From Cellvibrio sp. KY-YJ-3 (GTDB taxonomy: Bacteria; Pseudomonadota; Gammaproteobacteria; Pseudomonadales; Cellvibrionaceae), in assembly GCF_008806955.1 (NCBI RefSeq), contig NZ_CP031727.1, positions 1,612,001 to 1,676,000 of the forward strand: a stretch of 64,000 nt of DNA, given 5' to 3'. Positions 1 through 64,000 of the stretch are shown here, in pieces; the stretch's first letter is position 1, and the number at the start of each line of letters is the position of its first letter. The notes beneath the pieces were generated by a model that was not told the DNA's origin, did not search any database, and saw only the letters and a program-made list of their open reading frames with translations. Both the position numbers and the translations under genes were made by a program.

Positions 1-151
1 TTATCTTCATTACACTCGACGCAACATCTGGTTTTTTAGGAAGATTTACTCCCCCCGGAATCCTGAGATCACTGGCAGCTCTGTCGTAGTTGGCCGGTAT
101 CCCCGATTTAATAAGGCTGATAACACCATTGGGTGATATGGAGAGCAAGGC

Positions 152-1519
152 GTGGCAATTAAACAGGTTAAAGTTGATGTCAACGAATTAACCATCGGTA
201 TGTATATATCCGGTCTGGATCGCCCCTGGTCGCAGACACCCTTTCCTTTGCAGGGTTTTTACCTGCGCGATCTGGGAGAGATCAATCAACTTAAAGCCCT
301 CTGCAATTATGTCTACATCGATGTGGAGAAGGGCCGCGGCCCCATCTCTGCCAACCTGAAAACTATTGCAGCACCCACCAAAAAAACCACGACTCGCGAG
401 CGGGTTAACAGTTTCACCGAGACTTTGGCGCCGCTGAAAATCCAGCGCGGCTTATACCGCGAGGTGACGCCGCTGCAACGCGAAGTAAAGCAAGCGCGTC
501 AGTTGCACCAAAAAGTTTACGGTGCAGTGGTGGAGGTGATGGAGCAGCTTGAAAAAAACCAGTTTGATGATTTGTCGCTCGGCGAGACCAAGCGTGTCGC
601 GAGCGAAATGGTCGATAGTGTAGTGCGCAACCCTGACGCCTTTACTTGGTTGTCGCGGGTGCAGGAAAAAGACGAATACACTTACAGCCATGCGGTGCGC
701 TCCTCGGTGTGGGCGATTTTATTTGGCCGTCATATCGGCCTGCCCAAACGCGATCTGGATGTACTGGCAATGGGGGTGTTGCTGAAAGATGTGGGCAAGG
801 TAATGCTCGATGCCAGCCTGATTACCAGCCTCAATCGCTCGGCCGAAGAAGAAGCGCTCTATGAGAGCTTCGTGGAAATTGGCTGTGAAATTTTGCGTAA
901 AACCCAAGGGGTTGAGCCACGTGTGATCGCCGTGGTTAAGACCCATTGCGAACGCCTGAACGGCAGCGGCTTCCCGCATGGCTTGTCGGGCGACAAGATC
1001 CCCCTCATGGGCAAAATTGCTGGCATAGTGACTTATTACGATCATGTCACTAACCCGCGCGGCTCGCGCGACCCTATAGCGCCCTCCAAGGCCGTCGCCA
1101 AGTTGTACGAGTTACGCAACATCCAGTTCCAGGAAGAGTTGGTAGTCGAATTTATCCGAGCCATTGGTCTCTACCCGACCGGCACTTTAGTCGAGTTGAG
1201 TACCGGTGAAGTGGCCGTTGTTGTGGAGCAAAACTTTGAGCGCCGGCTGAAACCCAAGGTTATTGTGGTATTGGATACACTCAAGCAGCCGCTCAATGAA
1301 TATCTGTTGCTGGATTTGTCGGAGGACGATAAACGCAAACAGGAGCTTATTGATTCCGGCAAAAAGAATCGCCATGAGATTGAAAAGATTGAAATCGCCC
1401 GCGATCTTGAGCCGGGCAGCTATGACGTGGATATCGCAGGCATTCGCGATCACTATTTAATGCGCACCGAAAAGAAAGGTTTGATGGCATTGCTCAGCCG
1501 CCTGACCACGCGCAGCTAA
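152..1519 (+). CDS. HD-GYP domain protein with degenerate active site
   Basis: 455 aa. The N-terminal part (about residues 5-110) resembles the DUF3391 domain that often precedes HD-GYP cyclic-di-GMP phosphodiesterases, and residues about 150-330 form the HD-GYP core. The first His is kept in YTYSHAVRS (H180), but the signature HD is KD (LLKDVGK, K212-D213, codon AAA at 785-787) and GYP reads GFP (ERLNGSGFP, 267-275). Loss of the metal-binding His makes normal phosphodiesterase activity doubtful; it may bind c-di-GMP or act as a regulatory partner. The GTG start at 152 has a GGAG eight bases upstream. A strong terminator follows, so it is probably transcribed alone. Family assignment is firm; activity is inferred. 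Confidence 0.85.
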   Translation: MAIKQVKVDVNELTIGMYISGLDRPWSQTPFPLQGFYLRDLGEINQLKALCNYVYIDVEKGRGPISANLKTIAAPTKKTTTRERVNSFTETLAPLKIQRGLYREVTPLQREVKQARQLHQKVYGAVVEVMEQLEKNQFDDLSLGETKRVASEMVDSVVRNPDAFTWLSRVQEKDEYTYSHAVRSSVWAILFGRHIGLPKRDLDVLAMGVLLKDVGKVMLDASLITSLNRSAEEEALYESFVEIGCEILRKTQGVEPRVIAVVKTHCERLNGSGFPHGLSGDKIPLMGKIAGIVTYYDHVTNPRGSRDPIAPSKAVAKLYELRNIQFQEELVVEFIRAIGLYPTGTLVELSTGEVAVVVEQNFERRLKPKVIVVLDTLKQPLNEYLLLDLSEDDKRKQELIDSGKKNRHEIEKIEIARDLEPGSYDVDIAGIRDHYLMRTEKKGLMALLSRLTTRS

Positions 1520-1549
1520 AGCCAAACAGTTGAATTGTTAAGTTTTAGT

Positions 1550-1582
1550 AAAAAAACCGCATTCAATGAATGCGGTTTTTTT
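1550..1582 (+). terminator. Rho-independent terminator after the HD-GYP gene
   Basis: A perfect stem (AAAAAACCGCATTC, loop AAT, GAATGCGGTTTTTT) is followed by a T run. The A/T flanks make it potentially bidirectional. Confidence 0.85.
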
Positions 1583-1683
1583 ATAGCTAGGTAGAATGGC
1601 CCGCCCGCTGAGCGGGGTGTTTGCTGCGGTGTAAGTGCCGGGACAGTAAATGAATACACGCGAATTAATCAGAGAGAAATAGC

Positions 1684-2448
1684 ATGTTTGAATGGTTGGC
1701 AAGTCCCGAAGCCTGGGTTGCATTGGCAACATTAACGGCGTTGGAAATTGTTCTGGGGATCGACAATATTATTTTCATCTCCATTCTGGTGGGCCGCCTG
1801 CCCGAGCATCAGCGCAAGTTTGCGCGCAATGTGGGTTTGGGCCTGGCGATGATCACTCGTTTGGCGCTGCTTTTCTCCCTTGCGTGGGTGATGGGCTTGG
1901 TTGACCCGCTGTTCAGTGTTTTAGGCCAGGAGATTTCCGGACGCGACATTATTTTGATTGGCGGTGGCTTGTTCCTGATTGCCAAGGCGACCCATGAGAT
2001 TCACAGCAGTTTGGAGGGTGCAGTGGAAACCGAGCGCAATATCGCTGCCCATGGTTTGCTGATTGTGCTGGTGCAAATTGCGATTCTCGATATCGTTTTC
2101 TCACTCGATTCGGTGATTACCGCGGTGGGCCTGGTGGATCAGGTACCGATCATGGCCACGGCAATCATTATCGCGGTGGGCGTTATGTTATTTGCGGCTA
2201 AATCCATTGGTGAGTTTGTGGATGCACACCCGACTATCAAAATTCTCGCCCTGTCCTTTTTGGTGATTGTGGGCTTTACCCTGTTGGTGGAAGGTTTTGA
2301 TGTGCATGTACCCAAGGGTTATATCTACTTCGCCATGGCCTTCTCGCTGGGCGTGGAGATGATCAATATCAAAATGCGTAAATCCACCGATAAACCTGTG
2401 GAGCTGCGCAAGGATTATCCGGGCGATCAAACCGAATCGCGCGACTAA
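1684..2448 (+). CDS. TerC family integral membrane protein
   Basis: 254 aa of mostly hydrophobic segments with TerC-family landmarks: the LGIDNIIF acidic segment near residue 27 in the first helix and the SLDSVITAVG segment near residue 145 with a second intramembrane Asp. Relatives are linked to tellurite resistance or Mn2+ export in the inner membrane; the substrate here cannot be read from sequence. The start ATG has AGAGAGAAA about 7 bases upstream. It is flanked by terminators on both sides, so it is a single-gene unit. Length matches the compact TerC class without a CBS/CorC C-terminal extension. Confidence 0.85.
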   Translation: MFEWLASPEAWVALATLTALEIVLGIDNIIFISILVGRLPEHQRKFARNVGLGLAMITRLALLFSLAWVMGLVDPLFSVLGQEISGRDIILIGGGLFLIAKATHEIHSSLEGAVETERNIAAHGLLIVLVQIAILDIVFSLDSVITAVGLVDQVPIMATAIIIAVGVMLFAAKSIGEFVDAHPTIKILALSFLVIVGFTLLVEGFDVHVPKGYIYFAMAFSLGVEMINIKMRKSTDKPVELRKDYPGDQTESRD

Positions 2449-2473
2449 TTCCTGGGGTAGAACCCTGAATAAG

Positions 2474-2506
2474 CAAAAAGGCCGATCAACAGATCGGCCT
2501 TTTTCG
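2474..2506. terminator. Bidirectional terminator between terC-like gene and convergent operon
   Basis: The stem AAAAGGCCGATC / GATCGGCCTTTT with a short loop lies between two convergent genes, with A and T runs on either side so that it can serve both. Confidence 0.85.
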
Positions 2507-2537
2507 TTTTAAACCACTTAAACCAAAGTGAAATCGC

Positions 2538-3401
2538 TTATTTCATATCGCTGATGACTTTTTGCAGGCCTTTTAGTGATGCCTCAACGCTTTGCATCGG
2601 GGTCATACCTTCAGGGTAGGATTCCTGTTCAACGACCAGCCACAGGGTGCCGCCGTAGGTTTTGTTGGCTTCGATCAGCGCTTTCCAGTCAGTGGTGTCC
2701 TGGCCGATGATCGGGTGCTCGGTATTGCCGGGTTTGGGCGCCGAGGCTTTGTAGTGGGTAGTAATGGTGCGACCGGGGTAAGCTTTGATAAAAGCGATAG
2801 GGTCTTTACCGGCCACTTCAGTCCAGCCCACATCCTGCTGCAACACGACTTCTTTGGTGGTGTTGGTGCCGATCACATCCCAAGGGGTCTCACCCATTTT
2901 GCCCAGCATTTCACCTTCGTGATTGTGGTAGCCGGTATGCATACCGTGGGGTGTGAGTTTGGTTTGAATTGCCGCGAGGTCAGCGGCAACTTCTTTGGCA
3001 CCATCGGTAGTGAAGGCGCGCATATCCATTGGGATAATCAGGTATTTACAGTCGATCGCTTTGTAAAACGCGACAGTTGCATCAAAGTTTTCTGCATTCA
3101 ACTTCTCAAAGGGTACGTGCGCGGCAGAGGCTTTGAGGCCGGTTTTATCCAAAAAGGCTTTCAGACCTTTGGGATCATTGGCGTAGGCGCCAAAATTGCC
3201 TGCGAACTCCACACCCTGAAAACCCATGGCTTTGAGTTTTTTCAAGGTGCCTTCAAAGTCTTTGGCGACGTCGTCTTTTACCGACCAGAGTTGCACGCTC
3301 AGTTGTGGTGAGGTCGGGGCCACATCGGCCGCCATGGCCGATAGGCTCACACTGGTGATAGCGGCCATGGTGAGTGCTTTTATTGTGTTGGACAGAGTCA
3401 T
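2538..3401 (-). CDS. Secreted sugar isomerase/epimerase-like TIM-barrel protein
   Basis: 287 aa. A clear Sec signal peptide (about residues 1-24, ending SLSAMAA) is followed by a xylose-isomerase-like/AP-endonuclease-2 TIM barrel. Likely metal-site motifs are YHNHEGEM, QQDVGW, THYKAS and VVEQES. Members act on sugars or cyclitols; periplasmic forms are often encoded beside GMC-type dehydrogenases and may act on 3-keto sugars. AAGG lies 9 bases before the ATG. It is the last gene of the operon, 21 bp after the GMC gene, so its substrate is probably the product of that oxidation. The fold assignment is strong; the reaction is inferred. Confidence 0.8.
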   Translation of the reverse strand: MTLSNTIKALTMAAITSVSLSAMAADVAPTSPQLSVQLWSVKDDVAKDFEGTLKKLKAMGFQGVEFAGNFGAYANDPKGLKAFLDKTGLKASAAHVPFEKLNAENFDATVAFYKAIDCKYLIIPMDMRAFTTDGAKEVAADLAAIQTKLTPHGMHTGYHNHEGEMLGKMGETPWDVIGTNTTKEVVLQQDVGWTEVAGKDPIAFIKAYPGRTITTHYKASAPKPGNTEHPIIGQDTTDWKALIEANKTYGGTLWLVVEQESYPEGMTPMQSVEASLKGLQKVISDMK

Positions 3402-3422
3402 AGTAGTTACCTTTTTGTGGGT

Positions 3423-5156
3423 TTAAATCTTTCCGAGTTTAAGTTGTTGCACTGCGTAATCCGCCGCACGGGCGGTGAGTGCCATATAGGTCAGCGAGGG
3501 GTTTTGCGACGCGGATGAAGTCATACAAGCGCCATCGGTGACAAACAGGTTGGGCACATCGTGCGCCTGATTCCAGCCGTTAAGCACTGATGTTTTCGGA
3601 TCTTTACCCATGCGTGCGGTGCCCATCTCGTGAATGGACAAGCCGGGATTCCAATCGCGTTTTGCGCGAATATCTTTTTTGACATCTTTCAAGCCAATGG
3701 CTTCCAACATGTTGGCGGCGGTATCGGCGATGTCTTCCATCATTTTCCAGTCGTTGTCGGAAAAGCTGCAGTCGATATGCAATTGCGGCATGCCCCATTT
3801 GTCTTTCAACGTGGGGTGCAGCGAAACCTGGTTTTCATAGCGCGGCAACATTTCGCCCGAGCCGCTCAGGTTGAAATACCAGGGGCCGGGCTGGCGGATG
3901 GCTGCTTTAAAGTCGGCGCCAAAACCGTCGCTCGCGCCAATGTGTTCCCAGTTGGCGCGCTGGGCACCGGCCATGTAAAAGTAACCGCGTTTGAAGTTGG
4001 GGTTTTTCTCGTTGTAGTCGCGGAAGCGCGGCATGACTAATCCAATCGGGCGACGGCCGGAGTAGTAATCCTCCTCAAAACCTTCCACCCGCCCCATGGC
4101 GCCGGCGCCGTAAAGGTGATCCATCAAGTAATGGCCGAGCGCGCCGGAGGAGTTGGCGATGCCGGTAGGGAAGCTCTCGCTGACCGAGTTGAGCATGATT
4201 TGTGTGGTACCCAGCGTTGAGGCGCACAGGAAAATCACCTTGGCGAAATACTCGCGGGTTTCCAATGTCTCGGCATCAATTACCCGCACGCCGGTAGCGC
4301 GATTGGTTTTGGGGTCGTAAATCACACTGTGCACAATGCTGTTGGTGGCGATGGAGAGGTTGTTGGTCGCCAGCGCCGAGGGCAGGGTTGAGCTTTGGGT
4401 GGAGAAATAGGCACCAAAGGAACAACCTTTCTGGCATTCATTGCGCGCCTGGCACTGCAAGCGACCTTGCGCCAAATGGTGTGGTGCAGGCACCGATAAA
4501 TGTGCAGTGCGGCCAATAATTAACTTACGCGTGCTCCATTTTTTTTCGATGCGCGCTTTCATTTCTTTTTCCACCGCGTTCATTTCAAACGGCGGCAGGA
4601 ATTGGCTGTCGGGCAGGATCTCCAGATTTTCTGTGGAGCCGCTAATGCCCGCGTGCAGCTCAACTTTGTCGTACCACTGCTCAATATCCTTGTAGCGAAT
4701 CGGCCAATCCACGCCCTCGCCATCGCGCGCGTTGGAGTTAAAATCGTGATCGCTCCAGCGGTAGGACTGGCGATGCCAGAGCAGGGACTTGCCGCCTAAT
4801 TGATTGCCGCGAATCCAGTCGAAGGGTTTGTCTTTGGGGGTGCTGTAGGGGAAGTCTTTGTCGTTGCCAAAAAAGTGTTTGGTGGCATCGTTAAAGGCGT
4901 AACATTTTTTCTGCACATAATGCTGTTCATCGACCAGGGCTTTTTCGACCGCGCCGCGAAACGGCATCTGCCAGGCTTTCAGGCCTTCGCCGATGTAATC
5001 CTTGCGGTGTTCCACCGGGCGGCCGCGTTCAACCATCAGGGTTTTTAATCCTTTTTCAGTCAGTTCTTTCGCGGCCCAGCCACCGGCAATACCGGAGCCG
5101 ACCACAATTGCATCAAACACTTCCTGGGTTTTGATGATGTAAATATTTTTTTCCAT
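3423..5156 (-). CDS. GMC family oxidoreductase (membrane sugar/polyol dehydrogenase large subunit)
   Basis: 577 aa. The N-terminal FAD-binding segment VVGSGIAGGWAAKEL lies at residues 19-33, and the C-terminal GMC_oxred_C region has HEMGTARMG and the motif SASQNPSLT typical of the gluconate-2-dehydrogenase / glucoside-3-dehydrogenase branch. A Cys-rich stretch (CQARNECQKGC, about 240) also fits that branch. It would oxidise a sugar or glycoside with FAD. It has no signal peptide of its own; the neighbouring subunit-3 gene carries a twin-arginine signal, so export as a folded complex is likely. It sits 94 bp after that gene and 21 bp before the TIM-barrel gene. Exact substrate unknown. Confidence 0.87.
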   Translation of the reverse strand: MEKNIYIIKTQEVFDAIVVGSGIAGGWAAKELTEKGLKTLMVERGRPVEHRKDYIGEGLKAWQMPFRGAVEKALVDEQHYVQKKCYAFNDATKHFFGNDKDFPYSTPKDKPFDWIRGNQLGGKSLLWHRQSYRWSDHDFNSNARDGEGVDWPIRYKDIEQWYDKVELHAGISGSTENLEILPDSQFLPPFEMNAVEKEMKARIEKKWSTRKLIIGRTAHLSVPAPHHLAQGRLQCQARNECQKGCSFGAYFSTQSSTLPSALATNNLSIATNSIVHSVIYDPKTNRATGVRVIDAETLETREYFAKVIFLCASTLGTTQIMLNSVSESFPTGIANSSGALGHYLMDHLYGAGAMGRVEGFEEDYYSGRRPIGLVMPRFRDYNEKNPNFKRGYFYMAGAQRANWEHIGASDGFGADFKAAIRQPGPWYFNLSGSGEMLPRYENQVSLHPTLKDKWGMPQLHIDCSFSDNDWKMMEDIADTAANMLEAIGLKDVKKDIRAKRDWNPGLSIHEMGTARMGKDPKTSVLNGWNQAHDVPNLFVTDGACMTSSASQNPSLTYMALTARAADYAVQQLKLGKI

Positions 5157-5250
5157 GATGTTATTTCACCAATTTAAAAGGCGTTGCCATCAGTGCGAAT
5201 GGATAGCAAAACGAGTGGGGAGCAAAGCGGCATAGGAGTTTGCGGCAGGC

Positions 5251-5859
5251 TTAAAAATTCAGTGCCCAAGCCCGGCCTATCTCTTTGAGTTTGAAGTTGC
5301 CCTTATAGCCACCCGGAATGGCGAGGTAGGCTAGCTCCTGGGTCGCACCCGGCTCGGAGGTGTAGTAACCGAAAACCACCAGCGCCTTGAGCTGCTTCAA
5401 ACCTTTGCGGTCGGCTTGGCTAAAGCCGTTTTGCGCTTGTTCCATGGCATTGAGCAACTGCAATTGCTGCGCCTTGGTGAGGGTTAAAAATGCCGTGTTA
5501 AATTCACTGCGTGCGCCCGCTTCTATGCGCGCCAGCGTGGCCAGCAGCTGTTGCTGCTCGGCGCTGCTCGCGCAATAGGCGGCGTAGTGATTAATAAAAT
5601 CATGCACACCGGCGGCAATTGCGCCCGGGGTGTCGGTGGTGGGAATAATAATGTCGCCCAACTCGCGCAGCAGTTGTAATTGATCGCTGCTGAGCAGGGT
5701 CTTTTTACGGCGGCTGAAATCGGTAGGGGCACTAAAGCTGGCGGCCAAGGCCGAGAGTGAACTGGCGGAGAGCGCCAAACAACAGGCCAACGCTAATTGT
5801 TTTAGGGCAGTGCGACGCGCTATGCCATCGCTGCCATAAGGCAGAGCAGAAAGGTTCAT
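5251..5859 (-). CDS. Gluconate 2-dehydrogenase subunit 3 family protein, Tat-exported
   Basis: 202 aa from the ATG at 5859, preferred because GAGG lies 6 bases upstream; an earlier in-frame ATG at 5871 has no ribosome site. The N-terminus holds a twin-arginine signal (ARRTALKQ, then a hydrophobic segment ending SALAA). The mature part matches the small helical subunit that pairs with GMC flavoproteins (DIIIPTTDTPGA, FGYYTSEPGATQEL). Its role is probably to carry the FAD-bound GMC partner through the Tat channel and stabilise it. It is the first gene of the three-gene operon and has LacI-like operators upstream. Confidence 0.85.
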   Translation of the reverse strand: MNLSALPYGSDGIARRTALKQLALACCLALSASSLSALAASFSAPTDFSRRKKTLLSSDQLQLLRELGDIIIPTTDTPGAIAAGVHDFINHYAAYCASSAEQQQLLATLARIEAGARSEFNTAFLTLTKAQQLQLLNAMEQAQNGFSQADRKGLKQLKALVVFGYYTSEPGATQELAYLAIPGGYKGNFKLKEIGRAWALNF

Positions 5860-5891
5860 GGAGAGCCTCATAGTTATTGTGTGAACAGCTG

Positions 5892-5905
5892 TGTAAACGG
5901 TTATG
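5892..5905. promoter_or_regulatory. Candidate LacI-family operator, proximal
   Basis: TGTAAACGGTTATG matches the palindrome TGTAAnCGnTTACA at 12 of 14 positions, 33 bp upstream of the start of the Tat/GMC operon, where a bound repressor could block transcription. Inference from motif and position only. Confidence 0.4.
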
Positions 5906-6189
5906 TAAACCAGGGTTCAGATGCCGCGGCGGCTTATTATGGGGTTCTATATTGAACCTTCTCTCCAGCGCTTTACTCAATGCCATGCGTGCCTGAAATC
6001 ATACCGCCCCAGAGTAGGGCAGATCGCAATTAGTGTAGAACCTGTCAGGGTTAAGCGGGGTCAATATTTGTAAATATGTAATCGTTTACAGTCGGGTAAA
6101 AAATGGTCTTTTACCGCTTATAAACAATCGTGATGATTGCCTGGTTAAGGCAATAAAAAGGGCATAATCCGCCCGTTCTATGGCTCTTG
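5906..6189. other. Intergenic region upstream of the Tat/GMC operon
   Basis: Non-coding stretch between the operon start and the end of the upstream hydrolase gene. It holds the distal LacI-like palindrome and must contain the operon promoter, but I could not choose a convincing -35/-10 pair. Confidence 0.5.
6077..6090. promoter_or_regulatory. Candidate LacI-family operator, distal
   Basis: TGTAATCGTTTACA fits the LacI-type palindrome TGTAAnCGnTTACA fully, with the characteristic central CG. It lies about 218 bp upstream of the operon start, so it could form a loop with the proximal copy. No LacI-family gene is in the window, so a regulator would act in trans. Confidence 0.5.
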
Positions 6190-6966
6190 CTATGGCGCCT
6201 TCTGCAGCCACTGGGTGATCTGCTGCACTACCCAATGGCTGTCATCCATCGGTAAGTCGTGACCGGCAGTGGGGTGAATGCACAGCGGCCACTGGAAGCG
6301 CTGTGCCAGAGCCTCGCTGGCGCGGATGGATACCAAACGATCCTGTTTGCTAGCGAGTATCAAACCCTGTGGGAAATGGCTGATTTGCGGGATAAAACTC
6401 GCCGCTGCCTGCAGCATGGTGATGATGGTATCGCGGCTGACCGGGCGCTGCTGCTGAATCGCCAACCACTGTTGCAAGCGCTGTTGGTAATCCGCCAGTT
6501 GATTGCTGACTTTGCGCAGCACCAAGGCTTCGCGCTGGCGCAGTGGTAATGTCAGTGCCAGCAGCATGGTGAACCAGGCGCCGGGGCGCAGGCGCCACCA
6601 GAAGGGTTGATTGCCGGTGCTGGAGTTAATCAGTACCAAGCCCTGAATTTCCTGCGGAAATCGCTGCACCCAGTCCAGCGCCACCATGCCGCCCATGGAA
6701 ATACCTAACAAATACACCGGCGCGCCAATTGATTCGCTCAGGGGCTGGCCAAGGTGCACGTGCAGCTCAGTGCGCGCGTGATCGGTCATGGCACTCACGG
6801 AAGTCAGGGCAGTTTCCTGGTGGTATTCGCCGCAGCCGGGGAAATCGATACAGTGAACCTCGCACTCTGTGCCGAGCGCTTGGCACAGTTGTTGGCGCAG
6901 CTGGGCGGGGAACTCCAACCAATGGCCAGCTTCCCGCGCCAGCCCGCGCAATAAAACAAAATGCAT
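6190..6966 (-). CDS. Alpha/beta-fold hydrolase
   Basis: 258 aa. The nucleophile elbow GISMGG lies at residues 88-93 (Ser90), an acid is plausible in ASKQDRLV (about 208), and the catalytic His is in PTAGHDLP (about 235), the usual order of the fold. There is no signal peptide. AAGGAAAA precedes the ATG. It lies 11 bp downstream of an M14 carboxypeptidase gene and is probably co-transcribed with it. The substrate cannot be told from sequence; a lipase, esterase or peptidase role is possible. Confidence 0.8.
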   Translation of the reverse strand: MHFVLLRGLAREAGHWLEFPAQLRQQLCQALGTECEVHCIDFPGCGEYHQETALTSVSAMTDHARTELHVHLGQPLSESIGAPVYLLGISMGGMVALDWVQRFPQEIQGLVLINSSTGNQPFWWRLRPGAWFTMLLALTLPLRQREALVLRKVSNQLADYQQRLQQWLAIQQQRPVSRDTIITMLQAAASFIPQISHFPQGLILASKQDRLVSIRASEALAQRFQWPLCIHPTAGHDLPMDDSHWVVQQITQWLQKAP

Positions 6967-6977
6967 GTTTATTTTCC

Positions 6978-8072
6978 TTAACTAAACCATAACTCATGGG
7001 CGCGTTGCGTCAGGTGGCGCGCACGTTCAGCATCGGGCAGCCAGCGCGAATGATTCAATGCCGCGCTCAACATAAAATCCAACAGCAATAAATGACGGCG
7101 CAATACCCGTGTGTGGCGATGCTGGGTTTGCGGGTTAAACAATCCCGCCATGTTGAATAATTGGCGCGGACTTTTTTTCACCCACAGCCAGGAACCCATC
7201 TCCAAGGTTAGCGGTAAAAAATAGGGTTGTTGTTGCGCGAGCGACAAATAATAAAAATAATCCCACAAGTCGCCGTGGGATAAATAATGAATCGATTGTG
7301 GCTCAAATAAATACGTGTGGTTTGGATAGCTGCGCTCCCATAAGGTTTTTAGCGCAACATAATCGGCGATATTGCCAATTGGCTGTTTGCGATAGGCGTG
7401 TGGAAACCAGAGCCGATCCTGCATGCCCAAACCCGAATGCAAATCCACAACTGTGGCAAACGGGCGATTTAAAATTTGGCGTCGCAATAATTTTTCCAGC
7501 GCGCTATTTTCCACTTCCATTTGCCCGCGCTTGCGCCCGCGATACCAGGGCAAAAATGGCCCGAGTCGATGGCCACCACCCAGCAGTGGCACGCGCCCTT
7601 CGGCATCAATCGGCGCATTGCGATTTAAATCCACCCCATTGCCATTGGCGCGCTGATTTAAATACATGCCTACCGGGTTGAGAATCGGCATAAGCACCAA
7701 CTGCACTTGCTGCAACTGGTGCTGCAGGCCGCTATCCCATTGCAAACGCTCTAACAGTGACTGCAGCCAGGCAATTAATACCTGGCTGCCAATGCGTTCA
7801 ATGCCGTGAATACCGGCGGTAAATAATACGGTCGGCGCCTTGGCTGCGCGTGAACCGAGTGTGATGGAATAAAGCGGGAAATCGATATTGTTGTACTGCA
7901 CCGTTTGTTCGCAGCGAGCATGCAGCAGCGTGCTGTGCTCGCGGATCAGGCGCTCCAATTGTAAGAGTTCGGGAATTTTTTGTTTGAAGTCGCAGCGCAA
8001 TTCCACACTGCGCAGGCCGGGGTGTGGCTCGCTGGGCGGCGCGGCGGCGTCGCTGGGGCTGTGCATATTCAT
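6978..8072 (-). CDS. M14 family zinc carboxypeptidase
   Basis: About 364 aa from the ATG at 8072; a TTG two codons earlier is less likely. The zinc motif HxxE appears as HGIERIGS (about residues 89-92), the third ligand in VDLHSGLG (about 212), and the catalytic Glu in LEMGSW (about 292). This is the succinylglutamate-desuccinylase/M14-like branch. There is no signal peptide, so a cytoplasmic role in trimming peptides or amino-acid conjugates is likely. It is followed after 11 bp by the alpha/beta hydrolase. Family firm, substrate unknown. Confidence 0.82.
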   Translation of the reverse strand: MNMHSPSDAAAPPSEPHPGLRSVELRCDFKQKIPELLQLERLIREHSTLLHARCEQTVQYNNIDFPLYSITLGSRAAKAPTVLFTAGIHGIERIGSQVLIAWLQSLLERLQWDSGLQHQLQQVQLVLMPILNPVGMYLNQRANGNGVDLNRNAPIDAEGRVPLLGGGHRLGPFLPWYRGRKRGQMEVENSALEKLLRRQILNRPFATVVDLHSGLGMQDRLWFPHAYRKQPIGNIADYVALKTLWERSYPNHTYLFEPQSIHYLSHGDLWDYFYYLSLAQQQPYFLPLTLEMGSWLWVKKSPRQLFNMAGLFNPQTQHRHTRVLRRHLLLLDFMLSAALNHSRWLPDAERARHLTQRAHELWFS

Positions 8073-8193
8073 TGCCAACTCATTCTTAAAGTACCGCTAT
8101 AACAATCCTTAATGAATTGAGCATAGCGGCTTTTCGCGAAGAGTTTTTTACACTTTTGTGACCGTTGTGTGTGACGACCCACGCGCTGCGCGG

Positions 8194-8580
8194 TTACGCA
8201 AAATGCTGCACAAAACGTTCATCTTTTTCCGGGTCTAATTCCCGAATCGGGCGAACTTCAATGGTGCCGATGCGCGCCGGTGGAATTTTGCTCGCGAGTT
8301 GAATAGCTTCATTTAAATCGCGCGCATCCAACAAATAAAATCCCGCCAACTGCTCTTTGGTTTCCGCAAAGGGGCCATCGGTAATCAGGGTTTTACCATC
8401 GCGAATACGCAAGCTGGTGGCGGTGGTGGTGGGGTGCAAGGCGTTGCCGCCCAGCATTTTTCCACTCGCGTGCAAACCGGCACCGCAGGCTTCGCACTCG
8501 CGGTTGAGCGCTTGCCATTCCGCCGCGCTCATGTTGTTAATAATATTTTCATCGTAATACACCAGGCATAAATATTTCAT
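8194..8580 (-). CDS. YCII/DGPF domain protein
   Basis: 128 aa from the ATG at 8580 (MKYLCLVYYDE, the normal family N-terminus; an upstream ATG would add nine residues). The diagnostic DGPFAETKEQLAGFYLLDA is present. YCII/DGPF proteins are small ferredoxin-fold proteins of unsettled biochemistry that are recurrent targets of ECF42 sigma factors. It is the last gene of the sigma-factor cluster, which fits that association. Confidence 0.85.
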   Translation of the reverse strand: MKYLCLVYYDENIINNMSAAEWQALNRECEACGAGLHASGKMLGGNALHPTTTATSLRIRDGKTLITDGPFAETKEQLAGFYLLDARDLNEAIQLASKIPPARIGTIEVRPIRELDPEKDERFVQHFA

Positions 8581-8627
8581 CGCGGTGGTTGCTCCTCTGG
8601 TTGGCACTGCTTTGTTAATACCCTTGT

Positions 8628-9032
8628 TTACAGCTGAATGCTGTCCGGTTCCATAAACATCACTTCCCAGTGATGTCCGTCCAAATCTTCAAAACTGTGG
8701 TAGTACATAAAGCCGTGATCCTGCGCGGGCATAGGTGCGGTGCCGCCCGCTTCCCAGGCTTTTTTAACCATTTCATCCACCGCCGCGCGGCTGTCGCACG
8801 AAAGGCAAATAATCACTTCCTTAGTGGCGTGGCTATCGGCGATGGTTTTTTTAGTGAAGCCCTGAAAAAACGGCTCGGTTAATAACATGGCGTAAATGGT
8901 GTCGCTGATTACCATGCAGGCGGCTTGCTCGTTGGTAAATTGTGCATTAAACGAATAACCCAAATGGGCAAAAAACGCTTTGGATTTTTCCAGGTCTTTC
9001 ACCGGTAAATTAATAAATACTTGCGTTGGCAT
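8628..9032 (-). CDS. VOC family (glyoxalase/bleomycin-resistance-like) protein
   Basis: 134 aa from the ATG at 9032 (MPTQVFINLPVKDLEKSK), chosen because AAGGA lies upstream and the family motif begins there; the frame stays open to 9119. The VOC beta-alpha-beta-beta-beta fold is indicated by INLPVKDLEKSKAFFAHLGY at the start and FEDLDGHHWEVMFME at the end. Such proteins bind divalent metal and act as lyases, dioxygenases or antibiotic-binding proteins. Placed between DUF1428 and YCII genes in an ECF42 cluster, where VOC proteins often occur. Confidence 0.82.
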   Translation of the reverse strand: MPTQVFINLPVKDLEKSKAFFAHLGYSFNAQFTNEQAACMVISDTIYAMLLTEPFFQGFTKKTIADSHATKEVIICLSCDSRAAVDEMVKKAWEAGGTAPMPAQDHGFMYYHSFEDLDGHHWEVMFMEPDSIQL

Positions 9033-9063
9033 AAATGAATTCCTTGTGAAGGCAAAAAGTGAA

Positions 9064-9426
9064 TTATTGGTAGCGCACCAGCTCGCTAAAACCGCCGTAG
9101 GCCATACGTTTAAAATCAAACAGCGAATCGTTATTGCACATCTCTTTCAGACGCGGGTCGGCCATCACGGCGGCGTTAATTTTGTCGCGCGCCTCGCGTG
9201 AGGGGTACACAATCCACGCGAGCACAACAGTCTCGTTATCTTTACAACCGGCGGACTGTTTAAACGACACCATATCGGGAATGTTCAAGTCATCGCCCAC
9301 GCATTCCCAATAGGCCAGGGCGCCGTGCTCCTTCCACACCGAACCGGCGAGGCTCGCCATTTTTTGATATTCAGCAATTTTTTCGGGGGCAATGGGCAGT
9401 AAAAAACCATCAACATAGTGAGTCAT
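9064..9426 (-). CDS. DUF1428 family protein
   Basis: 120 aa. MTHYVDGFLLPIAPEKIAEY at the N-terminus and YWECVGDD are typical of DUF1428, a dimeric alpha/beta-barrel (ABM-like) family without assigned reaction. Two tandem ATG codons exist (9429 and 9426); the second is 7 bases from GGAG and is preferred. It is 94 bp downstream of the ECF sigma gene and probably part of its regulon. Confidence 0.85.
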   Translation of the reverse strand: MTHYVDGFLLPIAPEKIAEYQKMASLAGSVWKEHGALAYWECVGDDLNIPDMVSFKQSAGCKDNETVVLAWIVYPSREARDKINAAVMADPRLKEMCNNDSLFDFKRMAYGGFSELVRYQ

Positions 9427-9520
9427 CATCTTTCTCCTTTCAGGGTGATTGGGATTTAACTACTGGGTAGTTGATTAATAGTCGATTGGATTGGCGGTAT
9501 TTCGACAGCCGCCGAAAAAA

Positions 9521-10759
9521 TTATTTCACCAGCGCCAAGCGGCGCTGCAAAAAACGTTGCTCGGCGGTCTGTTGGGTGAGCGAGAGCGCCGTTTCAAAAG
9601 CGGCGATGGCTGCCGTATGCTCGCCCAGTTGCTGCAATAGTTCGGCGCGCGCGGCGTGGGTGAGGTGATAATCTTTTAGTTGGCCACGCGCCAGCAGCGT
9701 ATCAATTAAAGCCAATCCCGCTGCCGGCCCATCGCGCATCGCAATCGCCACTGCACGGTTTAACTCCACAATCGGGCTAGGGTTAATTTGCAGTAATAAA
9801 TCGTAGAAACCCGCAATTTCCTGCCAGTCGGTGGCGGCAAAACTGGGCGCCTCGGCGTGCAGTGCGGCAATCGCCGCTTGAATACAATAGCTGTGCGCCT
9901 GACCGGTTGGCAGGGCGCGCTGGATTAACGCCGAGCCCTCGGCAATTTGCTCGCGGTTCCACAGCGCACGATCCTGATCCTCCAGGCGGATTAAATCACC
10001 TTGGGTATCCAGCCGTGCATGGCGGCGCGAATCCTGAATTAACATTAACGCCAACAGCCCCAAGGCCTCCGCTTCGGGCAGCAACTCCGCCACTAAACGC
10101 CCAAGGCGAATGGCCTCCTGCGCTAATTCCTGGCGAATTAATTCACTGCCCGAGGAGGCGGAATAACCTTCGTTAAATACCAGATAAATAACCTGCAGCA
10201 CCGCATCCAGCCGCGTGGGTAATTCACTGCGGGTGGGAATTTCATAGGGGATTTTGGCGTCGCGAATTTTATTTTTAGCGCGCACTATGCGCTGCGCCAA
10301 GGTACTGGGGGTGGTGAGAAATGCACGTGCTATAGCTTCGGTGGTCAGCCCGCACACTTCGCGCAAGGTGAGCGCCAGTTGCGCTTCCGGCGCGAGGCTG
10401 GGGTGACAGCAGGTAAATATCAGCCGCAGCTGATCGTCCTCCAATAAGTGCTCGTCCCAATCCTCGCTATCACTAATCGCCGCTTCCAATTCTTCGGCTA
10501 TATCCACCAGCGCCGTTTGAAATCGCGCTCGTCGCCGCACATGATCAATCGCCTTAAAGCGCCCGGTCGATACCAACCACGCGCGCGGATTATTCGGCAC
10601 GCCATCCACCGGCCACTGCTGCAACGCCGCCGCAAATGCATCCTGCGTTGCCTCCTCCGCCAAATCAAAATCCTTCAGCAACCGAATCAACGTCGCCCGC
10701 ACCCGCCGCGACTCGCTGCGATAAATGGCATTAATTTGAGTTTCGATACTGGCGGGCAT
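9521..10759 (-). CDS. ECF42-type RNA polymerase sigma factor with C-terminal TPR-like extension
   Basis: 412 aa, far longer than a usual ECF sigma (about 180 aa). Region 2 is recognisable (IRLLKDFDLAEEATQDAF, PRAWLVSTGRFKAIDHVRR) and region 4 follows (LALTLREVCGLTTEAIARAF, STLAQRIVRAKNKI), ending near residue 180. The remaining roughly 230 residues are helical and end in a TPR-like array. This architecture plus adjacent DGPF/YCII, VOC and DUF1428 genes identifies the ECF42 group, in which the C-terminal domain rather than an anti-sigma factor is thought to govern activity. No anti-sigma gene is adjacent. It starts 2 bp after the GNAT stop codon. Confidence 0.88.
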   Translation of the reverse strand: MPASIETQINAIYRSESRRVRATLIRLLKDFDLAEEATQDAFAAALQQWPVDGVPNNPRAWLVSTGRFKAIDHVRRRARFQTALVDIAEELEAAISDSEDWDEHLLEDDQLRLIFTCCHPSLAPEAQLALTLREVCGLTTEAIARAFLTTPSTLAQRIVRAKNKIRDAKIPYEIPTRSELPTRLDAVLQVIYLVFNEGYSASSGSELIRQELAQEAIRLGRLVAELLPEAEALGLLALMLIQDSRRHARLDTQGDLIRLEDQDRALWNREQIAEGSALIQRALPTGQAHSYCIQAAIAALHAEAPSFAATDWQEIAGFYDLLLQINPSPIVELNRAVAIAMRDGPAAGLALIDTLLARGQLKDYHLTHAARAELLQQLGEHTAAIAAFETALSLTQQTAEQRFLQRRLALVK

Positions 10760-10761
10760 AA

Positions 10762-11355
10762 TTATCTCGTCATTTTATATTCAAGACTTTTTTTAACGGC
10801 AGGCCATTCCTGATCAATAATCGAGAATACTACGGTATCGCGATAAATTCCCTCAGGGCTTTTTTGGTGATTGCGCAAAACCCCATCCTGTTTTGCACCC
10901 AGCCGCGCAATTGCTGCACGCGATGCCTGGTTATGCCAGTGGGTACGAAATTCTACGGCAATTGTGTTGAGTGTTTCAAAGGCATGCGTCAGCAATAAAT
11001 ATTTGCATTCAGTATTTGTGCCGGTTTTTTGAAATGACTTTGCGTACCAGGTGTAGCCAATTTCGACGCGTTTATTCAGCGGGTCTGCATTGCAATAGCG
11101 AGTAGTACCGATAATTTTTTGCGAGGTATTATCAATCACCACAAATAACAACGCGCGGCCGTTCGCTTGATCTGTGAATGCCTGATTAAGATAAGAATCA
11201 ATGGTTTCGCTGTTTGGTACAGAGGTGTACCAGAGGTTCCATAATTCGCCATCGGTGGCGGCTTCAACTAATGCATCAGCGTGCTCGCGTTTTAATGGAA
11301 CGAGGGTAACGAGATTGCCTTTTAATGTGGTTTCGTAAAGCCAGTGGTTGTTCAT
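10762..11355 (-). CDS. GNAT family N-acetyltransferase (RimJ/RimL-like)
   Basis: 197 aa. It starts with LKGNLVTLVPLKREHADAL, the usual opening of RimJ/RimL-type N-acetyltransferases, and has IGYTWYAKSFQKTGTNTECK in the acetyl-CoA-binding motif A region and NQASRAAIARLGAKQDGVLR near the end. It would transfer acetyl from acetyl-CoA to a protein N-terminus or small amine. AAAGGAA precedes the ATG. Its stop is 2 bp before the sigma-factor start, so the two are translationally linked and it is the first gene of the cluster. Confidence 0.85.
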   Translation of the reverse strand: MNNHWLYETTLKGNLVTLVPLKREHADALVEAATDGELWNLWYTSVPNSETIDSYLNQAFTDQANGRALLFVVIDNTSQKIIGTTRYCNADPLNKRVEIGYTWYAKSFQKTGTNTECKYLLLTHAFETLNTIAVEFRTHWHNQASRAAIARLGAKQDGVLRNHQKSPEGIYRDTVVFSIIDQEWPAVKKSLEYKMTR

Positions 11356-11396
11356 GGTATTCCTTTAAAGTTTTCGATTAATTATTTATTGCGACC

Positions 11397-11420
11397 GTAG
11401 GTTGGGCAGCAATGCCCAAC
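11397..11420 (+). repeat. REP-like element, left copy
   Basis: GTAG followed by the perfect hairpin GTTGGGCA-GCAA-TGCCCAAC. A GTAG tetranucleotide before an imperfect or perfect palindrome is the hallmark of REP elements mobilised by RAYT (TnpA_REP) transposases. It pairs with an inverted copy at 11615-11642. Confidence 0.6.
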
Positions 11421-11423
11421 ACC

Positions 11424-11573
11424 TCAAGGTTTAAGCCATTTTTTAAGTTTTTCTTTGGCTTGTGCATGTGTGTATACATTTCCTTCCTTGATGTCTTGTT
11501 CTGCTCTTTTGATTGCCTCCAACATTGAATCTGTTGAGGTTATTGGTGGTTTGGTGTTAGTTGACTTTTTCAT
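11424..11573 (-). CDS. Small antitoxin-like protein
   Basis: 49 aa from the ATG at 11573; an extended frame from 11621 is possible but its first 16 residues run into the REP-like repeat. The C-terminal half (MLEAIKRAEQDIKEGNVYTH, then AQAKEKLKKWL) resembles short type II antitoxins that pair with RelE/ParE toxins. No toxin gene is adjacent on either side. No good ribosome site is seen. It is enclosed by inverted REP-like elements, so it may be an orphan or mobile remnant. Confidence 0.5.
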   Translation of the reverse strand: MKKSTNTKPPITSTDSMLEAIKRAEQDIKEGNVYTHAQAKEKLKKWLKP

Positions 11574-11614
11574 GGGTATAGAACTTCGATAATAAAGGTT
11601 TTGTTGGAAATGGC

Positions 11615-11642
11615 TGTCCAACCTACGTACTGCCCAACCTAC
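11615..11642 (-). repeat. REP-like element pair, right copy (inverted)
   Basis: On the minus strand this reads GTAGGTTGGGCAG, TAC, GTAGGTTGGACAG. Thirteen bases (11630-11642) are the exact inverted match of 11397-11409. The stop codon of the upstream gene (11639-11641) lies inside the repeat. Confidence 0.6.
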
Positions 11643-12403
11643 TGACTAGGGATTGCAAAATTCATGTTTTGAACGATTTCATTATTATCTAAAAAGTGGA
11701 CTGCTTTTATTTTATCGCTTGGTATTGTTTTGCCATTTCCCATAAAAAAAGCATCTATTCTACGTGCCGCATCATGCTCACTTTCACCGTGAATTACTTG
11801 ATGTAAATAGTAAAGCGTGTTTTCCAGAGTAGTATCATCAGCTTCCCCAATAAACTCAATTAGTGCAGGTCTGGTGACTTTCATAAAGCTTTCAGTAATC
11901 ACATGAAAGTTTGCTCCAACCAAGTCTTCAGCAATGTCCTCTACTGCTTCAGGGCATTGTGTGAAATGGTAATTTTTGTCTTGGGCTTTTTGTTTAAAAA
12001 GGGTTGCAAATGGACCTTCATCATCTTGCCCTAATAATTCCTTACCTAGTTTTGATAAACCGAACATAGATGATTGATGTTTTGAGTGTTCTATATTTTT
12101 AGCCAAGCCTTTGAGAAATGGAATCAGTATCTTATATCCCTCGGCTTTTGGCATAAGTCCGTTCTCAAAATAGCTATTAATATCGATAATTCGTGTGCCA
12201 TGAAACCAATGGGAGGTGAGTTTTGTGGGTTCATAATTTAAGTATTGTAAAAGCTCACTAAAGCATTGATGGTGATAATCAGATACATCTTGTGTATCTT
12301 GAATTGCTTTTAGTATTTCGATAAGTCTTTCTTGTGAAAGCGATAACACATTTGATGCGCTAATGAGCGCTGATTTGTAGTTACTGCAATCTAATATTTT
12401 CAT
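11639..12403 (-). CDS. Unrecognised protein, AT-rich gene
   Basis: 254 aa from the ATG at 12403, with AAAGGGAA seven bases upstream; the frame is open to 12442. I do not recognise the family. It lacks a signal peptide and membrane segments and is mixed alpha/beta. A conserved-looking stretch SHWFHGTRIIDINSYFENGL (about residues 64-83) resembles the HGT and F-x-x-G-L pattern of ADP-ribosyl-transferase-like folds, but this is only a visual resemblance. The codon use is visibly richer in A/T than the flanking gnd and sigma genes, which suggests recent acquisition. Its stop codon lies within a REP-like repeat. Confidence 0.6.
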   Translation of the reverse strand: MKILDCSNYKSALISASNVLSLSQERLIEILKAIQDTQDVSDYHHQCFSELLQYLNYEPTKLTSHWFHGTRIIDINSYFENGLMPKAEGYKILIPFLKGLAKNIEHSKHQSSMFGLSKLGKELLGQDDEGPFATLFKQKAQDKNYHFTQCPEAVEDIAEDLVGANFHVITESFMKVTRPALIEFIGEADDTTLENTLYYLHQVIHGESEHDAARRIDAFFMGNGKTIPSDKIKAVHFLDNNEIVQNMNFAIPSQ

Positions 12404-12425
12404 TTTGATTCCCTTTGCTTCCCAA

Positions 12426-12457
12426 CAAAAAACCCGAACCATTTCTGATTCGGGTTT
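12426..12457 (-). terminator. Terminator downstream of gnd
   Basis: Read on the minus strand: AACCCGAA, a 10-base loop, TTCGGGTT and a T run. It lies just after the gnd stop codon and at the promoter side of the unrecognised gene. Confidence 0.75.
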
Positions 12458-12485
12458 CTCGCTTTCTCACATTCCGTTTAAAAAC

Positions 12486-13940
12486 TTAAACGTTGTAAGT
12501 GCTCGATGCTGTATTGCCGCCGCGACCAGTCCAGTTGGTGTGGAAGAACTCACCGCGTGGTTTGTCGGTGCGCTCGTAGGTGTGCGCGCCGAAGTAATCG
12601 CGTTGTGCTTGCAGCAGGTTTGCTGGCAGGCGGGCAGTGCGGTAACCGTCGAAGTAGGTCAGTGCTGAGGTGATGGTTGGAGCGGGGATTCCGTTCACAA
12701 TCGCAGCAGCAGCAACACGACGCCAGCCAGCTTGGGCTGCATCAACGGTTTTAGCGAAGTAATCATCCAGCAGCAGGTTTTTCAATTCGCCATTCTTGTC
12801 GAATGCTTCTTTGATATTGCCGAGGAATGATGAACGAATGATACAGCCGCCGCGCCACATTAATGCGATGCCGCCGTAGTTCAAGTGCCAGCCGTATTCT
12901 TTGGCCGCTTCACGCATCAGCAAATAACCTTGTGCGTAAGAAATAATTTTTGATGCAAATACCGCGTTGCGCAAATCGTTGATAAAGGCTTGTTTGTCGC
13001 CAGTGAAATTCACCGCTGGGCCTTTAATGACTTTTGCGGCTTCAACACGTTCTGCTTTTTGTGATGACAAGCAACGCGCAAATACCGCTTCAGAAATCAG
13101 GGTGAGAGGAACACCTAAATCCAGTGCGATGACACCAGTCCACTTGCCAGTACCTTTTTGACCGGCGGTGTCGAGGATTTTCTCAACCAGAGGTTCGCCG
13201 TCTTCGTCTTTATAGGCAAGGATGTCGCGGGTAATTTCGATCAGGTAGGAATCGAGTTCGCCTTTGTTCCACTCGGCAAATACTTCGTGCATTTCGTCTG
13301 CGCTCAGGCCGACTACTTCTTTCAGCAATTGGTAGGCTTCGCAAATCAATTGCATATCGCCGTATTCGATACCGTTGTGCACCATTTTTACAAAGTGGCC
13401 CGCGCCGTTCTCGCCAACCCAGTCACAGCAAGGTGAGCCGTCATCCACTTTGGCGGAGATGCTTTGGAAAATGTCTTTTACAAATGGCCAGGCTTCGGGT
13501 GAACCACCGGGCATGATGGATGGGCCAGTCAACGCGCCTTCTTCACCACCGGAAACACCGGTGCCGATAAAGCGCAAACCTTTGCTCGCCAAATAAGCGG
13601 TGCGACGGTCGGTATCGGGGAAGTGGGTGTTGCCGCCGTCGATAATAATATCGCCAGCTTCCAGGTGTGGAATCAGTTGTTCGATGAAATCGTCTACTGC
13701 TTTACCAGCCTTAACCATCAGCATAATTTTGCGTGGCTTAGCGAGTGACGCTACCAATTCTTCAATCGAGCGTGCGCCGCGAATGGTTTTACCTGCAGCG
13801 CGGCCAGCGATGAAGCTGTCTACTTTTTCTACTGAGCGGTTGTAAGCGGTAACTGTATAGCCTTTGCTAGCCATGTTCAGGATGAGGTTTTCGCCCATCA
13901 CGGCCAAGCCAACCAAGCCTATATCGGAAAGTGGTTTCAT
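12486..13940 (-). CDS. gnd: 6-phosphogluconate dehydrogenase (decarboxylating)
   Basis: 484 aa, the usual length of the long NADP+-dependent form. The Rossmann motif GLAVMGENLILNMASKGYTV begins at residue 10. Catalytic signatures are GTGVSGGEEGALTGPSIMPG (about 127-146) and HNGIEYGDMQLI, and the C-terminal helical domain has LMWRGGCIIRSSFL. It makes ribulose-5-phosphate, CO2 and NADPH in the oxidative pentose phosphate pathway, in the cytosol. It is transcribed alone, with its own terminator. No zwf or pgl is adjacent. Confidence 0.96.
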   Translation of the reverse strand: MKPLSDIGLVGLAVMGENLILNMASKGYTVTAYNRSVEKVDSFIAGRAAGKTIRGARSIEELVASLAKPRKIMLMVKAGKAVDDFIEQLIPHLEAGDIIIDGGNTHFPDTDRRTAYLASKGLRFIGTGVSGGEEGALTGPSIMPGGSPEAWPFVKDIFQSISAKVDDGSPCCDWVGENGAGHFVKMVHNGIEYGDMQLICEAYQLLKEVVGLSADEMHEVFAEWNKGELDSYLIEITRDILAYKDEDGEPLVEKILDTAGQKGTGKWTGVIALDLGVPLTLISEAVFARCLSSQKAERVEAAKVIKGPAVNFTGDKQAFINDLRNAVFASKIISYAQGYLLMREAAKEYGWHLNYGGIALMWRGGCIIRSSFLGNIKEAFDKNGELKNLLLDDYFAKTVDAAQAGWRRVAAAAIVNGIPAPTITSALTYFDGYRTARLPANLLQAQRDYFGAHTYERTDKPRGEFFHTNWTGRGGNTASSTYNV

Positions 13941-14301
13941 AGTAGTAATAGCCTATCGTTGTGGTTGATGTCCTACCCGGGAGAACCTTGCAACAGGGGC
14001 AGTTCCGGCAGCGAATGTCACCAAACTGTGATCCTGCGGCGTTCAGGGAGCAGTGATTGACCGATTTCAATCCTTATAGTGCAGTTCTTGATAACTGTAT
14101 CTGTCCAGCCTGCCGCACTTTTTGAAGGGTGCGTATTATTCCTGTTTGCGCGCCAAAAAAATAGCCGACCGGCCCATTCTTCTGGCTATTTTGGCGATTG
14201 ATTGTGGCAATGCTCCTCCTTTGAGTTCTGAAATTGGCGCATGACAAGGTGGCAAGGTGTGGCCTATAGTTGAGGTTGCATGAGAACCTCGGAGAATCAG
14301 C
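13941..14301. other. Intergenic region between gnd and the copG/parE pair
   Basis: 361 bp that must contain the divergent promoters of gnd and the toxin-antitoxin operon. No hairpin, operator or convincing coding frame was found; open frames here lack ribosome sites. Confidence 0.5.
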
Positions 14302-14541
14302 ATGAGTTTAAAAGCGACGTCGGTTAGATTGGATGATGAAACCCTTGAGCGGGTGGGAAAGATGGCAGAGGCCATGGATAGGCCACGCGCTTGGTTGATG
14401 GCGCACGCAATCAAGCAGTTTGTAGAGCGTGAAGATTGGTTTATTCGCGAAGTAGAAAAAGGTGTGAGCGCGGCTGACAAGGGCCAGTTGGTTGATCACG
14501 CGGAGCTTAAAGCCAAATGGGAGGCCAAGCGTGCAACTTAA
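14302..14541 (+). CDS. CopG/ribbon-helix-helix antitoxin
   Basis: 79 aa. The N-terminal ribbon LKATSVRLDDETLERVGKMA followed by AEAMDRPRAWLMAHAIKQFV is a typical ribbon-helix-helix DNA-binding domain (residues 1-45). The C-terminal tail probably wraps the toxin. It overlaps the ParE-type toxin gene by 11 bp, the usual antitoxin-first order, and likely represses its own operon as an antitoxin or toxin-antitoxin complex. Confidence 0.88.
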   Translation: MSLKATSVRLDDETLERVGKMAEAMDRPRAWLMAHAIKQFVEREDWFIREVEKGVSAADKGQLVDHAELKAKWEAKRAT

Positions 14542-14827
14542 ATGGACTGATTTAGCGGAAAAGGATTTGGACAATATTGAAACCTACATCGCCACCGAAA
14601 ACAGCCCTCTTGTCGCGGTGGATGCTGTGCTTAAAGTGCTCAATAGTTGTGAATTGATTTTATCCAATCACCCTCAAGCAGGTCGCCCCGGTCGAGTCAG
14701 CGGTACCCGCGAGCTAGTGATTAACGGCCTCCCATTAATCGTCGTCTACCGCATTGTTGATCGGTTGGATCAATTGCAAATTTTGCGTGTATTGCATGAT
14801 GCGCAGCAGTGGCCTGTGGGTGATTAA
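14531..14827 (+). CDS. ParE/RelE family toxin
   Basis: 98 aa from the GTG at 14531, chosen because GGGAGG lies about 8 bases upstream and the family starts there (VQLKWTDLAEKDLDNIETYI). The C-terminal signatures GTRELVINGLPLIVVYRIVD and ILRVLHDAQQWP are those of ParE-type toxins, which inhibit gyrase; related RelE-type proteins cut mRNA. The trailing HDAQQWP is the usual active-site end. Its stop codon overlaps the convergent queG stop by two bases, leaving no terminator between them. Confidence 0.88.
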   Translation: MQLKWTDLAEKDLDNIETYIATENSPLVAVDAVLKVLNSCELILSNHPQAGRPGRVSGTRELVINGLPLIVVYRIVDRLDQLQILRVLHDAQQWPVGD

Positions 14828-15966
14828 TCCTCGCGTTTGATTTTCCGTTTGCGCCGCCGCTCAGGCGCGGCCTGTTGCGCCAACGCCCACTCGATATGTT
14901 CTTGTACCAACTCCGAGCAAGACTCTTTTTTGGCGGTTAATGCCGCAACAATCCGCGCATCACTCGGCGCATTACCCAAGCCCACGGCGATATTGCGCAG
15001 CCAGCCTTCATAGCCCACGCGGCGAATGGCGGAGCCTTCGGTTCTTGCTAAAAATTCGTCTTCGGTCCAATTAAACAGGTCGACCAAATCGCTATCGGCC
15101 AAGCCGTGGCGGGGTAAAAAATCGGTCTCGCCACTGAATTGCGCGTATTTATTCCAGGGGCAGATGGCTTGGCAGTCGTCGCAGCCGAAAATGCGGTTGC
15201 CGATGGGTTCGCGGAATTCTGCGGGAATCGCGCCTTTATTTTCGATGGTTAAATAGGAAATGCAGCGGCGTGCGTCCAGTTCGTAAGGGCGGGGAAATGC
15301 GTCGGTGGGGCAAACTTTTAAACAGGCGGTGCACTCTCCACATTGATTGGGTTGTTGCGGTTCATCCACCGGCAGTGGCACGAAAGTGTAAATCTCGCCG
15401 AGGAAAAACCAACTGCCCGCGTTGCTATTAATAATCAGGGTGTGTTTGCCCGTCCAGCCCAGCCCGGCTTTTTCCGCCAGCGGGCGTTCCATCACCGGTG
15501 CGCTATCCACAAAGGCGCGATTTTGGCCTTTAAATTCATAATCCTCTGGCAATGCATCATCAATTTTTTGCGCCAGAATACTCAGGCGTTTGCGGATGAG
15601 TTTGTGATAATCCCGCCCTAAGGTGTAGCGCGAAATATAGGCTTTGGTCGGGTCTTTGAGGATTTTGATTTGCTGGGTGTCGCCAGGTAAATAATCCATG
15701 CGCACGGAAATGACCCGCACCGTGCCGGGCAACAATTCTGCCGGGCGCGAACGTTTATTGCCGTGGGCGGCGAGCCATTCCATGCTGCCGTGATAACCCT
15801 TGGCAAGCCATTCCTGCAGGCGATCTTCTGCCTCGGCCAAATCGATATCGGTAATGCCCACCTGCTGAAAGCCCAGTTCGCGGCCCCAGAGTTTGATGTT
15901 GTCGGCAAGTTGATGGAGATCGAGTGAGCTGGACATGGTTGGCGCGTCAAAAGAAAAGTGCGTCAT
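14824..15966 (-). CDS. queG: Epoxyqueuosine reductase
   Basis: 380 aa. It performs the last step of queuosine synthesis, reducing epoxyqueuosine in tRNA using cobalamin and two [4Fe-4S] clusters. The bacterial ferredoxin-like motifs CGECTACLKVCP (about 207-218) and CDDCQAICPWN (about 257-267) supply the clusters, and the N-terminal DUF1730-like domain (about 60-190) supplies cobalamin binding. A second ATG at 15936 is a possible start. It would act in the cytosol on tRNAs with GUN anticodons. No other que gene is nearby. Confidence 0.93.
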   Translation of the reverse strand: MTHFSFDAPTMSSSLDLHQLADNIKLWGRELGFQQVGITDIDLAEAEDRLQEWLAKGYHGSMEWLAAHGNKRSRPAELLPGTVRVISVRMDYLPGDTQQIKILKDPTKAYISRYTLGRDYHKLIRKRLSILAQKIDDALPEDYEFKGQNRAFVDSAPVMERPLAEKAGLGWTGKHTLIINSNAGSWFFLGEIYTFVPLPVDEPQQPNQCGECTACLKVCPTDAFPRPYELDARRCISYLTIENKGAIPAEFREPIGNRIFGCDDCQAICPWNKYAQFSGETDFLPRHGLADSDLVDLFNWTEDEFLARTEGSAIRRVGYEGWLRNIAVGLGNAPSDARIVAALTAKKESCSELVQEHIEWALAQQAAPERRRKRKIKRED

Positions 15967-16096
15967 TTTGCCTGAAATCAGACGCCGTTACATTTTTAAA
16001 CAGTTGAGTTGGCCGGTATTCAGGCTCAGCCGCTATAGTGCACTTCGTTTATCAAGCTTGTTTGTTAATTTGGTCGGTCAAAAAAAGGAGTCACCT

Positions 16097-16837
16097 GTGA
16101 AAGTAAATCATCGTTTTGGATTGTGGGCGCTGTTGAGTGCTGCTGCGCTGCTGAGCGCTAATGCTATGGCTACACCGCTGCCGCAACAGCCGCATGTGTA
16201 CGTAGAGGGAGCGGCCGAGTTGGAAGTCGAGCCGGATATGATGGTATTTACCTTGAGCATTCAAACCGTGGATCTGGATTTGGCCAAAGCCAAGGCCGAT
16301 GTGGATGCACGTTCCCGTTTGCTGATCGACACCCTGAAAAAGTTTGGCGTGAAAGCCGATGACATCGCGACTACCGCGTTGAACATTCGCCCCGAATATG
16401 ACTACAAAGACAATCAGCGTGTATTGACCGGCAATAACGTATCGCGTCAGGTAGATATTAATTTGCGCGATTTAAAAAAATATCCCGAACTGATGAAGGC
16501 GCTCGTCGATGCAAAAGTGTCTGAAACCATCAACACCCAATTGACTTTGAGCGATAAAAAATCGGTTGAAGAAAAAGTGCAGACGGCGGCAATGAACGAT
16601 GCCAAAGCCCGCGCGAGTCGCTTGGCTAAGGCCCAGGGCAGAGTGGTGGGCGACCCATGGTCCATTTCTGAATTTAATAATCGCGGCAATGAGCGCTGGG
16701 AACTGCGGCCTAATCGCGAGTTGATGGGCAGTTCTGCCAAGCTTGAGATGGTTCGTATGAGCGATTCCGCTGAACCCTTTGAGCCGGGGGTGATGAAAAT
16801 TACTGCCCAGGTTTATGTGGTTTATTTGCTCAAATAA
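16097..16837 (+). CDS. SIMPL domain (DUF541) periplasmic protein
   Basis: 246 aa from the GTG at 16097, preceded by AAAGGAG at a good distance; the frame is open further upstream but without a site. The signal peptide is clear (LLSAAALLSANAMA, about residues 11-25). The mature domain has the SIMPL opening VYVEGAAELEVEPDMMVFTL and a typical C-terminal AQVYVVY. Family members are periplasmic or outer-membrane proteins with roles reported in oxidative stress; the function is unsettled. A terminator follows. Confidence 0.82.
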   Translation: MKVNHRFGLWALLSAAALLSANAMATPLPQQPHVYVEGAAELEVEPDMMVFTLSIQTVDLDLAKAKADVDARSRLLIDTLKKFGVKADDIATTALNIRPEYDYKDNQRVLTGNNVSRQVDINLRDLKKYPELMKALVDAKVSETINTQLTLSDKKSVEEKVQTAAMNDAKARASRLAKAQGRVVGDPWSISEFNNRGNERWELRPNRELMGSSAKLEMVRMSDSAEPFEPGVMKITAQVYVVYLLK

Positions 16838-16865
16838 GCGCGCGATTTTAAAAAAGTAGTTATAA

Positions 16866-16897
16866 AAACTGGCACCTAACGCGTGCCAGTTTTTTTT
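16866..16897 (+). terminator. Terminator after the SIMPL-domain gene
   Basis: AACTGGCAC, loop CTAACGC, GTGCCAGTT, then a run of T. Confidence 0.85.
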
Positions 16898-17041
16898 GCA
16901 TTCGTTTTCATTGGTTTTTTCTGTTTCTTTTCGCGTCAGATTATCCGGCGCTCTCTATACTCAAGCAGTTACAGACATCATTTTCTGTTTATAAATAAGA
17001 TAAAAATCAGATGTCGTCCCGGTATTTTGCTTGAGGTCACT

Positions 17042-17932
17042 ATGCTTACTCGTCCAATCAATTGCTGCGCAATTACCCTGTTGTCCTGCTGTGTGCTGGC
17101 CTTGCTCGCGCTATCGCCCACCAGTTTGGCACAGCAAACTAAACGTATTACGGTTATGCCTGCCATCACCGATATAGATCGCTATTCCGTGCGCATGTTG
17201 ACCCTGGCCTTGGCACGCGCTGACACCCAATATGAAATTATCCCCGACGCTGACGGCGGCCACCGCACCCAGGGGCGCTATATAGAAGATCTGCGGGCCG
17301 GGCGCATTGATGTGATGTGGGCCGCTTCTGATGCGAGCATTGAGGCGCAGGTGCCACCGGTGCGTATTCCCCTGTTAAAAGGCTTGCTGGGGCATCGCAT
17401 TTTTTTAATTCACAAAAATAGCCAGCATAAATTCGATGCGGTAAATACGCTCGATGATTTAAAGAAATTAAAACTCGGGCAGGGCTCCACCTGGGCGGAT
17501 ACCAATATTTTGGAGAGTAACGGCCTCACGGTGGTGAAAACCCAAAAATACGGCAACCTATTTTATATGCTCGACGGTGGCCGCTTTGATGCGTTTCCGC
17601 GGGGTGTGCAGGAACCCTGGGGCGAGGTCAATAAAATTCCCGGGCTGGAGTTGGCGGTAGAAAAGCGGTTGATGTTGGTTTACAAAATGCCATTTTATTT
17701 ATTTGTGGCGCCCGACAACCAGGCGCTGGCACGAGATATCGAAAATGGTTTCAATGCGATGATCGCTGATGGGACTTTCGATTATGAATTTTTGAATGAT
17801 CCCTCAATCAAAAAAGTCATTGACTTGGCCGACCTGAAAAACCGTAAGGTATTTTATTTGGATAACCCGGCGCTGCCCAAAGCCACACCGGTTGATCGCC
17901 CGGAACTGTGGCTGGATATTAATAGTTTGTAA
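17042..17932 (+). CDS. Periplasmic substrate-binding-like protein
   Basis: 296 aa from the ATG at 17042 (TTGAGGTCAC upstream). A signal peptide spans about residues 1-31, ending TSLAQ. The rest follows the two-lobed periplasmic amino-acid-binding (SBP_bac_3-like) fold: IEDLRAGRIDVMWAASDASI in lobe 1, then LDDLKKLKLGQGSTWADTNI, LDGGRFDAFPRG and LMLVYKMPFYLFVAPDN. No permease or ATPase gene is adjacent, so it may serve a distant transporter or act as a sensor protein. Ligand unknown. Confidence 0.7.
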   Translation: MLTRPINCCAITLLSCCVLALLALSPTSLAQQTKRITVMPAITDIDRYSVRMLTLALARADTQYEIIPDADGGHRTQGRYIEDLRAGRIDVMWAASDASIEAQVPPVRIPLLKGLLGHRIFLIHKNSQHKFDAVNTLDDLKKLKLGQGSTWADTNILESNGLTVVKTQKYGNLFYMLDGGRFDAFPRGVQEPWGEVNKIPGLELAVEKRLMLVYKMPFYLFVAPDNQALARDIENGFNAMIADGTFDYEFLNDPSIKKVIDLADLKNRKVFYLDNPALPKATPVDRPELWLDINSL

Positions 17933-17963
17933 TCACGTCATGCGCTGCGGTTGATGCAGATTC

Positions 17964-18362
17964 CTAATCGGCACAACGCTGCGCAATAAATTCCTTCCAT
18001 TCCACAATATCGGTTCCGGCGGAATCAAACAGGCTCAAACCAATCAAAAAGTCGCCATCATCGCCGTAGGGGCGACACCATTTCACTTCAGTGACCAATA
18101 AAAATTGCCGGTCACTCGCGGCATCGCGAATACAGCAGCGCAAAATATTGTCGGTGGGTACAGCTTGCGGTGCTATGGCGCGCAGGCCGTTGGCGGAAAT
18201 ATCCAGGCTGTTGCTAACCACCAGTGTGGGCTCGCTGTCGGCGGGGCTGTCGAGTTCAATAATTACCGTGAGTTGATTGTTCAGGCGATATTCCTGACGC
18301 TGCTCTTCTGGTTGTTTTTCCTGTTGCTCCGGCGAATGTTTTTTTGTGTCGTTATTATTCAT
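17964..18362 (-). CDS. PilZ domain protein
   Basis: 132 aa from the ATG at 18362 (AGGAAG upstream; the ATG at 18380 has none). PilZ motifs are RQEYR (residues 22-26, the RxxxR c-di-GMP arm) and DISANGL (about residues 55-61, matching D/NxSxxG). It likely binds c-di-GMP and is a cytosolic effector. It follows the DUF1631 gene by 45 bp on the same strand, which suggests co-transcription and a shared pathway. Confidence 0.85.
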   Translation of the reverse strand: MNNNDTKKHSPEQQEKQPEEQRQEYRLNNQLTVIIELDSPADSEPTLVVSNSLDISANGLRAIAPQAVPTDNILRCCIRDAASDRQFLLVTEVKWCRPYGDDGDFLIGLSLFDSAGTDIVEWKEFIAQRCAD

Positions 18363-18407
18363 AGTGATCTTCCTGTACACCGCTAGGGTTAATTGTTATG
18401 GCGCGGG

Positions 18408-20222
18408 TTAATTGACATCGCGACGTAAACCGCGAATCACTTTGGCGAGTTGTTCTTCAAAGTTGTCACCGTTGCGCAACACTTTTAACTCGCCGCTAAT
18501 CAGTTGCTGCACCAGTTGTTCGCGGCTGTATTCGGCAACTTTGCGCCCAACCTGATCGGCGAAAATATATTTGCCCGTGGCTCCAATAATCACCGAGAGT
18601 TTGGCGCGTAGGCCGGGGGCGGTGTTGGCGTTATTAATTTCCAGCCAGGCACCTACTTGTAACTCATTCGCCGTTGTCGCTGCTGTCTGTTCACGTTGCA
18701 GGGCTTCTGCGGCTTGCGCTGCTTCCCGCTCGCGGGTGAGGCGCGCTTGTTCGGCGGCTTGTTCAGCGGCGCGGCGCTGCTGTTCGTCGGCGAGCAAACG
18801 GGCTTCGGCCATGGCTTTGTGCGCGGCGGCCTGGCGTGCGTCCAACTCGGCTTGCAGGCGCGCTTGCTCCGCCTGACGTTCGCGCTCAGCCGCTTCCTTC
18901 AGTGCTTCTTGCTCCGCCATAAAGGCGCGCACGAGTGCTTCGGCTTTTTGTTTTTGTTTGAGCAGTTGGACTTTTACGCACTGATTAGCTTGAGTAATGA
19001 GTGCTGTGAGTTGCTGCTCAATAATCATCGCCAGGGGTGTTAACTGCAATGGCTGGGCGAGACCGGTGGAGAGGCAGAGGGCAAAATCCTTATTGGTTTT
19101 GCTCATTACCTTGCGCCCAGTGTGATCGACAAATAGCAGTTGGTCGAGGTTGGCATCCTTGAGTACCAATTTGCAGCGAATCGCCTCCTGACCATCGCCG
19201 CGCATCACAATCCAATCGCCAATCTTCACCGTTTCGGTGGCCTGTAGTAGCGCCAGTGGTACCTTGGTCTTGGCGGTGGTTTGACCGTCGGGCAGCGGCA
19301 GCGCGGGGAAGAGGGCGATCTCTTGTGGCTGCTTTTGTATCGCCATCATCAAGCACTGGCTGAGCTGGTCGACTAGCTGTTGGTAGGCTTGGGTGTTGCT
19401 TGTGGTGTGTGCAAGGCTGCGCTCCAGTTCAGTGAGCAAGGCCGGAATTTGGCTATAGAGCTGTTGATCATCAACCTGAATATTGCCGTGTGAAAAGAGT
19501 TGCCCCAGTGAGGGCAGGATGCGCTGCCAGTGCACCCAGAGTGGCAGCTCGTTCAATGCGGCGGCTGGTGTATTGAACGCCCAGTATTGCAATTCGCTTT
19601 TGAGACTGAGGGTGATGGCTGAATGCAGATCGAGTGGCAGTGGGCGCTGCGCCAGATGATTATTGAGCAGTGTCACTACCCGTGTTTGCGCGAGTGTAAG
19701 CTTCTGGTTGCCCAGTTCGGTTTCGCACAGGCGATTCTCCAGCAGTGTGGCGCGTTTGTCCTCACTGGCGAGCCACTGGCTAAATTCGCTCAGTGCACTC
19801 TCGGGAGCGGTTTTGTTTTGCCAGTGCGCCGTCAGGGTATTGAGGAGACTACTGATTCGATCATAGAACTGCTGGCTGGGTTTGGCATCGCGCGCATACC
19901 AGTGACTGGTGGCGGGCAGTATCGATTCCAAGGTGCGGCGCAAAGGGTGATCGATGTCGCTGTAAAAGCGGTCGTCCTGTGCAATTTGTGCGACCAGAGC
20001 AGTTTCAACAGCGGCAAACAGCGGCAGTAGTTGCAGATCCAACTGTGGTCGGGCAATTAGCTGGCGATAGACCCGAGTCGCCAATTCCTGACGTAGCTCG
20101 TCTGGCGTTCTTGTATCGATCGTTTTATCGCTGGCGGCCGGAGTGTTGGCGAGGGTGGCAAGGGCGTCACCGAGGTGATTGCCATCACCGCGCAAAATAG
20201 CCTGTACATCAAAACTGGGCAT
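18408..20222 (-). CDS. DUF1631 family protein
   Basis: 604 aa. The N-terminal half matches the DUF1631 pattern (YSDIDHPLRRTLESILPATS near residue 95). Residues about 410-515 are a long Ala/Glu/Arg/Gln-rich segment, almost certainly a coiled coil. Two similar short units (WIVMRGDGQEAIRCKLVL, and about 525-570 WLEINNANTAPGLRAKLSVI), each followed by a D-x-x-GRKV motif, resemble PilZ-like beta domains. The family has no settled role, but pairs with PilZ here, so a c-di-GMP-linked surface or motility function is a reasonable inference. Confidence 0.65.
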   Translation of the reverse strand: MPSFDVQAILRGDGNHLGDALATLANTPAASDKTIDTRTPDELRQELATRVYRQLIARPQLDLQLLPLFAAVETALVAQIAQDDRFYSDIDHPLRRTLESILPATSHWYARDAKPSQQFYDRISSLLNTLTAHWQNKTAPESALSEFSQWLASEDKRATLLENRLCETELGNQKLTLAQTRVVTLLNNHLAQRPLPLDLHSAITLSLKSELQYWAFNTPAAALNELPLWVHWQRILPSLGQLFSHGNIQVDDQQLYSQIPALLTELERSLAHTTSNTQAYQQLVDQLSQCLMMAIQKQPQEIALFPALPLPDGQTTAKTKVPLALLQATETVKIGDWIVMRGDGQEAIRCKLVLKDANLDQLLFVDHTGRKVMSKTNKDFALCLSTGLAQPLQLTPLAMIIEQQLTALITQANQCVKVQLLKQKQKAEALVRAFMAEQEALKEAAERERQAEQARLQAELDARQAAAHKAMAEARLLADEQQRRAAEQAAEQARLTREREAAQAAEALQREQTAATTANELQVGAWLEINNANTAPGLRAKLSVIIGATGKYIFADQVGRKVAEYSREQLVQQLISGELKVLRNGDNFEEQLAKVIRGLRRDVN

Positions 20223-20361
20223 GGGGGTCTCTTGGTATCTGCTGCGGCCTTCAATATAGCCAATTCACCGGCGTTCTGCCTTAACCCTTGTGAAGCAAGT
20301 TGCGTATAATCGCGCCTCATTCAAGTTGCCCCTATTTTTTGCTGCCCAGGCTGACCCTTTC

Positions 20362-21855
20362 ATGAAAATTACTGCCAGTTCGCCCCTGCTTTATACCGCT
20401 GCTGAAACCTACGCGCTGGATGCTGCTGCTATCGCCAGCGGTATTCCCGCGATCCAGCTAATGAAGCGCGCTGGGAGAGCGGCCTATGATTTGTTGCTAG
20501 AGCGCTTTCCATCGCCCGCCCGCGTCACGGTTTACTGCGGTGGCGGCAATAACGGTGGCGATGGCTACATTCTGGCGGCGCTCGCCGCCCAGCGGTTAGT
20601 GCCGGTGCAGGTAATACAGCTGACTCCCGCGGATAAGCTAAGTGGCGAAGCGCGCCAGGCGTATGACTTTGCCGTGCAAGAAGGTGTGCTCATGCAGGTT
20701 TTCACGGCTGCCAGTGCGCCTGCGGAGGGTGTGATTGTGGATGCACTGCTGGGCATTGGCCTGCGCGATGCACCGCGTGCGGAATTTGCGGCGGCGATTG
20801 AACAGATCAACACCAGTGGTTTGCCGGTGTTGGCGCTGGATATTCCCTCTGGCCTACATGCCGATACCGGTGCCGTTGCCGGTGCGGTAGTCAACGCCAG
20901 CCTGACCCTGACTTTTATCGCCACCAAGCGCGGCCTGCTCACGGGGCGCGGCCCGGCAGTGTGTGGTGAGTTAGTGCTTGCTAATCTGGATGTGCCTGAA
21001 GTGACTTACACGGCGGCATCGCCCAGTGCTGAACGTGTGCAATTGGCAGAGTTGCAAGGCTTGCTCGCACCGCGCGCGGCCGATGCGCACAAAGGCGATT
21101 TTGGCCATGTGATGGTGATTGGTGGCGATACCGGCTATGGCGGCGCGGCGCTGATGGCGGCAGAAGCGGCAGCGCGTTCTGGTGCCGGTTTGGTGAGTAT
21201 CGCCACGCGCCCCGAACACATCCCGGCAATTCTTGCTCGTCGCCCGGAGATTATGGCTTGCGGTGTGGTTTCCGGTCAGGAGCTGGAACCGCTGCTAGCG
21301 CGTCCAACCCTGTTGGTGGTCGGCCCCGGTCTTGGTCGCTCGCCGTGGTCGGAGCAGATGTTGCAGCAGGCAGTTAAAAGTGGCCTGCCCATGGTGTTGG
21401 ATGCGGATGCACTTAATATCCTCGCCGAGGGTCGTGTGGTGCCAGCGAGCGTTAAACGCGATAACTGGGTATTCACCCCCCATCCCGCTGAAGCCGCTCG
21501 TTTGCTAGGCATCACCACCGCGGAAGTTCAAGCCGACCGCTTCGCCGCCGTGCAGGCGATCCAAGTCCGTTACAACGCCACGGTCATCCTTAAAGGTGCT
21601 GGTAGTTTGGTCGCCGCCAATGGCGACAAGATCGCGGTAGTCACCGACGGCAACCCCGGTATGGCTACCGGCGGTATGGGCGATGTACTCTCGGGTATCC
21701 TCGGCGCACTTATCGCCCAAGGGCTGAGTCAGCCAGATGCAGCACGGTTGGGTGCAGTAGTTCATGCCTGCGCGGCAGATTTGGCGGCTGATGACGTGGG
21801 CCAGCGCAGCCTGCTCGCCACCGATTTGATCCCCTATTTGGGCGAATTGCTCTAA
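20362..21855 (+). CDS. nnrD/nnrE: Bifunctional NAD(P)H-hydrate epimerase / ADP-dependent dehydratase
   Basis: 497 aa from the ATG at 20362. The N-terminal epimerase (YjeF_N; about 1-215) has GGGNNGGDGYILA and ALDIPSGLHADTG; the C-terminal dehydratase (YjeF_C; about 225-495) has HKGDFGHVMVIGGDTGYGGA, VVGPGLGR and DGNPGMATGGMGDVLSG. It repairs hydrated NADH and NADPH. tsaE follows after 10 bp, the conserved order in gammaproteobacteria, then the amidase and mutL. Confidence 0.95.
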   Translation: MKITASSPLLYTAAETYALDAAAIASGIPAIQLMKRAGRAAYDLLLERFPSPARVTVYCGGGNNGGDGYILAALAAQRLVPVQVIQLTPADKLSGEARQAYDFAVQEGVLMQVFTAASAPAEGVIVDALLGIGLRDAPRAEFAAAIEQINTSGLPVLALDIPSGLHADTGAVAGAVVNASLTLTFIATKRGLLTGRGPAVCGELVLANLDVPEVTYTAASPSAERVQLAELQGLLAPRAADAHKGDFGHVMVIGGDTGYGGAALMAAEAAARSGAGLVSIATRPEHIPAILARRPEIMACGVVSGQELEPLLARPTLLVVGPGLGRSPWSEQMLQQAVKSGLPMVLDADALNILAEGRVVPASVKRDNWVFTPHPAEAARLLGITTAEVQADRFAAVQAIQVRYNATVILKGAGSLVAANGDKIAVVTDGNPGMATGGMGDVLSGILGALIAQGLSQPDAARLGAVVHACAADLAADDVGQRSLLATDLIPYLGELL

Positions 21856-21865
21856 GGAGTCGGCG

Positions 21866-22330
21866 GTGGAAACATTGGAATACATCATCGATAACGACAG
21901 CGACATGGTCGCCTTTGGCGAGCAGCTCGGCGCTATCTTCGCTGCTCATGACGGCCCGCTCTCGGTGCATTTGTGCGGCACCCTGGGCGCCGGTAAAACC
22001 ACCCTCACACGCGGCATACTGCGAGCGTTTGGTCACACCGGTGCAGTAAAAAGCCCCACCTACACCTTGGTGGAGGCCTATGAATTTGGCGTGCGCCGGG
22101 TATACCACTTTGATTTATACCGCCTGGGCGATCCTGAAGAGCTTGAATACATGGGTATTCGCGATTACTTCATCGAGCAAAACCTCTGTCTGCTGGAGTG
22201 GCCTGAGCGCGGTGAAGGTGTGCTGCCCACGCCGGATCTGGTGATCAATATTTTCGTGCAGGGCGAGGGGCGTCGCTTGGAATTGCGAGCGACCAATCCG
22301 CTATTGCACGCACTGCTGGCCAAGCGTTAG
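21866..22330 (+). CDS. tsaE: tRNA threonylcarbamoyladenosine biosynthesis ATPase
   Basis: 154 aa, GTG start with AAGGAG 7 bases upstream. The P-loop GTLGAGKTTL lies at about residues 38-47, and KSPTYTLVEAYE and YHFDLYRLGDPEELE are family signatures. TsaE supports the TsaD/TsaB complex that makes t6A on tRNAs decoding ANN codons. Length is typical. It follows nnrD/E closely and is probably cotranscribed with it. Confidence 0.95.
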   Translation: METLEYIIDNDSDMVAFGEQLGAIFAAHDGPLSVHLCGTLGAGKTTLTRGILRAFGHTGAVKSPTYTLVEAYEFGVRRVYHFDLYRLGDPEELEYMGIRDYFIEQNLCLLEWPERGEGVLPTPDLVINIFVQGEGRRLELRATNPLLHALLAKR

Positions 22331-22341
22331 CCTTTTTTGCT

Positions 22342-22361
22342 AGGGGCAAAAGCCCCTTTTG
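22342..22361 (+). terminator. Weak terminator after tsaE
   Basis: AGGGGC-AAAA-GCCCCT followed by TTT. Six perfect pairs and a short T run, so possibly only partial termination before the amidase gene. Confidence 0.45.
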
Positions 22362-22433
22362 CGGTAGAGTGCGAGCCATGTGCCACGGCGTTTAGCGCTG
22401 TTTGGTGCGCCATATCCCTATAAAAACTGCTGA

Positions 22434-24125
22434 ATGGGTGTTTGTCTGTTGAGATTGTCTATATCTATGGTTCGCTGGCTGAACTGGGTTTGCTGCCTGG
22501 GGGTGCTACTTGCGCCTCTGGCTTTTGCGGCGAAAGTGGATGGTGTGCGCGTGTGGCGCGCGCCGGATCACACGCGCATCGTGCTGGATCTGGATGCGCC
22601 CGTGCAGCACAGCCTGACGCTCGCGGCTAACCCTGAGCGCATTATTGTCGATGTTCCCAAAACCAGCCTCAAAGCCCCGCTGGGCCAGTTGCCTTTGGCG
22701 GATACGCCGGTGTTGGCGGTGCGCTCCTCGGTTCAAACGAATGGCGATTTGCGTCTGGTATTTGATTTAAAAGCCAAGGTCGCGCCCAACAGTTTTTTAC
22801 TCAAAGCCCACGGCGGAATGCATGACCGTCTGGTGATCGACCTCTACGACGAAACACCCTCAACCGCCACCGCTGCGCCGGCGACTACCCCTGCAGCGGT
22901 TCCTACCGCCTCCGCAACCACCGCTCCAGCAGCCACCAAACCTGCCGTTGTCGATAAACCGGCAGTAGTCCCCGCACAACCCGCTAGTAAGCCAGTAGCC
23001 AAAGCTGATCTTAGCGGCAAACGGTTTATTGTTATCGCGGTGGATGCTGGTCACGGCGGGGAAGACCCAGGCGCCCTAGGCCCCAATCGCCTGCGCGAAA
23101 AAGATGTGACGCTGATGATCGCCAAAGAGCTGGTTGCGGCGATTAACGCCCAGCCCGGGTTTACCGGCAAGCTCACGCGCACCGGCGATTATTTTATCCC
23201 GCTGAAAAAACGCCGTGATTTGGCGCGCAATATGAAGGCGGATTTGTTTGTCTCTATTCACGCCGATGCCTTTACCAAAGCCAGCGCGCGCGGCGCCTCG
23301 GTGTTTGCCTTGTCGCGTCATGGCGCCACCTCGGAAACCGCGCGCTTTTTGGCCGAGCGTGAAAATGAATCGGATTTGATCGGCGGGGTGGGCGATATTC
23401 GCCTTGATGATAAGGATCAGGTGCTGGCCGGGGTGTTGGTGGATTTGTCGATGACGGCAACGTTGAATTCCAGTTTGCAGGTCGGCCAGCAGGTGCTCAG
23501 CTCCATGGGTGGTATTGCGCATTTGCACAAGCGCCATGTGGAACAGGCGGGCTTTTTGGTGTTGAAATCGCCTGATGTGCCGTCGATTCTGGTGGAGACC
23601 GGTTTTATTTCCAACCCCGGTGAGGCGCGCAAATTGGCCACACCGGCGTATCGCAAACAAATGGCGCAATCGGTATTTAAAGGTATTCGCCAGCATTTTT
23701 ACCAGCATCCGCCAGCGGGCACTTATGTTGCGGCGCAAGTGGAATCCGGTGCCGGCGGCGGTTTTGAGCGGCAGCATGCGGTGGCCGCTGGAGACAGCTT
23801 ATCCGGCATTGCCAATCGCTACGGCGTGAGCATGCAGCGGTTGATGCAGTACAACAATTTACGTTCGACCAGCGTGAATATCGGCCAGACCTTAAAAATT
23901 CCGGCGACCAACTCACCTGCCGTTGCCCAGTCGCAACCTGCGCCTACCGCGCGCCCACAAGCGCAAATCGCCACTGCACCGCGGATGCACCGCGTGGTGG
24001 CCGGCGATACCTTGTCGCGTATTGCCAGCCGTTACGGCGTGAGTGCCAGCGCGATCCAGCGCCATAACAATATGAAAAGTACGACCGTAAAACTGGGTCA
24101 AACCCTGAAAATCCCCACTTCCTGA
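22434..24125 (+). CDS. amiC: N-acetylmuramoyl-L-alanine amidase with AMIN and two LysM domains
   Basis: 563 aa; an ATG at 22467 is an alternative start that gives a more usual signal peptide. Order: signal peptide (about 12-33), AMIN domain (about 35-140), Ala/Thr/Pro-rich linker (about 143-193), amidase_3 domain (about 200-430) with [20 protein letters not shown] and VETGFISNP supplying the zinc ligands and Glu, then two LysM repeats (about 443-488 and 518-562). It cuts the peptide from glycan strands during cell separation; AMIN and LysM direct it to septal peptidoglycan. It lies directly upstream of mutL, as in pseudomonads. Confidence 0.93.
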
Positions 24126-24148
24126 TTCATCGCCGCGATTGGTTTCCC

Positions 24149-26035
24149 ATGCGAAAAATTAAATTGCTCAGCCCGCGCCTCGCCAACCAGATTGCTGCTG
24201 GCGAGGTTGTTGAACGTCCATCCTCGGTGATTAAAGAGCTGCTGGAAAATTCACTCGACGCCGGTGCAACGCGTTTGGAAATTGATATTGAAGAGGGCGG
24301 CATCAAGCTCATGCGTGTGCGTGACAACGGCGGCGGCATTGATAAAGACGATTTGCCACTCGCACTCAGCCGTCACGCCACCAGTAAAATTTATGAATTG
24401 GATGATCTCGAGGCAGTTGCTACGTTAGGTTTTCGCGGCGAGGCTTTGGCGAGTATCAGTTCGGTCGCGCGTCTGGCGTTGATTAGTAGCACCAATGACG
24501 ACAGCGCAGGTTGGCAGGTAGTCGCCGAAGGGCGCGATATGGAAACGCAATTATCGCCTGCACCACACCCGCGCGGCACTACTGTTGAGGTGCGCGATTT
24601 GTTTTTTAATACGCCTGCGCGCCGTAAATTTTTACGCACCGATAAAACGGAATACACCCATCTTGAGGATGTCGTAAAACGCTTGGCATTATCACGTTTT
24701 GATGTCGCGTTTAATTTGCGCCACAACGGCCGTGCCATTTATTCCTGGCGTGCGGGTGATTCTCAGCTCGAGCAAGAGCGTCGCGTCGCTCAGGTGTGTG
24801 GCCCGGCGTTTATGGAAAATGCGGTGCACCTTGATATAGAGCGCAACGGTTTTCGTTTGTGGGGTTGGGTGGCGCTGCCCACCTTTTCGCGCAGCCAGGC
24901 AGACTTGCAGCACTTTTATGTGAATGGTCGCGCGATTCGCGACAAGCTCGTCAGCCACGCTGTGCGTCAGGCTTATCAGGATGTGTTGTACCACGGGCGC
25001 CATCCGGCTTTTGTATTGTATTTGGAACTGGATCCCTCCACCGTGGATGTGAATGTGCATCCCACTAAACACGAAGTGCGTTTTCGCGATAATCGCAACG
25101 TGCACGACTTCATCTACTCAAGCTTGCATCACGCACTCGCAAAAGTTCGCCCGGAAGATACGCTTGCAAAACGCGAACTGGGTGAAGGCGCCGATGAAGT
25201 TTCCGGTATAAATCCATTTGCACTTTCATCTACCAAACCGATTCAAGGCATTGCGGCGGGCGAATTCAAAGGGCAGGAGAGTATGGGCTTTCGTGCGGCG
25301 TCCGGCGCGAGTCATTATTCATCGTCAAATTACCAGCCTGCACAAATTAATCCCGGTGCTGTGCGTGAACAGATGGCGACCTATGGCGAGTTGCATCGCC
25401 CCGCAAATCCCACGGCAACTTATGCTTTGCCGGAATCTGCTAGCGACGAGATTCCCCCACTGGGTTATGCCATCGCACAATTAAAAGGTATTTATATTCT
25501 CGCGGAAAATGCGCAGGGTTTAATTGTGGTTGACATGCACGCGGCGCACGAGCGCGTGACTTACGAGCGTATGAAAGAGTCGTTTCACTGTGGCGGTTTG
25601 CAAACCCAGCCACTGCTAGTGCCTGAGTCGATAGCGGTCAGCGAAAAAGAAGCGGACTTTGCCGAAAATTTTAGCGAGGTATTCAAAGCGCTCGGCTTTG
25701 AGTTGCAGCGCGCTGGCCCGGAAACTTTATTAATTCGCCAGCTACCGGTCATTTTAAATCGCGCCAAAGTTGAGCAATTGGTGCGCGATGTTTTATCCGA
25801 TTTGATTGAGCACGGTAGCAGCGAGCGCATCCAACATCACATCAACGAAATTCTTGGCACCATGGCCTGCCACGGCTCGGTGCGTGCCAATCGCAAACTG
25901 ACCATTCCCGAAATGAATGCGCTGCTGCGCGATATGGAGGCGACCGAGCGCAGTGGTCAGTGCAACCACGGCCGACCCACCTGGCTGCTGCAATCGCTCG
26001 ACGATCTCGACAAAATGTTTATGCGTGGGCAATAA
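24149..26035 (+). CDS. mutL: DNA mismatch repair protein MutL
   Basis: 628 aa. The N-terminal GHKL ATPase has [27 protein letters not shown] and [10 protein letters not shown]; the middle domain ends near residue 335; the C-terminal dimerisation domain begins near residue 435. Unlike E. coli MutL, the C-terminus keeps the metal-site motifs of endonuclease-type Mut[13 protein letters not shown] (D-x-H-A-x2-E-x4-E), ACHGSVRAN and CNHGRPT. It therefore probably nicks DNA itself rather than relying on MutH. The start of miaA follows 5 bp after the stop codon. Confidence 0.96.
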
Positions 26036-26040
26036 CAATC

Positions 26041-27042
26041 ATGACAACAACTGCGCAGAAACCGCTGGTAATTTTTTTGATGGGGCCAACAGCCTCGGGC
26101 AAAACGGACTTGGCGATCAGCTTGAGCAAATTATTGCCGGTGGAGTTAATCAGCGTGGATTCGGCGCTGGTTTATCGCGGTATGGATATTGGTTCGGCCA
26201 AACCCAGTGCCGCCGAATTGGCGGAAACCCCGCATCGCCTGATTGATATCCGCGACCCGGCAGAGCCCTATTCCGTTGCCGATTTTGTCGCCGATGCCGA
26301 GCGCGAAATTAATGCGATCCACGCGCAGGGGAAAATTCCACTCTTAGTTGGCGGCACCATGCTCTATTTTCGTGCGCTGCTCGATGGCTTGGCCGAAATG
26401 CCTGCCGCAGATACTGAAGTGCGTGCGCAAATTGAACGTGAAGCGGCAGAGTTCGGTTGGCCGCATATCCATGCCCAGCTCGCCTTGGTTGACCCGCAGA
26501 CTGCCGCCGACATTCACCCCAATCATTCGCAGCGGCTTAGTCGCGCGCTGGAAGTTTATCGCGTGAGTGGTAAAACCATGGCGCAATTGCGTGAGGTGCA
26601 ACATGCACAGCCGCAAACCAGTGCGTTTTGTGAGCGCTTTACTGTTTATCAAATTGCCATAGCACCACGTGATCGCGCCACCTTGCATCGGCGTATTGCT
26701 GAACGATTCGAAAAAATGCTGGTCAGTGGTTTAGTAAATGAAGTGCGGGCGCTTTATGCGCGCGGTGATCTGCAACCCGATTTGCCTGCCATTCGTGCGG
26801 TGGGTTACCGCCAAGTGTGGGATTATCTTGATGGGCGAGTCGATTACAACGAAATGCGTGAGCGTGGAATTATCGCTACCCGGCAGTTAGCCAAGAGACA
26901 ATTTACTTGGTTGCGCGGTTGGTCGACAAGCTCAAATAGTGAACTACACTGGTTAAGCACGGAGACTGATCAGGGAATTTCACTCACGAAGGAAGAAATT
27001 GTGCATTGCGCCTTGAATTTTATAGGTCGCACCGCCATATAA
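26041..27042 (+). CDS. miaA: tRNA dimethylallyltransferase
   Basis: 333 aa from the ATG at 26041. The P-loop GPTASGKT lies at residues 15-22, [19 protein letters not shown] is the substrate-binding signature, and [18 protein letters not shown] follows. It adds dimethylallyl to A37 of tRNAs reading UNN codons. It starts 5 bp after mutL, so expression is probably coupled, and hfq lies downstream after a 118-bp gap with its own promoter candidate, the conserved arrangement. Confidence 0.96.
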
Positions 27043-27104
27043 TGCCCACGTGAGAAGCCTAATCTGATTTTCATGCTTTCTTCCACCTCCTCCCGATGGA
27101 TCTA

Positions 27105-27136
27105 TTGGGTGTTTTAGGTGGGTAAATTACTATAAT
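27105..27136 (+). promoter_or_regulatory. Candidate hfq promoter
   Basis: A perfect TATAAT (27131-27136) lies 24 bp before the hfq start. The best -35 (TTGGGT, 27105-27110) is 20 bp away, longer than ideal, so the -10 is better supported than the -35. AGGAG (27150-27154) is the hfq ribosome site. Confidence 0.45.
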
Positions 27137-27160
27137 TTTTATTGTCCCTAGGAGATAAAC

Positions 27161-27424
27161 ATGTCAAAAGGGCATAGCTTACAAGACCCTTACCTGAACG
27201 TTCTGCGCAAAGAGCGTGTGCCTGTATCCATTTACCTGGTAAATGGAATTAAGTTACAAGGCCAGGTTGAGTCATTTGATCAGTTTGTCGTGCTGTTGAA
27301 AAACACCGTAAGCCAAATGGTTTACAAGCATGCAATCTCCACTGTTGTTCCATCCCGTGCTGTTCGCGTTCCGCTGTTGAACGAAGGCGGCGTTGAAGGT
27401 GAAGAAGACGAGCAAGCCGAGTAA
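27161..27424 (+). CDS. hfq: RNA chaperone Hfq
   Basis: 87 aa. The Sm1 motif ([41 protein letters not shown]) and Sm2 motif ([14 protein letters not shown]) are intact. The short acidic tail (EGEEDEQAE) is typical of non-enteric gammaproteobacteria. It forms a hexamer that matches small RNAs to mRNAs. hflX follows after 36 bp and hflK-hflC beyond, a conserved stress-related operon. Confidence 0.97.
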
Positions 27425-27460
27425 TCTATCAAATCATTGATACTGACTCGAGGTCGCTAA

Positions 27461-28789
27461 TTGTTTTTTGATCGTCCCGAATCGGGTGAGCTAGCAGTGC
27501 TGGTTCACCTGAATTTGTCTCACGGCCAAGACGCCGAAGACCCCCGTGAATTCGAAGAGTTGGTTTTATCTGCCGGGGGCGACCCTGTAGCATTTTTAAC
27601 CGGATCGCGAATTGTCCCCACTGCAAAATTCCTTATCAGCACCGGCAAATTGCAGGAGCTGCAACAGTTGGTCGTCGATAACGGCGCCGAGCTGGTTATT
27701 TTTAATCATACTTTAACCCCCAGTCAGGAACGCAATCTGGAGCGCGAGCTACAGTGCCGCGTACTTGATCGCACCGGTTTAATTCTTGATATTTTCGCCC
27801 AGCGCGCACGAACCTTTGAGGGTAAGTTGCAAGTTGAGTTGGCGCAATTGCGTCACAGTGCCACGCGTTTGATTCGGGGCTGGACTCACCTTGAGCGTCA
27901 GAAAGGTGGTATCGGTTTGCGCGGTCCGGGGGAAACCCAGCTGGAAACTGACCGTCGTTTGTTGCGTAATCGTATTGGGCAAATTGAGCAGCGCCTGGAA
28001 AAAGTTCGCTCCCAGCGTGAGCAAGGGCGGCGTTCGCGTCAACGCGCGGCTATTCCGACCGTGTCGCTGGTGGGCTATACCAACGCGGGTAAATCTACCC
28101 TGTTCAATCGTATTACCGGTGCTGACGTTTACGCTGAAAATAAATTATTTGCCACCCTTGATCCAACCATGCGCCGAATCGAACTATCTGATGTTGGTGC
28201 AGTAGTGCTGGCGGATACGGTAGGTTTTATTAGTCACTTGCCGCACCGACTGGTGGAGGCATTCAAAGCGACACTTGAAGAAGCTAGCAACTCAACTTTA
28301 CTCTTGCATGTGATAGATTCAGCAGCTGAAGAGCGCCTGCGCAATATTGAACAGGTGGAACTGGTGCTGGAAGAAATTGAGGCGGCAGATTTACCGCAAT
28401 TGCGCGTCTATAACAAAGTAGACTTGCTGGCAGATACCGGCCCGCATATCGATCGCGATGAAACCGGCAAACCGATTGCGGTTTGGCTGTCTGCGCAGAC
28501 AGGTGCTGGTTGTAAGCTGTTAAATCAGGCGATCTCAGAAGTGCTGGGAAAAGAGCTTGTCAGCGGCTGCCTGGTTGTCCCGCCAACACAGGGGCGCTTG
28601 CGCGCTATGCTCTATGCACAACAGGCGGTAGTGAGCGAAAATCACCGCGCGGATGGCGCAAGTCTGCTGCAAGTACGTATACCCAAAGATGATTTATTGC
28701 GGATTCTCAGTGCGGCAAATATAGCTTTTGAGAGTCTGTTGTGGGATGAGTCAGGAACACTACCGGATATGCCGGTTGCACAGGAATAG
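27461..28789 (+). CDS. hflX: Ribosome-associated GTPase HflX
   Basis: 442 aa with a TTG start at 27461 (GAGG eight bases upstream). The N-terminal domain (about 1-190) has GAELVIFNHTLTPSQERNLE and RTGLILDIFAQRA. The G domain has G1 GYTNAGKST (about 204-212), G3 DTVGF and G4 NKVD. HflX binds the 50S subunit and splits stalled ribosomes under stress. It lies between hfq and hflK. Confidence 0.96.
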   Translation: MFFDRPESGELAVLVHLNLSHGQDAEDPREFEELVLSAGGDPVAFLTGSRIVPTAKFLISTGKLQELQQLVVDNGAELVIFNHTLTPSQERNLERELQCRVLDRTGLILDIFAQRARTFEGKLQVELAQLRHSATRLIRGWTHLERQKGGIGLRGPGETQLETDRRLLRNRIGQIEQRLEKVRSQREQGRRSRQRAAIPTVSLVGYTNAGKSTLFNRITGADVYAENKLFATLDPTMRRIELSDVGAVVLADTVGFISHLPHRLVEAFKATLEEASNSTLLLHVIDSAAEERLRNIEQVELVLEEIEAADLPQLRVYNKVDLLADTGPHIDRDETGKPIAVWLSAQTGAGCKLLNQAISEVLGKELVSGCLVVPPTQGRLRAMLYAQQAVVSENHRADGASLLQVRIPKDDLLRILSAANIAFESLLWDESGTLPDMPVAQE

Positions 28790-28835
28790 TTAATTAAATC
28801 CCAAACCAGTTTTACTTTCTATGTGGAGAAATAGT

Positions 28836-29966
28836 ATGGCCTGGAACGAACCGGGAAAAGACAAAGACCCCTGGAGTGGTCGCGGTAATAAAAATGGCAA
28901 CGATGGCCCGCCGGACTTGGATGAGGCATTTAAAAAGTTGCAAGACAAACTCAACGGCATGTTTGGCGGCGGCGGATCAGGTGGGCGCTCAACTGGCAAC
29001 GCGAATATGAAGCCACTATTTGGCATTTTTGCTGTGGTTGCATTGCTGATTTATATCGGCTCGGGAGTCTATCAAGTGGATGCCAAAGAGCGCGCTGTAG
29101 TGCTGAAATTTGGCGCCTTCTCGGAAATCAAAACGGAAGGCCTGAATTGGAACGCGCCACTGATTACCGATGTAATTAAGGTCAATGTCACCGGTGAGCG
29201 TCAGTATCCATCACGTGGTCTGATGCTGACTGAGGATGAAAGTATTGTAGAGCTGCCTATCTCTGTGCAATACAACGTCTCTGATGTAAAAGCATTTGTA
29301 TTGAACGTGCGCGACCCTGAAACCAGTCTCCGTCATGCCACAGATTCAGCGGTGCGCCATGTCGTTGGTTCCAGCGAGTTAAATCAAGTCTTGTCCGAAG
29401 GGCGTCAGGCGATTGCAGTGGAAGTTAAGCAGCGCTTGCAGTCTTACCTTGATGCCTATGGTGCAGGTATTCAAGTCAACACGGTGAATATTCAGGATGC
29501 TCGCCCGCCAGAAGAGGTTCGCTCGGCGTTTGATGATGTGATCAGGGCTAAAGAAGATGAGGCCAGATTCAAGGCGCAGGCTCAGGCCTACGCTAACGGT
29601 ATTATTCCTGAAGCTCGTGGTCGCGCCCAGCGGATGATCGAAGAAGCAGAAGCCTACAAAGCTGAAGTAATTGCACGCGCCGAAGGTGAATCGGATCGTT
29701 TTGAAAGCTTACTAACAGAATATAAGCGTGCCCCCGAAGTGACGCGTCAGCGACTGTATATAGAAACCATGGAAAGTGTGATGACTAATTCGTCCAAGGT
29801 AATGGTAGATGTCGCCGGTGGAAACAACATGCTTTATCTCCCTCTGGATCGCATGGGGAATCGTCAGTCGGTCGCCGAACCAAAATCACAACCAGAAAAT
29901 TTCAATAGTCGTGCTGCTCAGCCAGTTGAATCGGCTACGCCACTTGTTCGTCGGGAGATGCGCTAA
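28836..29966 (+). CDS. hflK: FtsH protease modulator HflK
   Basis: 376 aa from the ATG at 28836 (GGAG seven bases upstream; the ATG at 28821 is unsupported). The Gly-rich N-terminus (NGMFGGGGSGGRS) is typical of HflK. One membrane span follows (about 50-72), then the SPFH/band-7 domain (about 75-280) and a long helical segment. With HflC it forms the inner-membrane cage around FtsH. Its stop overlaps the hflC start by one base (TAATG). Confidence 0.96.
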   Translation: MAWNEPGKDKDPWSGRGNKNGNDGPPDLDEAFKKLQDKLNGMFGGGGSGGRSTGNANMKPLFGIFAVVALLIYIGSGVYQVDAKERAVVLKFGAFSEIKTEGLNWNAPLITDVIKVNVTGERQYPSRGLMLTEDESIVELPISVQYNVSDVKAFVLNVRDPETSLRHATDSAVRHVVGSSELNQVLSEGRQAIAVEVKQRLQSYLDAYGAGIQVNTVNIQDARPPEEVRSAFDDVIRAKEDEARFKAQAQAYANGIIPEARGRAQRMIEEAEAYKAEVIARAEGESDRFESLLTEYKRAPEVTRQRLYIETMESVMTNSSKVMVDVAGGNNMLYLPLDRMGNRQSVAEPKSQPENFNSRAAQPVESATPLVRREMR

Positions 29967-30841
29967 TGTCTAGTAAAGGTCTCTTATCAATAGTTGCGCT
30001 GTTGGTCGGTTTGGTTATTTTTGCTAACTCGGCTTACGTAGTCACTGAATACCAGCGCGCAGTGGTATTGCAATTTGGTCGTTTGGTGAAAGCGGATGTG
30101 CCGCCAGGTTTGCACTTTAAAGTGCCTTTTGCCGAAAAGGTGCGCAAGTTTGATGGCCGTTTATTGACCGCCGATATGGCAACAGAAAGCTTCTTTACTG
30201 TTGAAAATAAGCGGTTGATGGTGGATTCCTACATCAAGTGGCAAGTGAAAGATGTCGAGGTTTACTATAAGGCAACGGGTGGTGATGAATTAACCGCAGA
30301 AAACCGGCTTGCCCAGCGGGTTGCCGATGGCTTGCGTAACCAGTTTGGTCGTCGCACATTGCATGATGTGGTGTCGGGTAAGCGCGATGAATTAATGAGC
30401 GAGATTACCGCCAGTATTAATCTTGATGCCGTGAAGCTACTGGGTATCGAAGTAAAAGATATTCGTGTTAAACGCATTGATTTCCCGGCTGAGGCAAGTC
30501 AGCCAGTATTCGCCCGTATGGCTGCTGATCGTGAAAAAGAGGCACGTGAATATCGTTCACAGGGTAAAGAGCAGGCTGAAGTAATTGGTGCGGATGCAGA
30601 CAAGCAGGTGTCAATATTGGAGGCTAATGCCTATCGCGATGCGGAGCGTATTCGCGGTGATGGCGATGCCCAAGCCGCGGCAATTTTTGCCCAGGCATAC
30701 AGTAAAGATCCTGAGTTCTACAGTTTTGTGCGCAGCCTCAATGCTTATCGCCAGAGTTTCAGTGGTAAAGAGGATTTGATGGTGGTTGACCCCAACAGCG
30801 ATTTCTTCCGCTACTTAAAAGACCCTCAAGGCAAGAACTAA
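29966..30841 (+). CDS. hflC: FtsH protease modulator HflC
   Basis: 291 aa. A single N-terminal membrane span (about 5-25) is followed by the SPFH/band-7 domain beginning TEYQRAVVLQFGRLVKADVP and a helical tail with NAYRDAERIRGDGDAQAAAI. It pairs with HflK to regulate FtsH. The overlapping start implies translational coupling. A strong terminator follows and closes the hfq-hflXKC operon. Confidence 0.97.
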   Translation: MSSKGLLSIVALLVGLVIFANSAYVVTEYQRAVVLQFGRLVKADVPPGLHFKVPFAEKVRKFDGRLLTADMATESFFTVENKRLMVDSYIKWQVKDVEVYYKATGGDELTAENRLAQRVADGLRNQFGRRTLHDVVSGKRDELMSEITASINLDAVKLLGIEVKDIRVKRIDFPAEASQPVFARMAADREKEAREYRSQGKEQAEVIGADADKQVSILEANAYRDAERIRGDGDAQAAAIFAQAYSKDPEFYSFVRSLNAYRQSFSGKEDLMVVDPNSDFFRYLKDPQGKN

Positions 30842-30844
30842 GTT

Positions 30845-30876
30845 GAAATCGCCCGCTCTGCGGGCGATTCTTTTTG
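30845..30876 (+). terminator. Terminator after hflC
   Basis: AATCGCCCGC, loop TCT, GCGGGCGATT, then CTTTTT. Confidence 0.85.
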
Positions 30877-30940
30877 GGGCGGGATGATCCAAGTGTAATT
30901 GGCCTACAAATCCCGCACCAAACAGTGTTAAAATGCCGCA

Positions 30941-30967
30941 ACCGAGCCGATCGCTCGGTTTTTTTAT
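30941..30967 (+). terminator. Second terminator-like hairpin, in the hisZ leader
   Basis: ACCGAGC, GATC core, GCTCGGT, then seven T, about 50 bp before the hisZ start. It lies downstream of a complete terminator, so it may act as a conditional terminator in the hisZ leader. Confidence 0.6.
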
Positions 30968-31014
30968 GCGTGCGTGCCGGACCATCCGGTTTTGTTTCTC
31001 TACCAGAGTCGCTT

Positions 31015-33532
<2,518 letters not shown>

Positions 33533-33553
33533 TTTCCCATCCCGGATATACCC

Positions 33554-33586
33554 TAAAAGCCCGCCCTTTGAGCGGGCTTTTTTGTT
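33554..33586 (+). terminator. Terminator after purA
   Basis: AAAAGCCCGCCC, loop TTTGA, GCGGGCTTTTTT. Confidence 0.85.
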
Positions 33587-33887
33587 GATAAAAATAATAA
33601 TTACGAATGAATTGCGGCTCTACTTTTTTGTTGATAGCGCTGTCACTATTGTAGATAGAGGCTAATATTCATCGTGGGAAGTGATCCAAAAATGACTTAT
33701 GGTCAGATTGACACAATAATCATCATTGGCGTAGCATGTGATCATCTTGTGACCTGTGTTTACAAGTATGCAAGATAAAGTCTAGCGCTAGAATCCTAGT
33801 CCACATACGAGGAGGACTGGGTGCTTCCTGAAGTAAAAAGCAATACGAAAATCACCTAAAGATAAATTTAACAAAAAGGGGTTGGCT
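33587..33887 (+). promoter_or_regulatory. Leader of the TonB-receptor/halogenase locus
   Basis: About 300 bp without genes between the purA terminator and the receptor. A TTGACA at 33708-33713 could be a -35 but has no good -10 at the right distance. A perfect 12-bp palindrome TCTAGCGCTAGA lies at 33781-33792, about 96 bp before the start, and AGGGG at 33877-33881 is the ribosome site. The promoter itself is not assigned. Confidence 0.4.
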
Positions 33888-36800
33888 ATGGTTTTCCATA
33901 AAAATCAAAAGACCGCACATCAGCAGGGCGTCAAGTTTAAAAAATCCATGTTGGCCATGTGCATCATGGCGTTGAGTGTTCCGTCTTTTTCGCAAAGCAC
34001 AGATGAAGAACAGGGTACTGGTGTAGAGGAAATTATTGTTACTGGTGTTCGTGCTGACCTGCAAAACGCGCAGGAAATAAAACGTAATGCCGATACATTT
34101 GTGGACGCAATTTCTGCAGAAGACATTGGTTCTTTGCCTGATCGCAGCGTTCTTGAAGCTATGCAGCGTGTTCCTGGTGTTTCCATTGAGCGTTTCGCCG
34201 CCGCGAATGACCCGGACCACTTCGGTGTAGAAGGTTCGGGTGCAGTGATTCGTGGTATGTCGCAGACTCGCAGTGAGTTTAATGGTCGCGATTCATTCAC
34301 TGCCAACTCTGGTCGTGGTTTGAACTTTCAGGACGTTCCGCCCGAGCTGATGGCTGGTGTGGATATCTACAAAAACCAAACTGCAGATATGATTGAAGGC
34401 GGTATTTCGGGCACTGTGAGCCTGCGTACCCGTAAGCCTTTCGATCAGGACGGTCGCCGTTTTGCTGTGTCTGCAGATGTGACCTATGGCGATATGGTAG
34501 AAGAAGCTACGCCCACTATCTCGGCGCTCTTTAGTGATCGTTGGGATACCGATGTGGGTGAGTTCGGTTTCCTGGTCAATTTATCAGATTCAAAACTGGA
34601 GGCCAGTTCTCACGGTATTCAGACGGATCGTTATGAATTCCGCCGCTTGGAGCCGCGCTTATCTGCGGGCGGCAATGTCCAGTTACCCGGATTCGAGTAT
34701 GCCGAAAACCCTTATGTGTATGACGGCAGTTTTTATTTTTCCGGCCCAAACAGCGGTACCGCAAACATCCCGCCAGTAGGCACGAAGGGGGTGCTTGTTC
34801 CCAACGGTGCCAATATGACGATGAAGAACGACGAGCGTGACCGCACCGGTATTGCTTTGGCCACCCAATGGGAAAGTGCTGACGATACGCTGCTCGCCAG
34901 TCTGCAGTTTATGCGCTCCGATGCAACACTGGCATGGACTGAAAATGCAGTTAAATATCAAACGGGTTTCAATACCGATAGAACTTGGGGCGCCCCTGGT
35001 GAAGAGTATGAGTTTGACGAGAATGGTGTGTTCTTAAACGGATCTTTAGCCGACGTGGCTGATGGCTGGCGTGGTGACGATGACCGTATCCCCCATAACG
35101 TTTCTCCAAGTGCGGGCTGGGGCACCTCTCCTGTTTACGCATTCGGTCACCGTTTCCAGGCGGATAATCGTTACAAGAAAACCGAAACTATCGTCGACGA
35201 CTATGCATTTAATTTGAAGTGGGCGCCAAGCGAAAAATTTGAATTGATTTTTGACTTCCAACACATCGAAGCAGAAACCAACGATGATGACGTAACCTTG
35301 ATGTTGATGACCCACGCCATTATGGATTACGACCTCAGAGGTCTGCCTTCACTGAGTATCAGCAACCCATGGGCGTTTGCTACACCAGAAAATCTGGCAG
35401 CGCATGCGGCTGATGGTCGCGATTATGCAAACGGTGAAGTGCCTTACTTCCAGAACGCCAGCTCTTACAACTACAACGCTGCTATGGATCACTATGAGCG
35501 CAGCGAAGGTCAGTCTGACGCCGTGCGTATCGACGGTACCTATGCATTTGATGATGGTTTCTTCACTAAAGTCAAAGCGGGTTTGCGTGCTGCCGAGCGT
35601 GAGCAAACGGTTCGCAACTCTGCCTACAACTGGGGTCGTTTAGCGCCAATTTGGGATAACCCTGTAGGTTGGTTGGATTCTGCTGCGGTTAAAGACACGC
35701 CAATGGCTCAGGTTACGACACTTGACTGGAGCGACTTCTACCGTGGCGATGTGGTAAGTATTGAAGGCGGCAACAAAATGCTTCACCCAAGTGATGCGCT
35801 GGTCAAGGACTACGCAAACTGGGGAACTTACTTTGCGCCACTGTATAACCCAAGTGACAATGACACCTGTGCGGATGAATGGCGTCCTTCTGCGGAACGC
35901 GTCCAGTCAGAGTGGGATCCGGTTGCAGGCCGCTGTCTGGCGTCTACTGACTTGAACGGTTTCTTCCGCGACAGTGAAATCAACTCCACTACCGAAGAAA
36001 ATCAGGCCGCCTATGTGCGCTTGGACTTTGAAACCGATATTGGCGAGCGTCGCGCCTCCGGTAACATCGGTGTGCGTTACGTGCGTATTACCAACGAGAC
36101 CGCTGGTTTTACAACTTATCCAGAGTTGAGACGCAGTGAAAAACTACCGGCTGATTGGGATCCTCGCAACGTAACGGGTACTGACTTCGACCTGTTTGAT
36201 CCCGAGAATGAATTCCTCGGTTCACCCTCCAACTATGTGGATGATATCTACATTGGCTTTGCGAACGACGCCTATACGCCCAACCTCGCCAAGCGCACTT
36301 ACGATGACATTCTGCCCAGCTTTAACTTAAAGATAGAGCTAACCCCTGAAGTCATAGGTCGTTTTGCAGTATCCAAAGCTATCGCATTGCCGGATATTGG
36401 CGATTTGCGCAACTACACCAACATTGGCAGTAACGATGGCTTCACCTATAACTTCAAAGACCCCTACTGGGGACCAAACAATCCTCACCCGGATACACCA
36501 ATCGATCCTACAACGGGGGAGCGCCATGTCTCTGGTTTACCAGCGACTATAGACCCGACTACTGGTCAGCCCGAGTTCAACGAAGCCGGTAACCCCGTAT
36601 ACAGAGGTCCTGATGGTGAGATTGTTAACCAGCAGCGTATTGTCGATGCGGACAGCATTACCTTCGGTGGCTGGACAGGTTCATCAGGGAACCCGCTGTT
36701 GATGCCGATGGAATCTATTCAATACGATGCATCGTTTGAATGGTATTTCAGTAAAGTGGGTTCATTGACCGCATCCTTCTTCTACAAGGATCTTAAGAAC

Positions 36801-37397
36801 TTCTTCATTAACGGCGCCTACAACCGTGAATTTACCAACCCTGTTTCCGGTGTGACCCAGACAGTGTTTGTATCTGGTCCACAAAACGGTGGTAAGGGTG
36901 AGATGAAAGGGTTTGAATTGGGTTACACCCAGTTCTACGACATGTTGCCAGCGCCGTGGGATGGTTTTGGTATTCAGGCCAACTACTCTTACATTGAAGC
37001 GCGCGGTGTTCCAAACTCCAACCTGGACGGCGGAACTGATTTTGCGTTCGGTGGCGATATTCCGCTACAGGGGCAGTCAGACCATACCGCTAACTTCGTG
37101 TTGATGTATGACAAGAACGACTGGTCGGTACGTCTTGCTTACAATTGGCGTTCGGAATACCTGTTGACCTCTCGCGATGTAATTACCGGCTTGCCGGTTT
37201 ACAACGATGATGCTGGCTTTATGGATGGATCTATTTTTTACAACGTAACGGATAATGTACAGGTCGGCTTCCAGGGCGTTAACTTGCTCAATACAGAAAC
37301 CCGCACCTTTATGCAGGTTGATGATAATCTGAGATTAGGGCGTTCTTGGTTTGTTAACGACCGCCGCTATACCTTCTTGGTACGAGCAACCTTCTAA
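33888..37397 (+). CDS. TonB-dependent receptor, Xanthomonas/Caulobacter type
   Basis: 1169 aa from the ATG at 33888 (AGGGG at the right distance). A signal peptide spans about residues 1-36. The plug domain (about 50-185) begins EEIIVTGVRADLQNAQEIKR and has LPDRSVLEAMQRVPGVSIER; the rest is a 22-strand barrel ending FLVRATF. The size and motifs fit the large carbohydrate-linked group first defined in Xanthomonas and Caulobacter. In those genera such receptors often stand beside tryptophan-halogenase-like genes, as here. It probably imports a ligand tied to the halogenase products or to plant glycans; the ligand is unknown. A terminator separates it from the halogenases. Confidence 0.93.
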   Translation: MVFHKNQKTAHQQGVKFKKSMLAMCIMALSVPSFSQSTDEEQGTGVEEIIVTGVRADLQNAQEIKRNADTFVDAISAEDIGSLPDRSVLEAMQRVPGVSIERFAAANDPDHFGVEGSGAVIRGMSQTRSEFNGRDSFTANSGRGLNFQDVPPELMAGVDIYKNQTADMIEGGISGTVSLRTRKPFDQDGRRFAVSADVTYGDMVEEATPTISALFSDRWDTDVGEFGFLVNLSDSKLEASSHGIQTDRYEFRRLEPRLSAGGNVQLPGFEYAENPYVYDGSFYFSGPNSGTANIPPVGTKGVLVPNGANMTMKNDERDRTGIALATQWESADDTLLASLQFMRSDATLAWTENAVKYQTGFNTDRTWGAPGEEYEFDENGVFLNGSLADVADGWRGDDDRIPHNVSPSAGWGTSPVYAFGHRFQADNRYKKTETIVDDYAFNLKWAPSEKFELIFDFQHIEAETNDDDVTLMLMTHAIMDYDLRGLPSLSISNPWAFATPENLAAHAADGRDYANGEVPYFQNASSYNYNAAMDHYERSEGQSDAVRIDGTYAFDDGFFTKVKAGLRAAEREQTVRNSAYNWGRLAPIWDNPVGWLDSAAVKDTPMAQVTTLDWSDFYRGDVVSIEGGNKMLHPSDALVKDYANWGTYFAPLYNPSDNDTCADEWRPSAERVQSEWDPVAGRCLASTDLNGFFRDSEINSTTEENQAAYVRLDFETDIGERRASGNIGVRYVRITNETAGFTTYPELRRSEKLPADWDPRNVTGTDFDLFDPENEFLGSPSNYVDDIYIGFANDAYTPNLAKRTYDDILPSFNLKIELTPEVIGRFAVSKAIALPDIGDLRNYTNIGSNDGFTYNFKDPYWGPNNPHPDTPIDPTTGERHVSGLPATIDPTTGQPEFNEAGNPVYRGPDGEIVNQQRIVDADSITFGGWTGSSGNPLLMPMESIQYDASFEWYFSKVGSLTASFFYKDLKNFFINGAYNREFTNPVSGVTQTVFVSGPQNGGKGEMKGFELGYTQFYDMLPAPWDGFGIQANYSYIEARGVPNSNLDGGTDFAFGGDIPLQGQSDHTANFVLMYDKNDWSVRLAYNWRSEYLLTSRDVITGLPVYNDDAGFMDGSIFYNVTDNVQVGFQGVNLLNTETRTFMQVDDNLRLGRSWFVNDRRYTFLVRATF

Positions 37398-37421
37398 GCC
37401 TTTTTTGGCTGCTGCAAGGAG

Positions 37422-37450
37422 AGCGCGCCCCCAACAGGGCGCGCTTTTTT
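37422..37450 (+). terminator. Terminator between TonB receptor and halogenase genes
   Basis: Nine perfect pairs AGCGCGCCC / GGGCGCGCT with loop CCAACA and a six-T tail. Confidence 0.88.
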
Positions 37451-37530
37451 GTTTGAAGAGAAAAATTATCGATAAAAATTAGATGTGAAATCGAGCGGTT
37501 AATTACCATCGTGGTCCGGGAGCACTCTCC

Positions 37531-39083
37531 TTGAATAAATCAAGCATAAAAAAAATAGTAATTCTGGGTGGTGGAACTGCGGGTTGGATGACTGCGGCGG
37601 CCCTGTCACGTTTTGTCAAATCCGAGACCACAGAAATTGTGTTAGTGGAGTCCGCGGCGATTGGAACTGTTGGCGTAGGTGAAGCAACTATTCCGCATAT
37701 TCGCGTGTTTAATGACATGCTCGGCATCGACGAAAACGAATTTATGTGCAGAACCCATGCCACCTATAAATTGGGTATCCGATTTGAAGGTTGGGGGGGG
37801 AGTCGAGCGATTATTTGCATCCCTTTGGCGATCATGGGTTCCCCATTAAAGGCATTCCATTTCATCACTACTGGCTGCGTGCCCGTCAGCAGGCAGAGGT
37901 AGAAGCATTTGATCGTTACTCACTGGCGAATGTCATGGCTGCCGGTGAGCGATTTATATATCCCTCTGCTAAACAGGACTCTGTCGAGTCTACATTTTCC
38001 TATGCTTACCATTTGGATGCGGGTGCTTACGCCGTTTTTTTGCGCGACTATAGCGAAGCGCGGGGTGTGCAGCGGGTTGAGGGAGAGGTTGTTAGCGTCA
38101 AACTGAATCAGGATTCTGGTTTTATCGAAAGCCTTAATCTGAGTAATGGAGAAATCATCGCGGGTGATTTTTTTATCGATTGCAGCGGCTTTCGTGCGCG
38201 CTTATTGGGGCAGGAGTTAAAGGTTCCCTTCACCAGTTGGAACCGCTGGTTGCCCTGTGATCGTGCATATGCCATGCCCAGCGAATTAATTGCCGCTATC
38301 CGGCCCTATACCCGCTCCAGTGCAAAGTCAGCTGGTTGGTGTTGGCAAATTCCACTCCAGCATCGCATGGGTAATGGCCACGTTTTCTGTTCATCGTTTT
38401 GTAGCGATCAGCAAGCTGTGGATATTTTGTTGGCACATGTGCAGGGCAAGCCCCTGGCCGATCCGCGCCGGATTGATTTTGAAGCGGGAATGCGTCACCG
38501 GGCGTGGGAAAAAAATTGTGTCTCCATAGGTCTGGCAAGTGGATTTCTTGAGCCGCTTGAATCAACCAGTATTTATTTAATTCAGGTTGGCATATACAAA
38601 TTATTAGAGCTTTTACCTATCTCCAGCGATTTTGAACTCGATGCAAAAGAGTTTAATCGAATGGTTGCTGATGAATACGAAAAAATACGCGACTTCATTA
38701 TTTTGCACTATCACTTAAACAATCGGACGGAAGGTTTCTGGCAGCAAACTGCTAACATGAGTGTGCCCGACTCACTGCAACATAAAATGCAAGTGTTCAA
38801 AGAGAGTGCGGTTGTTGTGGAGTATGATGCAGGTTTGTTTATGCCACCAAGTTGGTTGGCGGTGTATTTGGGTCAGGGCTTTTTTCCTGAAAGGACAGAT
38901 TCGCGCGTTCAACAAATTCCCCCACAAGAACTTCTGCCACTGATCCAAAAAATTCCCAACCATCTACGCAGTCTTGTTGAAAAAATGCCATCGCATATGG
39001 CTGCACTGCAGAAGCTATCAGCAGGGGAAAGGGCAGCGAATTATGTCAAGCCAAGGATGAGTTTGTATGGTGGTGCGCTATGA
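37531..39083 (+). pseudogene. Flavin-dependent tryptophan halogenase, frameshifted at a G8 tract
   Basis: One gene read in two frames: 37531 to about 37800 and then about 37791-39083. The first part has GGGTAGWM (residues 13-20), GVGEATIP (48-55) and the catalytic Lys context THATYKLGI (K80). It continues at WGG and passes through a run of eight G (37793-37800). One extra G restores the frame to WGGESSDYLHPFG, exactly the spacing of the paralogue at 40499. The second part carries the WxWxIP motif (SAGWCWQIP), RRIDFEAGMRHRAW and the C-terminal EPLESTSIYLIQ. If intact it would be about 517 aa. TTG start with GGGAG upstream. Either a sequencing error, a recent mutation or a slippage switch. The next gene overlaps its stop by 4 bp. 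Confidence 0.85.
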
Positions 39084-40477
39084 AATCTATAGGTGTTATC
39101 GGAAATGATATTGCAGCCTGGATGGCTGCTGCATTTTTTGCTGTGCAGCCAGCAAGCCAGCGCCCAAATATATCAATATTCACTGGCGCAAGTCAGGGTT
39201 GTGATGATTCAATTCAAAATCCAATTCCCGACTTTTCCGGCTTTTTGTCGCTTGTGGGTGTATCTGACCAGCAGTTTATTTCTGCCTGTGCAGCCACTCC
39301 GACTTTGGGTACTTGCTATAAAATTTCTTCTCAATATGAGTTGGCGCAAAGTTCACACAATGATTTTTATCATATATGGGGTGAATATGGCTCCCCTCTG
39401 GGCGCTATAGAATTTCACCAGCTTTATATTCGTGCAATGCTCGAGGCCGAACACAGTGACTTGAATGGTTTATCGGTTGCTGCACTGGCAGCCAAAAACA
39501 ATCGTTTTATGTTGCCATCAAGAGATCAGTTATCAATTCGCGCTACCTATCAGACTTCATATAGTTTTTTGACAAAAAACTATATCCAATGGCTGCAGCA
39601 CCTTTGTAAAAAAGCAGGTGTCCAAGAGGATAGTCGTCCAATTAATTATTTATTAAAAAGCACTGATGGCTACCGCATTGAATTTCACAGTGGCGATAAG
39701 GCTGGCGCTGACTTTCTGATAAATACTTGCCCGAAACTGCGCGATCAAGTCGCATCTTGTAACAGTTGGCGGGAATTTATTCCTTTCACTCAAGTGACAC
39801 GCAAAAATACTGCGCAAGAACGGCGGCGCTTGGTGAGTGATGTTGAGTTTGGTCATAATGAATGGCGAATAACCCGTTATGCGGCTGACTCGCAAGAAAC
39901 TACGACCTACGTTTTGCCTGATGAGCCTGTGAGCGAGGAAAACGCCGAGCTTTTTTCGGGCTGCGTAGCAAGTCCGCGTGAAAATCAATTATTACATTTA
40001 GGCAGGGCGTTAATTAACCTGCACTCGCCATTGGTGTGTGAAGTAGATTTAATTTGGATAGCGTTGCGAATGCTGCAGCAATTTTATCCGGCATTGCCTG
40101 ATGGGCCTTCAGCTGCAAGTGAATACAACCAGCGCTTGATTGCAGCTTATGAAAATCTACGTGATTTATCCCAGGCAGTATATATTCAGGTTGAACGAAA
40201 GCTGCCCGGTACGTTTGCTGCCATCAATCATTGCAAAGTGTCTTCCCAGCTTCAGCATAAGTTGGATTTATTTGTGCATCGGGGTAAATTGCCGGCTTAT
40301 GAACATGAAATCTATAAAAGGCAATGGCAGCAATGGCTGCTCTTGGGGTTGGGTGCAAAGCCATCCCGGATTGAGCCTATCACCTTCCATTTGAGTCCGG
40401 CTGAAATGCGCAACGTATTTAATAAAATTAAGTCAGCTGTCAGTTCAGAGGTTGAAACTTGGCCATCGGTCAAATAA
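39080..40477 (+). CDS. Degenerate tryptophan-halogenase-family protein
   Basis: 465 aa; ATG overlaps the previous stop (ATGA), so the two are coupled. The overall order of segments follows the halogenases, but the FAD motif is changed (GVIGNDIAAWMAAAFF instead of GGGTAGWM), no Lys context and no WxWxIP are present, and GVGEATIP is missing. The C-terminal half still aligns in outline (NEWRITRYA, VEDL-like VCEVDLIWIALRMLQQFYP and a tail with SSQLQHKLDLFVHRG). It is therefore unlikely to bind FAD or halogenate and may be a partner subunit. Homology is judged by eye. Confidence 0.65.
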   Translation: MKSIGVIGNDIAAWMAAAFFAVQPASQRPNISIFTGASQGCDDSIQNPIPDFSGFLSLVGVSDQQFISACAATPTLGTCYKISSQYELAQSSHNDFYHIWGEYGSPLGAIEFHQLYIRAMLEAEHSDLNGLSVAALAAKNNRFMLPSRDQLSIRATYQTSYSFLTKNYIQWLQHLCKKAGVQEDSRPINYLLKSTDGYRIEFHSGDKAGADFLINTCPKLRDQVASCNSWREFIPFTQVTRKNTAQERRRLVSDVEFGHNEWRITRYAADSQETTTYVLPDEPVSEENAELFSGCVASPRENQLLHLGRALINLHSPLVCEVDLIWIALRMLQQFYPALPDGPSAASEYNQRLIAAYENLRDLSQAVYIQVERKLPGTFAAINHCKVSSQLQHKLDLFVHRGKLPAYEHEIYKRQWQQWLLLGLGAKPSRIEPITFHLSPAEMRNVFNKIKSAVSSEVETWPSVK

Positions 40478-40498
40478 AAAACGGGAGATAACCCACTT

Positions 40499-42025
40499 AT
40501 GCATAGTTTTATCAACAATCAGGACAATCATATCAAAAGAGTGATTATTGTCGGCGGTGGTACTGCGGGCTGGATGTCAGCGGCGACCTTGTCCAGATAC
40601 TTAAAAAATAACAGATACGAAATTATTCTTATTGAATCCGATGATATAGGTACTGTGGGTGTTGGTGAGGCTACCATTCCACAGATTCAATTATTTAATA
40701 AATCATTGAATATAGATGAAGACGATTTTATTCGTAAAACACATGCGACGTTTAAGCTTGGAATTGAATTTGTAAACTGGGGGCAGAAAGGCGATAGCTA
40801 TATTCATGCATTTGGCAGTGTTGGCCACGATATGGAGTCGCTTCCTTTTTATCACTATTGGTTGAAACTGCAAAAGCAGGGGCGCTCCAAGGATATTGGC
40901 GATTATTGTTTAAATACCCTGGCGAGTAAAAAAAATAAATTTATGCGTTCAATTGATGCGGGCAATTCGCCGTTATCCAACATTGCCTATGCATTTCATT
41001 TTGATGCGGGGCTCTACGCGAAATATTTAAGAGAGTATTCCGAAAAGCTGGGTGTTAAACGTGTGGAAGGTAAAATTGTTGAGGTGAATTTAGAGTCCTC
41101 CACCGGGTATATTCGTGCGGTTACCTTGGCTAGCGGTGAACAAGTTGCCGGTGATTTGTTTATCGACTGCTCTGGCTTTCAAGGGTTATTAATTGCCCAG
41201 TCACTCGGTGTTGGTTATCAGAATTGGTCTCATTGGCTGCCTTGCGATAGTGCATGGGCAGTACCGAGCCAAAAGTTGGATCCATTGCCGTCATACACTC
41301 GTGCTACCGCGCATTCAGCGGGTTGGCAATGGCGAATTCCATTGCAGCACAGAACTGGTAATGGGCATGTTTTTTCCAGTAAATTTATGGACGAGGAGGA
41401 AGCTAAAAAAATACTGTTAAAAAATATTCAGGGGGAGAAACTTGCTGAGCCAAGGTTGATTAAATTCGTCACGGGCCGACGCGATAAATTTTGGCACAAG
41501 AACTGTATTGCCATTGGTTTGGCTTCGGGTTTTATGGAGCCACTGGAATCTACCAGTATTCACTTAGTGCAAAGTGCCCTAGCCAGAATTATGGCGATGT
41601 TTCCGCACAAAAAATTTAATCAAGACGAAATTGATTCATACAATGAACAGGTTGGTTTTGAATACGAAAAGATCCGCGATTTTTTAATTTTACATTACAA
41701 AGTCACTGAGCGAAATGATTCGGCGTTCTGGAATTACTGCCGCGAAATGGATATACCTCCGTCGCTTCAACAAAAAATAAATGTATTTAAAGCTAATGGT
41801 CATGTATTCCGGTTTAACAATGAGTTATTTAATGAAATTAGTTGGGTCGAGGTAATGCTGGGGCAGCGCATGACAACTGAGGGTTATCACCCGCTAGTAG
41901 ATGTATTGCCGGAGGAAGAATTTGATCGACGTATGGCGCAAGTTAAACGCGTAATCGATACCGCCATCGACTATATGCCAAGTCATGCTGAATATATCGA
42001 GAAGACCTGTAAATCCACGGTTTGA
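40499..42025 (+). CDS. Flavin-dependent tryptophan halogenase family protein
   Basis: 508 aa, the usual length. GGGTAGWM (residues 19-26) and GVGEATIP (53-60) bind FAD; THATFKLGIEF holds the catalytic Lys (K86, equivalent to K79 of PrnA); SAGWQWRIP (about 272-280) is the WxWxIP signature that separates halogenases from monooxygenases; GFMEPLESTSIHLVQ is the substrate/FAD-linking segment. It needs reduced flavin from a separate reductase, none of which is encoded nearby. The substrate may be free tryptophan, indole or a peptide-bound residue and cannot be set from sequence. It is about 21 bp after the degenerate paralogue. Confidence 0.9.
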   Translation: MHSFINNQDNHIKRVIIVGGGTAGWMSAATLSRYLKNNRYEIILIESDDIGTVGVGEATIPQIQLFNKSLNIDEDDFIRKTHATFKLGIEFVNWGQKGDSYIHAFGSVGHDMESLPFYHYWLKLQKQGRSKDIGDYCLNTLASKKNKFMRSIDAGNSPLSNIAYAFHFDAGLYAKYLREYSEKLGVKRVEGKIVEVNLESSTGYIRAVTLASGEQVAGDLFIDCSGFQGLLIAQSLGVGYQNWSHWLPCDSAWAVPSQKLDPLPSYTRATAHSAGWQWRIPLQHRTGNGHVFSSKFMDEEEAKKILLKNIQGEKLAEPRLIKFVTGRRDKFWHKNCIAIGLASGFMEPLESTSIHLVQSALARIMAMFPHKKFNQDEIDSYNEQVGFEYEKIRDFLILHYKVTERNDSAFWNYCREMDIPPSLQQKINVFKANGHVFRFNNELFNEISWVEVMLGQRMTTEGYHPLVDVLPEEEFDRRMAQVKRVIDTAIDYMPSHAEYIEKTCKSTV

Positions 42026-42033
42026 ATTTGATA

Positions 42034-42125
42034 TGTAGGTTGGAAAAGCGCAGTGACTTCCGAGGTGAGCAAGTGCTGTGCTGGATATAAAAAAGTCGGA
42101 AGTCACTGCGATCTTCCAATCTACA
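42034..42125. repeat. Long inverted repeat with REP-like GTAG ends
   Basis: Left arm 42034-42063 and right arm 42096-42125 are inverted matches at 27 of 30 positions with a 32-bp loop. Each end begins TGTAG-x-TTGGA, like the REP-type elements at 11397 and 11642. It lies between convergent genes and could also act as a terminator for the halogenase locus. Confidence 0.75.
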
Positions 42126-42139
42126 TTATTGCTTGGGCA

Positions 42140-43258
42140 TCAATCCAAATAAGCATCCACTGTACGAATAGTGCCGTCGTCGTTGTGAATTAATTCGGTG
42201 ACTTTTACGTTGCGCAAATAGGTTGTGCCGCCGGAGAGTTGGCTGTCGTGGTAAAACAAAAACCATTTGCCGTCCACTTCCACAATGGAGTGGTGATTGG
42301 TCCAGCCGAGCACTGGCATGAGCACGATACCTTGATGAGTAAAGGGGCCGTAGGGGCTATCACCAGTGGCGTAAGCAATGTAATGGGTGTCGCCGGTGGA
42401 ATAGGAAAAATAATATTTTCCGTTAAATTTGTGCAACCAGGCACCTTCAAAAAAGCGGCGATTAGTGTCGCTGCCCAGTAAGGGTTTGCCGGCGTTATCC
42501 AGAATTTGAATGTCGCGCGGGGCTTCTGCGAGCTGCAGCATGTTGTCGTTCAGGCGCGCTACTTTCGGGCTGAGTGCAGGTTCATTGCTCGCGGGATATT
42601 TATCTTCTTCCACATAACTGCCGCTTATCCAGCGTTGTAATTGTCCGCCCCAAATGCCGCCGAAATATAAGTAGTGACTGCCATCGTCGTCTTTAAAAAC
42701 GCTGGGGTCGATACTGAAACTACCTTCAATGGGATTGGGCTCTGCTGCAAAGGGGCCGCTTGGAGAATCGCTGGTAGCGACACCGATGCGGAAAATGCCG
42801 TCTTTATCTTTTGCGGGGAAATATAAAAAGAATTTTCCCTCTTTTTCTGCGGCATCCGGTGCCCACAGCTGGCGACTGGCCCATGGAATATCTTCCAATG
42901 TTAATGCGACGCCATGGTCGGTAACTTCACCGCCGATTTTTTCCATAGACAATACGTGATAATCCTTCATATCAAATTTGTCGCCTTCACCGTCACTGGT
43001 GATACCGCTGTCGATGTCGTGTGACGGGTAAATATAAATGCGGCCATTGAACACGTGGGCCGATGGATCGGCAGTGTAAATATGACTCACCAGCGGTTGG
43101 CCGATAAATTTTGTGGTGTCGATTGCCGGTGCGCTTTCGCTGCTGGCGGCGCTGCTGATGGTTGTAGCGGTGCCTGGCTGGGCGTTTTTATCGCCGCAGC
43201 CACTGCTCAAAAGTGCGGCGCCTAGCGCCAGGGTTAGTAAGCTTTTAGAAAAATTCAT
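42140..43258 (-). CDS. GH43 family glycoside hydrolase, lipoprotein
   Basis: 372 aa. A lipoprotein signal ends in LSSGC (Cys about 21), so it is anchored in a membrane of the envelope. The five-bladed propeller landmarks of GH43 are visible: YTADPSAHVFNGRIYIYPS (catalytic base Asp region, about 62-80), GSFSIDPSVFKDDDG (pKa-modulating Asp) and FEGAWLHKFNGKYYFSYS (general acid Glu). Such enzymes act as alpha-L-arabinofuranosidases or beta-xylosidases on arabinoxylan side chains or oligosaccharides. It is the third gene after GH115 and manD, 54 bp after manD. Confidence 0.88.
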   Translation of the reverse strand: MNFSKSLLTLALGAALLSSGCGDKNAQPGTATTISSAASSESAPAIDTTKFIGQPLVSHIYTADPSAHVFNGRIYIYPSHDIDSGITSDGEGDKFDMKDYHVLSMEKIGGEVTDHGVALTLEDIPWASRQLWAPDAAEKEGKFFLYFPAKDKDGIFRIGVATSDSPSGPFAAEPNPIEGSFSIDPSVFKDDDGSHYLYFGGIWGGQLQRWISGSYVEEDKYPASNEPALSPKVARLNDNMLQLAEAPRDIQILDNAGKPLLGSDTNRRFFEGAWLHKFNGKYYFSYSTGDTHYIAYATGDSPYGPFTHQGIVLMPVLGWTNHHSIVEVDGKWFLFYHDSQLSGGTTYLRNVKVTELIHNDDGTIRTVDAYLD

Positions 43259-43312
43259 TCGCTGCTCCGGTCATTATTTTTAATGGATTATGGTGTGGTA
43301 ACACCAACCATG

Positions 43313-44521
43313 TTACCAGTGCCAGAGAGTACCATCTTCCAAGCGGTTCACAGGCAAACACGCGCGTTTATAGGGGTATTTAGCTGCCAGTTTTTCGTCG
43401 ATGTCCACACCGTGGCCGGGCGTTTCGCCGGGGGTGAAGTAACCGCGATTGAATTCATACGCATGTGGAAATACTTCGTCCATTTGCGCGCTGTGGGCCA
43501 TATGCTCCTGAATGCCGAAATTAGGCACCCAATAATCAAAATGCAGGGCGGCGCCCATACATACCGGCGATAAATCCGTCGCGCCGTGAAAGCCGGTACG
43601 CACGTTAAACAGGCTGGCAAAATCGGCAATGCGACGTACGTGGGTGATGCCGCCAGCGTGCACAATGGTCGAGCGAATGTAATCAATGAGCTGATTCTGG
43701 ATAAGCTCGCGGCAATCGTGAATGGAATTAAATACTTCGCCTACCGCCAATGGTGTGGTGGTGTGCTGGCGAATTAATTTAAACGATTCCTGGTTTTCCG
43801 CAGGCACCGCATCTTCCATCCAGAATAAACGATAGGGTTCCAAATCTTTGCCCAAGCGCGCCGCTTCGATTGGTGTCAAGCGATGATGTACGTCATGCAA
43901 TAAATGAATGTTATTGCCGAATTCTTTGCGTACCTGCGCAAATACTTCGGGAATAAAATTCAAATATTTTTCGGTGGACCAAATTTCGGTAGAGGGCAAA
44001 TCGGCATCTGCCGGTTCGTAACTTTTATCGCCTTTGGCAACGCCGTAGGTCTTTTCAATGCCAGGGATGCCGCATTGAATACGAATTGCATCGTAACCCT
44101 TTTCGCGCGCTTTACGCACGGCGTCCAGGGTGGAGTCCAGGTCTTTGCCATTGGCATGTGTGTAGGTGAGGATGCGCTCGCGACTTTTTCCTCCGAGCAA
44201 TTGATAGAGCGGCATGTTGGCGAGTTTGGCTTTAATGTCCCACAGCGCCACATCAATTGCCGCCAGTGCAGTCATACCTACTGGCCCGCGACGCCAATAA
44301 GCGCCGCGATAAAAAAATTGCCAGATGTCTTCAATTTGTTGTGGGTCGCGACCAATTAATGCCGGGACTAAATAATCCTCCAAATAGGACACCACCGCTT
44401 TTTCGCGGCCATTGAGTGTTGCATCGCCAATCCCATACACACCTTGGTCGGTCGTAATTTTTAGTGTGACAAAATTTCTGCCGGGGCAGGTCACAATGAC
44501 TTTAGCATCAACAATTTTCAT
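43313..44521 (-). CDS. manD: D-mannonate dehydratase (enolase superfamily)
   Basis: 402 aa, exactly the ManD length. Active-site residues fall at the positions known for the family: R147, Y159, Asp210 and His212 ([11 protein letters not shown]), Glu236 (MEDAVPAE), Glu262 (VGEVFNS) and the C-terminal Trp402 (GTLWHW). It converts D-mannonate to 2-keto-3-deoxygluconate with Mg2+, in the cytosolic glucuronate pathway. Encoded between GH115 and GH43, it supplies the step beyond glucuronate and fructuronate; UxaC and UxuB are not in the window. Confidence 0.95.
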
Positions 44522-44577
44522 TCAATGGCGTCTCAAAAAAGTGTCTGTAAGATTTTTGTTTAAAAAATGAATAACAA

Positions 44578-47481
44578 TTAATAGCGCTTGCTGGGTGGCG
44601 GTCCCAGATAGCTGGGTTGTAAACCGCCGGTATCCAGCACCAGTTTTTGCAGCGTGACTGCCGGGTCCAGGCTATAAATGCGCAGTTTGTGCGCGCCTGC
44701 TCGTGCAACCTTGTGTTTGGTAATGCCAAGTCGCACATCGCTGCGCACGGTTTCCGCCCAAGTGGCATCGCTCATGTCGGCCACCAAATTCACAATTTGT
44801 GCTGGCTCATCATCAATCGCCACCGCGTAGCGCAAACCGCGTTCGGGCATAAACGGCCAGCTCGGGGCAAAAAATCCCTGTAAGGTAAATTCACCACTGC
44901 TGTGGGTGTAAATATCGTATTCAAGGTAGGGCGCGTTGGTGGCATCGTTAAATTGCCAATCGCCAATCGGGTACACCGACATGGACGATATAGTACGGCC
45001 GTGCTCGGGGATTTTTTCCCAGCGTAAATGACCACTCGCGCCCTGGCGACTAAAATCTTCCGCCTCGATAGCGATGTAGCCATCGGCTTCGGCAAAACCG
45101 CGCAATGCTTTTTTGTTGATCGGGTTATTTACGATTTCCACGCCGATGCTCGCACTGCCCCAACCGGTGCCGCTAATGTCAATGCGACCGGTGGCACGAC
45201 CTATGGGCGCTTTGCTCCAGTCGATGCTCACATCCAGCTGCGCGCCCTTGTCAACTTGTATACTAGTCTTGCTCAGTATAATCCAGGGCGTAGTGGTTTT
45301 GGCAGTGGCGAGGAAGGATTCTTTACCTTTATTAAAAATTTCAATCACGCGCGACTGTGTTCCCAAACGATCAAAACGCGGCAGTAGATAATTGCCGGGC
45401 TTGGGCCAGGCGGAGGCGACACCTTCAATCGCTATGCCCATTTCCGCTGAATTATGTGGCTCATAATGATGGGTGACGGGTAGCGTATCTTCCGGTGGGT
45501 GATTCCAGTGGCTGTAACCAATGTGCGATTGCGACATCATATGGTTCCACTTGCCGCCGTTGAACTGGTGGTATTCCTGTTCCAGCGCGGCATCTTTGGC
45601 AAATAATTCGCGCACTTTATCGGCGTAATCATTGGTGGTGGCGCGGGCCTGTGCGGCATACAAATGATTTTTGGCTTGCGCGTTATAAAGTGCGGTAATG
45701 TTGGCGCTGGCGGTGGTGGGGAATAACACCAATTGATAAAACGCCGCGCGCTGTGCAGCGGGCAACTGTGCGTAAATTTTTTCAGCGCGTGCAACGTAAT
45801 CATTCATCTCGGCGGTAACGCGTTCTGCTTCGCGATAATGCAGTTGGCTATAAGTGGTGGCGTCTTGCAGTTCCGGTTTGCGGCGCAAATTGTGGCGCGT
45901 GTAGCCGGTCATAATCGCGGCAATTTCGTCGGCGTGTTGCGCACCAAATTCACGCTCAGCCCACAGGCGGGCGAATTCGGGTATGCGCTCTTTGGGCCAG
46001 GCCTCCGGGTTCCATGCCATGTTCAGGAAAAATTCAATCGGGTACTCCATGGGTTTTAAATCGCCTACATTGACGATCCAGATTTGGTTTGCATCAAAGG
46101 TGTAGGCGAGGTGCATTTGCTCCCAAATTTTGGCGATGGAAATAGTGTTAATCCAGCGATAGGAACGTGGGCCGCCAACATAATCAAAATGATAATAAAC
46201 GCCGGCACCGCCACTGCGTTTGCGTTCATCGGGTGTGGGTAGCCTGCGAATATTGCCCCAGTTGTCATCGCACCAGAGCAGGATGACATCGTCCGGCACA
46301 CGCATGCCACGCTCGTAAAAACCCTGCACTTCTTTGTACAGCGCCCAGACTTGTGGCACTTTTGTGAGCTGATCTTTGCCAAACACATCGCTAATGATGT
46401 TGCGCTGGTCGCTGACGATTTTTTCCAACAATCCGATGTTTTCACCTTCACTCATCGGCTCGTCTTGTTGGCCGCGCATGCCCAGGGTGTAAATGCTTTC
46501 GTAGGGTTTGTTGCGCGTTGCACCATCAACCCAAAACTTATATAAATTTTTCGGATTTTTGGAATATTCCCAGGGGCCTTTGCCGTAGCGGTTCCACTCT
46601 TTGTCAGCGCGCATCATGGGTTCGTGGTGCGAGGTGCTCATGACTATGCCGTATTCATCGGCGAGGATCATATTTTGTGGGTCATCATCGGCAAATGCGT
46701 TATTCCACATCGCTGGCCATAAAAAATTGGCTTTTAAGCGCAGTAATAACTCGAACACCTTTTCATAAAATTCTGCGTTGTAGTTGCCATATTTTTCAGT
46801 GACCCAGTTGGTGAGGGCGGGTGCTTCATCGTTTAAAAAAATACCGCGGTATTTCACTTTTGGAATTTCAACAACATTTATTTTTTTGTCGATAAAAATA
46901 GTCGCTTTTTGTTTAACGGGCACATCCGCCCACCAATACCAGGGCGATACCCCAATCTGCTCGCTCAGGCTGTAAATGCCATACATAGTGCCGCGTTTAT
47001 TGGCACCGACAATCACGAGCGCGCGCTCTACATCGGCAAAAGGTTTATCAACTACCACGACTTGAAAGGCATCCCATTGATTCTGGATTTTGCTGACATC
47101 CATTTTTTTATTGGCAATTAATTGCGCGATAAGTTGGCTGCTGCCCAGTGTTCCCACCAACACCAATTGCTTTTGCCCGGCGAGAGTATTTTTTAACACC
47201 GGTTGTTTGCCGGTCACTTTTTCAATATCGCTTTGCAAATTTTTTGCCGCACGCACTACGCCGGGTAATTCGCTGCTGTCGATAACAATATCCAGAGCTT
47301 GCTGTTTATCCACCAGCACCAGATTGCCGCGTGCACTGGTTGCCAGCCAAGGCTCCTCTCCCAGCGCCCAGCTGGTGGGGCTGACTATCGCCAATAGCAG
47401 CAGTAAATACCGCAAGGGGGTAATTAAGCGGGGTGTGGTGAGCCAGCGCAAAACCGGCGTGAGGCGGAGTGAGTGCGCCAT
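44578..47481 (-). CDS. GH115 alpha-glucuronidase (xylan side-chain)
   Basis: 967 aa from the ATG at 47481 (GAGGA about 8 bases upstream; the TTG at 47574 is too early and overlaps an operator). A signal peptide ends near residue 37 (PTSWALG). The GH115 body has GTMYGIYSLSEQIGVSPWYW, FLWPAMWNNAF and HHEPMMRADKEW in the catalytic module and a C-terminal beta-rich domain. GH115 enzymes remove 4-O-methyl-glucuronic acid from internal xylose units of xylan. It is the first gene of an operon with manD and GH43. A GTATAC palindrome lies 62 bp upstream of the start. Confidence 0.92.
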   Translation of the reverse strand: MAHSLRLTPVLRWLTTPRLITPLRYLLLLLAIVSPTSWALGEEPWLATSARGNLVLVDKQQALDIVIDSSELPGVVRAAKNLQSDIEKVTGKQPVLKNTLAGQKQLVLVGTLGSSQLIAQLIANKKMDVSKIQNQWDAFQVVVVDKPFADVERALVIVGANKRGTMYGIYSLSEQIGVSPWYWWADVPVKQKATIFIDKKINVVEIPKVKYRGIFLNDEAPALTNWVTEKYGNYNAEFYEKVFELLLRLKANFLWPAMWNNAFADDDPQNMILADEYGIVMSTSHHEPMMRADKEWNRYGKGPWEYSKNPKNLYKFWVDGATRNKPYESIYTLGMRGQQDEPMSEGENIGLLEKIVSDQRNIISDVFGKDQLTKVPQVWALYKEVQGFYERGMRVPDDVILLWCDDNWGNIRRLPTPDERKRSGGAGVYYHFDYVGGPRSYRWINTISIAKIWEQMHLAYTFDANQIWIVNVGDLKPMEYPIEFFLNMAWNPEAWPKERIPEFARLWAEREFGAQHADEIAAIMTGYTRHNLRRKPELQDATTYSQLHYREAERVTAEMNDYVARAEKIYAQLPAAQRAAFYQLVLFPTTASANITALYNAQAKNHLYAAQARATTNDYADKVRELFAKDAALEQEYHQFNGGKWNHMMSQSHIGYSHWNHPPEDTLPVTHHYEPHNSAEMGIAIEGVASAWPKPGNYLLPRFDRLGTQSRVIEIFNKGKESFLATAKTTTPWIILSKTSIQVDKGAQLDVSIDWSKAPIGRATGRIDISGTGWGSASIGVEIVNNPINKKALRGFAEADGYIAIEAEDFSRQGASGHLRWEKIPEHGRTISSMSVYPIGDWQFNDATNAPYLEYDIYTHSSGEFTLQGFFAPSWPFMPERGLRYAVAIDDEPAQIVNLVADMSDATWAETVRSDVRLGITKHKVARAGAHKLRIYSLDPAVTLQKLVLDTGGLQPSYLGPPPSKRY
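45254..45267. promoter_or_regulatory. Intragenic copy of the GTATAC operator within the GH115 gene
   Basis: ACTTGTATACTAGT, identical over 14 bases to the site in the GH115 promoter, inside the coding sequence about 2.2 kb downstream of the start. It could be an auxiliary operator that blocks elongation or supports looping, or a chance match. Confidence 0.35.
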
Positions 47482-47836
47482 GAAACGTTCCTCGGGATAG
47501 GGGGGAATAAGCGTGGGTGAAATTACAGCATAGATGATGTGTACTTGTATACTAGTTAAGCCTGGTATGCCCAAAGGGTTAACGCGGTTGGCAGCGGTGA
47601 TTAAGGATTACTTAAGCTTTGCCCGTTAAAATCCGCCTCGGTTGACGCGGGCTGCTGGCTTGGTTAGTGTCGGCTACCTTGTGGGTGTTTGGTGTCATGC
47701 CTGCGCAGAATCTGTGGTCTGGTTGGTTATATAACCTTTCCTTACGGTTCTTAACCCAATGTTGGGTGGCAATGTTTTATTAGTGGCCTGTAGTTCGTTT
47801 TTTACTTTCAATTTTGTCCTCTTAAGGAGAATCGTT
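47482..47836. promoter_or_regulatory. Divergent promoter region between GH115 operon and PepSY gene
   Basis: 355 bp holding both upstream regions. The GTATAC operator is nearest the GH115 side. AAGGAG at 47824-47829 is the PepSY ribosome site. No clear core promoter pair could be assigned. Confidence 0.4.
47543..47556. promoter_or_regulatory. GTATAC operator upstream of the GH115 operon
   Basis: ACTTGTATACTAGT is a near-perfect palindrome around GTATAC, 62 bp before the GH115 start. Sites of this type (TTGTATACAA-like) are used by GntR/FadR-branch regulators such as UxuR and ExuR in uronate metabolism. A related copy precedes the xylanase gene. Confidence 0.6.
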
Positions 47837-48103
47837 ATGCGTAAATTAGTATTTGCAAGCTTGGCAATGTTGAGTGCAACGGCATTTGCTGGCCCGGAAT
47901 GTACCCAAGCAGATAAATCTGAGTGGCTGGATCAAACCAAGTTTCAGGAGCAACTCAAAGAGCAGGGTTACGAGATCAAGGTTTTTAAAGTGACTGATGG
48001 CAACTGTTATGAAATTTATGGCTGGAATAAGGACAAACAAAAAGTAGAAATTTATTTTGATCCGGTCAGCGGTAAAATTGTGAAAGAGGAAATTGAAGAT
48101 TAA
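47837..48103 (+). CDS. PepSY domain periplasmic protein
   Basis: 88 aa from the ATG at 47837 (AAGGAG eight bases upstream). A signal peptide spans about residues 1-18 (ending TAFAG). The mature part is one PepSY-like unit (KFQEQLKEQGYEIKVFKVTD, then YEIYGWNKDKQKVEIYFDPV and GKIVKEEIED). Small PepSY proteins often accompany cytochrome b561-type genes and may regulate redox or metal-related membrane enzymes. Its stop overlaps the cytochrome start by one base (TAATG). Confidence 0.82.
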   Translation: MRKLVFASLAMLSATAFAGPECTQADKSEWLDQTKFQEQLKEQGYEIKVFKVTDGNCYEIYGWNKDKQKVEIYFDPVSGKIVKEEIED

Positions 48104-48633
48104 TGCGTGCGCAACTGGTACCACTTTGGGATCCATTAGTCCGTTTGTTTCATTGGTCGATTGCGCTGATTTTTATCGCCAATTATTTTTTTAATGAAGC
48201 GGGCGACGATTGGCACCAATGGCTTGGTTATGTGGCAGTGGGCTGGTTGCTGGTGCGCTTTGTATGGGGCTTTGTTGGGAAAGGTGCAGCGCGCTGGGCA
48301 GATTTCTTCCCAACGCCGGCGCGGCTCTCGGCTCATGTCAACGCATTGCGCACCGGGCAAGCGTATCACCGTCTGGGGCACTCCCCTGTGGGGGCACTGG
48401 TGATGATATTAATGATGACCGGAATCTTAATGCTGGGCATCACGGGTTATATGTTGGAAGAGATCGATTATTTCTGGGGCGTGCAGTGGGTAGAGGACTT
48501 GCATGAGTGGATCGCTAATGCGGTGATGGCATTGGTTGTCGTGCATGTGAGTGCGGCGCTACTGGAGAGTTATCGCCTCAAGGAGAATCTGCCCCTGTCG
48601 ATGGTGACGGGGAAGCGTCGTCCTTTGGATTAA
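48103..48633 (+). CDS. Cytochrome b561 family membrane protein
   Basis: 176 aa with four predicted membrane helices. The first has WDPLVRLFHWSIALIFIANY, with the heme-ligand His of the DxxxRxFHW signature; others are near residues 45-60, 98-118 (GHSPVGALVMILMMTGILML) and 130-155 (LHEWIANAVMALVVVHV). It would bind two b-type hemes and pass electrons from quinol or a periplasmic partner. It overlaps the PepSY gene, which likely forms its partner. A terminator follows. Confidence 0.88.
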   Translation: MRAQLVPLWDPLVRLFHWSIALIFIANYFFNEAGDDWHQWLGYVAVGWLLVRFVWGFVGKGAARWADFFPTPARLSAHVNALRTGQAYHRLGHSPVGALVMILMMTGILMLGITGYMLEEIDYFWGVQWVEDLHEWIANAVMALVVVHVSAALLESYRLKENLPLSMVTGKRRPLD

Positions 48634-48662
48634 TCATGTAATTACTTTTCTCTGCTAACAAC

Positions 48663-48697
48663 AAAAAGGCCAACCGGATGCGGTTGGCCTTTTTGTT
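48663..48697. terminator. Bidirectional terminator between cytochrome b561 and xylanase genes
   Basis: AAAAAGGCCAACCG and CGGTTGGCCTTTTT form a long stem between convergent genes. Confidence 0.88.
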
Positions 48698-48714
48698 ATA
48701 CGCTGCTTGGCTTT

Positions 48715-50580
48715 TTAATTACACGCTGTGCCTTCCAAACCATCGGCAAATCCGCGCAGTGAGGGTTTATCGTTGTAGTTGTTGTCGAATAATAATGGCC
48801 AGGCAATTGCTTCACCGTTATAGGCGGCCGTTGCGGTTGTTAGCCAGGTGTTGGCATCGGTGGTGCCCCACACGCTAATACCGCCGCGCTGTGCTGCGGG
48901 CACTGTGTCCATATAAGCTTTCACGATTTCGCAGTAGCGTTTCTTTTGTGCCAAAGCGACAGTGTTGGTGAAGCTGGTAATTTTGTTGCCAGGCCAGCCG
49001 CCGCTGTAGGGGTTGTTTACCGCTACATCCAATTCGGTGATTTTTACTTTCAGGCCCTTATCCACCACTTTTTTCATCGCGGCACTGATGCTGGCGATGC
49101 TTGGGTAATCCATAAACACATGCATCTGGAAACCCACACCGTCAATGGGAATGCTGCGTGTTTGGAAGTCGGTCAGCATTTCAATCATCTTGGTGGTTTT
49201 GGCGTTGTTTTGGTCAATGTTGTAATCGTTGTAGTAGAGAATCGCACTGGGATCAGCAGCACGTGCCGCCTGGAAAGCCTTTTCGATGTAAATCGAGCTA
49301 TTGCCACTTTTTACATAAAAGGGAGAATCGGTGGTGCGGAAGTTAGCCACCGGAGAGCCGTCGTTGATGGCCTCATTCACAACATCCCAGCTCACCACAT
49401 TACCCTTGGCTTTGAAGTGGGTAACCACCTGCGTCACATGGTCTTCAACCTCAGCGATAAAGTCTGCTGCCGAGCCGCCCCAGTTTTTCATGAAGTTAGG
49501 CACTTGGTAGTCTGAATGCCAAACCAGCGCGTGACCGTGTACGTTGATGTTGTTGTCTTTGGCGTAATCCACAAAGGTGTCCGCATTGGTGAAGGTGAAG
49601 TTGCCATTGCTCGGCTGCAGGTAGCTCATTTTCATGATGTTGCCTGCCGTCATCTCGCCAAAATGCTTTTCCACCACGGCTTGTTCCGAGGTATTGGTCA
49701 CGATGTTAAAGCTGGGGTCGTCGTTGTTGGTGACTGCCGCGCCGATTGGGAATGCGGCCAAGGCTTGCAGTCGGGTCACATTGGCAGAGTAAACGCTACC
49801 GGTGCTTGAGCTTTGTGCCGATGAGCTACTTGCTGCTTGTGCAAGGGTAACGGTGACGCTTTTGATGGTTACGACGCCGGTTGGTGTTCCCTTGGCTTGC
49901 ACGCCGACTTGCACGTCAAACTCTGTCTGATTGAACTTTTTGTCGCCTTCAGTAACGGTGCAGGAGATGGTTGCATCTTCCCCAGCCGTGAATAGCTCGT
50001 TGCCCGCCCAGCAGCCCCATTCACCTGGATAGCTGCCGCCCTTGATTTGCGCGAATGGTTGTAAGCTGGCTCCGCTGGTTTTGAATTCGCTGCTGACATT
50101 AACCACCATAGTAATGATGGCATCTTCCAGCTGAATGGGTTTGAGCATATCAGCCACGGCGCCTATGTTATCGCCGCTGGCGGTAAAGCTGACCCCATCG
50201 CTATTGAGAGTTACGCCGCTATTGCCAGTGCCATTGCCGCGCCAACCGCTGGTCATATCCAGGGTTAACGCTGTTGCACTGGCCGCGCTACTGGAGCTAG
50301 CCGGAGCCGAGCTGCTGGCGGGCTCGCTGCTCGCTGCTACTGAGCTAGGGGCGATGGAGCTGGCTGCTTCCGAGGCGATACTGCTTGCCGGGGTTGAGCT
50401 GGGCTCGACCGAGCTGGCCGCAATACTCGCGGGGGCACTGGAGCTGCTGTTGGTTGCACTGGTATTGGCACTTGAGTTGTTGGCGCTGGAGTTATTGTTA
50501 TCGCCACCACCCGAGCCGCCGCAGGCGCTGAGCAAAAGCGTAAATAGACCGATTGATAAGAGTTGATGTACTTGCTGCAT
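48715..50580 (-). CDS. xyn10C: GH10 endo-1,4-beta-xylanase lipoprotein with CBM15
   Basis: 621 aa. Order: lipoprotein signal (LLSACGG, Cys about 20), a Ser/Ala/Asn-rich linker (about 30-103), a CBM15 module (about 105-250: ALTLDMTSGWRGNGTGNSGV, then SFTASGDNIGAVADML), a second Ser-rich stretch, and the GH10 barrel (about 275-620). Catalytic acid/base Glu is in SWDVVNEAIN (about 401) and the nucleophile Glu in KITELDVAV (about 515); HGHALVWHSDYQVP is another signature. It cuts the xylan backbone from the cell surface. The layout matches Cellvibrio japonicus Xyn10C, so the symbol is by similarity. A GTATAC site lies 67 bp upstream of the start. Confidence 0.94.
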   Translation of the reverse strand: MQQVHQLLSIGLFTLLLSACGGSGGGDNNNSSANNSSANTSATNSSSSAPASIAASSVEPSSTPASSIASEAASSIAPSSVAASSEPASSSAPASSSSAASATALTLDMTSGWRGNGTGNSGVTLNSDGVSFTASGDNIGAVADMLKPIQLEDAIITMVVNVSSEFKTSGASLQPFAQIKGGSYPGEWGCWAGNELFTAGEDATISCTVTEGDKKFNQTEFDVQVGVQAKGTPTGVVTIKSVTVTLAQAASSSSAQSSSTGSVYSANVTRLQALAAFPIGAAVTNNDDPSFNIVTNTSEQAVVEKHFGEMTAGNIMKMSYLQPSNGNFTFTNADTFVDYAKDNNINVHGHALVWHSDYQVPNFMKNWGGSAADFIAEVEDHVTQVVTHFKAKGNVVSWDVVNEAINDGSPVANFRTTDSPFYVKSGNSSIYIEKAFQAARAADPSAILYYNDYNIDQNNAKTTKMIEMLTDFQTRSIPIDGVGFQMHVFMDYPSIASISAAMKKVVDKGLKVKITELDVAVNNPYSGGWPGNKITSFTNTVALAQKKRYCEIVKAYMDTVPAAQRGGISVWGTTDANTWLTTATAAYNGEAIAWPLLFDNNYNDKPSLRGFADGLEGTACN

Positions 50581-50646
50581 GGTTTTTTTCCTGTGTATTG
50601 CTAGTTATTGGTATTGTTCTAGTCAATTAAACCATAAGAAAATTTG

Positions 50647-50660
50647 AGTTGTATACCAGT
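50647..50660. promoter_or_regulatory. GTATAC operator upstream of the xylanase gene
   Basis: AGTTGTATACCAGT matches the GH115 operator at 12 of 14 positions, at nearly the same distance from the start codon (67 versus 62 bp). Suggests a shared GntR/UxuR-type regulator. Confidence 0.58.
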
Positions 50661-50724
50661 GAGCCGCTCATGGCGCAGCTTTCCTTGTGTTTATTTTAGT
50701 TTTGTAAGGAAACTAATTTCATGC

Positions 50725-50754
50725 ATAAAAAAACCACCCGAAGGTGGTTTTTTG
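50725..50754. terminator. Terminator after the MFS symporter gene
   Basis: AAAAAACCACC, loop CGAA, GGTGGTTTTTT, placed just beyond the minus-strand symporter stop. Confidence 0.88.
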
Positions 50755-50774
50755 CAGGGTAAAAACGAAGAGGT

Positions 50775-52187
50775 TTATCCCTCCATTTGCTCCAGTTCTT
50801 TGCCTTTGGTTTCTTTGACCAGCTTGAGGACAAAGAAGATCGAGAAGGCCGAGAAGAACGCGTAAATACCGTAAGCACCCGGCAAGCCGAGTGATGAGGC
50901 CAGCAGGTAGGGGAAGGTGAAGGTGATGAGGAAGTTGGCGCCCCATTGTGCCAAACCAGCCACCGCCAGCGATGAACCGCGAATCTGGTTGGGGAACATT
51001 TCGCCCAACATAATCCACATCACCGGGCCCCAGGATACGTTGAAGAAAATCACGTAGAGGTTGGCGGCAACCAATGCCAAGGTGCCCATTTCGGTTGATA
51101 GCATCAACTTGCCTTGCTCATCCAGCGGTGCGCCATAAAAGGCGATAGCCACCAAGCTCAGGGTCACGGTCATGCCCAGCGAGCCAATCCACAGCAGCGG
51201 TTTGCGACCGATTTTGTCCACCACCAAAAAGGTGATAAAGCAGGCACCAATACTCACCACACCAGACACCACGTTGATTAACAGTGAGTCGGATTCAGAG
51301 AAGCCCGCTGCTTGCCACAGCACTGAGCCGTAGTAGAACACCACGTTGATGCCCACAAATTGCTGCAGTACCGCAAGGCCAATACCAACCCACACAATGG
51401 AGCGCACACGGTTGGTCGTTTTGTCGATCAAATCCGCAAGGCGCGGTTTGTGATGGTCAGCGGCGAGTGAGGCTTCAATCTCGCTGACCTTGGCGGTGCC
51501 CTCGACGGCGCCATAGAGTTTCACCAAGACGGTTTTGGCTTTATCGACCTGGCCAGAGGCCATCAAAAAGCGCGGGCTTTCCGGGATAAATAACAGCGCC
51601 ACAAAAAAGATTACCGCGGGGATCAGTTCCATCCAGAACATCCAGCGCCAGGTTTCGTAACCCAGCCAGAATACCGCCAGCGATGAACCGGCAAATTTAG
51701 CGAGGAAGTAGTTGCTGACAAATGCGGCGGTTAAGCCGGTGATGATGGCGACCTGTTGCACGGAACTGAGTTTGCCGCGATAGCGTGCCAGCGCTACTTC
51801 ACTGATATACGCCGGGCACATGACCGAGGCTGCACCTACCGCCAAACCACCAAGCACGCGGTAAATAACAAATTCAATCGACCCGGTGGCAATGCCTGAG
51901 CCCCAAGCCGACACGATAAAAAATACCGCCGCGACAATCAAAATCGCCTTGCGGCCATATTTATCGGCCAGAGTACCGGCAAAAAACGCACCGACCGCAC
52001 AGCCAAGCAACATGGAAGACACTTCAAAACCGGCGGTATTGATGTTGAACGCCGAGCGCAAGCCATCTACCGTGCCGTTGATAACGCCGCTATCAAAGCC
52101 AAAAAGAAAGCCGCCGATAGTGGCGATGACACTGATCAAAATAATAAACGGCGTATTCGCCTGATTGTTGGTACTGGTCTCGTTCAT
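50775..52187 (-). CDS. MFS sugar/H+ symporter (XylE-like)
   Basis: 470 aa with twelve predicted membrane helices. Sugar-porter signatures: GFLFGFDSGVINGTVDGL in helix 1, DKYGRKAIL after helix 2, ESPRFLMASGQVDKA (PESPR motif) in the central loop, QQFVGINVVFYYGS in helix 7 and GRKPLLWIGS. It probably imports xylose or a related monosaccharide with protons. AGGTATCACC precedes the ATG. It lies between the xylanase gene and the Nudix-type regulator, close to xylB-xylA, which supports xylose. Confidence 0.92.
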   Translation of the reverse strand: MNETSTNNQANTPFIILISVIATIGGFLFGFDSGVINGTVDGLRSAFNINTAGFEVSSMLLGCAVGAFFAGTLADKYGRKAILIVAAVFFIVSAWGSGIATGSIEFVIYRVLGGLAVGAASVMCPAYISEVALARYRGKLSSVQQVAIITGLTAAFVSNYFLAKFAGSSLAVFWLGYETWRWMFWMELIPAVIFFVALLFIPESPRFLMASGQVDKAKTVLVKLYGAVEGTAKVSEIEASLAADHHKPRLADLIDKTTNRVRSIVWVGIGLAVLQQFVGINVVFYYGSVLWQAAGFSESDSLLINVVSGVVSIGACFITFLVVDKIGRKPLLWIGSLGMTVTLSLVAIAFYGAPLDEQGKLMLSTEMGTLALVAANLYVIFFNVSWGPVMWIMLGEMFPNQIRGSSLAVAGLAQWGANFLITFTFPYLLASSLGLPGAYGIYAFFSAFSIFFVLKLVKETKGKELEQMEG

Positions 52188-52512
52188 GGTGATACCTGTT
52201 ATAAAAATTATAGTGTTGCAGGCGTGGGCTGCCTGTCGTTGTGTATGCCGCTGGTTCGACGGCGCGACCTTACCACAGTTGCCCAGTGGCGGGCAGGTTG
52301 ATACCGGGGTACGGCTTTAACGAGTCAAGCGATTGTCTCCGTAATGATTATTTCCCTGCGCTATCCATGGCGTGCGGGTTTTGCTATCGCTTGCGGGTCT
52401 TACAAAAAGGCGCCGGTCTTGCGAACCGGCGCCTTGGGTGGCATGAATACTAATGCATTATGGTTTTATTGACTATATGGCGATCTTGGGTGAGTGCAAA
52501 AAACGCGATGGA
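52188..52512. other. Intergenic region upstream of the symporter gene
   Basis: 325 bp containing the symporter promoter and the terminator of the Nudix-regulator gene. Besides that terminator I see no palindrome of the GTATAC or TTGTC types and no coding frame with a ribosome site. Confidence 0.5.
52405..52434 (-). terminator. Terminator downstream of the Nudix regulator gene
   Basis: Minus-strand reading: GGCGCCGGT, loop TCGCAAG, ACCGGCGCC, then TTTTT. It lies about 80 bp beyond the regulator stop codon. Confidence 0.85.
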
Positions 52513-53244
52513 TTAGATCTCAAACGCAAAACCCGACTCGCTCAAATGCTTGTAAGCCTCGGAATCGAACCGGTAGAGGCTAGCGGCGCGGTGGGGAACA
52601 CCCTGTTGTTTTTCATTGCAGGGACTGAGCAGGTTCATTTTCATGATCTTGCGGCGGAAGTTGGGTTTATCCAACTTGGTATTGAGGATTGCCTCGTAAA
52701 GTGCCTGCAGCTGTAACAGCGTAAATTTTTCCGGCAAGAGGTTAAAGCCAATGGGTTGGTGGCACACCTGATGGCGCAGCACCTTCAAGCCGTGAGCCAC
52801 TATCTCCGCGTGGTCGTATACCAACTCGGGCAAGTTATTCACGCTCTGCCAGCTCACATCGGCTGCACTTTGACCGGCCACCAGTGAAAACTTGTCGGCG
52901 CTCACCAGGGCGTAATAAGCAATGGTAACTACCCGTTCGTTGGGGAAGCGGTCAACGCGACCAAACGTTTTCAGCTGCTCCAAAAACAAATCGCGCACCC
53001 CGGTCAGTTCTTCCAGCAAGCGATAAGCGGCATCGCGCAGATTTTCGTCGTAGCGAATCCAGCCGCCGGGCAGTGCCCATTTGCCTTGGTGCAGCGGGTC
53101 GGTCTGTTTAACCAGCAGGATTTTCAGCTCATCGTCATCTAGGCCAAAAATCAGGTTATCGATGGAGAGCGCCTTGATGATGTTGTCATCAAGGTGCGGG
53201 GAGCTTTGGGTATTGAGACTGCCGGGAATATGGTTATTGGGCAC
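52513..53244 (-). CDS. Nudix-related transcriptional regulator (NrtR-like), xylose locus
   Basis: 243 aa from the GTG at 53244 (GAGGA eight bases upstream; the TTG at 53259 has no site). A Nudix-fold domain (about 20-160) is followed by a winged-helix segment (about 165-235: LPEKFTLLQLQALYEAILNT, then KPNFRRKIMKM). The Nudix box is broken: GGWIRYDENLRDAAYRLLEE followed by L, with two of the catalytic Glu of REUxEE replaced by Leu, so it should bind rather than hydrolyse a ligand. This is the pattern of NrtR-type repressors, several of which control sugar use. It is divergent from xylB with a 379-bp shared region. Confidence 0.85.
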   Translation of the reverse strand: MPNNHIPGSLNTQSSPHLDDNIIKALSIDNLIFGLDDDELKILLVKQTDPLHQGKWALPGGWIRYDENLRDAAYRLLEELTGVRDLFLEQLKTFGRVDRFPNERVVTIAYYALVSADKFSLVAGQSAADVSWQSVNNLPELVYDHAEIVAHGLKVLRHQVCHQPIGFNLLPEKFTLLQLQALYEAILNTKLDKPNFRRKIMKMNLLSPCNEKQQGVPHRAASLYRFDSEAYKHLSESGFAFEI

Positions 53245-53623
53245 GAGCAATGTCCTCAAGGGCTTTGCATTTTATGGATAAGGTTTGGTGTGAGCACAAC
53301 CGATCAGCTCAGGTTGCGGGCATTGTATAAGCCATGTTCGCAATGGTCGAGCCTTAGATACATGGCGCCTCATTCCCGTTACTGGCGTGGAGGTGCTATT
53401 CAGGTATAGGTGATTGCGCGCCATTTGCGCCAGTGACAGCGGCCAGCTTTATAAAAATTAACGTGCGGCCTCTTGTTGTCAGTTGGACAATAAGATATTC
53501 TGGTCATATAAGTTGAAGCGCTGGTATTTGGTCTGCACCCGATATCCGCATTCGCACAGGTTTTTGCCTGCAAAAACTTGTTAAACGAAAGTTTCCTAAA
53601 CCTATAAAAGAAAACGAGTCCCT
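53245..53623. promoter_or_regulatory. Divergent control region between regulator and xylB
   Basis: 379 bp between the two start codons. It contains the palindrome and core promoter listed separately. The xylB leader would be about 105 bases from that promoter. No coding content seen. Confidence 0.5.
53476..53512 (+). promoter_or_regulatory. Candidate xylB promoter with overlapping operator
   Basis: The inverted repeat TTGTC-AGTTG-GACAA (53476-53490) overlaps a -35-like TTGGAC (53483-53488); after 18 bp comes TATAAG (53507-53512). A repressor bound at the palindrome would block the -35. The divergent Nudix-type regulator is the obvious candidate. Confidence 0.5.
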
Positions 53624-55108
53624 ATGCTGTTTCTTGGTATTGATGTTGGCAGTTCCTCAGTGAAGTTGTCGGTGCTGGATGGCGTAACCGGCAAGAGCTT
53701 GGGCGCGCTGTCTCACCCTGAATCTGAACTGGCTATTGATAGCTCCGCGGTTGGCTTTGCCGAACAAAACCCCGACACCTGGTGGGATTGTGTGCGTCAG
53801 GGTTTAGTGCGCTTGGCAGCGCGCGACCAGATTAAACTCGACCAGATTGATGCCATAGGTATCTCTTACCAAATGCACGGCTTGGTAGTTGTCGATAGCA
53901 ATCAACAAGTGCTGCGCCCCTCGATCATTTGGTGCGATAGCCGCGCTGTGCCCTTGGGCGAAAAAGCGCTCGCCGATTTGGGGCGCGATTATTGTTTTGA
54001 CCATCTATTGAATTCCCCCGGCAACTTCACCGCCGCCAAGTTGCGTTGGGTGCAGGAAAACCAGCCGGAGCTGTTTGCGCGCATTCATAAAATGATGCTG
54101 CCCGGCGATTTTATTGCGATGAAATTATCCGGTGTGATTAACACCACCGCGTCAGGTTTGTCCGAAGGCACGCTGTGGGATTTCAAAGAAAATCGTATCG
54201 CCACAGAATTGTTAAATCACTGGGGCATTTCGGTGGATTTAATTCCCGATGTGGTGCCGAGTTTTGGTGTGCAATCCATCGTGAGCGATGCCGTTGCCGC
54301 TGAATTAGGCCTGCGCAAAGGCGTGAAAATTTGTTATCGCGCGGGCGATCAACCCAACAACGCGTTTAGTTTGAATGTATTGGAACCGGGTGAAGTAGCG
54401 GCGACTGCCGGCACCTCGGGGGTGATTTACGGTGTGACCGATCAGCCAGCGGCGGATGTGGAATCCCGGGTGAATACCTTCTTGCACGTGACCAATACCG
54501 ACGCGCAAAAACGTAACGGTGTGCTGGTGTGTGTGAATGGCTGTGGCCGTTTGTATTCCTGGCTGCGCCAAACCCTCGGCGAGGGTGGTTCTACGCCGGC
54601 GTATCCACAATTAAACGCACTGGCTCAAGCGGTGCCCGTGGGTAGCGAAGGGTTGTTGTTTCATCCTTTTGGCAACGGCGCCGAGCGAATTTTTCAAAAT
54701 AAAAATTTGGGTGCACAGCTGCGCAATCTGGATTTCAACCGCCATGGTTTGGGTCACATGGTGCGCGCGGCGCAAGAGGGCATTGTGTTCTCGCTCAATC
54801 AGGGCTTCGATGTATTGAAATCCCTGGGCGGCAGTTGTGAAGTGGTGCGTGCAGGCAAAGGCAATATGTTTTTAAGCGCAGTGTTTGCGCAAACTTTTGC
54901 CAATACCACGCAAGCCGCCGTGGAAATGTTTGAAACCGACGGCGCCGAAGGTGCTGCCCGCGCGGCGGCATTGGGCAGTGGTTATTACGCCTCGGCGAGT
55001 GAAGCTTTTACCGGTTTGACCCGTTTAAATGTGATCGAACCGGAAGCGCAATTATTTGCGCAATATCAGGATGCCTACCAACACTGGTGTGAACTTTTGC
55101 CGCGTTAA
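53624..55108 (+). CDS. xylB: Xylulokinase
   Basis: 494 aa, typical FGGY kinase length. The N-terminal phosphate-binding GIDVGSSSVKLSVLD, the YQMHGLVVVD segment with the MHG of xylulokinases, GDQPNNAFSLNVLEPGEVAA and the C-terminal adenosine motif (EVVRAGKGNMFLSAVFAQT) are present. It makes D-xylulose-5-phosphate with ATP. xylA follows after 66 bp in the same direction; the two likely share one transcript. Confidence 0.95.
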   Translation: MLFLGIDVGSSSVKLSVLDGVTGKSLGALSHPESELAIDSSAVGFAEQNPDTWWDCVRQGLVRLAARDQIKLDQIDAIGISYQMHGLVVVDSNQQVLRPSIIWCDSRAVPLGEKALADLGRDYCFDHLLNSPGNFTAAKLRWVQENQPELFARIHKMMLPGDFIAMKLSGVINTTASGLSEGTLWDFKENRIATELLNHWGISVDLIPDVVPSFGVQSIVSDAVAAELGLRKGVKICYRAGDQPNNAFSLNVLEPGEVAATAGTSGVIYGVTDQPAADVESRVNTFLHVTNTDAQKRNGVLVCVNGCGRLYSWLRQTLGEGGSTPAYPQLNALAQAVPVGSEGLLFHPFGNGAERIFQNKNLGAQLRNLDFNRHGLGHMVRAAQEGIVFSLNQGFDVLKSLGGSCEVVRAGKGNMFLSAVFAQTFANTTQAAVEMFETDGAEGAARAAALGSGYYASASEAFTGLTRLNVIEPEAQLFAQYQDAYQHWCELLPR

Positions 55109-55174
55109 TCGGTACAAGTATGCAGTGCAGTAAGCGATAAACTTTTTACAGCAAAACCCCATAAGGTGATAAAC

Positions 55175-56506
55175 ATGAGTATTGTTCTCGGTAGTAAAGA
55201 ATACTTCCCCGGTATCGGTAAGATCGGCTTTGAAGGCCCTGACTCCGATAATCCACTCGCATTTAAATACTACGACGAGAATCGTGTAGTTGCCGGCAAA
55301 ACCCTGAAAGAGCATTTCAGATTTGCTACTTGCTACTGGCACAGCTTCTGCGGCGCAGGTCACGATCCTTTTGGTCCAGGCACCAAAATTTTCCCGTGGA
55401 TGGCAACGCAAGATCCAATCGCCCGCGCTCACGAAAAAATGGATGCGGCGTTTGAATTTATCACCAAACTGGGCACACCTTACTACTGCTTCCACGACAT
55501 CGATCTGGTTGATGAAGGCAGCAGCCGCGCAGAAACTTCACAGCGTTTGCAAACCATCGTTGAATACGCCAAACAAAAACAAGCCGCTTCTGGCGTGAAA
55601 TTGTTGTGGGGTACCGCCAACCTGTTCTCCAACCCACGCTACATGAACGGCGCGTCTACCAACCCGGATTTCAACGTAGTGGCTTACGCCGGTGCGCAAT
55701 TGAAAGATGCGTTGGACGCAACCATCGCTCTTGGCGGTGAAAACTATGTGTTCTGGGGCGGTCGTGAAGGTTACATGAGCTTGCTCAATACCGACATGAA
55801 ACGCGAACAAGAGCATCTGGCGCGTTTCCTGACCATGGCTCGCGATTATGCGCGCGCGCAGGGCTTTAAAGGTTACTTCTTCATCGAGCCAAAGCCGATG
55901 GAGCCATCCAAGCACCAATACGATTTTGATGCAGAAACCGTTATCGGCTTCTTGCGTCATCACGGTCTGGATAAAGACTTCAAACTCAATTTAGAAACTA
56001 ACCACGCGACTCTCGCTGGTCACACCATGTGTCACGACATGCAAGCCGCTGCTAACGCGGGCATGTTGGGTTCATTGGATGCCAACCGTGGCGATTACCA
56101 AAATGCGTGGGATACCGACCAGTTCCCTTACAACATCAACGAAACGGTTGAGATGATGTTGGTATTCCTGCGCGCTGGCGGCCTGCAAGGTGGCGGTGTG
56201 AACTTTGATGCAAAAGTGCGTCGTAACTCACCTGATCCAGTCGATATGTTCTACGGCCACATCGGCGGCATGGACACCTTTGCTCGCGCATTGATTATCG
56301 CTGACAGCCTGATTCAGCAGTCTCCGCTGGAAGGTTTGCGCAAAGAGCGTTACTCATCATTTGATGCGGGTAACGGCGCTGCTTATGAGCAGGGCAAACT
56401 GACTCTGCAACAACTGGCAGACCTGGGCAACAAAGGTGGTGAAATCACCCTGCAAAGTGGCCGTCAGGAACTCTACGAAAACATTATCAACCGCTACATT
56501 CGTTAA
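55175..56506 (+). CDS. xylA: Xylose isomerase
   Basis: 443 aa from the ATG at 55175 (AAGGTGA upstream), the class II size. Signatures are [12 protein letters not shown]-like [29 protein letters not shown] (metal-binding Glu region), [18 protein letters not shown] and [14 protein letters not shown]. It converts D-xylose to D-xylulose with two divalent metals. Being second after xylB, it completes the pathway from imported xylose. Confidence 0.97.
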
Positions 56507-56783
56507 GCTATTTTTTAGTGCGGGCCCTGCTCGCACTGAATTACCTCGCAAAGCCTCTGCCGCTACAACACTTGCATTTTTGCCGGTGTTGCTAGCGGTT
56601 TTTTTTGCCCTTCATTTCTCATCCTATGGCGGCAGGGCTGGTGTCTTGTTGGCCGCTCTTTTATGCTGGTTGCCCGCGCTGATCCGGGTTGTGCTGCCCC
56701 GCGAAAACAGTTTTAACAATAATGGATTCAGTGTGATCGGTTTGACATGAATTGGACTTACTTTGCTCTAAAAGGAAACGCAA
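56507..56783. other. Intergenic region after xylA
   Basis: 277 bp. A frame reading in from within xylA encodes a hydrophobic stretch (LPVLLAVFFALHFSSYGG), but it has no ribosome site and I do not call it a gene. AAGGAAA at 56771-56777 is the ribosome site of the next gene. No terminator hairpin was found for xylA. Confidence 0.4.
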
Positions 56784-58379
56784 ATGGATAATCTACAACG
56801 TCGGCACAGAGGCGCAGTCTTGATGAAAAAATTTCAGTACGCGATAAACGGCATGGCTCTGAGTGCCCTGGCATTGGTATTGAGCGCCTGTGGCGGTGGC
56901 GATAGCCAGGTATTAGGCCCCAAGCCGGCAGACACTAGCGGTAATGGCGATAACAATGGCTGGGTGGCCGGTGTTTACCGCGATGCGGACACCTTTAAAA
57001 ACCTCTGCGAAGCACCGCGCTCGGGTCGTAGTCAATTCACCAACCTGACCTTTCCCGATAAAAGGGGTACTCGCACCGACGAGAAAAACTTTTTGCGTGC
57101 CTGGACTAACGAAACCTATCTATGGTTTGACGAAGTTACCGATCGCTCGCCCACTATCGATAGTCAAACCCCGCAGGATTATTTTCTGCTGCTAAAAACC
57201 AATCGCACTACCAGCTCCGGTGCGCCCAAAGATAATTTCCATTTCTACGAGCCCACCGAGGACGCCGAAGCCTGGGAAGCGGGCATCAGTTACGACTACG
57301 GCTTTCGCTTGAAAGTCTATTCCAGTACACCACCGCGCCGTTATTTCATCGCCTATGTCGAACCGGGTTCACCGGCAGCTACTGCTGGCGTACAGCGCGG
57401 TGATCGCATTATGAAAATCGATTCTTATGATTTAGTAACAGAAGAGAGCAATGCAGGATTAATGGCGCTTAACGAAGGGCTGTTTCCCAGTGAGTTGGGC
57501 GCAGCGCACAATTTTGAATTGCAGGCAGTGGATGGCAGCAGCAAAATGGTATCGCTACAGGCCGGCCAAATTGAAAGCAAAACCGTATTGCACAACTCGG
57601 TGATTGATACCGACAGCGGAAAGGTGGGGTATTTGGTATTTAATTCCCACGTGGAAAAATCGCAAGACGAATGGGTTACGGTGATCAGTCAATTCAAGTT
57701 TGCCGAGGTCAGCGATTTAATTGTGGATTTGCGTTACAACGGCGGCGGTTTGTTATCCATTGCCAGTCTCGCGTCTTTCATGATTGCGGGCACCAATGTA
57801 CAGGACAAGGTGTTTTACGAACAAATCCAAAATTCCAAACAGCCGCGTCTGGAGCCTTTCCCGTTTCTGGATGAGGGATTGTACGGGTTAAATAAAAATG
57901 TTGCCTTGCCCTCGCTCCACTTAAATCGCGTATTTATTCTTTCCAGTGAATCCACCTGCTCTGCGAGCGAAGCCATTATCAACGGCCTACGTGGTGCCAA
58001 TGTGGAAGTGTTTTTAATTGGCGATACCACCTGTGGTAAACCCTATGGTTTTTATCCAGAAGATAATTGCGGCACCACCTACTACACCATCCAGCTTAAA
58101 GGCGCTAACGCCAAAGGTTTTGGTGAATACAGCGATGGTTTTATTCCCTCCAACAGCGATAACGGCACCACGCGCGTCAAAGGTTGCAGTGTAGAGGACG
58201 ACCTGAATCATCAGCTCGGCGACAGCAGTGAAGCCATGCTCGCCACCGCGCTCAGGTTCAGAGCCACCGGTAATTGCGCCTCAGCAGTTACTCGCAGCCA
58301 GCAAAAAACACAGGCTGAATTTAATAACGGTGAATTAATTTTACCGGACACCCGAAAAATTATGGTGTTGGACAGATAA
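56784..58379 (+). CDS. S41 family C-terminal-processing-type protease, lipoprotein
   Basis: 531 aa from the ATG at 56784, supported by AAGGAAA; a second ATG at 56823 gives a shorter signal. The lipobox LVLSACGG lies near residue 37. A PDZ domain follows (about 170-260: YVEPGSPAATAGVQRGDRIM), then the S41 domain with VDLRYNGGG, the catalytic Ser in ESTCSASEAI and Lys in GDTTCGKPYGF. It is a cell-envelope serine protease; the target is unknown. Its paired Cys residues suggest a disulfide-bearing periplasmic or surface location. Confidence 0.87.
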   Translation: MDNLQRRHRGAVLMKKFQYAINGMALSALALVLSACGGGDSQVLGPKPADTSGNGDNNGWVAGVYRDADTFKNLCEAPRSGRSQFTNLTFPDKRGTRTDEKNFLRAWTNETYLWFDEVTDRSPTIDSQTPQDYFLLLKTNRTTSSGAPKDNFHFYEPTEDAEAWEAGISYDYGFRLKVYSSTPPRRYFIAYVEPGSPAATAGVQRGDRIMKIDSYDLVTEESNAGLMALNEGLFPSELGAAHNFELQAVDGSSKMVSLQAGQIESKTVLHNSVIDTDSGKVGYLVFNSHVEKSQDEWVTVISQFKFAEVSDLIVDLRYNGGGLLSIASLASFMIAGTNVQDKVFYEQIQNSKQPRLEPFPFLDEGLYGLNKNVALPSLHLNRVFILSSESTCSASEAIINGLRGANVEVFLIGDTTCGKPYGFYPEDNCGTTYYTIQLKGANAKGFGEYSDGFIPSNSDNGTTRVKGCSVEDDLNHQLGDSSEAMLATALRFRATGNCASAVTRSQQKTQAEFNNGELILPDTRKIMVLDR

Positions 58380-58382
58380 AAA

Positions 58383-58419
58383 CAAAAAGGCTTCCCACTG
58401 TGGAAGCCTTTTTGTTTGT
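58383..58419 (+). terminator. Terminator after the S41 protease gene
   Basis: AAAAAGGCTTCC, CACTGTG loop region, GGAAGCCTTTTT. Confidence 0.88.
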
Positions 58420-58454
58420 CTCGATGATGTATGTTTTTATGGATAGTGATTGAA

Positions 58455-59225
58455 ATGAACGCGAATAATTTCTCCCTGGCTGATTACCTTCAGCGAATTA
58501 ACCTTGAAACTCTGCCTGCATGCGATGCAGAGGGATTGCGTCAGTTAATGCGCGCGCAATTACACAGTGTGCCTTTTGAGAACCTGGATGTGCAAGCGGG
58601 CAAGATTGTCTCATTGGTACCAGAAGATATCGTAGAAAAAATAGTTTATCGCCAGCGTGGTGGTTACTGTTATGAAGTGAATGGTGTGTTTGCAATGGCA
58701 TTGGCTGCGCTCGGGTTTGAGTATCGGCTTATTGGTGCGCGCCCTATGTTTTATCCCTACCGTCGCCCTAAGAGCCATATGGTGTTGTTGGTTTCACTCG
58801 GTGAGCAGCATTGGTTATGTGATACCGGGTTTGGCAGTTTTGGTTTACGCGCACCGATTAGTTTACATCAGCTTGGCGAAACCCTGGTGCAGGACGATGA
58901 AACCTTTATGTTGGTACAAAATCAGCAGGGCGAATATGTTTTAAAAGCCTTGGTAAAAGGCGAGTGGGCGAACCAATTTTGTTTTGATCTCTACCCCATG
59001 GAGTGGGTGGATTTCTCACTTCCTAATTATTACAACTCTACTCACCCTGACGCCGTATTTGTAAAACAATATTTAGTAATGCAACAGCACCCGCAGGGGC
59101 GAACCTTGCTTTCGGGGGATCAATTAAAAAAAATGCAGGGAGCAAACGATGTGATTGTTAATGTCTTGCCGGAGCAGTTGGATGATGTACTGTTGCGGGA
59201 ATTTAATCTGACGCGCGAAGGGTGA
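58455..59225 (+). CDS. nat: Arylamine N-acetyltransferase
   Basis: 256 aa from the ATG at 58455; an upstream start at 58431 is less likely because the family begins about here. The Cys-His-Asp triad is visible: C72 in [11 protein letters not shown]108 in KSHMVLLV, D123 in CDTGFGSFG. The VPFENLDV motif is diagnostic. It moves acetyl from acetyl-CoA to arylamines or hydrazines by a thioester on Cys72. Its stop is followed within 6 bp by the pterin dehydratase gene. Confidence 0.94.
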
Positions 59226-59230
59226 TGAAT

Positions 59231-59542
59231 ATGCCAACATTAAAATTAACAGCTGAACAGCTTGCCCGAGCATTGGATACGTTGAATAAAACTAAGGGTG
59301 GCTGGTCACTGCAGGACGACAAGTTAAGTAAGCAATACAAATTCTCTGATTTTCAACATGCTTTTGGGTTTATGACGATCTGTGCGCTCTATTGTGAAAA
59401 GGTGAATCATCACCCGGAGTGGAGCAATGTTTATAATCGGGTCACTGTGCAACTGACCACCCATGACGCAGCAGGTATTAGCGAAAAGGATGTTGCACTG
59501 GCGCAGCATATGGATGATGTATTTGCCTTGCTTGCCTATTGA
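59231..59542 (+). CDS. phhB: 4a-hydroxytetrahydrobiopterin dehydratase
   Basis: 103 aa from the ATG at 59231, nine bases from AAGG; earlier GTG (59222) and ATG (59225) are too close to the site. Core motif [16 protein letters not shown] (residues 56-71) is that of pterin-4a-carbinolamine dehydratase. It regenerates tetrahydrobiopterin for phenylalanine hydroxylase; phhA is not in this window. It is next to the NAT gene and ahead of the DUF1961 gene. Confidence 0.92.
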
Positions 59543-59619
59543 TTGCCGCCGTTAAAAATGGGGATGAATCACGCATGATTATTTGGAATACTGCGGGAAA
59601 TAGTATTCCGGGAGTCACC

Positions 59620-60399
59620 ATGGCACAGTCAATTGCACGCGTATTTATCGTGGTCGCAACTTTGTTTTTTTCATCGCATATGTATGCTGCCGAAGCTAGT
59701 ACACCGCCAGTACCTCACGCCTTGCCCGCCAAAGGTGAATTGCTTTACCAATCAACCATGAGTGAGAAGGGCACGGTTGCCAACTGGATCATGGAAGGTA
59801 ATGCACAGGTAAAATTCCGCGATGGCTGGATGGAAATGTGGTCGCCGGATAAATCGGCACACCATGTGTTTTGGTGTCCGCAGGATTTCCCCGACAGTTT
59901 TATTGCTACCTGGGAAGCACAAAATCTCGCTACCGATGCCGGATTATTAATTGTATTTTTCGCCGCAATCGGTGAAAACGGCGAAGATATTTTTTCGTCC
60001 TCCTTGCCCGCGCGCGATGGCACCTTTACGCAATATACCAACGGCAACATAAAAAGTTATCACATCTCTTATTACGCCAATGTCGCCCATGAACCGGGGC
60101 GAGTCCACGCTAACCTGCGCAAAAATAATACGTTCAGTTTGTTGCAGTCCGGCAGCGAAGGCATTCCAACCCAATCCGCCGCCATCCATAAAATCACCTT
60201 GATAAAACAGGGCGCGCATATTCGCTTGTTAATTGATGGGCGCAGCGTGATTGATTACATCGATAACCAACCGCTCATTAAGGGTGTCGATACCGGCGGC
60301 CCACTGGCCGGTGGGAAAATCGGTTTCCGCCAAATGCAGTGGAGCCATTTCCGCTATCGCAATTTTCAGGTGTGGGGGTTAAAAGCCGGTGACGAATGA
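59620..60399 (+). CDS. DUF1961 family secreted protein
   Basis: 259 aa from the ATG at 59620, next to GGAG (spacing 5); the frame is open from 59539. A signal peptide spans about residues 1-23 (ending MYAAEA). The jelly-roll body matches DUF1961 (YesU-like): MEMWSPDKSAHHVFWCPQDF, NGNIKSYHISYYAN, RVHANLRKNN, and KIGFRQMQWSHFRYRNFQVW. Family members are associated with rhamnogalacturonan or other plant polysaccharide loci. The stop lies inside the start of the LuxR-type gene (11-bp overlap), linking the two. Confidence 0.78.
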   Translation: MAQSIARVFIVVATLFFSSHMYAAEASTPPVPHALPAKGELLYQSTMSEKGTVANWIMEGNAQVKFRDGWMEMWSPDKSAHHVFWCPQDFPDSFIATWEAQNLATDAGLLIVFFAAIGENGEDIFSSSLPARDGTFTQYTNGNIKSYHISYYANVAHEPGRVHANLRKNNTFSLLQSGSEGIPTQSAAIHKITLIKQGAHIRLLIDGRSVIDYIDNQPLIKGVDTGGPLAGGKIGFRQMQWSHFRYRNFQVWGLKAGDE

Positions 60400-61171
60400 T
60401 ATTGAGTTGCTGGGCCGCGTGGTGGCCAGCCTGAAATTACCGGGTTTTAGCGCGCAGTTAGCCGCCTACCTCAAACAACAGCTGCAGTTTGATCATCTGC
60501 TGATTCTGGGCTGCCGCGCGGATAAACACCCGATTTATCTTTACGATTCCATTACCACCCAGCGTGACTTTTTATTTCAGCGCTATTTAACTGGCTCCTA
60601 TTTAGATGATCCCTTTTATCGCGCAGCGCAACAACAAACGCAAGCGGCAGTATTGCGTTTGCAAGATGTGGTGAGCGATGTTCGCGAACGGCGCGAGTAT
60701 GAACATAATTTTATTCGCAATACTGGCCTGCAAGATGAGCTGTGCATTTGCAGTCCTTTGGATAAAAACCGTTGGTTGCTGCTATTTCTGGGTTACAAGG
60801 ATGAAAATCCGGCGCGCTACCAAGCGGTTTATACCGAACTGGTTCGCTTGCTGCCGCTGCTTCATGCGCTGCTCAATCAGCAATGGGGTGCACAAAGTTT
60901 TTCTATGTCGGCGGGCGCGCTCAATAAAACTGGCTTGCAACAATTTCTAGCCGCCGCGCTCAGCTCATTTGGTGCCGAGGTGCTGAGTAAGCGCGAGCAG
61001 GAAATAACCCTGTTATTAATACAAGGTTTTGATTCGCAGGAAATTGCCGAGCTGTCGGCTATCTCTGTCGGCACAGTGAAAAACCATCGCAAAAAAATCT
61101 ATGCCAAATTGCATGTAGTCTCACTCAGCGAATTGTTTCAATTGTTTTTGACCCATCTGCTATCTAGTTAG
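60389..61171 (+). CDS. LuxR-family transcriptional regulator
   Basis: 260 aa with a GTG start at 60389 inside the DUF1961 gene. The C-terminal LuxR helix-turn-helix is clear: LSKREQEITLLLIQGFDSQE, then IAELSAISVGTVKNHRKKIY (about 197-245). The N-terminal domain (about 1-175) is GAF-like in outline and has TGSYLDDPFYRAAQQ. No known inducer-binding motif was seen, and no luxI-type gene is adjacent. It may control the preceding genes or tyrS; a perfect palindrome lies just downstream in the tyrS leader. Confidence 0.83.
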   Translation: MTNDIELLGRVVASLKLPGFSAQLAAYLKQQLQFDHLLILGCRADKHPIYLYDSITTQRDFLFQRYLTGSYLDDPFYRAAQQQTQAAVLRLQDVVSDVRERREYEHNFIRNTGLQDELCICSPLDKNRWLLLFLGYKDENPARYQAVYTELVRLLPLLHALLNQQWGAQSFSMSAGALNKTGLQQFLAAALSSFGAEVLSKREQEITLLLIQGFDSQEIAELSAISVGTVKNHRKKIYAKLHVVSLSELFQLFLTHLLSS

Positions 61172-61195
61172 CAAGCGCCTTCATTTTGTCTGCAC

Positions 61196-61211
61196 TATCC
61201 CTATAGGGATA
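61196..61211. promoter_or_regulatory. Perfect 16-bp palindrome upstream of tyrS
   Basis: TATCCCTATAGGGATA, perfectly self-complementary, 59 bp before the tyrS start and 25 bp after the LuxR-type gene. A candidate site for that regulator; no known consensus was matched. Confidence 0.4.
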
Positions 61212-61269
61212 TCCACTCCGCCTGCTCTGCCCATTAGGCTAGGCGAACATTTACTGGTGGAGCTGGAAC

Positions 61270-62526
61270 ATGACCGATACATTTTTTGATGAACTGCATG
61301 AGCGCGGTTTAATTGCACAAACCTCAAACCCAACACAACTGCGGGAATTTCTGCGCACACCGCAAACCGTTTACTGTGGCTTTGACCCTACCGCTGGCAG
61401 CTTGCATATAGGCCATTTAGTTCCCTTGTTAATGCTGAAACGCTTTAGCGATGCAGGCCACAATGCAATCGCATTAATCGGCGGCGCGACCGGCATGATT
61501 GGCGACCCCAGTTTTAAAGCGGCCGAGCGCAGTTTAAATGCTGCTGCGCAAGTAGCGCAGTGGAGCGATCAACTCAGTGAACAAATCGCGCGTTTAATGT
61601 CGCCCCACTTACCACAACCATTAACACGGGTGAATAACAGCACATGGTTGGCATCTGTGAATTTGCTCGAATTTCTGCGCGATGTGGGCAAACATTTTTC
61701 CATCAACAATATGATTCGCAAAGAATCCGTGCGGCAGCGGTTAGAGCGCCCTGATCAGGGAATTTCCTTCACTGAATTTAGCTATTCGCTGCTGCAGGCT
61801 TACGACTTTGCCATGCTCAACAAAACCCATGGCTGCACGCTGCAAATTGGCGGCAACGATCAATGGGGCAATATTGTCAGTGGTATCGATTTAACCCGGC
61901 GGCTAAACGGCGCAAGAGTGGATGGCCTCACCTTGCCGCTTATCACCAAAGCTGACGGCACCAAGTTTGGCAAAACCGAAAGTGGCACTATTTGGTTGGA
62001 CGCCACGAAAACCTCACCCTACAGCTTCTATCAGTTTTGGCTAAACGCCGACGACAAAGATGTATACCACCTGCTGGCCTACTACACCTTTCTTTCCTGC
62101 ACGGAAATAACTGCAATCACCACGCAGGATCGTACCGCAACCGGCAAGCCTGCGGCACAGCGAATATTGGCCGAGCAGGTCACGCGTTTTGTGCATGGCA
62201 GCGAAGGTCTGGCATCGGCGCAGCGTATTACCGACGCGTTATTTTCCGGGCGTATGGATAAATTAACCCTGCCCGAATTACAACAATTGGAATTGGACGG
62301 CCTGCCCAGCGTGGCAGTAAAAAAAGAAATGCCAATAGTGGATGCACTGATTGCTGCACAACTCGCACCATCCAAAAGCAAGGCGCGGGAACTGCTACAA
62401 GCCAACGCCGTGCGCATCAATGGCGAACTAACAGCGGCTGAAAATCTAGCAGAACACTTCGCCCTGTTTGATCGCTATTGGATTCTGCAGCGCGGCAACA
62501 AACATTTTTGTTTGCTTAGAGCCTAA
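61270..62526 (+). CDS. tyrS: Tyrosine-tRNA ligase
   Basis: 418 aa, class I. HIGH motif in [10 protein letters not shown] (about 44-50), tyrosine-site [10 protein letters not shown], and KMSKS as KFGKTES (about 235-241). An S4 RNA-binding domain closes the protein ([20 protein letters not shown]). It charges tRNA-Tyr in the cytosol. A GGAG-like site (GTGGAGCTGGAAC) precedes the ATG. A terminator follows. Confidence 0.96.
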
Positions 62527-62530
62527 ATAA

Positions 62531-62563
62531 AAACGCCCAAGCAAAAAATTGCTTGGGCATTTT
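62531..62563. terminator. Bidirectional terminator between tyrS and TonB receptor
   Basis: CGCCCAAGCAA and TTGCTTGGGCA form a stem with A/T flanks, between convergent genes. Confidence 0.85.
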
Positions 62564-62581
62564 TATTTCTGCAGTTAAATC

Positions 62582-64000
62582 TTAAAAACTCAAGCGCAAA
62601 TTCAATTTCGCCAAGCGGCCAGCGGTGGGGAAACCTATGTCGGTGTAGTAGGTTTCATCCGCGAGGTTTTCCAGCGTCAAACCAAGCTGGGTATTGGGAT
62701 TAATGTTCCAGCGGATGTTAGCGTCTATACGGTTGTACGCGTCCAGAGTTTCTTCTACGCCGGCTCCGGTGTAGCGGCTTACCGCGAAACGTTCGTCTAC
62801 GCGTAAATAATTTACGTTGAATGACCAGGCATTATTCAGTGAATAATAAAACGCGCTGCCGTAGGTGGATTGTGGGCGGCCTAAGAGGTGAGTTTCCGAG
62901 CTGGGCATGTCGATGTCGGCGTAGCTGCCGTGAACGCGCCAGTGCAGGTTTTGCAGCAATTGCCAATTAAGTTCCGCTTCCACGCCTTGGGTTTTTACCG
63001 GTGGACGATTGACGTTAGTGTTGTTTTCACCGTCGTAGTCGATCAGGTTTTTGTATTTGTGGTGAAACACACTCAAACGCGCACTGATTAAATCGCGAGT
63101 GTATTCAAAACCGGTATCGCTGGTGGTGACGGTTTCTTCCACTAAATTTGCATTGCCAACAAACGGGTGGCCGAGTGCAAAAAAGCTGGGCAATTTAAAG
63201 CCCTGTCCCCAATTGGCAAACCAGGAAATGTCGTCATTTATTTTATAGCGTGTGCCTATATGACCTGAGTCGTTGGCGGCAGCGCTATCGGCGTCGTCGC
63301 GGCGCAGGCTGGCTTGCACTAACCAGTCATTAACTACATAAGCATTCACATTAATAAATGCGCTGTTGATTTCGCGATCCAATGCAAAATCTAACGGGAA
63401 TACATCTGGCGCGAATAAATAACCTTCGCTGATGCCGTCTTCGCGTTTGGTTTCTACGCCAATATTCGCCCAGACTTTTTGTTGATCGCCGAGGGTATTG
63501 ATCCAGCTAAATTGGGTGCGCTCAAAATCGATAACGGCGCCGTTGGGTGGTACAGCGTTATAGGGCAATATGCCGGGCGAGGTTTGGTTTTCGTCGCGCT
63601 GATACCAGCTTGCAGTGGTTTTACTTTGCCAGAAATTATTAACCTGCATAGTCCAGCTGAGCGCTGCACTTTTATCGGTATATTCGCCGCTGTCCAAATC
63701 GGGTTGCTGTGCGTATTCCGGGCCGCCACTTTGTTCGGGGAAACTGGTGCGCTCGCCATCAAAATAACGATAACTAAAGTTCAGGGCGTGATTTTCTTGC
63801 TGCCAATTTAACCGGCCAGAAAATTCTTTATTTTTAGCAGTGCTACCGGCAACCGGTTCACCGGCGTCGGTCGTTTGAATATTGAATGCGTAACCCACTT
63901 GGCCGATTGCGCCGCTTGCCGCAACGCCGGTACTGGCGTAGTCATCTTCACCGATACTTGCATTGAGAGTGGTGGATTTTTTGCCCGGGGTTTGGGTGAT
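62582..64000 (-). CDS. TonB-dependent receptor, BtuB-like, partial
   Basis: The 3' end of a receptor gene whose frame stays open to the right edge of the window; about 473 residues are visible and the signal peptide and plug start are missing. The first visible residues ITQTPGKKSTTLNASIGEDD lie at the end of the plug, followed by barrel strands and the terminal TAGRLAKLNLRLSF ending in Phe. The ending YYTDIGFPTAGR and the size resemble BtuB-type cobalamin receptors. No operator or riboswitch can be checked because the start lies beyond the edge. Confidence 0.85.
   Translation of the reverse strand: MTQTPGKKSTTLNASIGEDDYASTGVAASGAIGQVGYAFNIQTTDAGEPVAGSTAKNKEFSGRLNWQQENHALNFSYRYFDGERTSFPEQSGGPEYAQQPDLDSGEYTDKSAALSWTMQVNNFWQSKTTASWYQRDENQTSPGILPYNAVPPNGAVIDFERTQFSWINTLGDQQKVWANIGVETKREDGISEGYLFAPDVFPLDFALDREINSAFINVNAYVVNDWLVQASLRRDDADSAAANDSGHIGTRYKINDDISWFANWGQGFKLPSFFALGHPFVGNANLVEETVTTSDTGFEYTRDLISARLSVFHHKYKNLIDYDGENNTNVNRPPVKTQGVEAELNWQLLQNLHWRVHGSYADIDMPSSETHLLGRPQSTYGSAFYYSLNNAWSFNVNYLRVDERFAVSRYTGAGVEETLDAYNRIDANIRWNINPNTQLGLTLENLADETYYTDIGFPTAGRLAKLNLRLSF

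Follow-up and report, generated by a model that had tools for sequence, protein, structure and literature searches.

Genes H1 and M of Cellvibrio sp. KY-YJ-3, both of the flavin-dependent halogenase family, are on balance best read as an obligate pair, most likely a heteromer of an active and an inactive subunit, which has been added to a core pair of TonB-dependent receptor (T) and halogenase (H3) beside genes for xylan use. This suggests that H1-M is an overlooked two-part halogenase. Coordinates refer to the window, the whole stretch of 64,000 nucleotides that was analysed. The four genes of the cassette are:

33888..37397, + strand, receptor T, TonB-dependent, TonB-Xanth-Caul subfamily (TIGR01782, PF00593, PF07715)
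37531..39083, + strand, H1, flavin-dependent halogenase gene split over two frames (PF04820 on both pieces)
39080..40477, + strand, M, catalytically degenerate protein of predicted halogenase fold (pseudo-halogenase), 465 aa (PF04820, 113 bits)
40499..42025, + strand, H3, intact flavin-dependent halogenase, 508 aa (PF04820, 658.8 bits)

The original prediction had described a receptor, a frameshifted halogenase, a degenerate paralogue and an intact halogenase with an ATGA overlap, and the open reading frames and the PF04820 and TIGR01782 matches confirm this arrangement. The 4-base ATGA overlap lies at the H1-M junction.

A recurrent receptor-halogenase cassette

The receptor frame (33882-37397) has an in-frame ATG at 33888, which is also the start of the L069 orthologue. 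Its product belongs to the TIGR01782 subfamily (661.6 bits, cut-off 310), contains plug and barrel domains (PF07715 and PF00593) and is 54-70% identical to the receptors of four relatives.

Receptor-halogenase neighbours have been noted elsewhere. In the strain's own genome, 22 of 30 halogenase-family genes (merged from 34 matches) lie within 5 kb downstream of a TIGR01782 receptor on the same strand, whereas random placement of the 35 receptors (merged from 36 matches), repeated 10,000 times, gave a mean of 0.59 and a maximum of 6 such genes. It is clear that this association is not due to chance. The order receptor-H1-M-H3 recurs in Cellvibrio, Gilvimarinus, Catenovulum, Paraglaciecola, Rheinheimera, Sphingopyxis, Sphingomonas and others; two genus mates share both the four-gene order and the hflKC-hisZ-purA flank, and other genera have other flanks. 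The predicted neighbourhood is thus real and conserved, and its absence from relatives, which would have counted against it, was not what the search for it found.

A Pfam scan of 18 sequences from the receptor to 62526, which did not extend to the upstream genes and a few small ORFs, matched no NRPS, PKS or flavin-reductase family. Within that stretch this agrees with the earlier statement that no such gene is adjacent, and the locus does not look like an antibiotic cluster.

H3, whose nearest solved structures are 9luq, 6y1w (Xcc4156) and 6frl (BrvH), has all four catalytic motifs (GxGxxG, catalytic lysine, WxWxxP and catalytic glutamate), as do all 80 of the 80 H3-class genes including that of the window. 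For both H3 and an intact H1 (from L170), the match to BrvH and Xcc4156 covers most of the protein (E 5e-123 or better).

H1, its frame break and its degenerate partner

H1 consists of two frames, 37531-37902 (PF04820, 125.6 bits) and 37791-39083 (PF04820, 463.3 bits); the catalytic motifs are present but divided between these pieces, so they do not stand in one continuous frame. The point of frame change is a G8 run (37793-37800), which is the only G/C run of at least seven in the window and is absent from the four orthologues compared. Relatives carry intact copies of H1, and the longer piece is placed in the H1 clade. The break may be an assembly error; a recent mutation or phase variation would be indistinguishable from this in the assembled sequence. 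Because H1 is frame-broken in the window, the H1-M pair may be non-working in this strain. All four catalytic motifs were found in 46 of the 47 H1-class genes of the first locus set, the sole exception being the broken copy of the window.

M of the window has lost GxGxxG, WxWxxP and the catalytic glutamate. None of the 47 M genes in the first set has all four motifs: WxWxxP is found in 0/47, the glutamate in 2/47 (one of which, L144, looks misaligned), GxGxxG in 2/47 and the lysine in 10/47. The corresponding counts in a second set are 0/43, 1/43, 11/43 and 9/43. In L244 two motifs are kept, and WxWxxP and the glutamate are absent. Since GxGxxG or the lysine is retained in some M proteins, some may still bind FAD. 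When 34 triplets were compared by position, both the catalytic glutamate and WxWxxP were present in 34, 0 and 34 of the first, second and third genes, respectively.

M is nevertheless a member of the halogenase family, as PF04820 matches 30 of 30 scanned M proteins (E 0.001 or better). A structure model of the window's M (pLDDT 92.7) predicts a halogenase fold, superimposing on BrvH with a Z of 42.0 (2.0 A over 450 residues) and sharing the fold of PrnA, RebH and PyrH (Z 36-40). A phage-type identity for M was considered and rejected, the PHROG tryptophan-halogenase match being only weak. M proteins group on one branch; a single origin is supported by this tree but falls short of proof because the M rows are long branches.

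M is also tied to H1 by position. The first loci were fetched via cassette-carrying receptors (the best 80 of 142 relatives were kept, with L068, L070 and L106 removed as duplicates of L170, L177 and L076, and near-copies between species, such as several Alteromonas records, retained in the counts), and the H1, M and H3 profiles were built from the triplets. Through the gene caller, the gap limit and the same-strand rule, the triplet count missed or shortened runs in L155, L165, L166, L174, L181, L183, L184 and L186, and pairing was afterwards recounted in six frames. By this recount M lies after H1 in 47/47 loci of the first set and H1 before M in 47/47, including 8/47 in which no H3 follows M. 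In L155, H1-M is on the strand opposite to T-H3.

The second set comprised 76 loci (43 H1, 26 H3 and 7 ambiguous by a set threshold). Among loci fetched by H1 similarity alone, 43 of 43 H1-class focal genes (34 of them new, including 7 from outside the class) had a halogenase-family gene lacking WxWxxP after them within the 1.5 kb flank. A degenerate halogenase followed none of the 26 H3-class focal genes, the next gene being an intact halogenase in three and the flank holding no halogenase in 23. The ambiguous loci were mixed, with a degenerate gene next in L211, a half-degenerate one in L190, an intact one in L216 and none in the other four. The second set answers the selection bias of the first only in part, since it was drawn from related genomes and limited to best matches.

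The window's M is about 30% identical to its nearest relatives, against 73% for H3. In 13 pairs with dS under 1, dN/dS of M was 0.10-0.48, indicating purifying selection in close pairs; these were the usable ones among 24 pairs (M identity over 50%), which share members and do not include the window's M. The receptor and H3 rows of L114, which has two cassettes and was mispaired, were left out of this test. In 34 triplets M has open frames of 420-548 aa, and broken ones would in part have escaped the gene caller. The earlier label of degenerate paralogue holds for the lost motifs; M is not, however, a decaying copy but one member of a family that is conserved and linked to H1.

It is possible, if a good deal less than probable, that M is a repurposed soluble protein (a ligand or product binder, or an FAD store or sensor) acting in the same pathway as H1 and forming no complex with it. 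Column information in M peaks at 101-175 and 426-475 in H3 numbering (1.84-1.90 bits for each block of 25 columns), with low values near the catalytic motifs, a pattern expected of a protein kept for binding, and the GxGxxG kept in 11 of 43 M proteins also fits. However, the strict H1-then-M order and the 4-base overlap, which is commoner at H1-M (17/34 triplets) than at M-H3 (4/34), favour a subunit over a separate soluble protein. Six partial distance correlations were calculated, of which H3-T (0.707) and M-H1 (0.405) were the two highest; H1-H3, at 0.354, was not far below M-H1.

Xylan-use genes and possible substrates

Genes for xylan utilisation lie just downstream of the cassette and were overlooked in the original prediction:

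42140..43258, - strand, GH43 glycosidase (PF04616, 115.1 bits)
43313..44521, - strand, D-mannonate dehydratase ManD (NF043051, 747.4 bits, cut-off 550)
44578..47574, - strand, GH115 family protein, alpha-glucuronidase type (PF15979, 532.6 bits)
48715..50580, - strand, GH10 xylanase with CBM15 (PF00331, 333.3 bits; PF03426, 316 bits)
50775..52187, - strand, sugar transporter, major facilitator superfamily (PF00083, 357.8 bits)
52513..53259, - strand, NUDIX/winged-helix regulator, AraR/NrtR-like (PF21906, PF19368, PF00293), a candidate regulator of the locus
53624-55108, + strand, FGGY carbohydrate kinase (PF00370/PF02782), which in BLAST clusters with presumed xylulokinases
55166-56506, + strand, xylose-isomerase-like protein (PF01261)

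By gene families (GH43, ManD, GH115, GH10-CBM15, FGGY kinase and xylose-isomerase-like protein), 42140-56506 is a xylan utilisation locus. As the cassette adjoins these genes, the receptor probably imports xylan oligosaccharides. The labelled xylan genes are missing from the examined flank in a number of M loci.

The enzymes might instead act, as halogenases or hydroxylases, on plant cell wall aromatics (ferulate or lignin fragments) imported with xylan. Several relatives, like this strain, have xylan genes adjoining the cassette, and an arylamine-N-acetyltransferase-family gene (PF00797) lies further downstream (58431-59225). This is nonetheless unlikely, since the same enzyme family adjoins many other receptors of the strain's own genome and no feruloyl-esterase family is among the Pfam matches of the scanned flank.

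Modification of the receptor or another envelope protein by H1, M and H3 (peptidyl halogenation or hydroxylation), rather than of an imported compound, is also rather improbable. According to excerpts of PMC5945002, BrvH does not turn over tryptophan and has an open site that may accept larger substrates, and Xcc4156 is described as having a solvent-accessible lysine in excerpts of PMC7336383. M has a weak profile match to the peptidyl-tryptophan dihydroxylase 7ctq (E 3.9e-7), neighbouring families (Cupin_8/JmjC, DUF6445) are or resemble 2OG-oxygenase types that include protein hydroxylases, and H3 distances track those of the receptor. Against this, tryptophan content in the own genome is 13.4 per 1000 in halogenase-linked receptors (10) and 13.7 in unlinked ones (24). 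Over all loci it is 17.2 in linked (77) and 15.2 in unlinked (48) receptors (P = 0.002), a difference confounded by descent. On this crude test, negative within the own genome and weakly positive over all loci, a tryptophan-rich receptor target was set aside.

A relic status for M, as a halogenase duplicate that is decaying and persists only by its position between two useful genes, would fit its fast divergence (about 30% identity against 73% for H3) but is very improbable and largely refuted by its open frames, dN/dS values under 0.5 in all 13 unsaturated pairs, its presence after each H1 examined even with no H3 following, and the confident model of the window's M.

A proposed two-part halogenase

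In the active/inactive heteromer that we favour, T would be a receptor, probably for xylan-derived oligosaccharides, and H3 the core halogenase that goes with it, with H1-M as an accessory pair. H1 would be a halogenase-type enzyme that depends on FADH2, and its active site is probably open. M, without WxWxxP and the catalytic glutamate and mostly also without the FAD-binding GxGxxG and catalytic lysine, would be retained because H1 needs it, most likely as partner in a heteromer whose synthesis would often involve coupled translation. H1 would carry the chemistry, and M would provide substrate docking, stability or control.

Besides their likeness to BrvH (6frl) and Xcc4156 (6y1w), H3 and H1 lack the Trp4 substrate-lid motif: the published patterns matched 0/33 H1, 0/34 H3 and 0/34 M, so none has this mark of a free-tryptophan halogenase. 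Excerpts of PMC8269204 report Trp4 lid motifs as absent from group C and BrvH. In contrast to the cassette, the main texts of PMC5945002 and PMC7336383 do not contain the term 'TonB'. PMC5945002 describes a second halogenase gene upstream of BrvH (42.7% identity); the excerpts seen mention no degenerate partner, whereas H1 has M. PrnA, RebH and PyrH are homologous to H1 and H3 and share their fold with the M model, but H1 and H3 do not have the free-tryptophan lid motif and no secondary-metabolite genes are among those scanned. The CUT loci of Xanthomonas also place a TonB receptor beside glycan-degrading genes, although the word 'halogenase' is absent from the main text of PMC1790865. No such cassette was apparent from titles and abstract starts of open-access papers on halogenases and TonB(-dependent receptors), or in excerpts of PMC11337851, and open-access papers combining 'halogenase' with 'pseudoenzyme' yielded nothing.

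More speculatively, and with considerable doubt, H1-M could represent an undescribed class of two-subunit flavin-dependent halogenase, an active subunit with an obligate pseudoenzyme subunit, in which a fast-evolving M suits a substrate of large size, for instance the receptor protein itself or an oligosaccharide bound to the receptor. Sugar uptake across the outer membrane in many Proteobacteria would then depend on an unexamined halogenation or hydroxylation step. If a dead partner regularly accompanies one halogenase clade, assays with only the active subunit may be testing half an enzyme, and H1-M would be a clean natural example of a conserved pseudoenzyme.

Gene content of the cassette and loss of motifs in M

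The gene list of the original prediction, a receptor followed on one strand by three halogenase-family genes, was borne out:

33888-37397, same strand as H1, M and H3: TonB-Xanth-Caul receptor (T)
Directly after the receptor, same strand: H1, a halogenase with a frame change at a G8 run (37793-37800)
After H1, same strand, with an ATGA overlap with it: M, a divergent halogenase relative
After M, same strand: H3, an intact halogenase

Two genus mates (L068 and L069) share both the four-gene order and the hflKC-hisZ-purA flank; in other genera (L070 and L072) the identical order is found at other locations. A receptor-alignment scan of named genomes gave 142 relatives, the best 80 of which were taken as loci. 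Three halogenase-family genes followed 34 of 125 receptors (triplets), two followed 10 (doublets), one followed 33 and none followed 48, some of the short runs being gene-calling misses. A six-frame recount over 93 loci gave 47 H1, 47 M and 80 H3 genes and 23 others.

The second gene of the triplets has lost its catalytic motifs. GxGxxG was kept at the first, second and third positions of the 34 triplets in 33, 1 and 34 cases, the catalytic lysine in 33, 10 and 34, and both WxWxxP and the catalytic glutamate in 34, 0 and 34; the miss at the first position is the broken H1 of the window itself. In the recount set all four motifs were present in 46/47 H1, 80/80 H3 and 11/23 other genes and in 0/47 M genes (of the 12 others that fell short, two are fragments and ten carry glycine in place of the proline of WxWxxP). 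Nevertheless, PF04820 was still matched by all 30 M proteins scanned. At locus L190 (G418) the second gene of a pair is half-way degenerate, with lysine and WxWxxP kept and GxGxxG and glutamate lost; this is possibly an early stage of M.

Pairing and evolution of H1 and M

At the receptor-fetched loci, H1-class genes and M always occurred together, H1 first, in 47/47 cases counted from either gene; this result is partly circular because the profiles came from triplets and the loci were fetched via the receptor. After M there was H3 in 39 loci and no halogenase in 8. Loci fetched by H1 similarity only, from overlapping sets of 369 genomes of the class, 398 of the phylum and 143 of the family, provide a fairer test. 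Among the matches listed, and with seven ambiguous genes excluded, a halogenase-family gene lacking WxWxxP lay within a flank of approximately 1.5 kb after 43/43 H1-class genes, of which 9 were already in the first set and 34 were new (7 of these from outside the class). The glutamate was also lost in 42 of the 43 degenerate genes, while GxGxxG was kept in 11 and lysine in 9. No degenerate gene followed any of the 26 H3-class genes among the matches listed for these loci.

H1-M behaves as a unit, since in Glaciecola sp. KUL10 (L155) it lies on the strand opposite the receptor and H3. A four-base overlap was found at 17/34 H1-M junctions in triplets compared with 4/34 M-H3 junctions, which suggests, at the level of sequence, that H1 and M are coupled in translation.

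In a 155-row tree, H1 genes and M genes each fell within a starred set (41 rows: 34 triplet, 6 doublet, 1 other). Of the 33 single halogenases, 25 grouped with H3 genes. In a mixture-model tree of 76 rows, a single branch set apart the 24 H1 rows (SH-aLRT 95) and another the 24 M rows (SH-aLRT 100). A single origin is likely rather than proven, as both trees were quick and the M rows are long and flagged by the tool's warning. Among 24 listed (non-independent) pairs, the 13 with dS < 1 gave a dN/dS of 0.10 to 0.48 for M, approximately 1.1- to 2.2-fold the corresponding H1 values; the M of the window is too distant from its relatives to be among them. Over 33 cassettes, partial correlations of the (likewise non-independent) distances tied H3 to the receptor (0.707) and M to H1 (0.405, reached by 0/2000 permutations); the other values were 0.354 for H1-H3, 0.25 for M-H3, 0.066 for H1-T and -0.1 for M-T.

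Genomic surroundings

Downstream of the cassette (42140-56506) are genes for GH43, mannonate dehydratase (ManD), GH115, GH10 with CBM15, a sugar transporter, a NUDIX/winged-helix protein (52513-53259, a candidate regulator), an FGGY kinase and a xylose-isomerase-like protein, a set for glucuronoxylan use plus xylose catabolism. Beyond the xylose genes lies an arylamine-N-acetyltransferase-family gene (58431-59225; PF00797, 195.9 bits). Xylan-type genes recur in some cassette-bearing relatives, not in all: over the 47 M loci, with flanks of unequal length, cluster labels were GH10 (10), GH3 (10), GH115 (8), xylulokinase (6) and xylose isomerase (6). As xylan-use genes adjoin the cassette here and in some relatives, guilt by association makes xylan-derived oligosaccharides the most likely ligand of the window's receptor.

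The genome of Cellvibrio sp. KY-YJ-3 (single contig, 4.49 Mb) has approximately 30 halogenase-family genes and 35 receptors above the family cut-off. Twenty-two of the 30 have a same-strand receptor ≤ 5 kb upstream (random mean 0.59). The genome also carries a second T-H1-M-H3 cassette (L075, contig 1, 460000-479000) and a receptor-H1-M doublet (L079, contig 1, 3120000-3138000). The receptor closest to that of the window (L095, contig 1, 627266-630439; 1090 bits) had no halogenase-family match nearby among the own-genome profile matches.

DUF6445 (PF20043), encoded in 13/47 M loci, is predicted from its model (pLDDT 93.4) and conserved HxD..H..R pattern to be a 2OG-Fe(II) oxygenase similar to prolyl hydroxylases, with modest fold matches (best E 2.5e-5, TM approximately 0.5 or less). 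It is common behind receptor-halogenase genes (for example, L170:18108-18791 and relatives), and 4 of the 6 copies in the KY-YJ-3 genome are ≤ 1 kb from a halogenase. Cupin_8 and SapC genes also adjoin such halogenases, 7 of 8 SapC (PF07277) genes in this genome being ≤ 300 bases from one.

Predicted fold and proposed role of M

An AlphaFold2 model of the window's M had a mean pLDDT of 92.7 from 53 aligned sequences, 13 of them H1 and H3 rows that may bias it toward their fold. The top Foldseek matches were BrvH, a Pseudoalteromonas halogenase (9luq) and Xcc4156, BrvH and Xcc4156 being open-site flavin-dependent halogenases; VIA-align superposed the model on BrvH with Z 42.0 and rmsd 2.0 over 450 residues at 17% identity. 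Column information in M (H3 numbering) was highest at 101-175 and 426-475 (1.84-1.90 bits) and lowest at 401-425 (0.66 bits) and 301-325 (0.97 bits). The substrate-lid motif was absent from the H1, M and H3 proteins of the triplets; this and the closest solved structures suggest that free tryptophan is not the substrate, which may be a larger molecule. The receptor and H3 would form the core and H1-M an accessory pair, in which H1 would be the active halogenase and M a non-catalytic subunit. Where GxGxxG is retained, M may still bind FAD.

The original prediction was confirmed as an observation and supported in part as an interpretation: the gene it called a degenerate paralogue is a conserved dead partner. 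That conservation is new, while the halogenases and receptor loci are of kinds already known. Its interest is that a two-subunit halogenase becomes directly testable.
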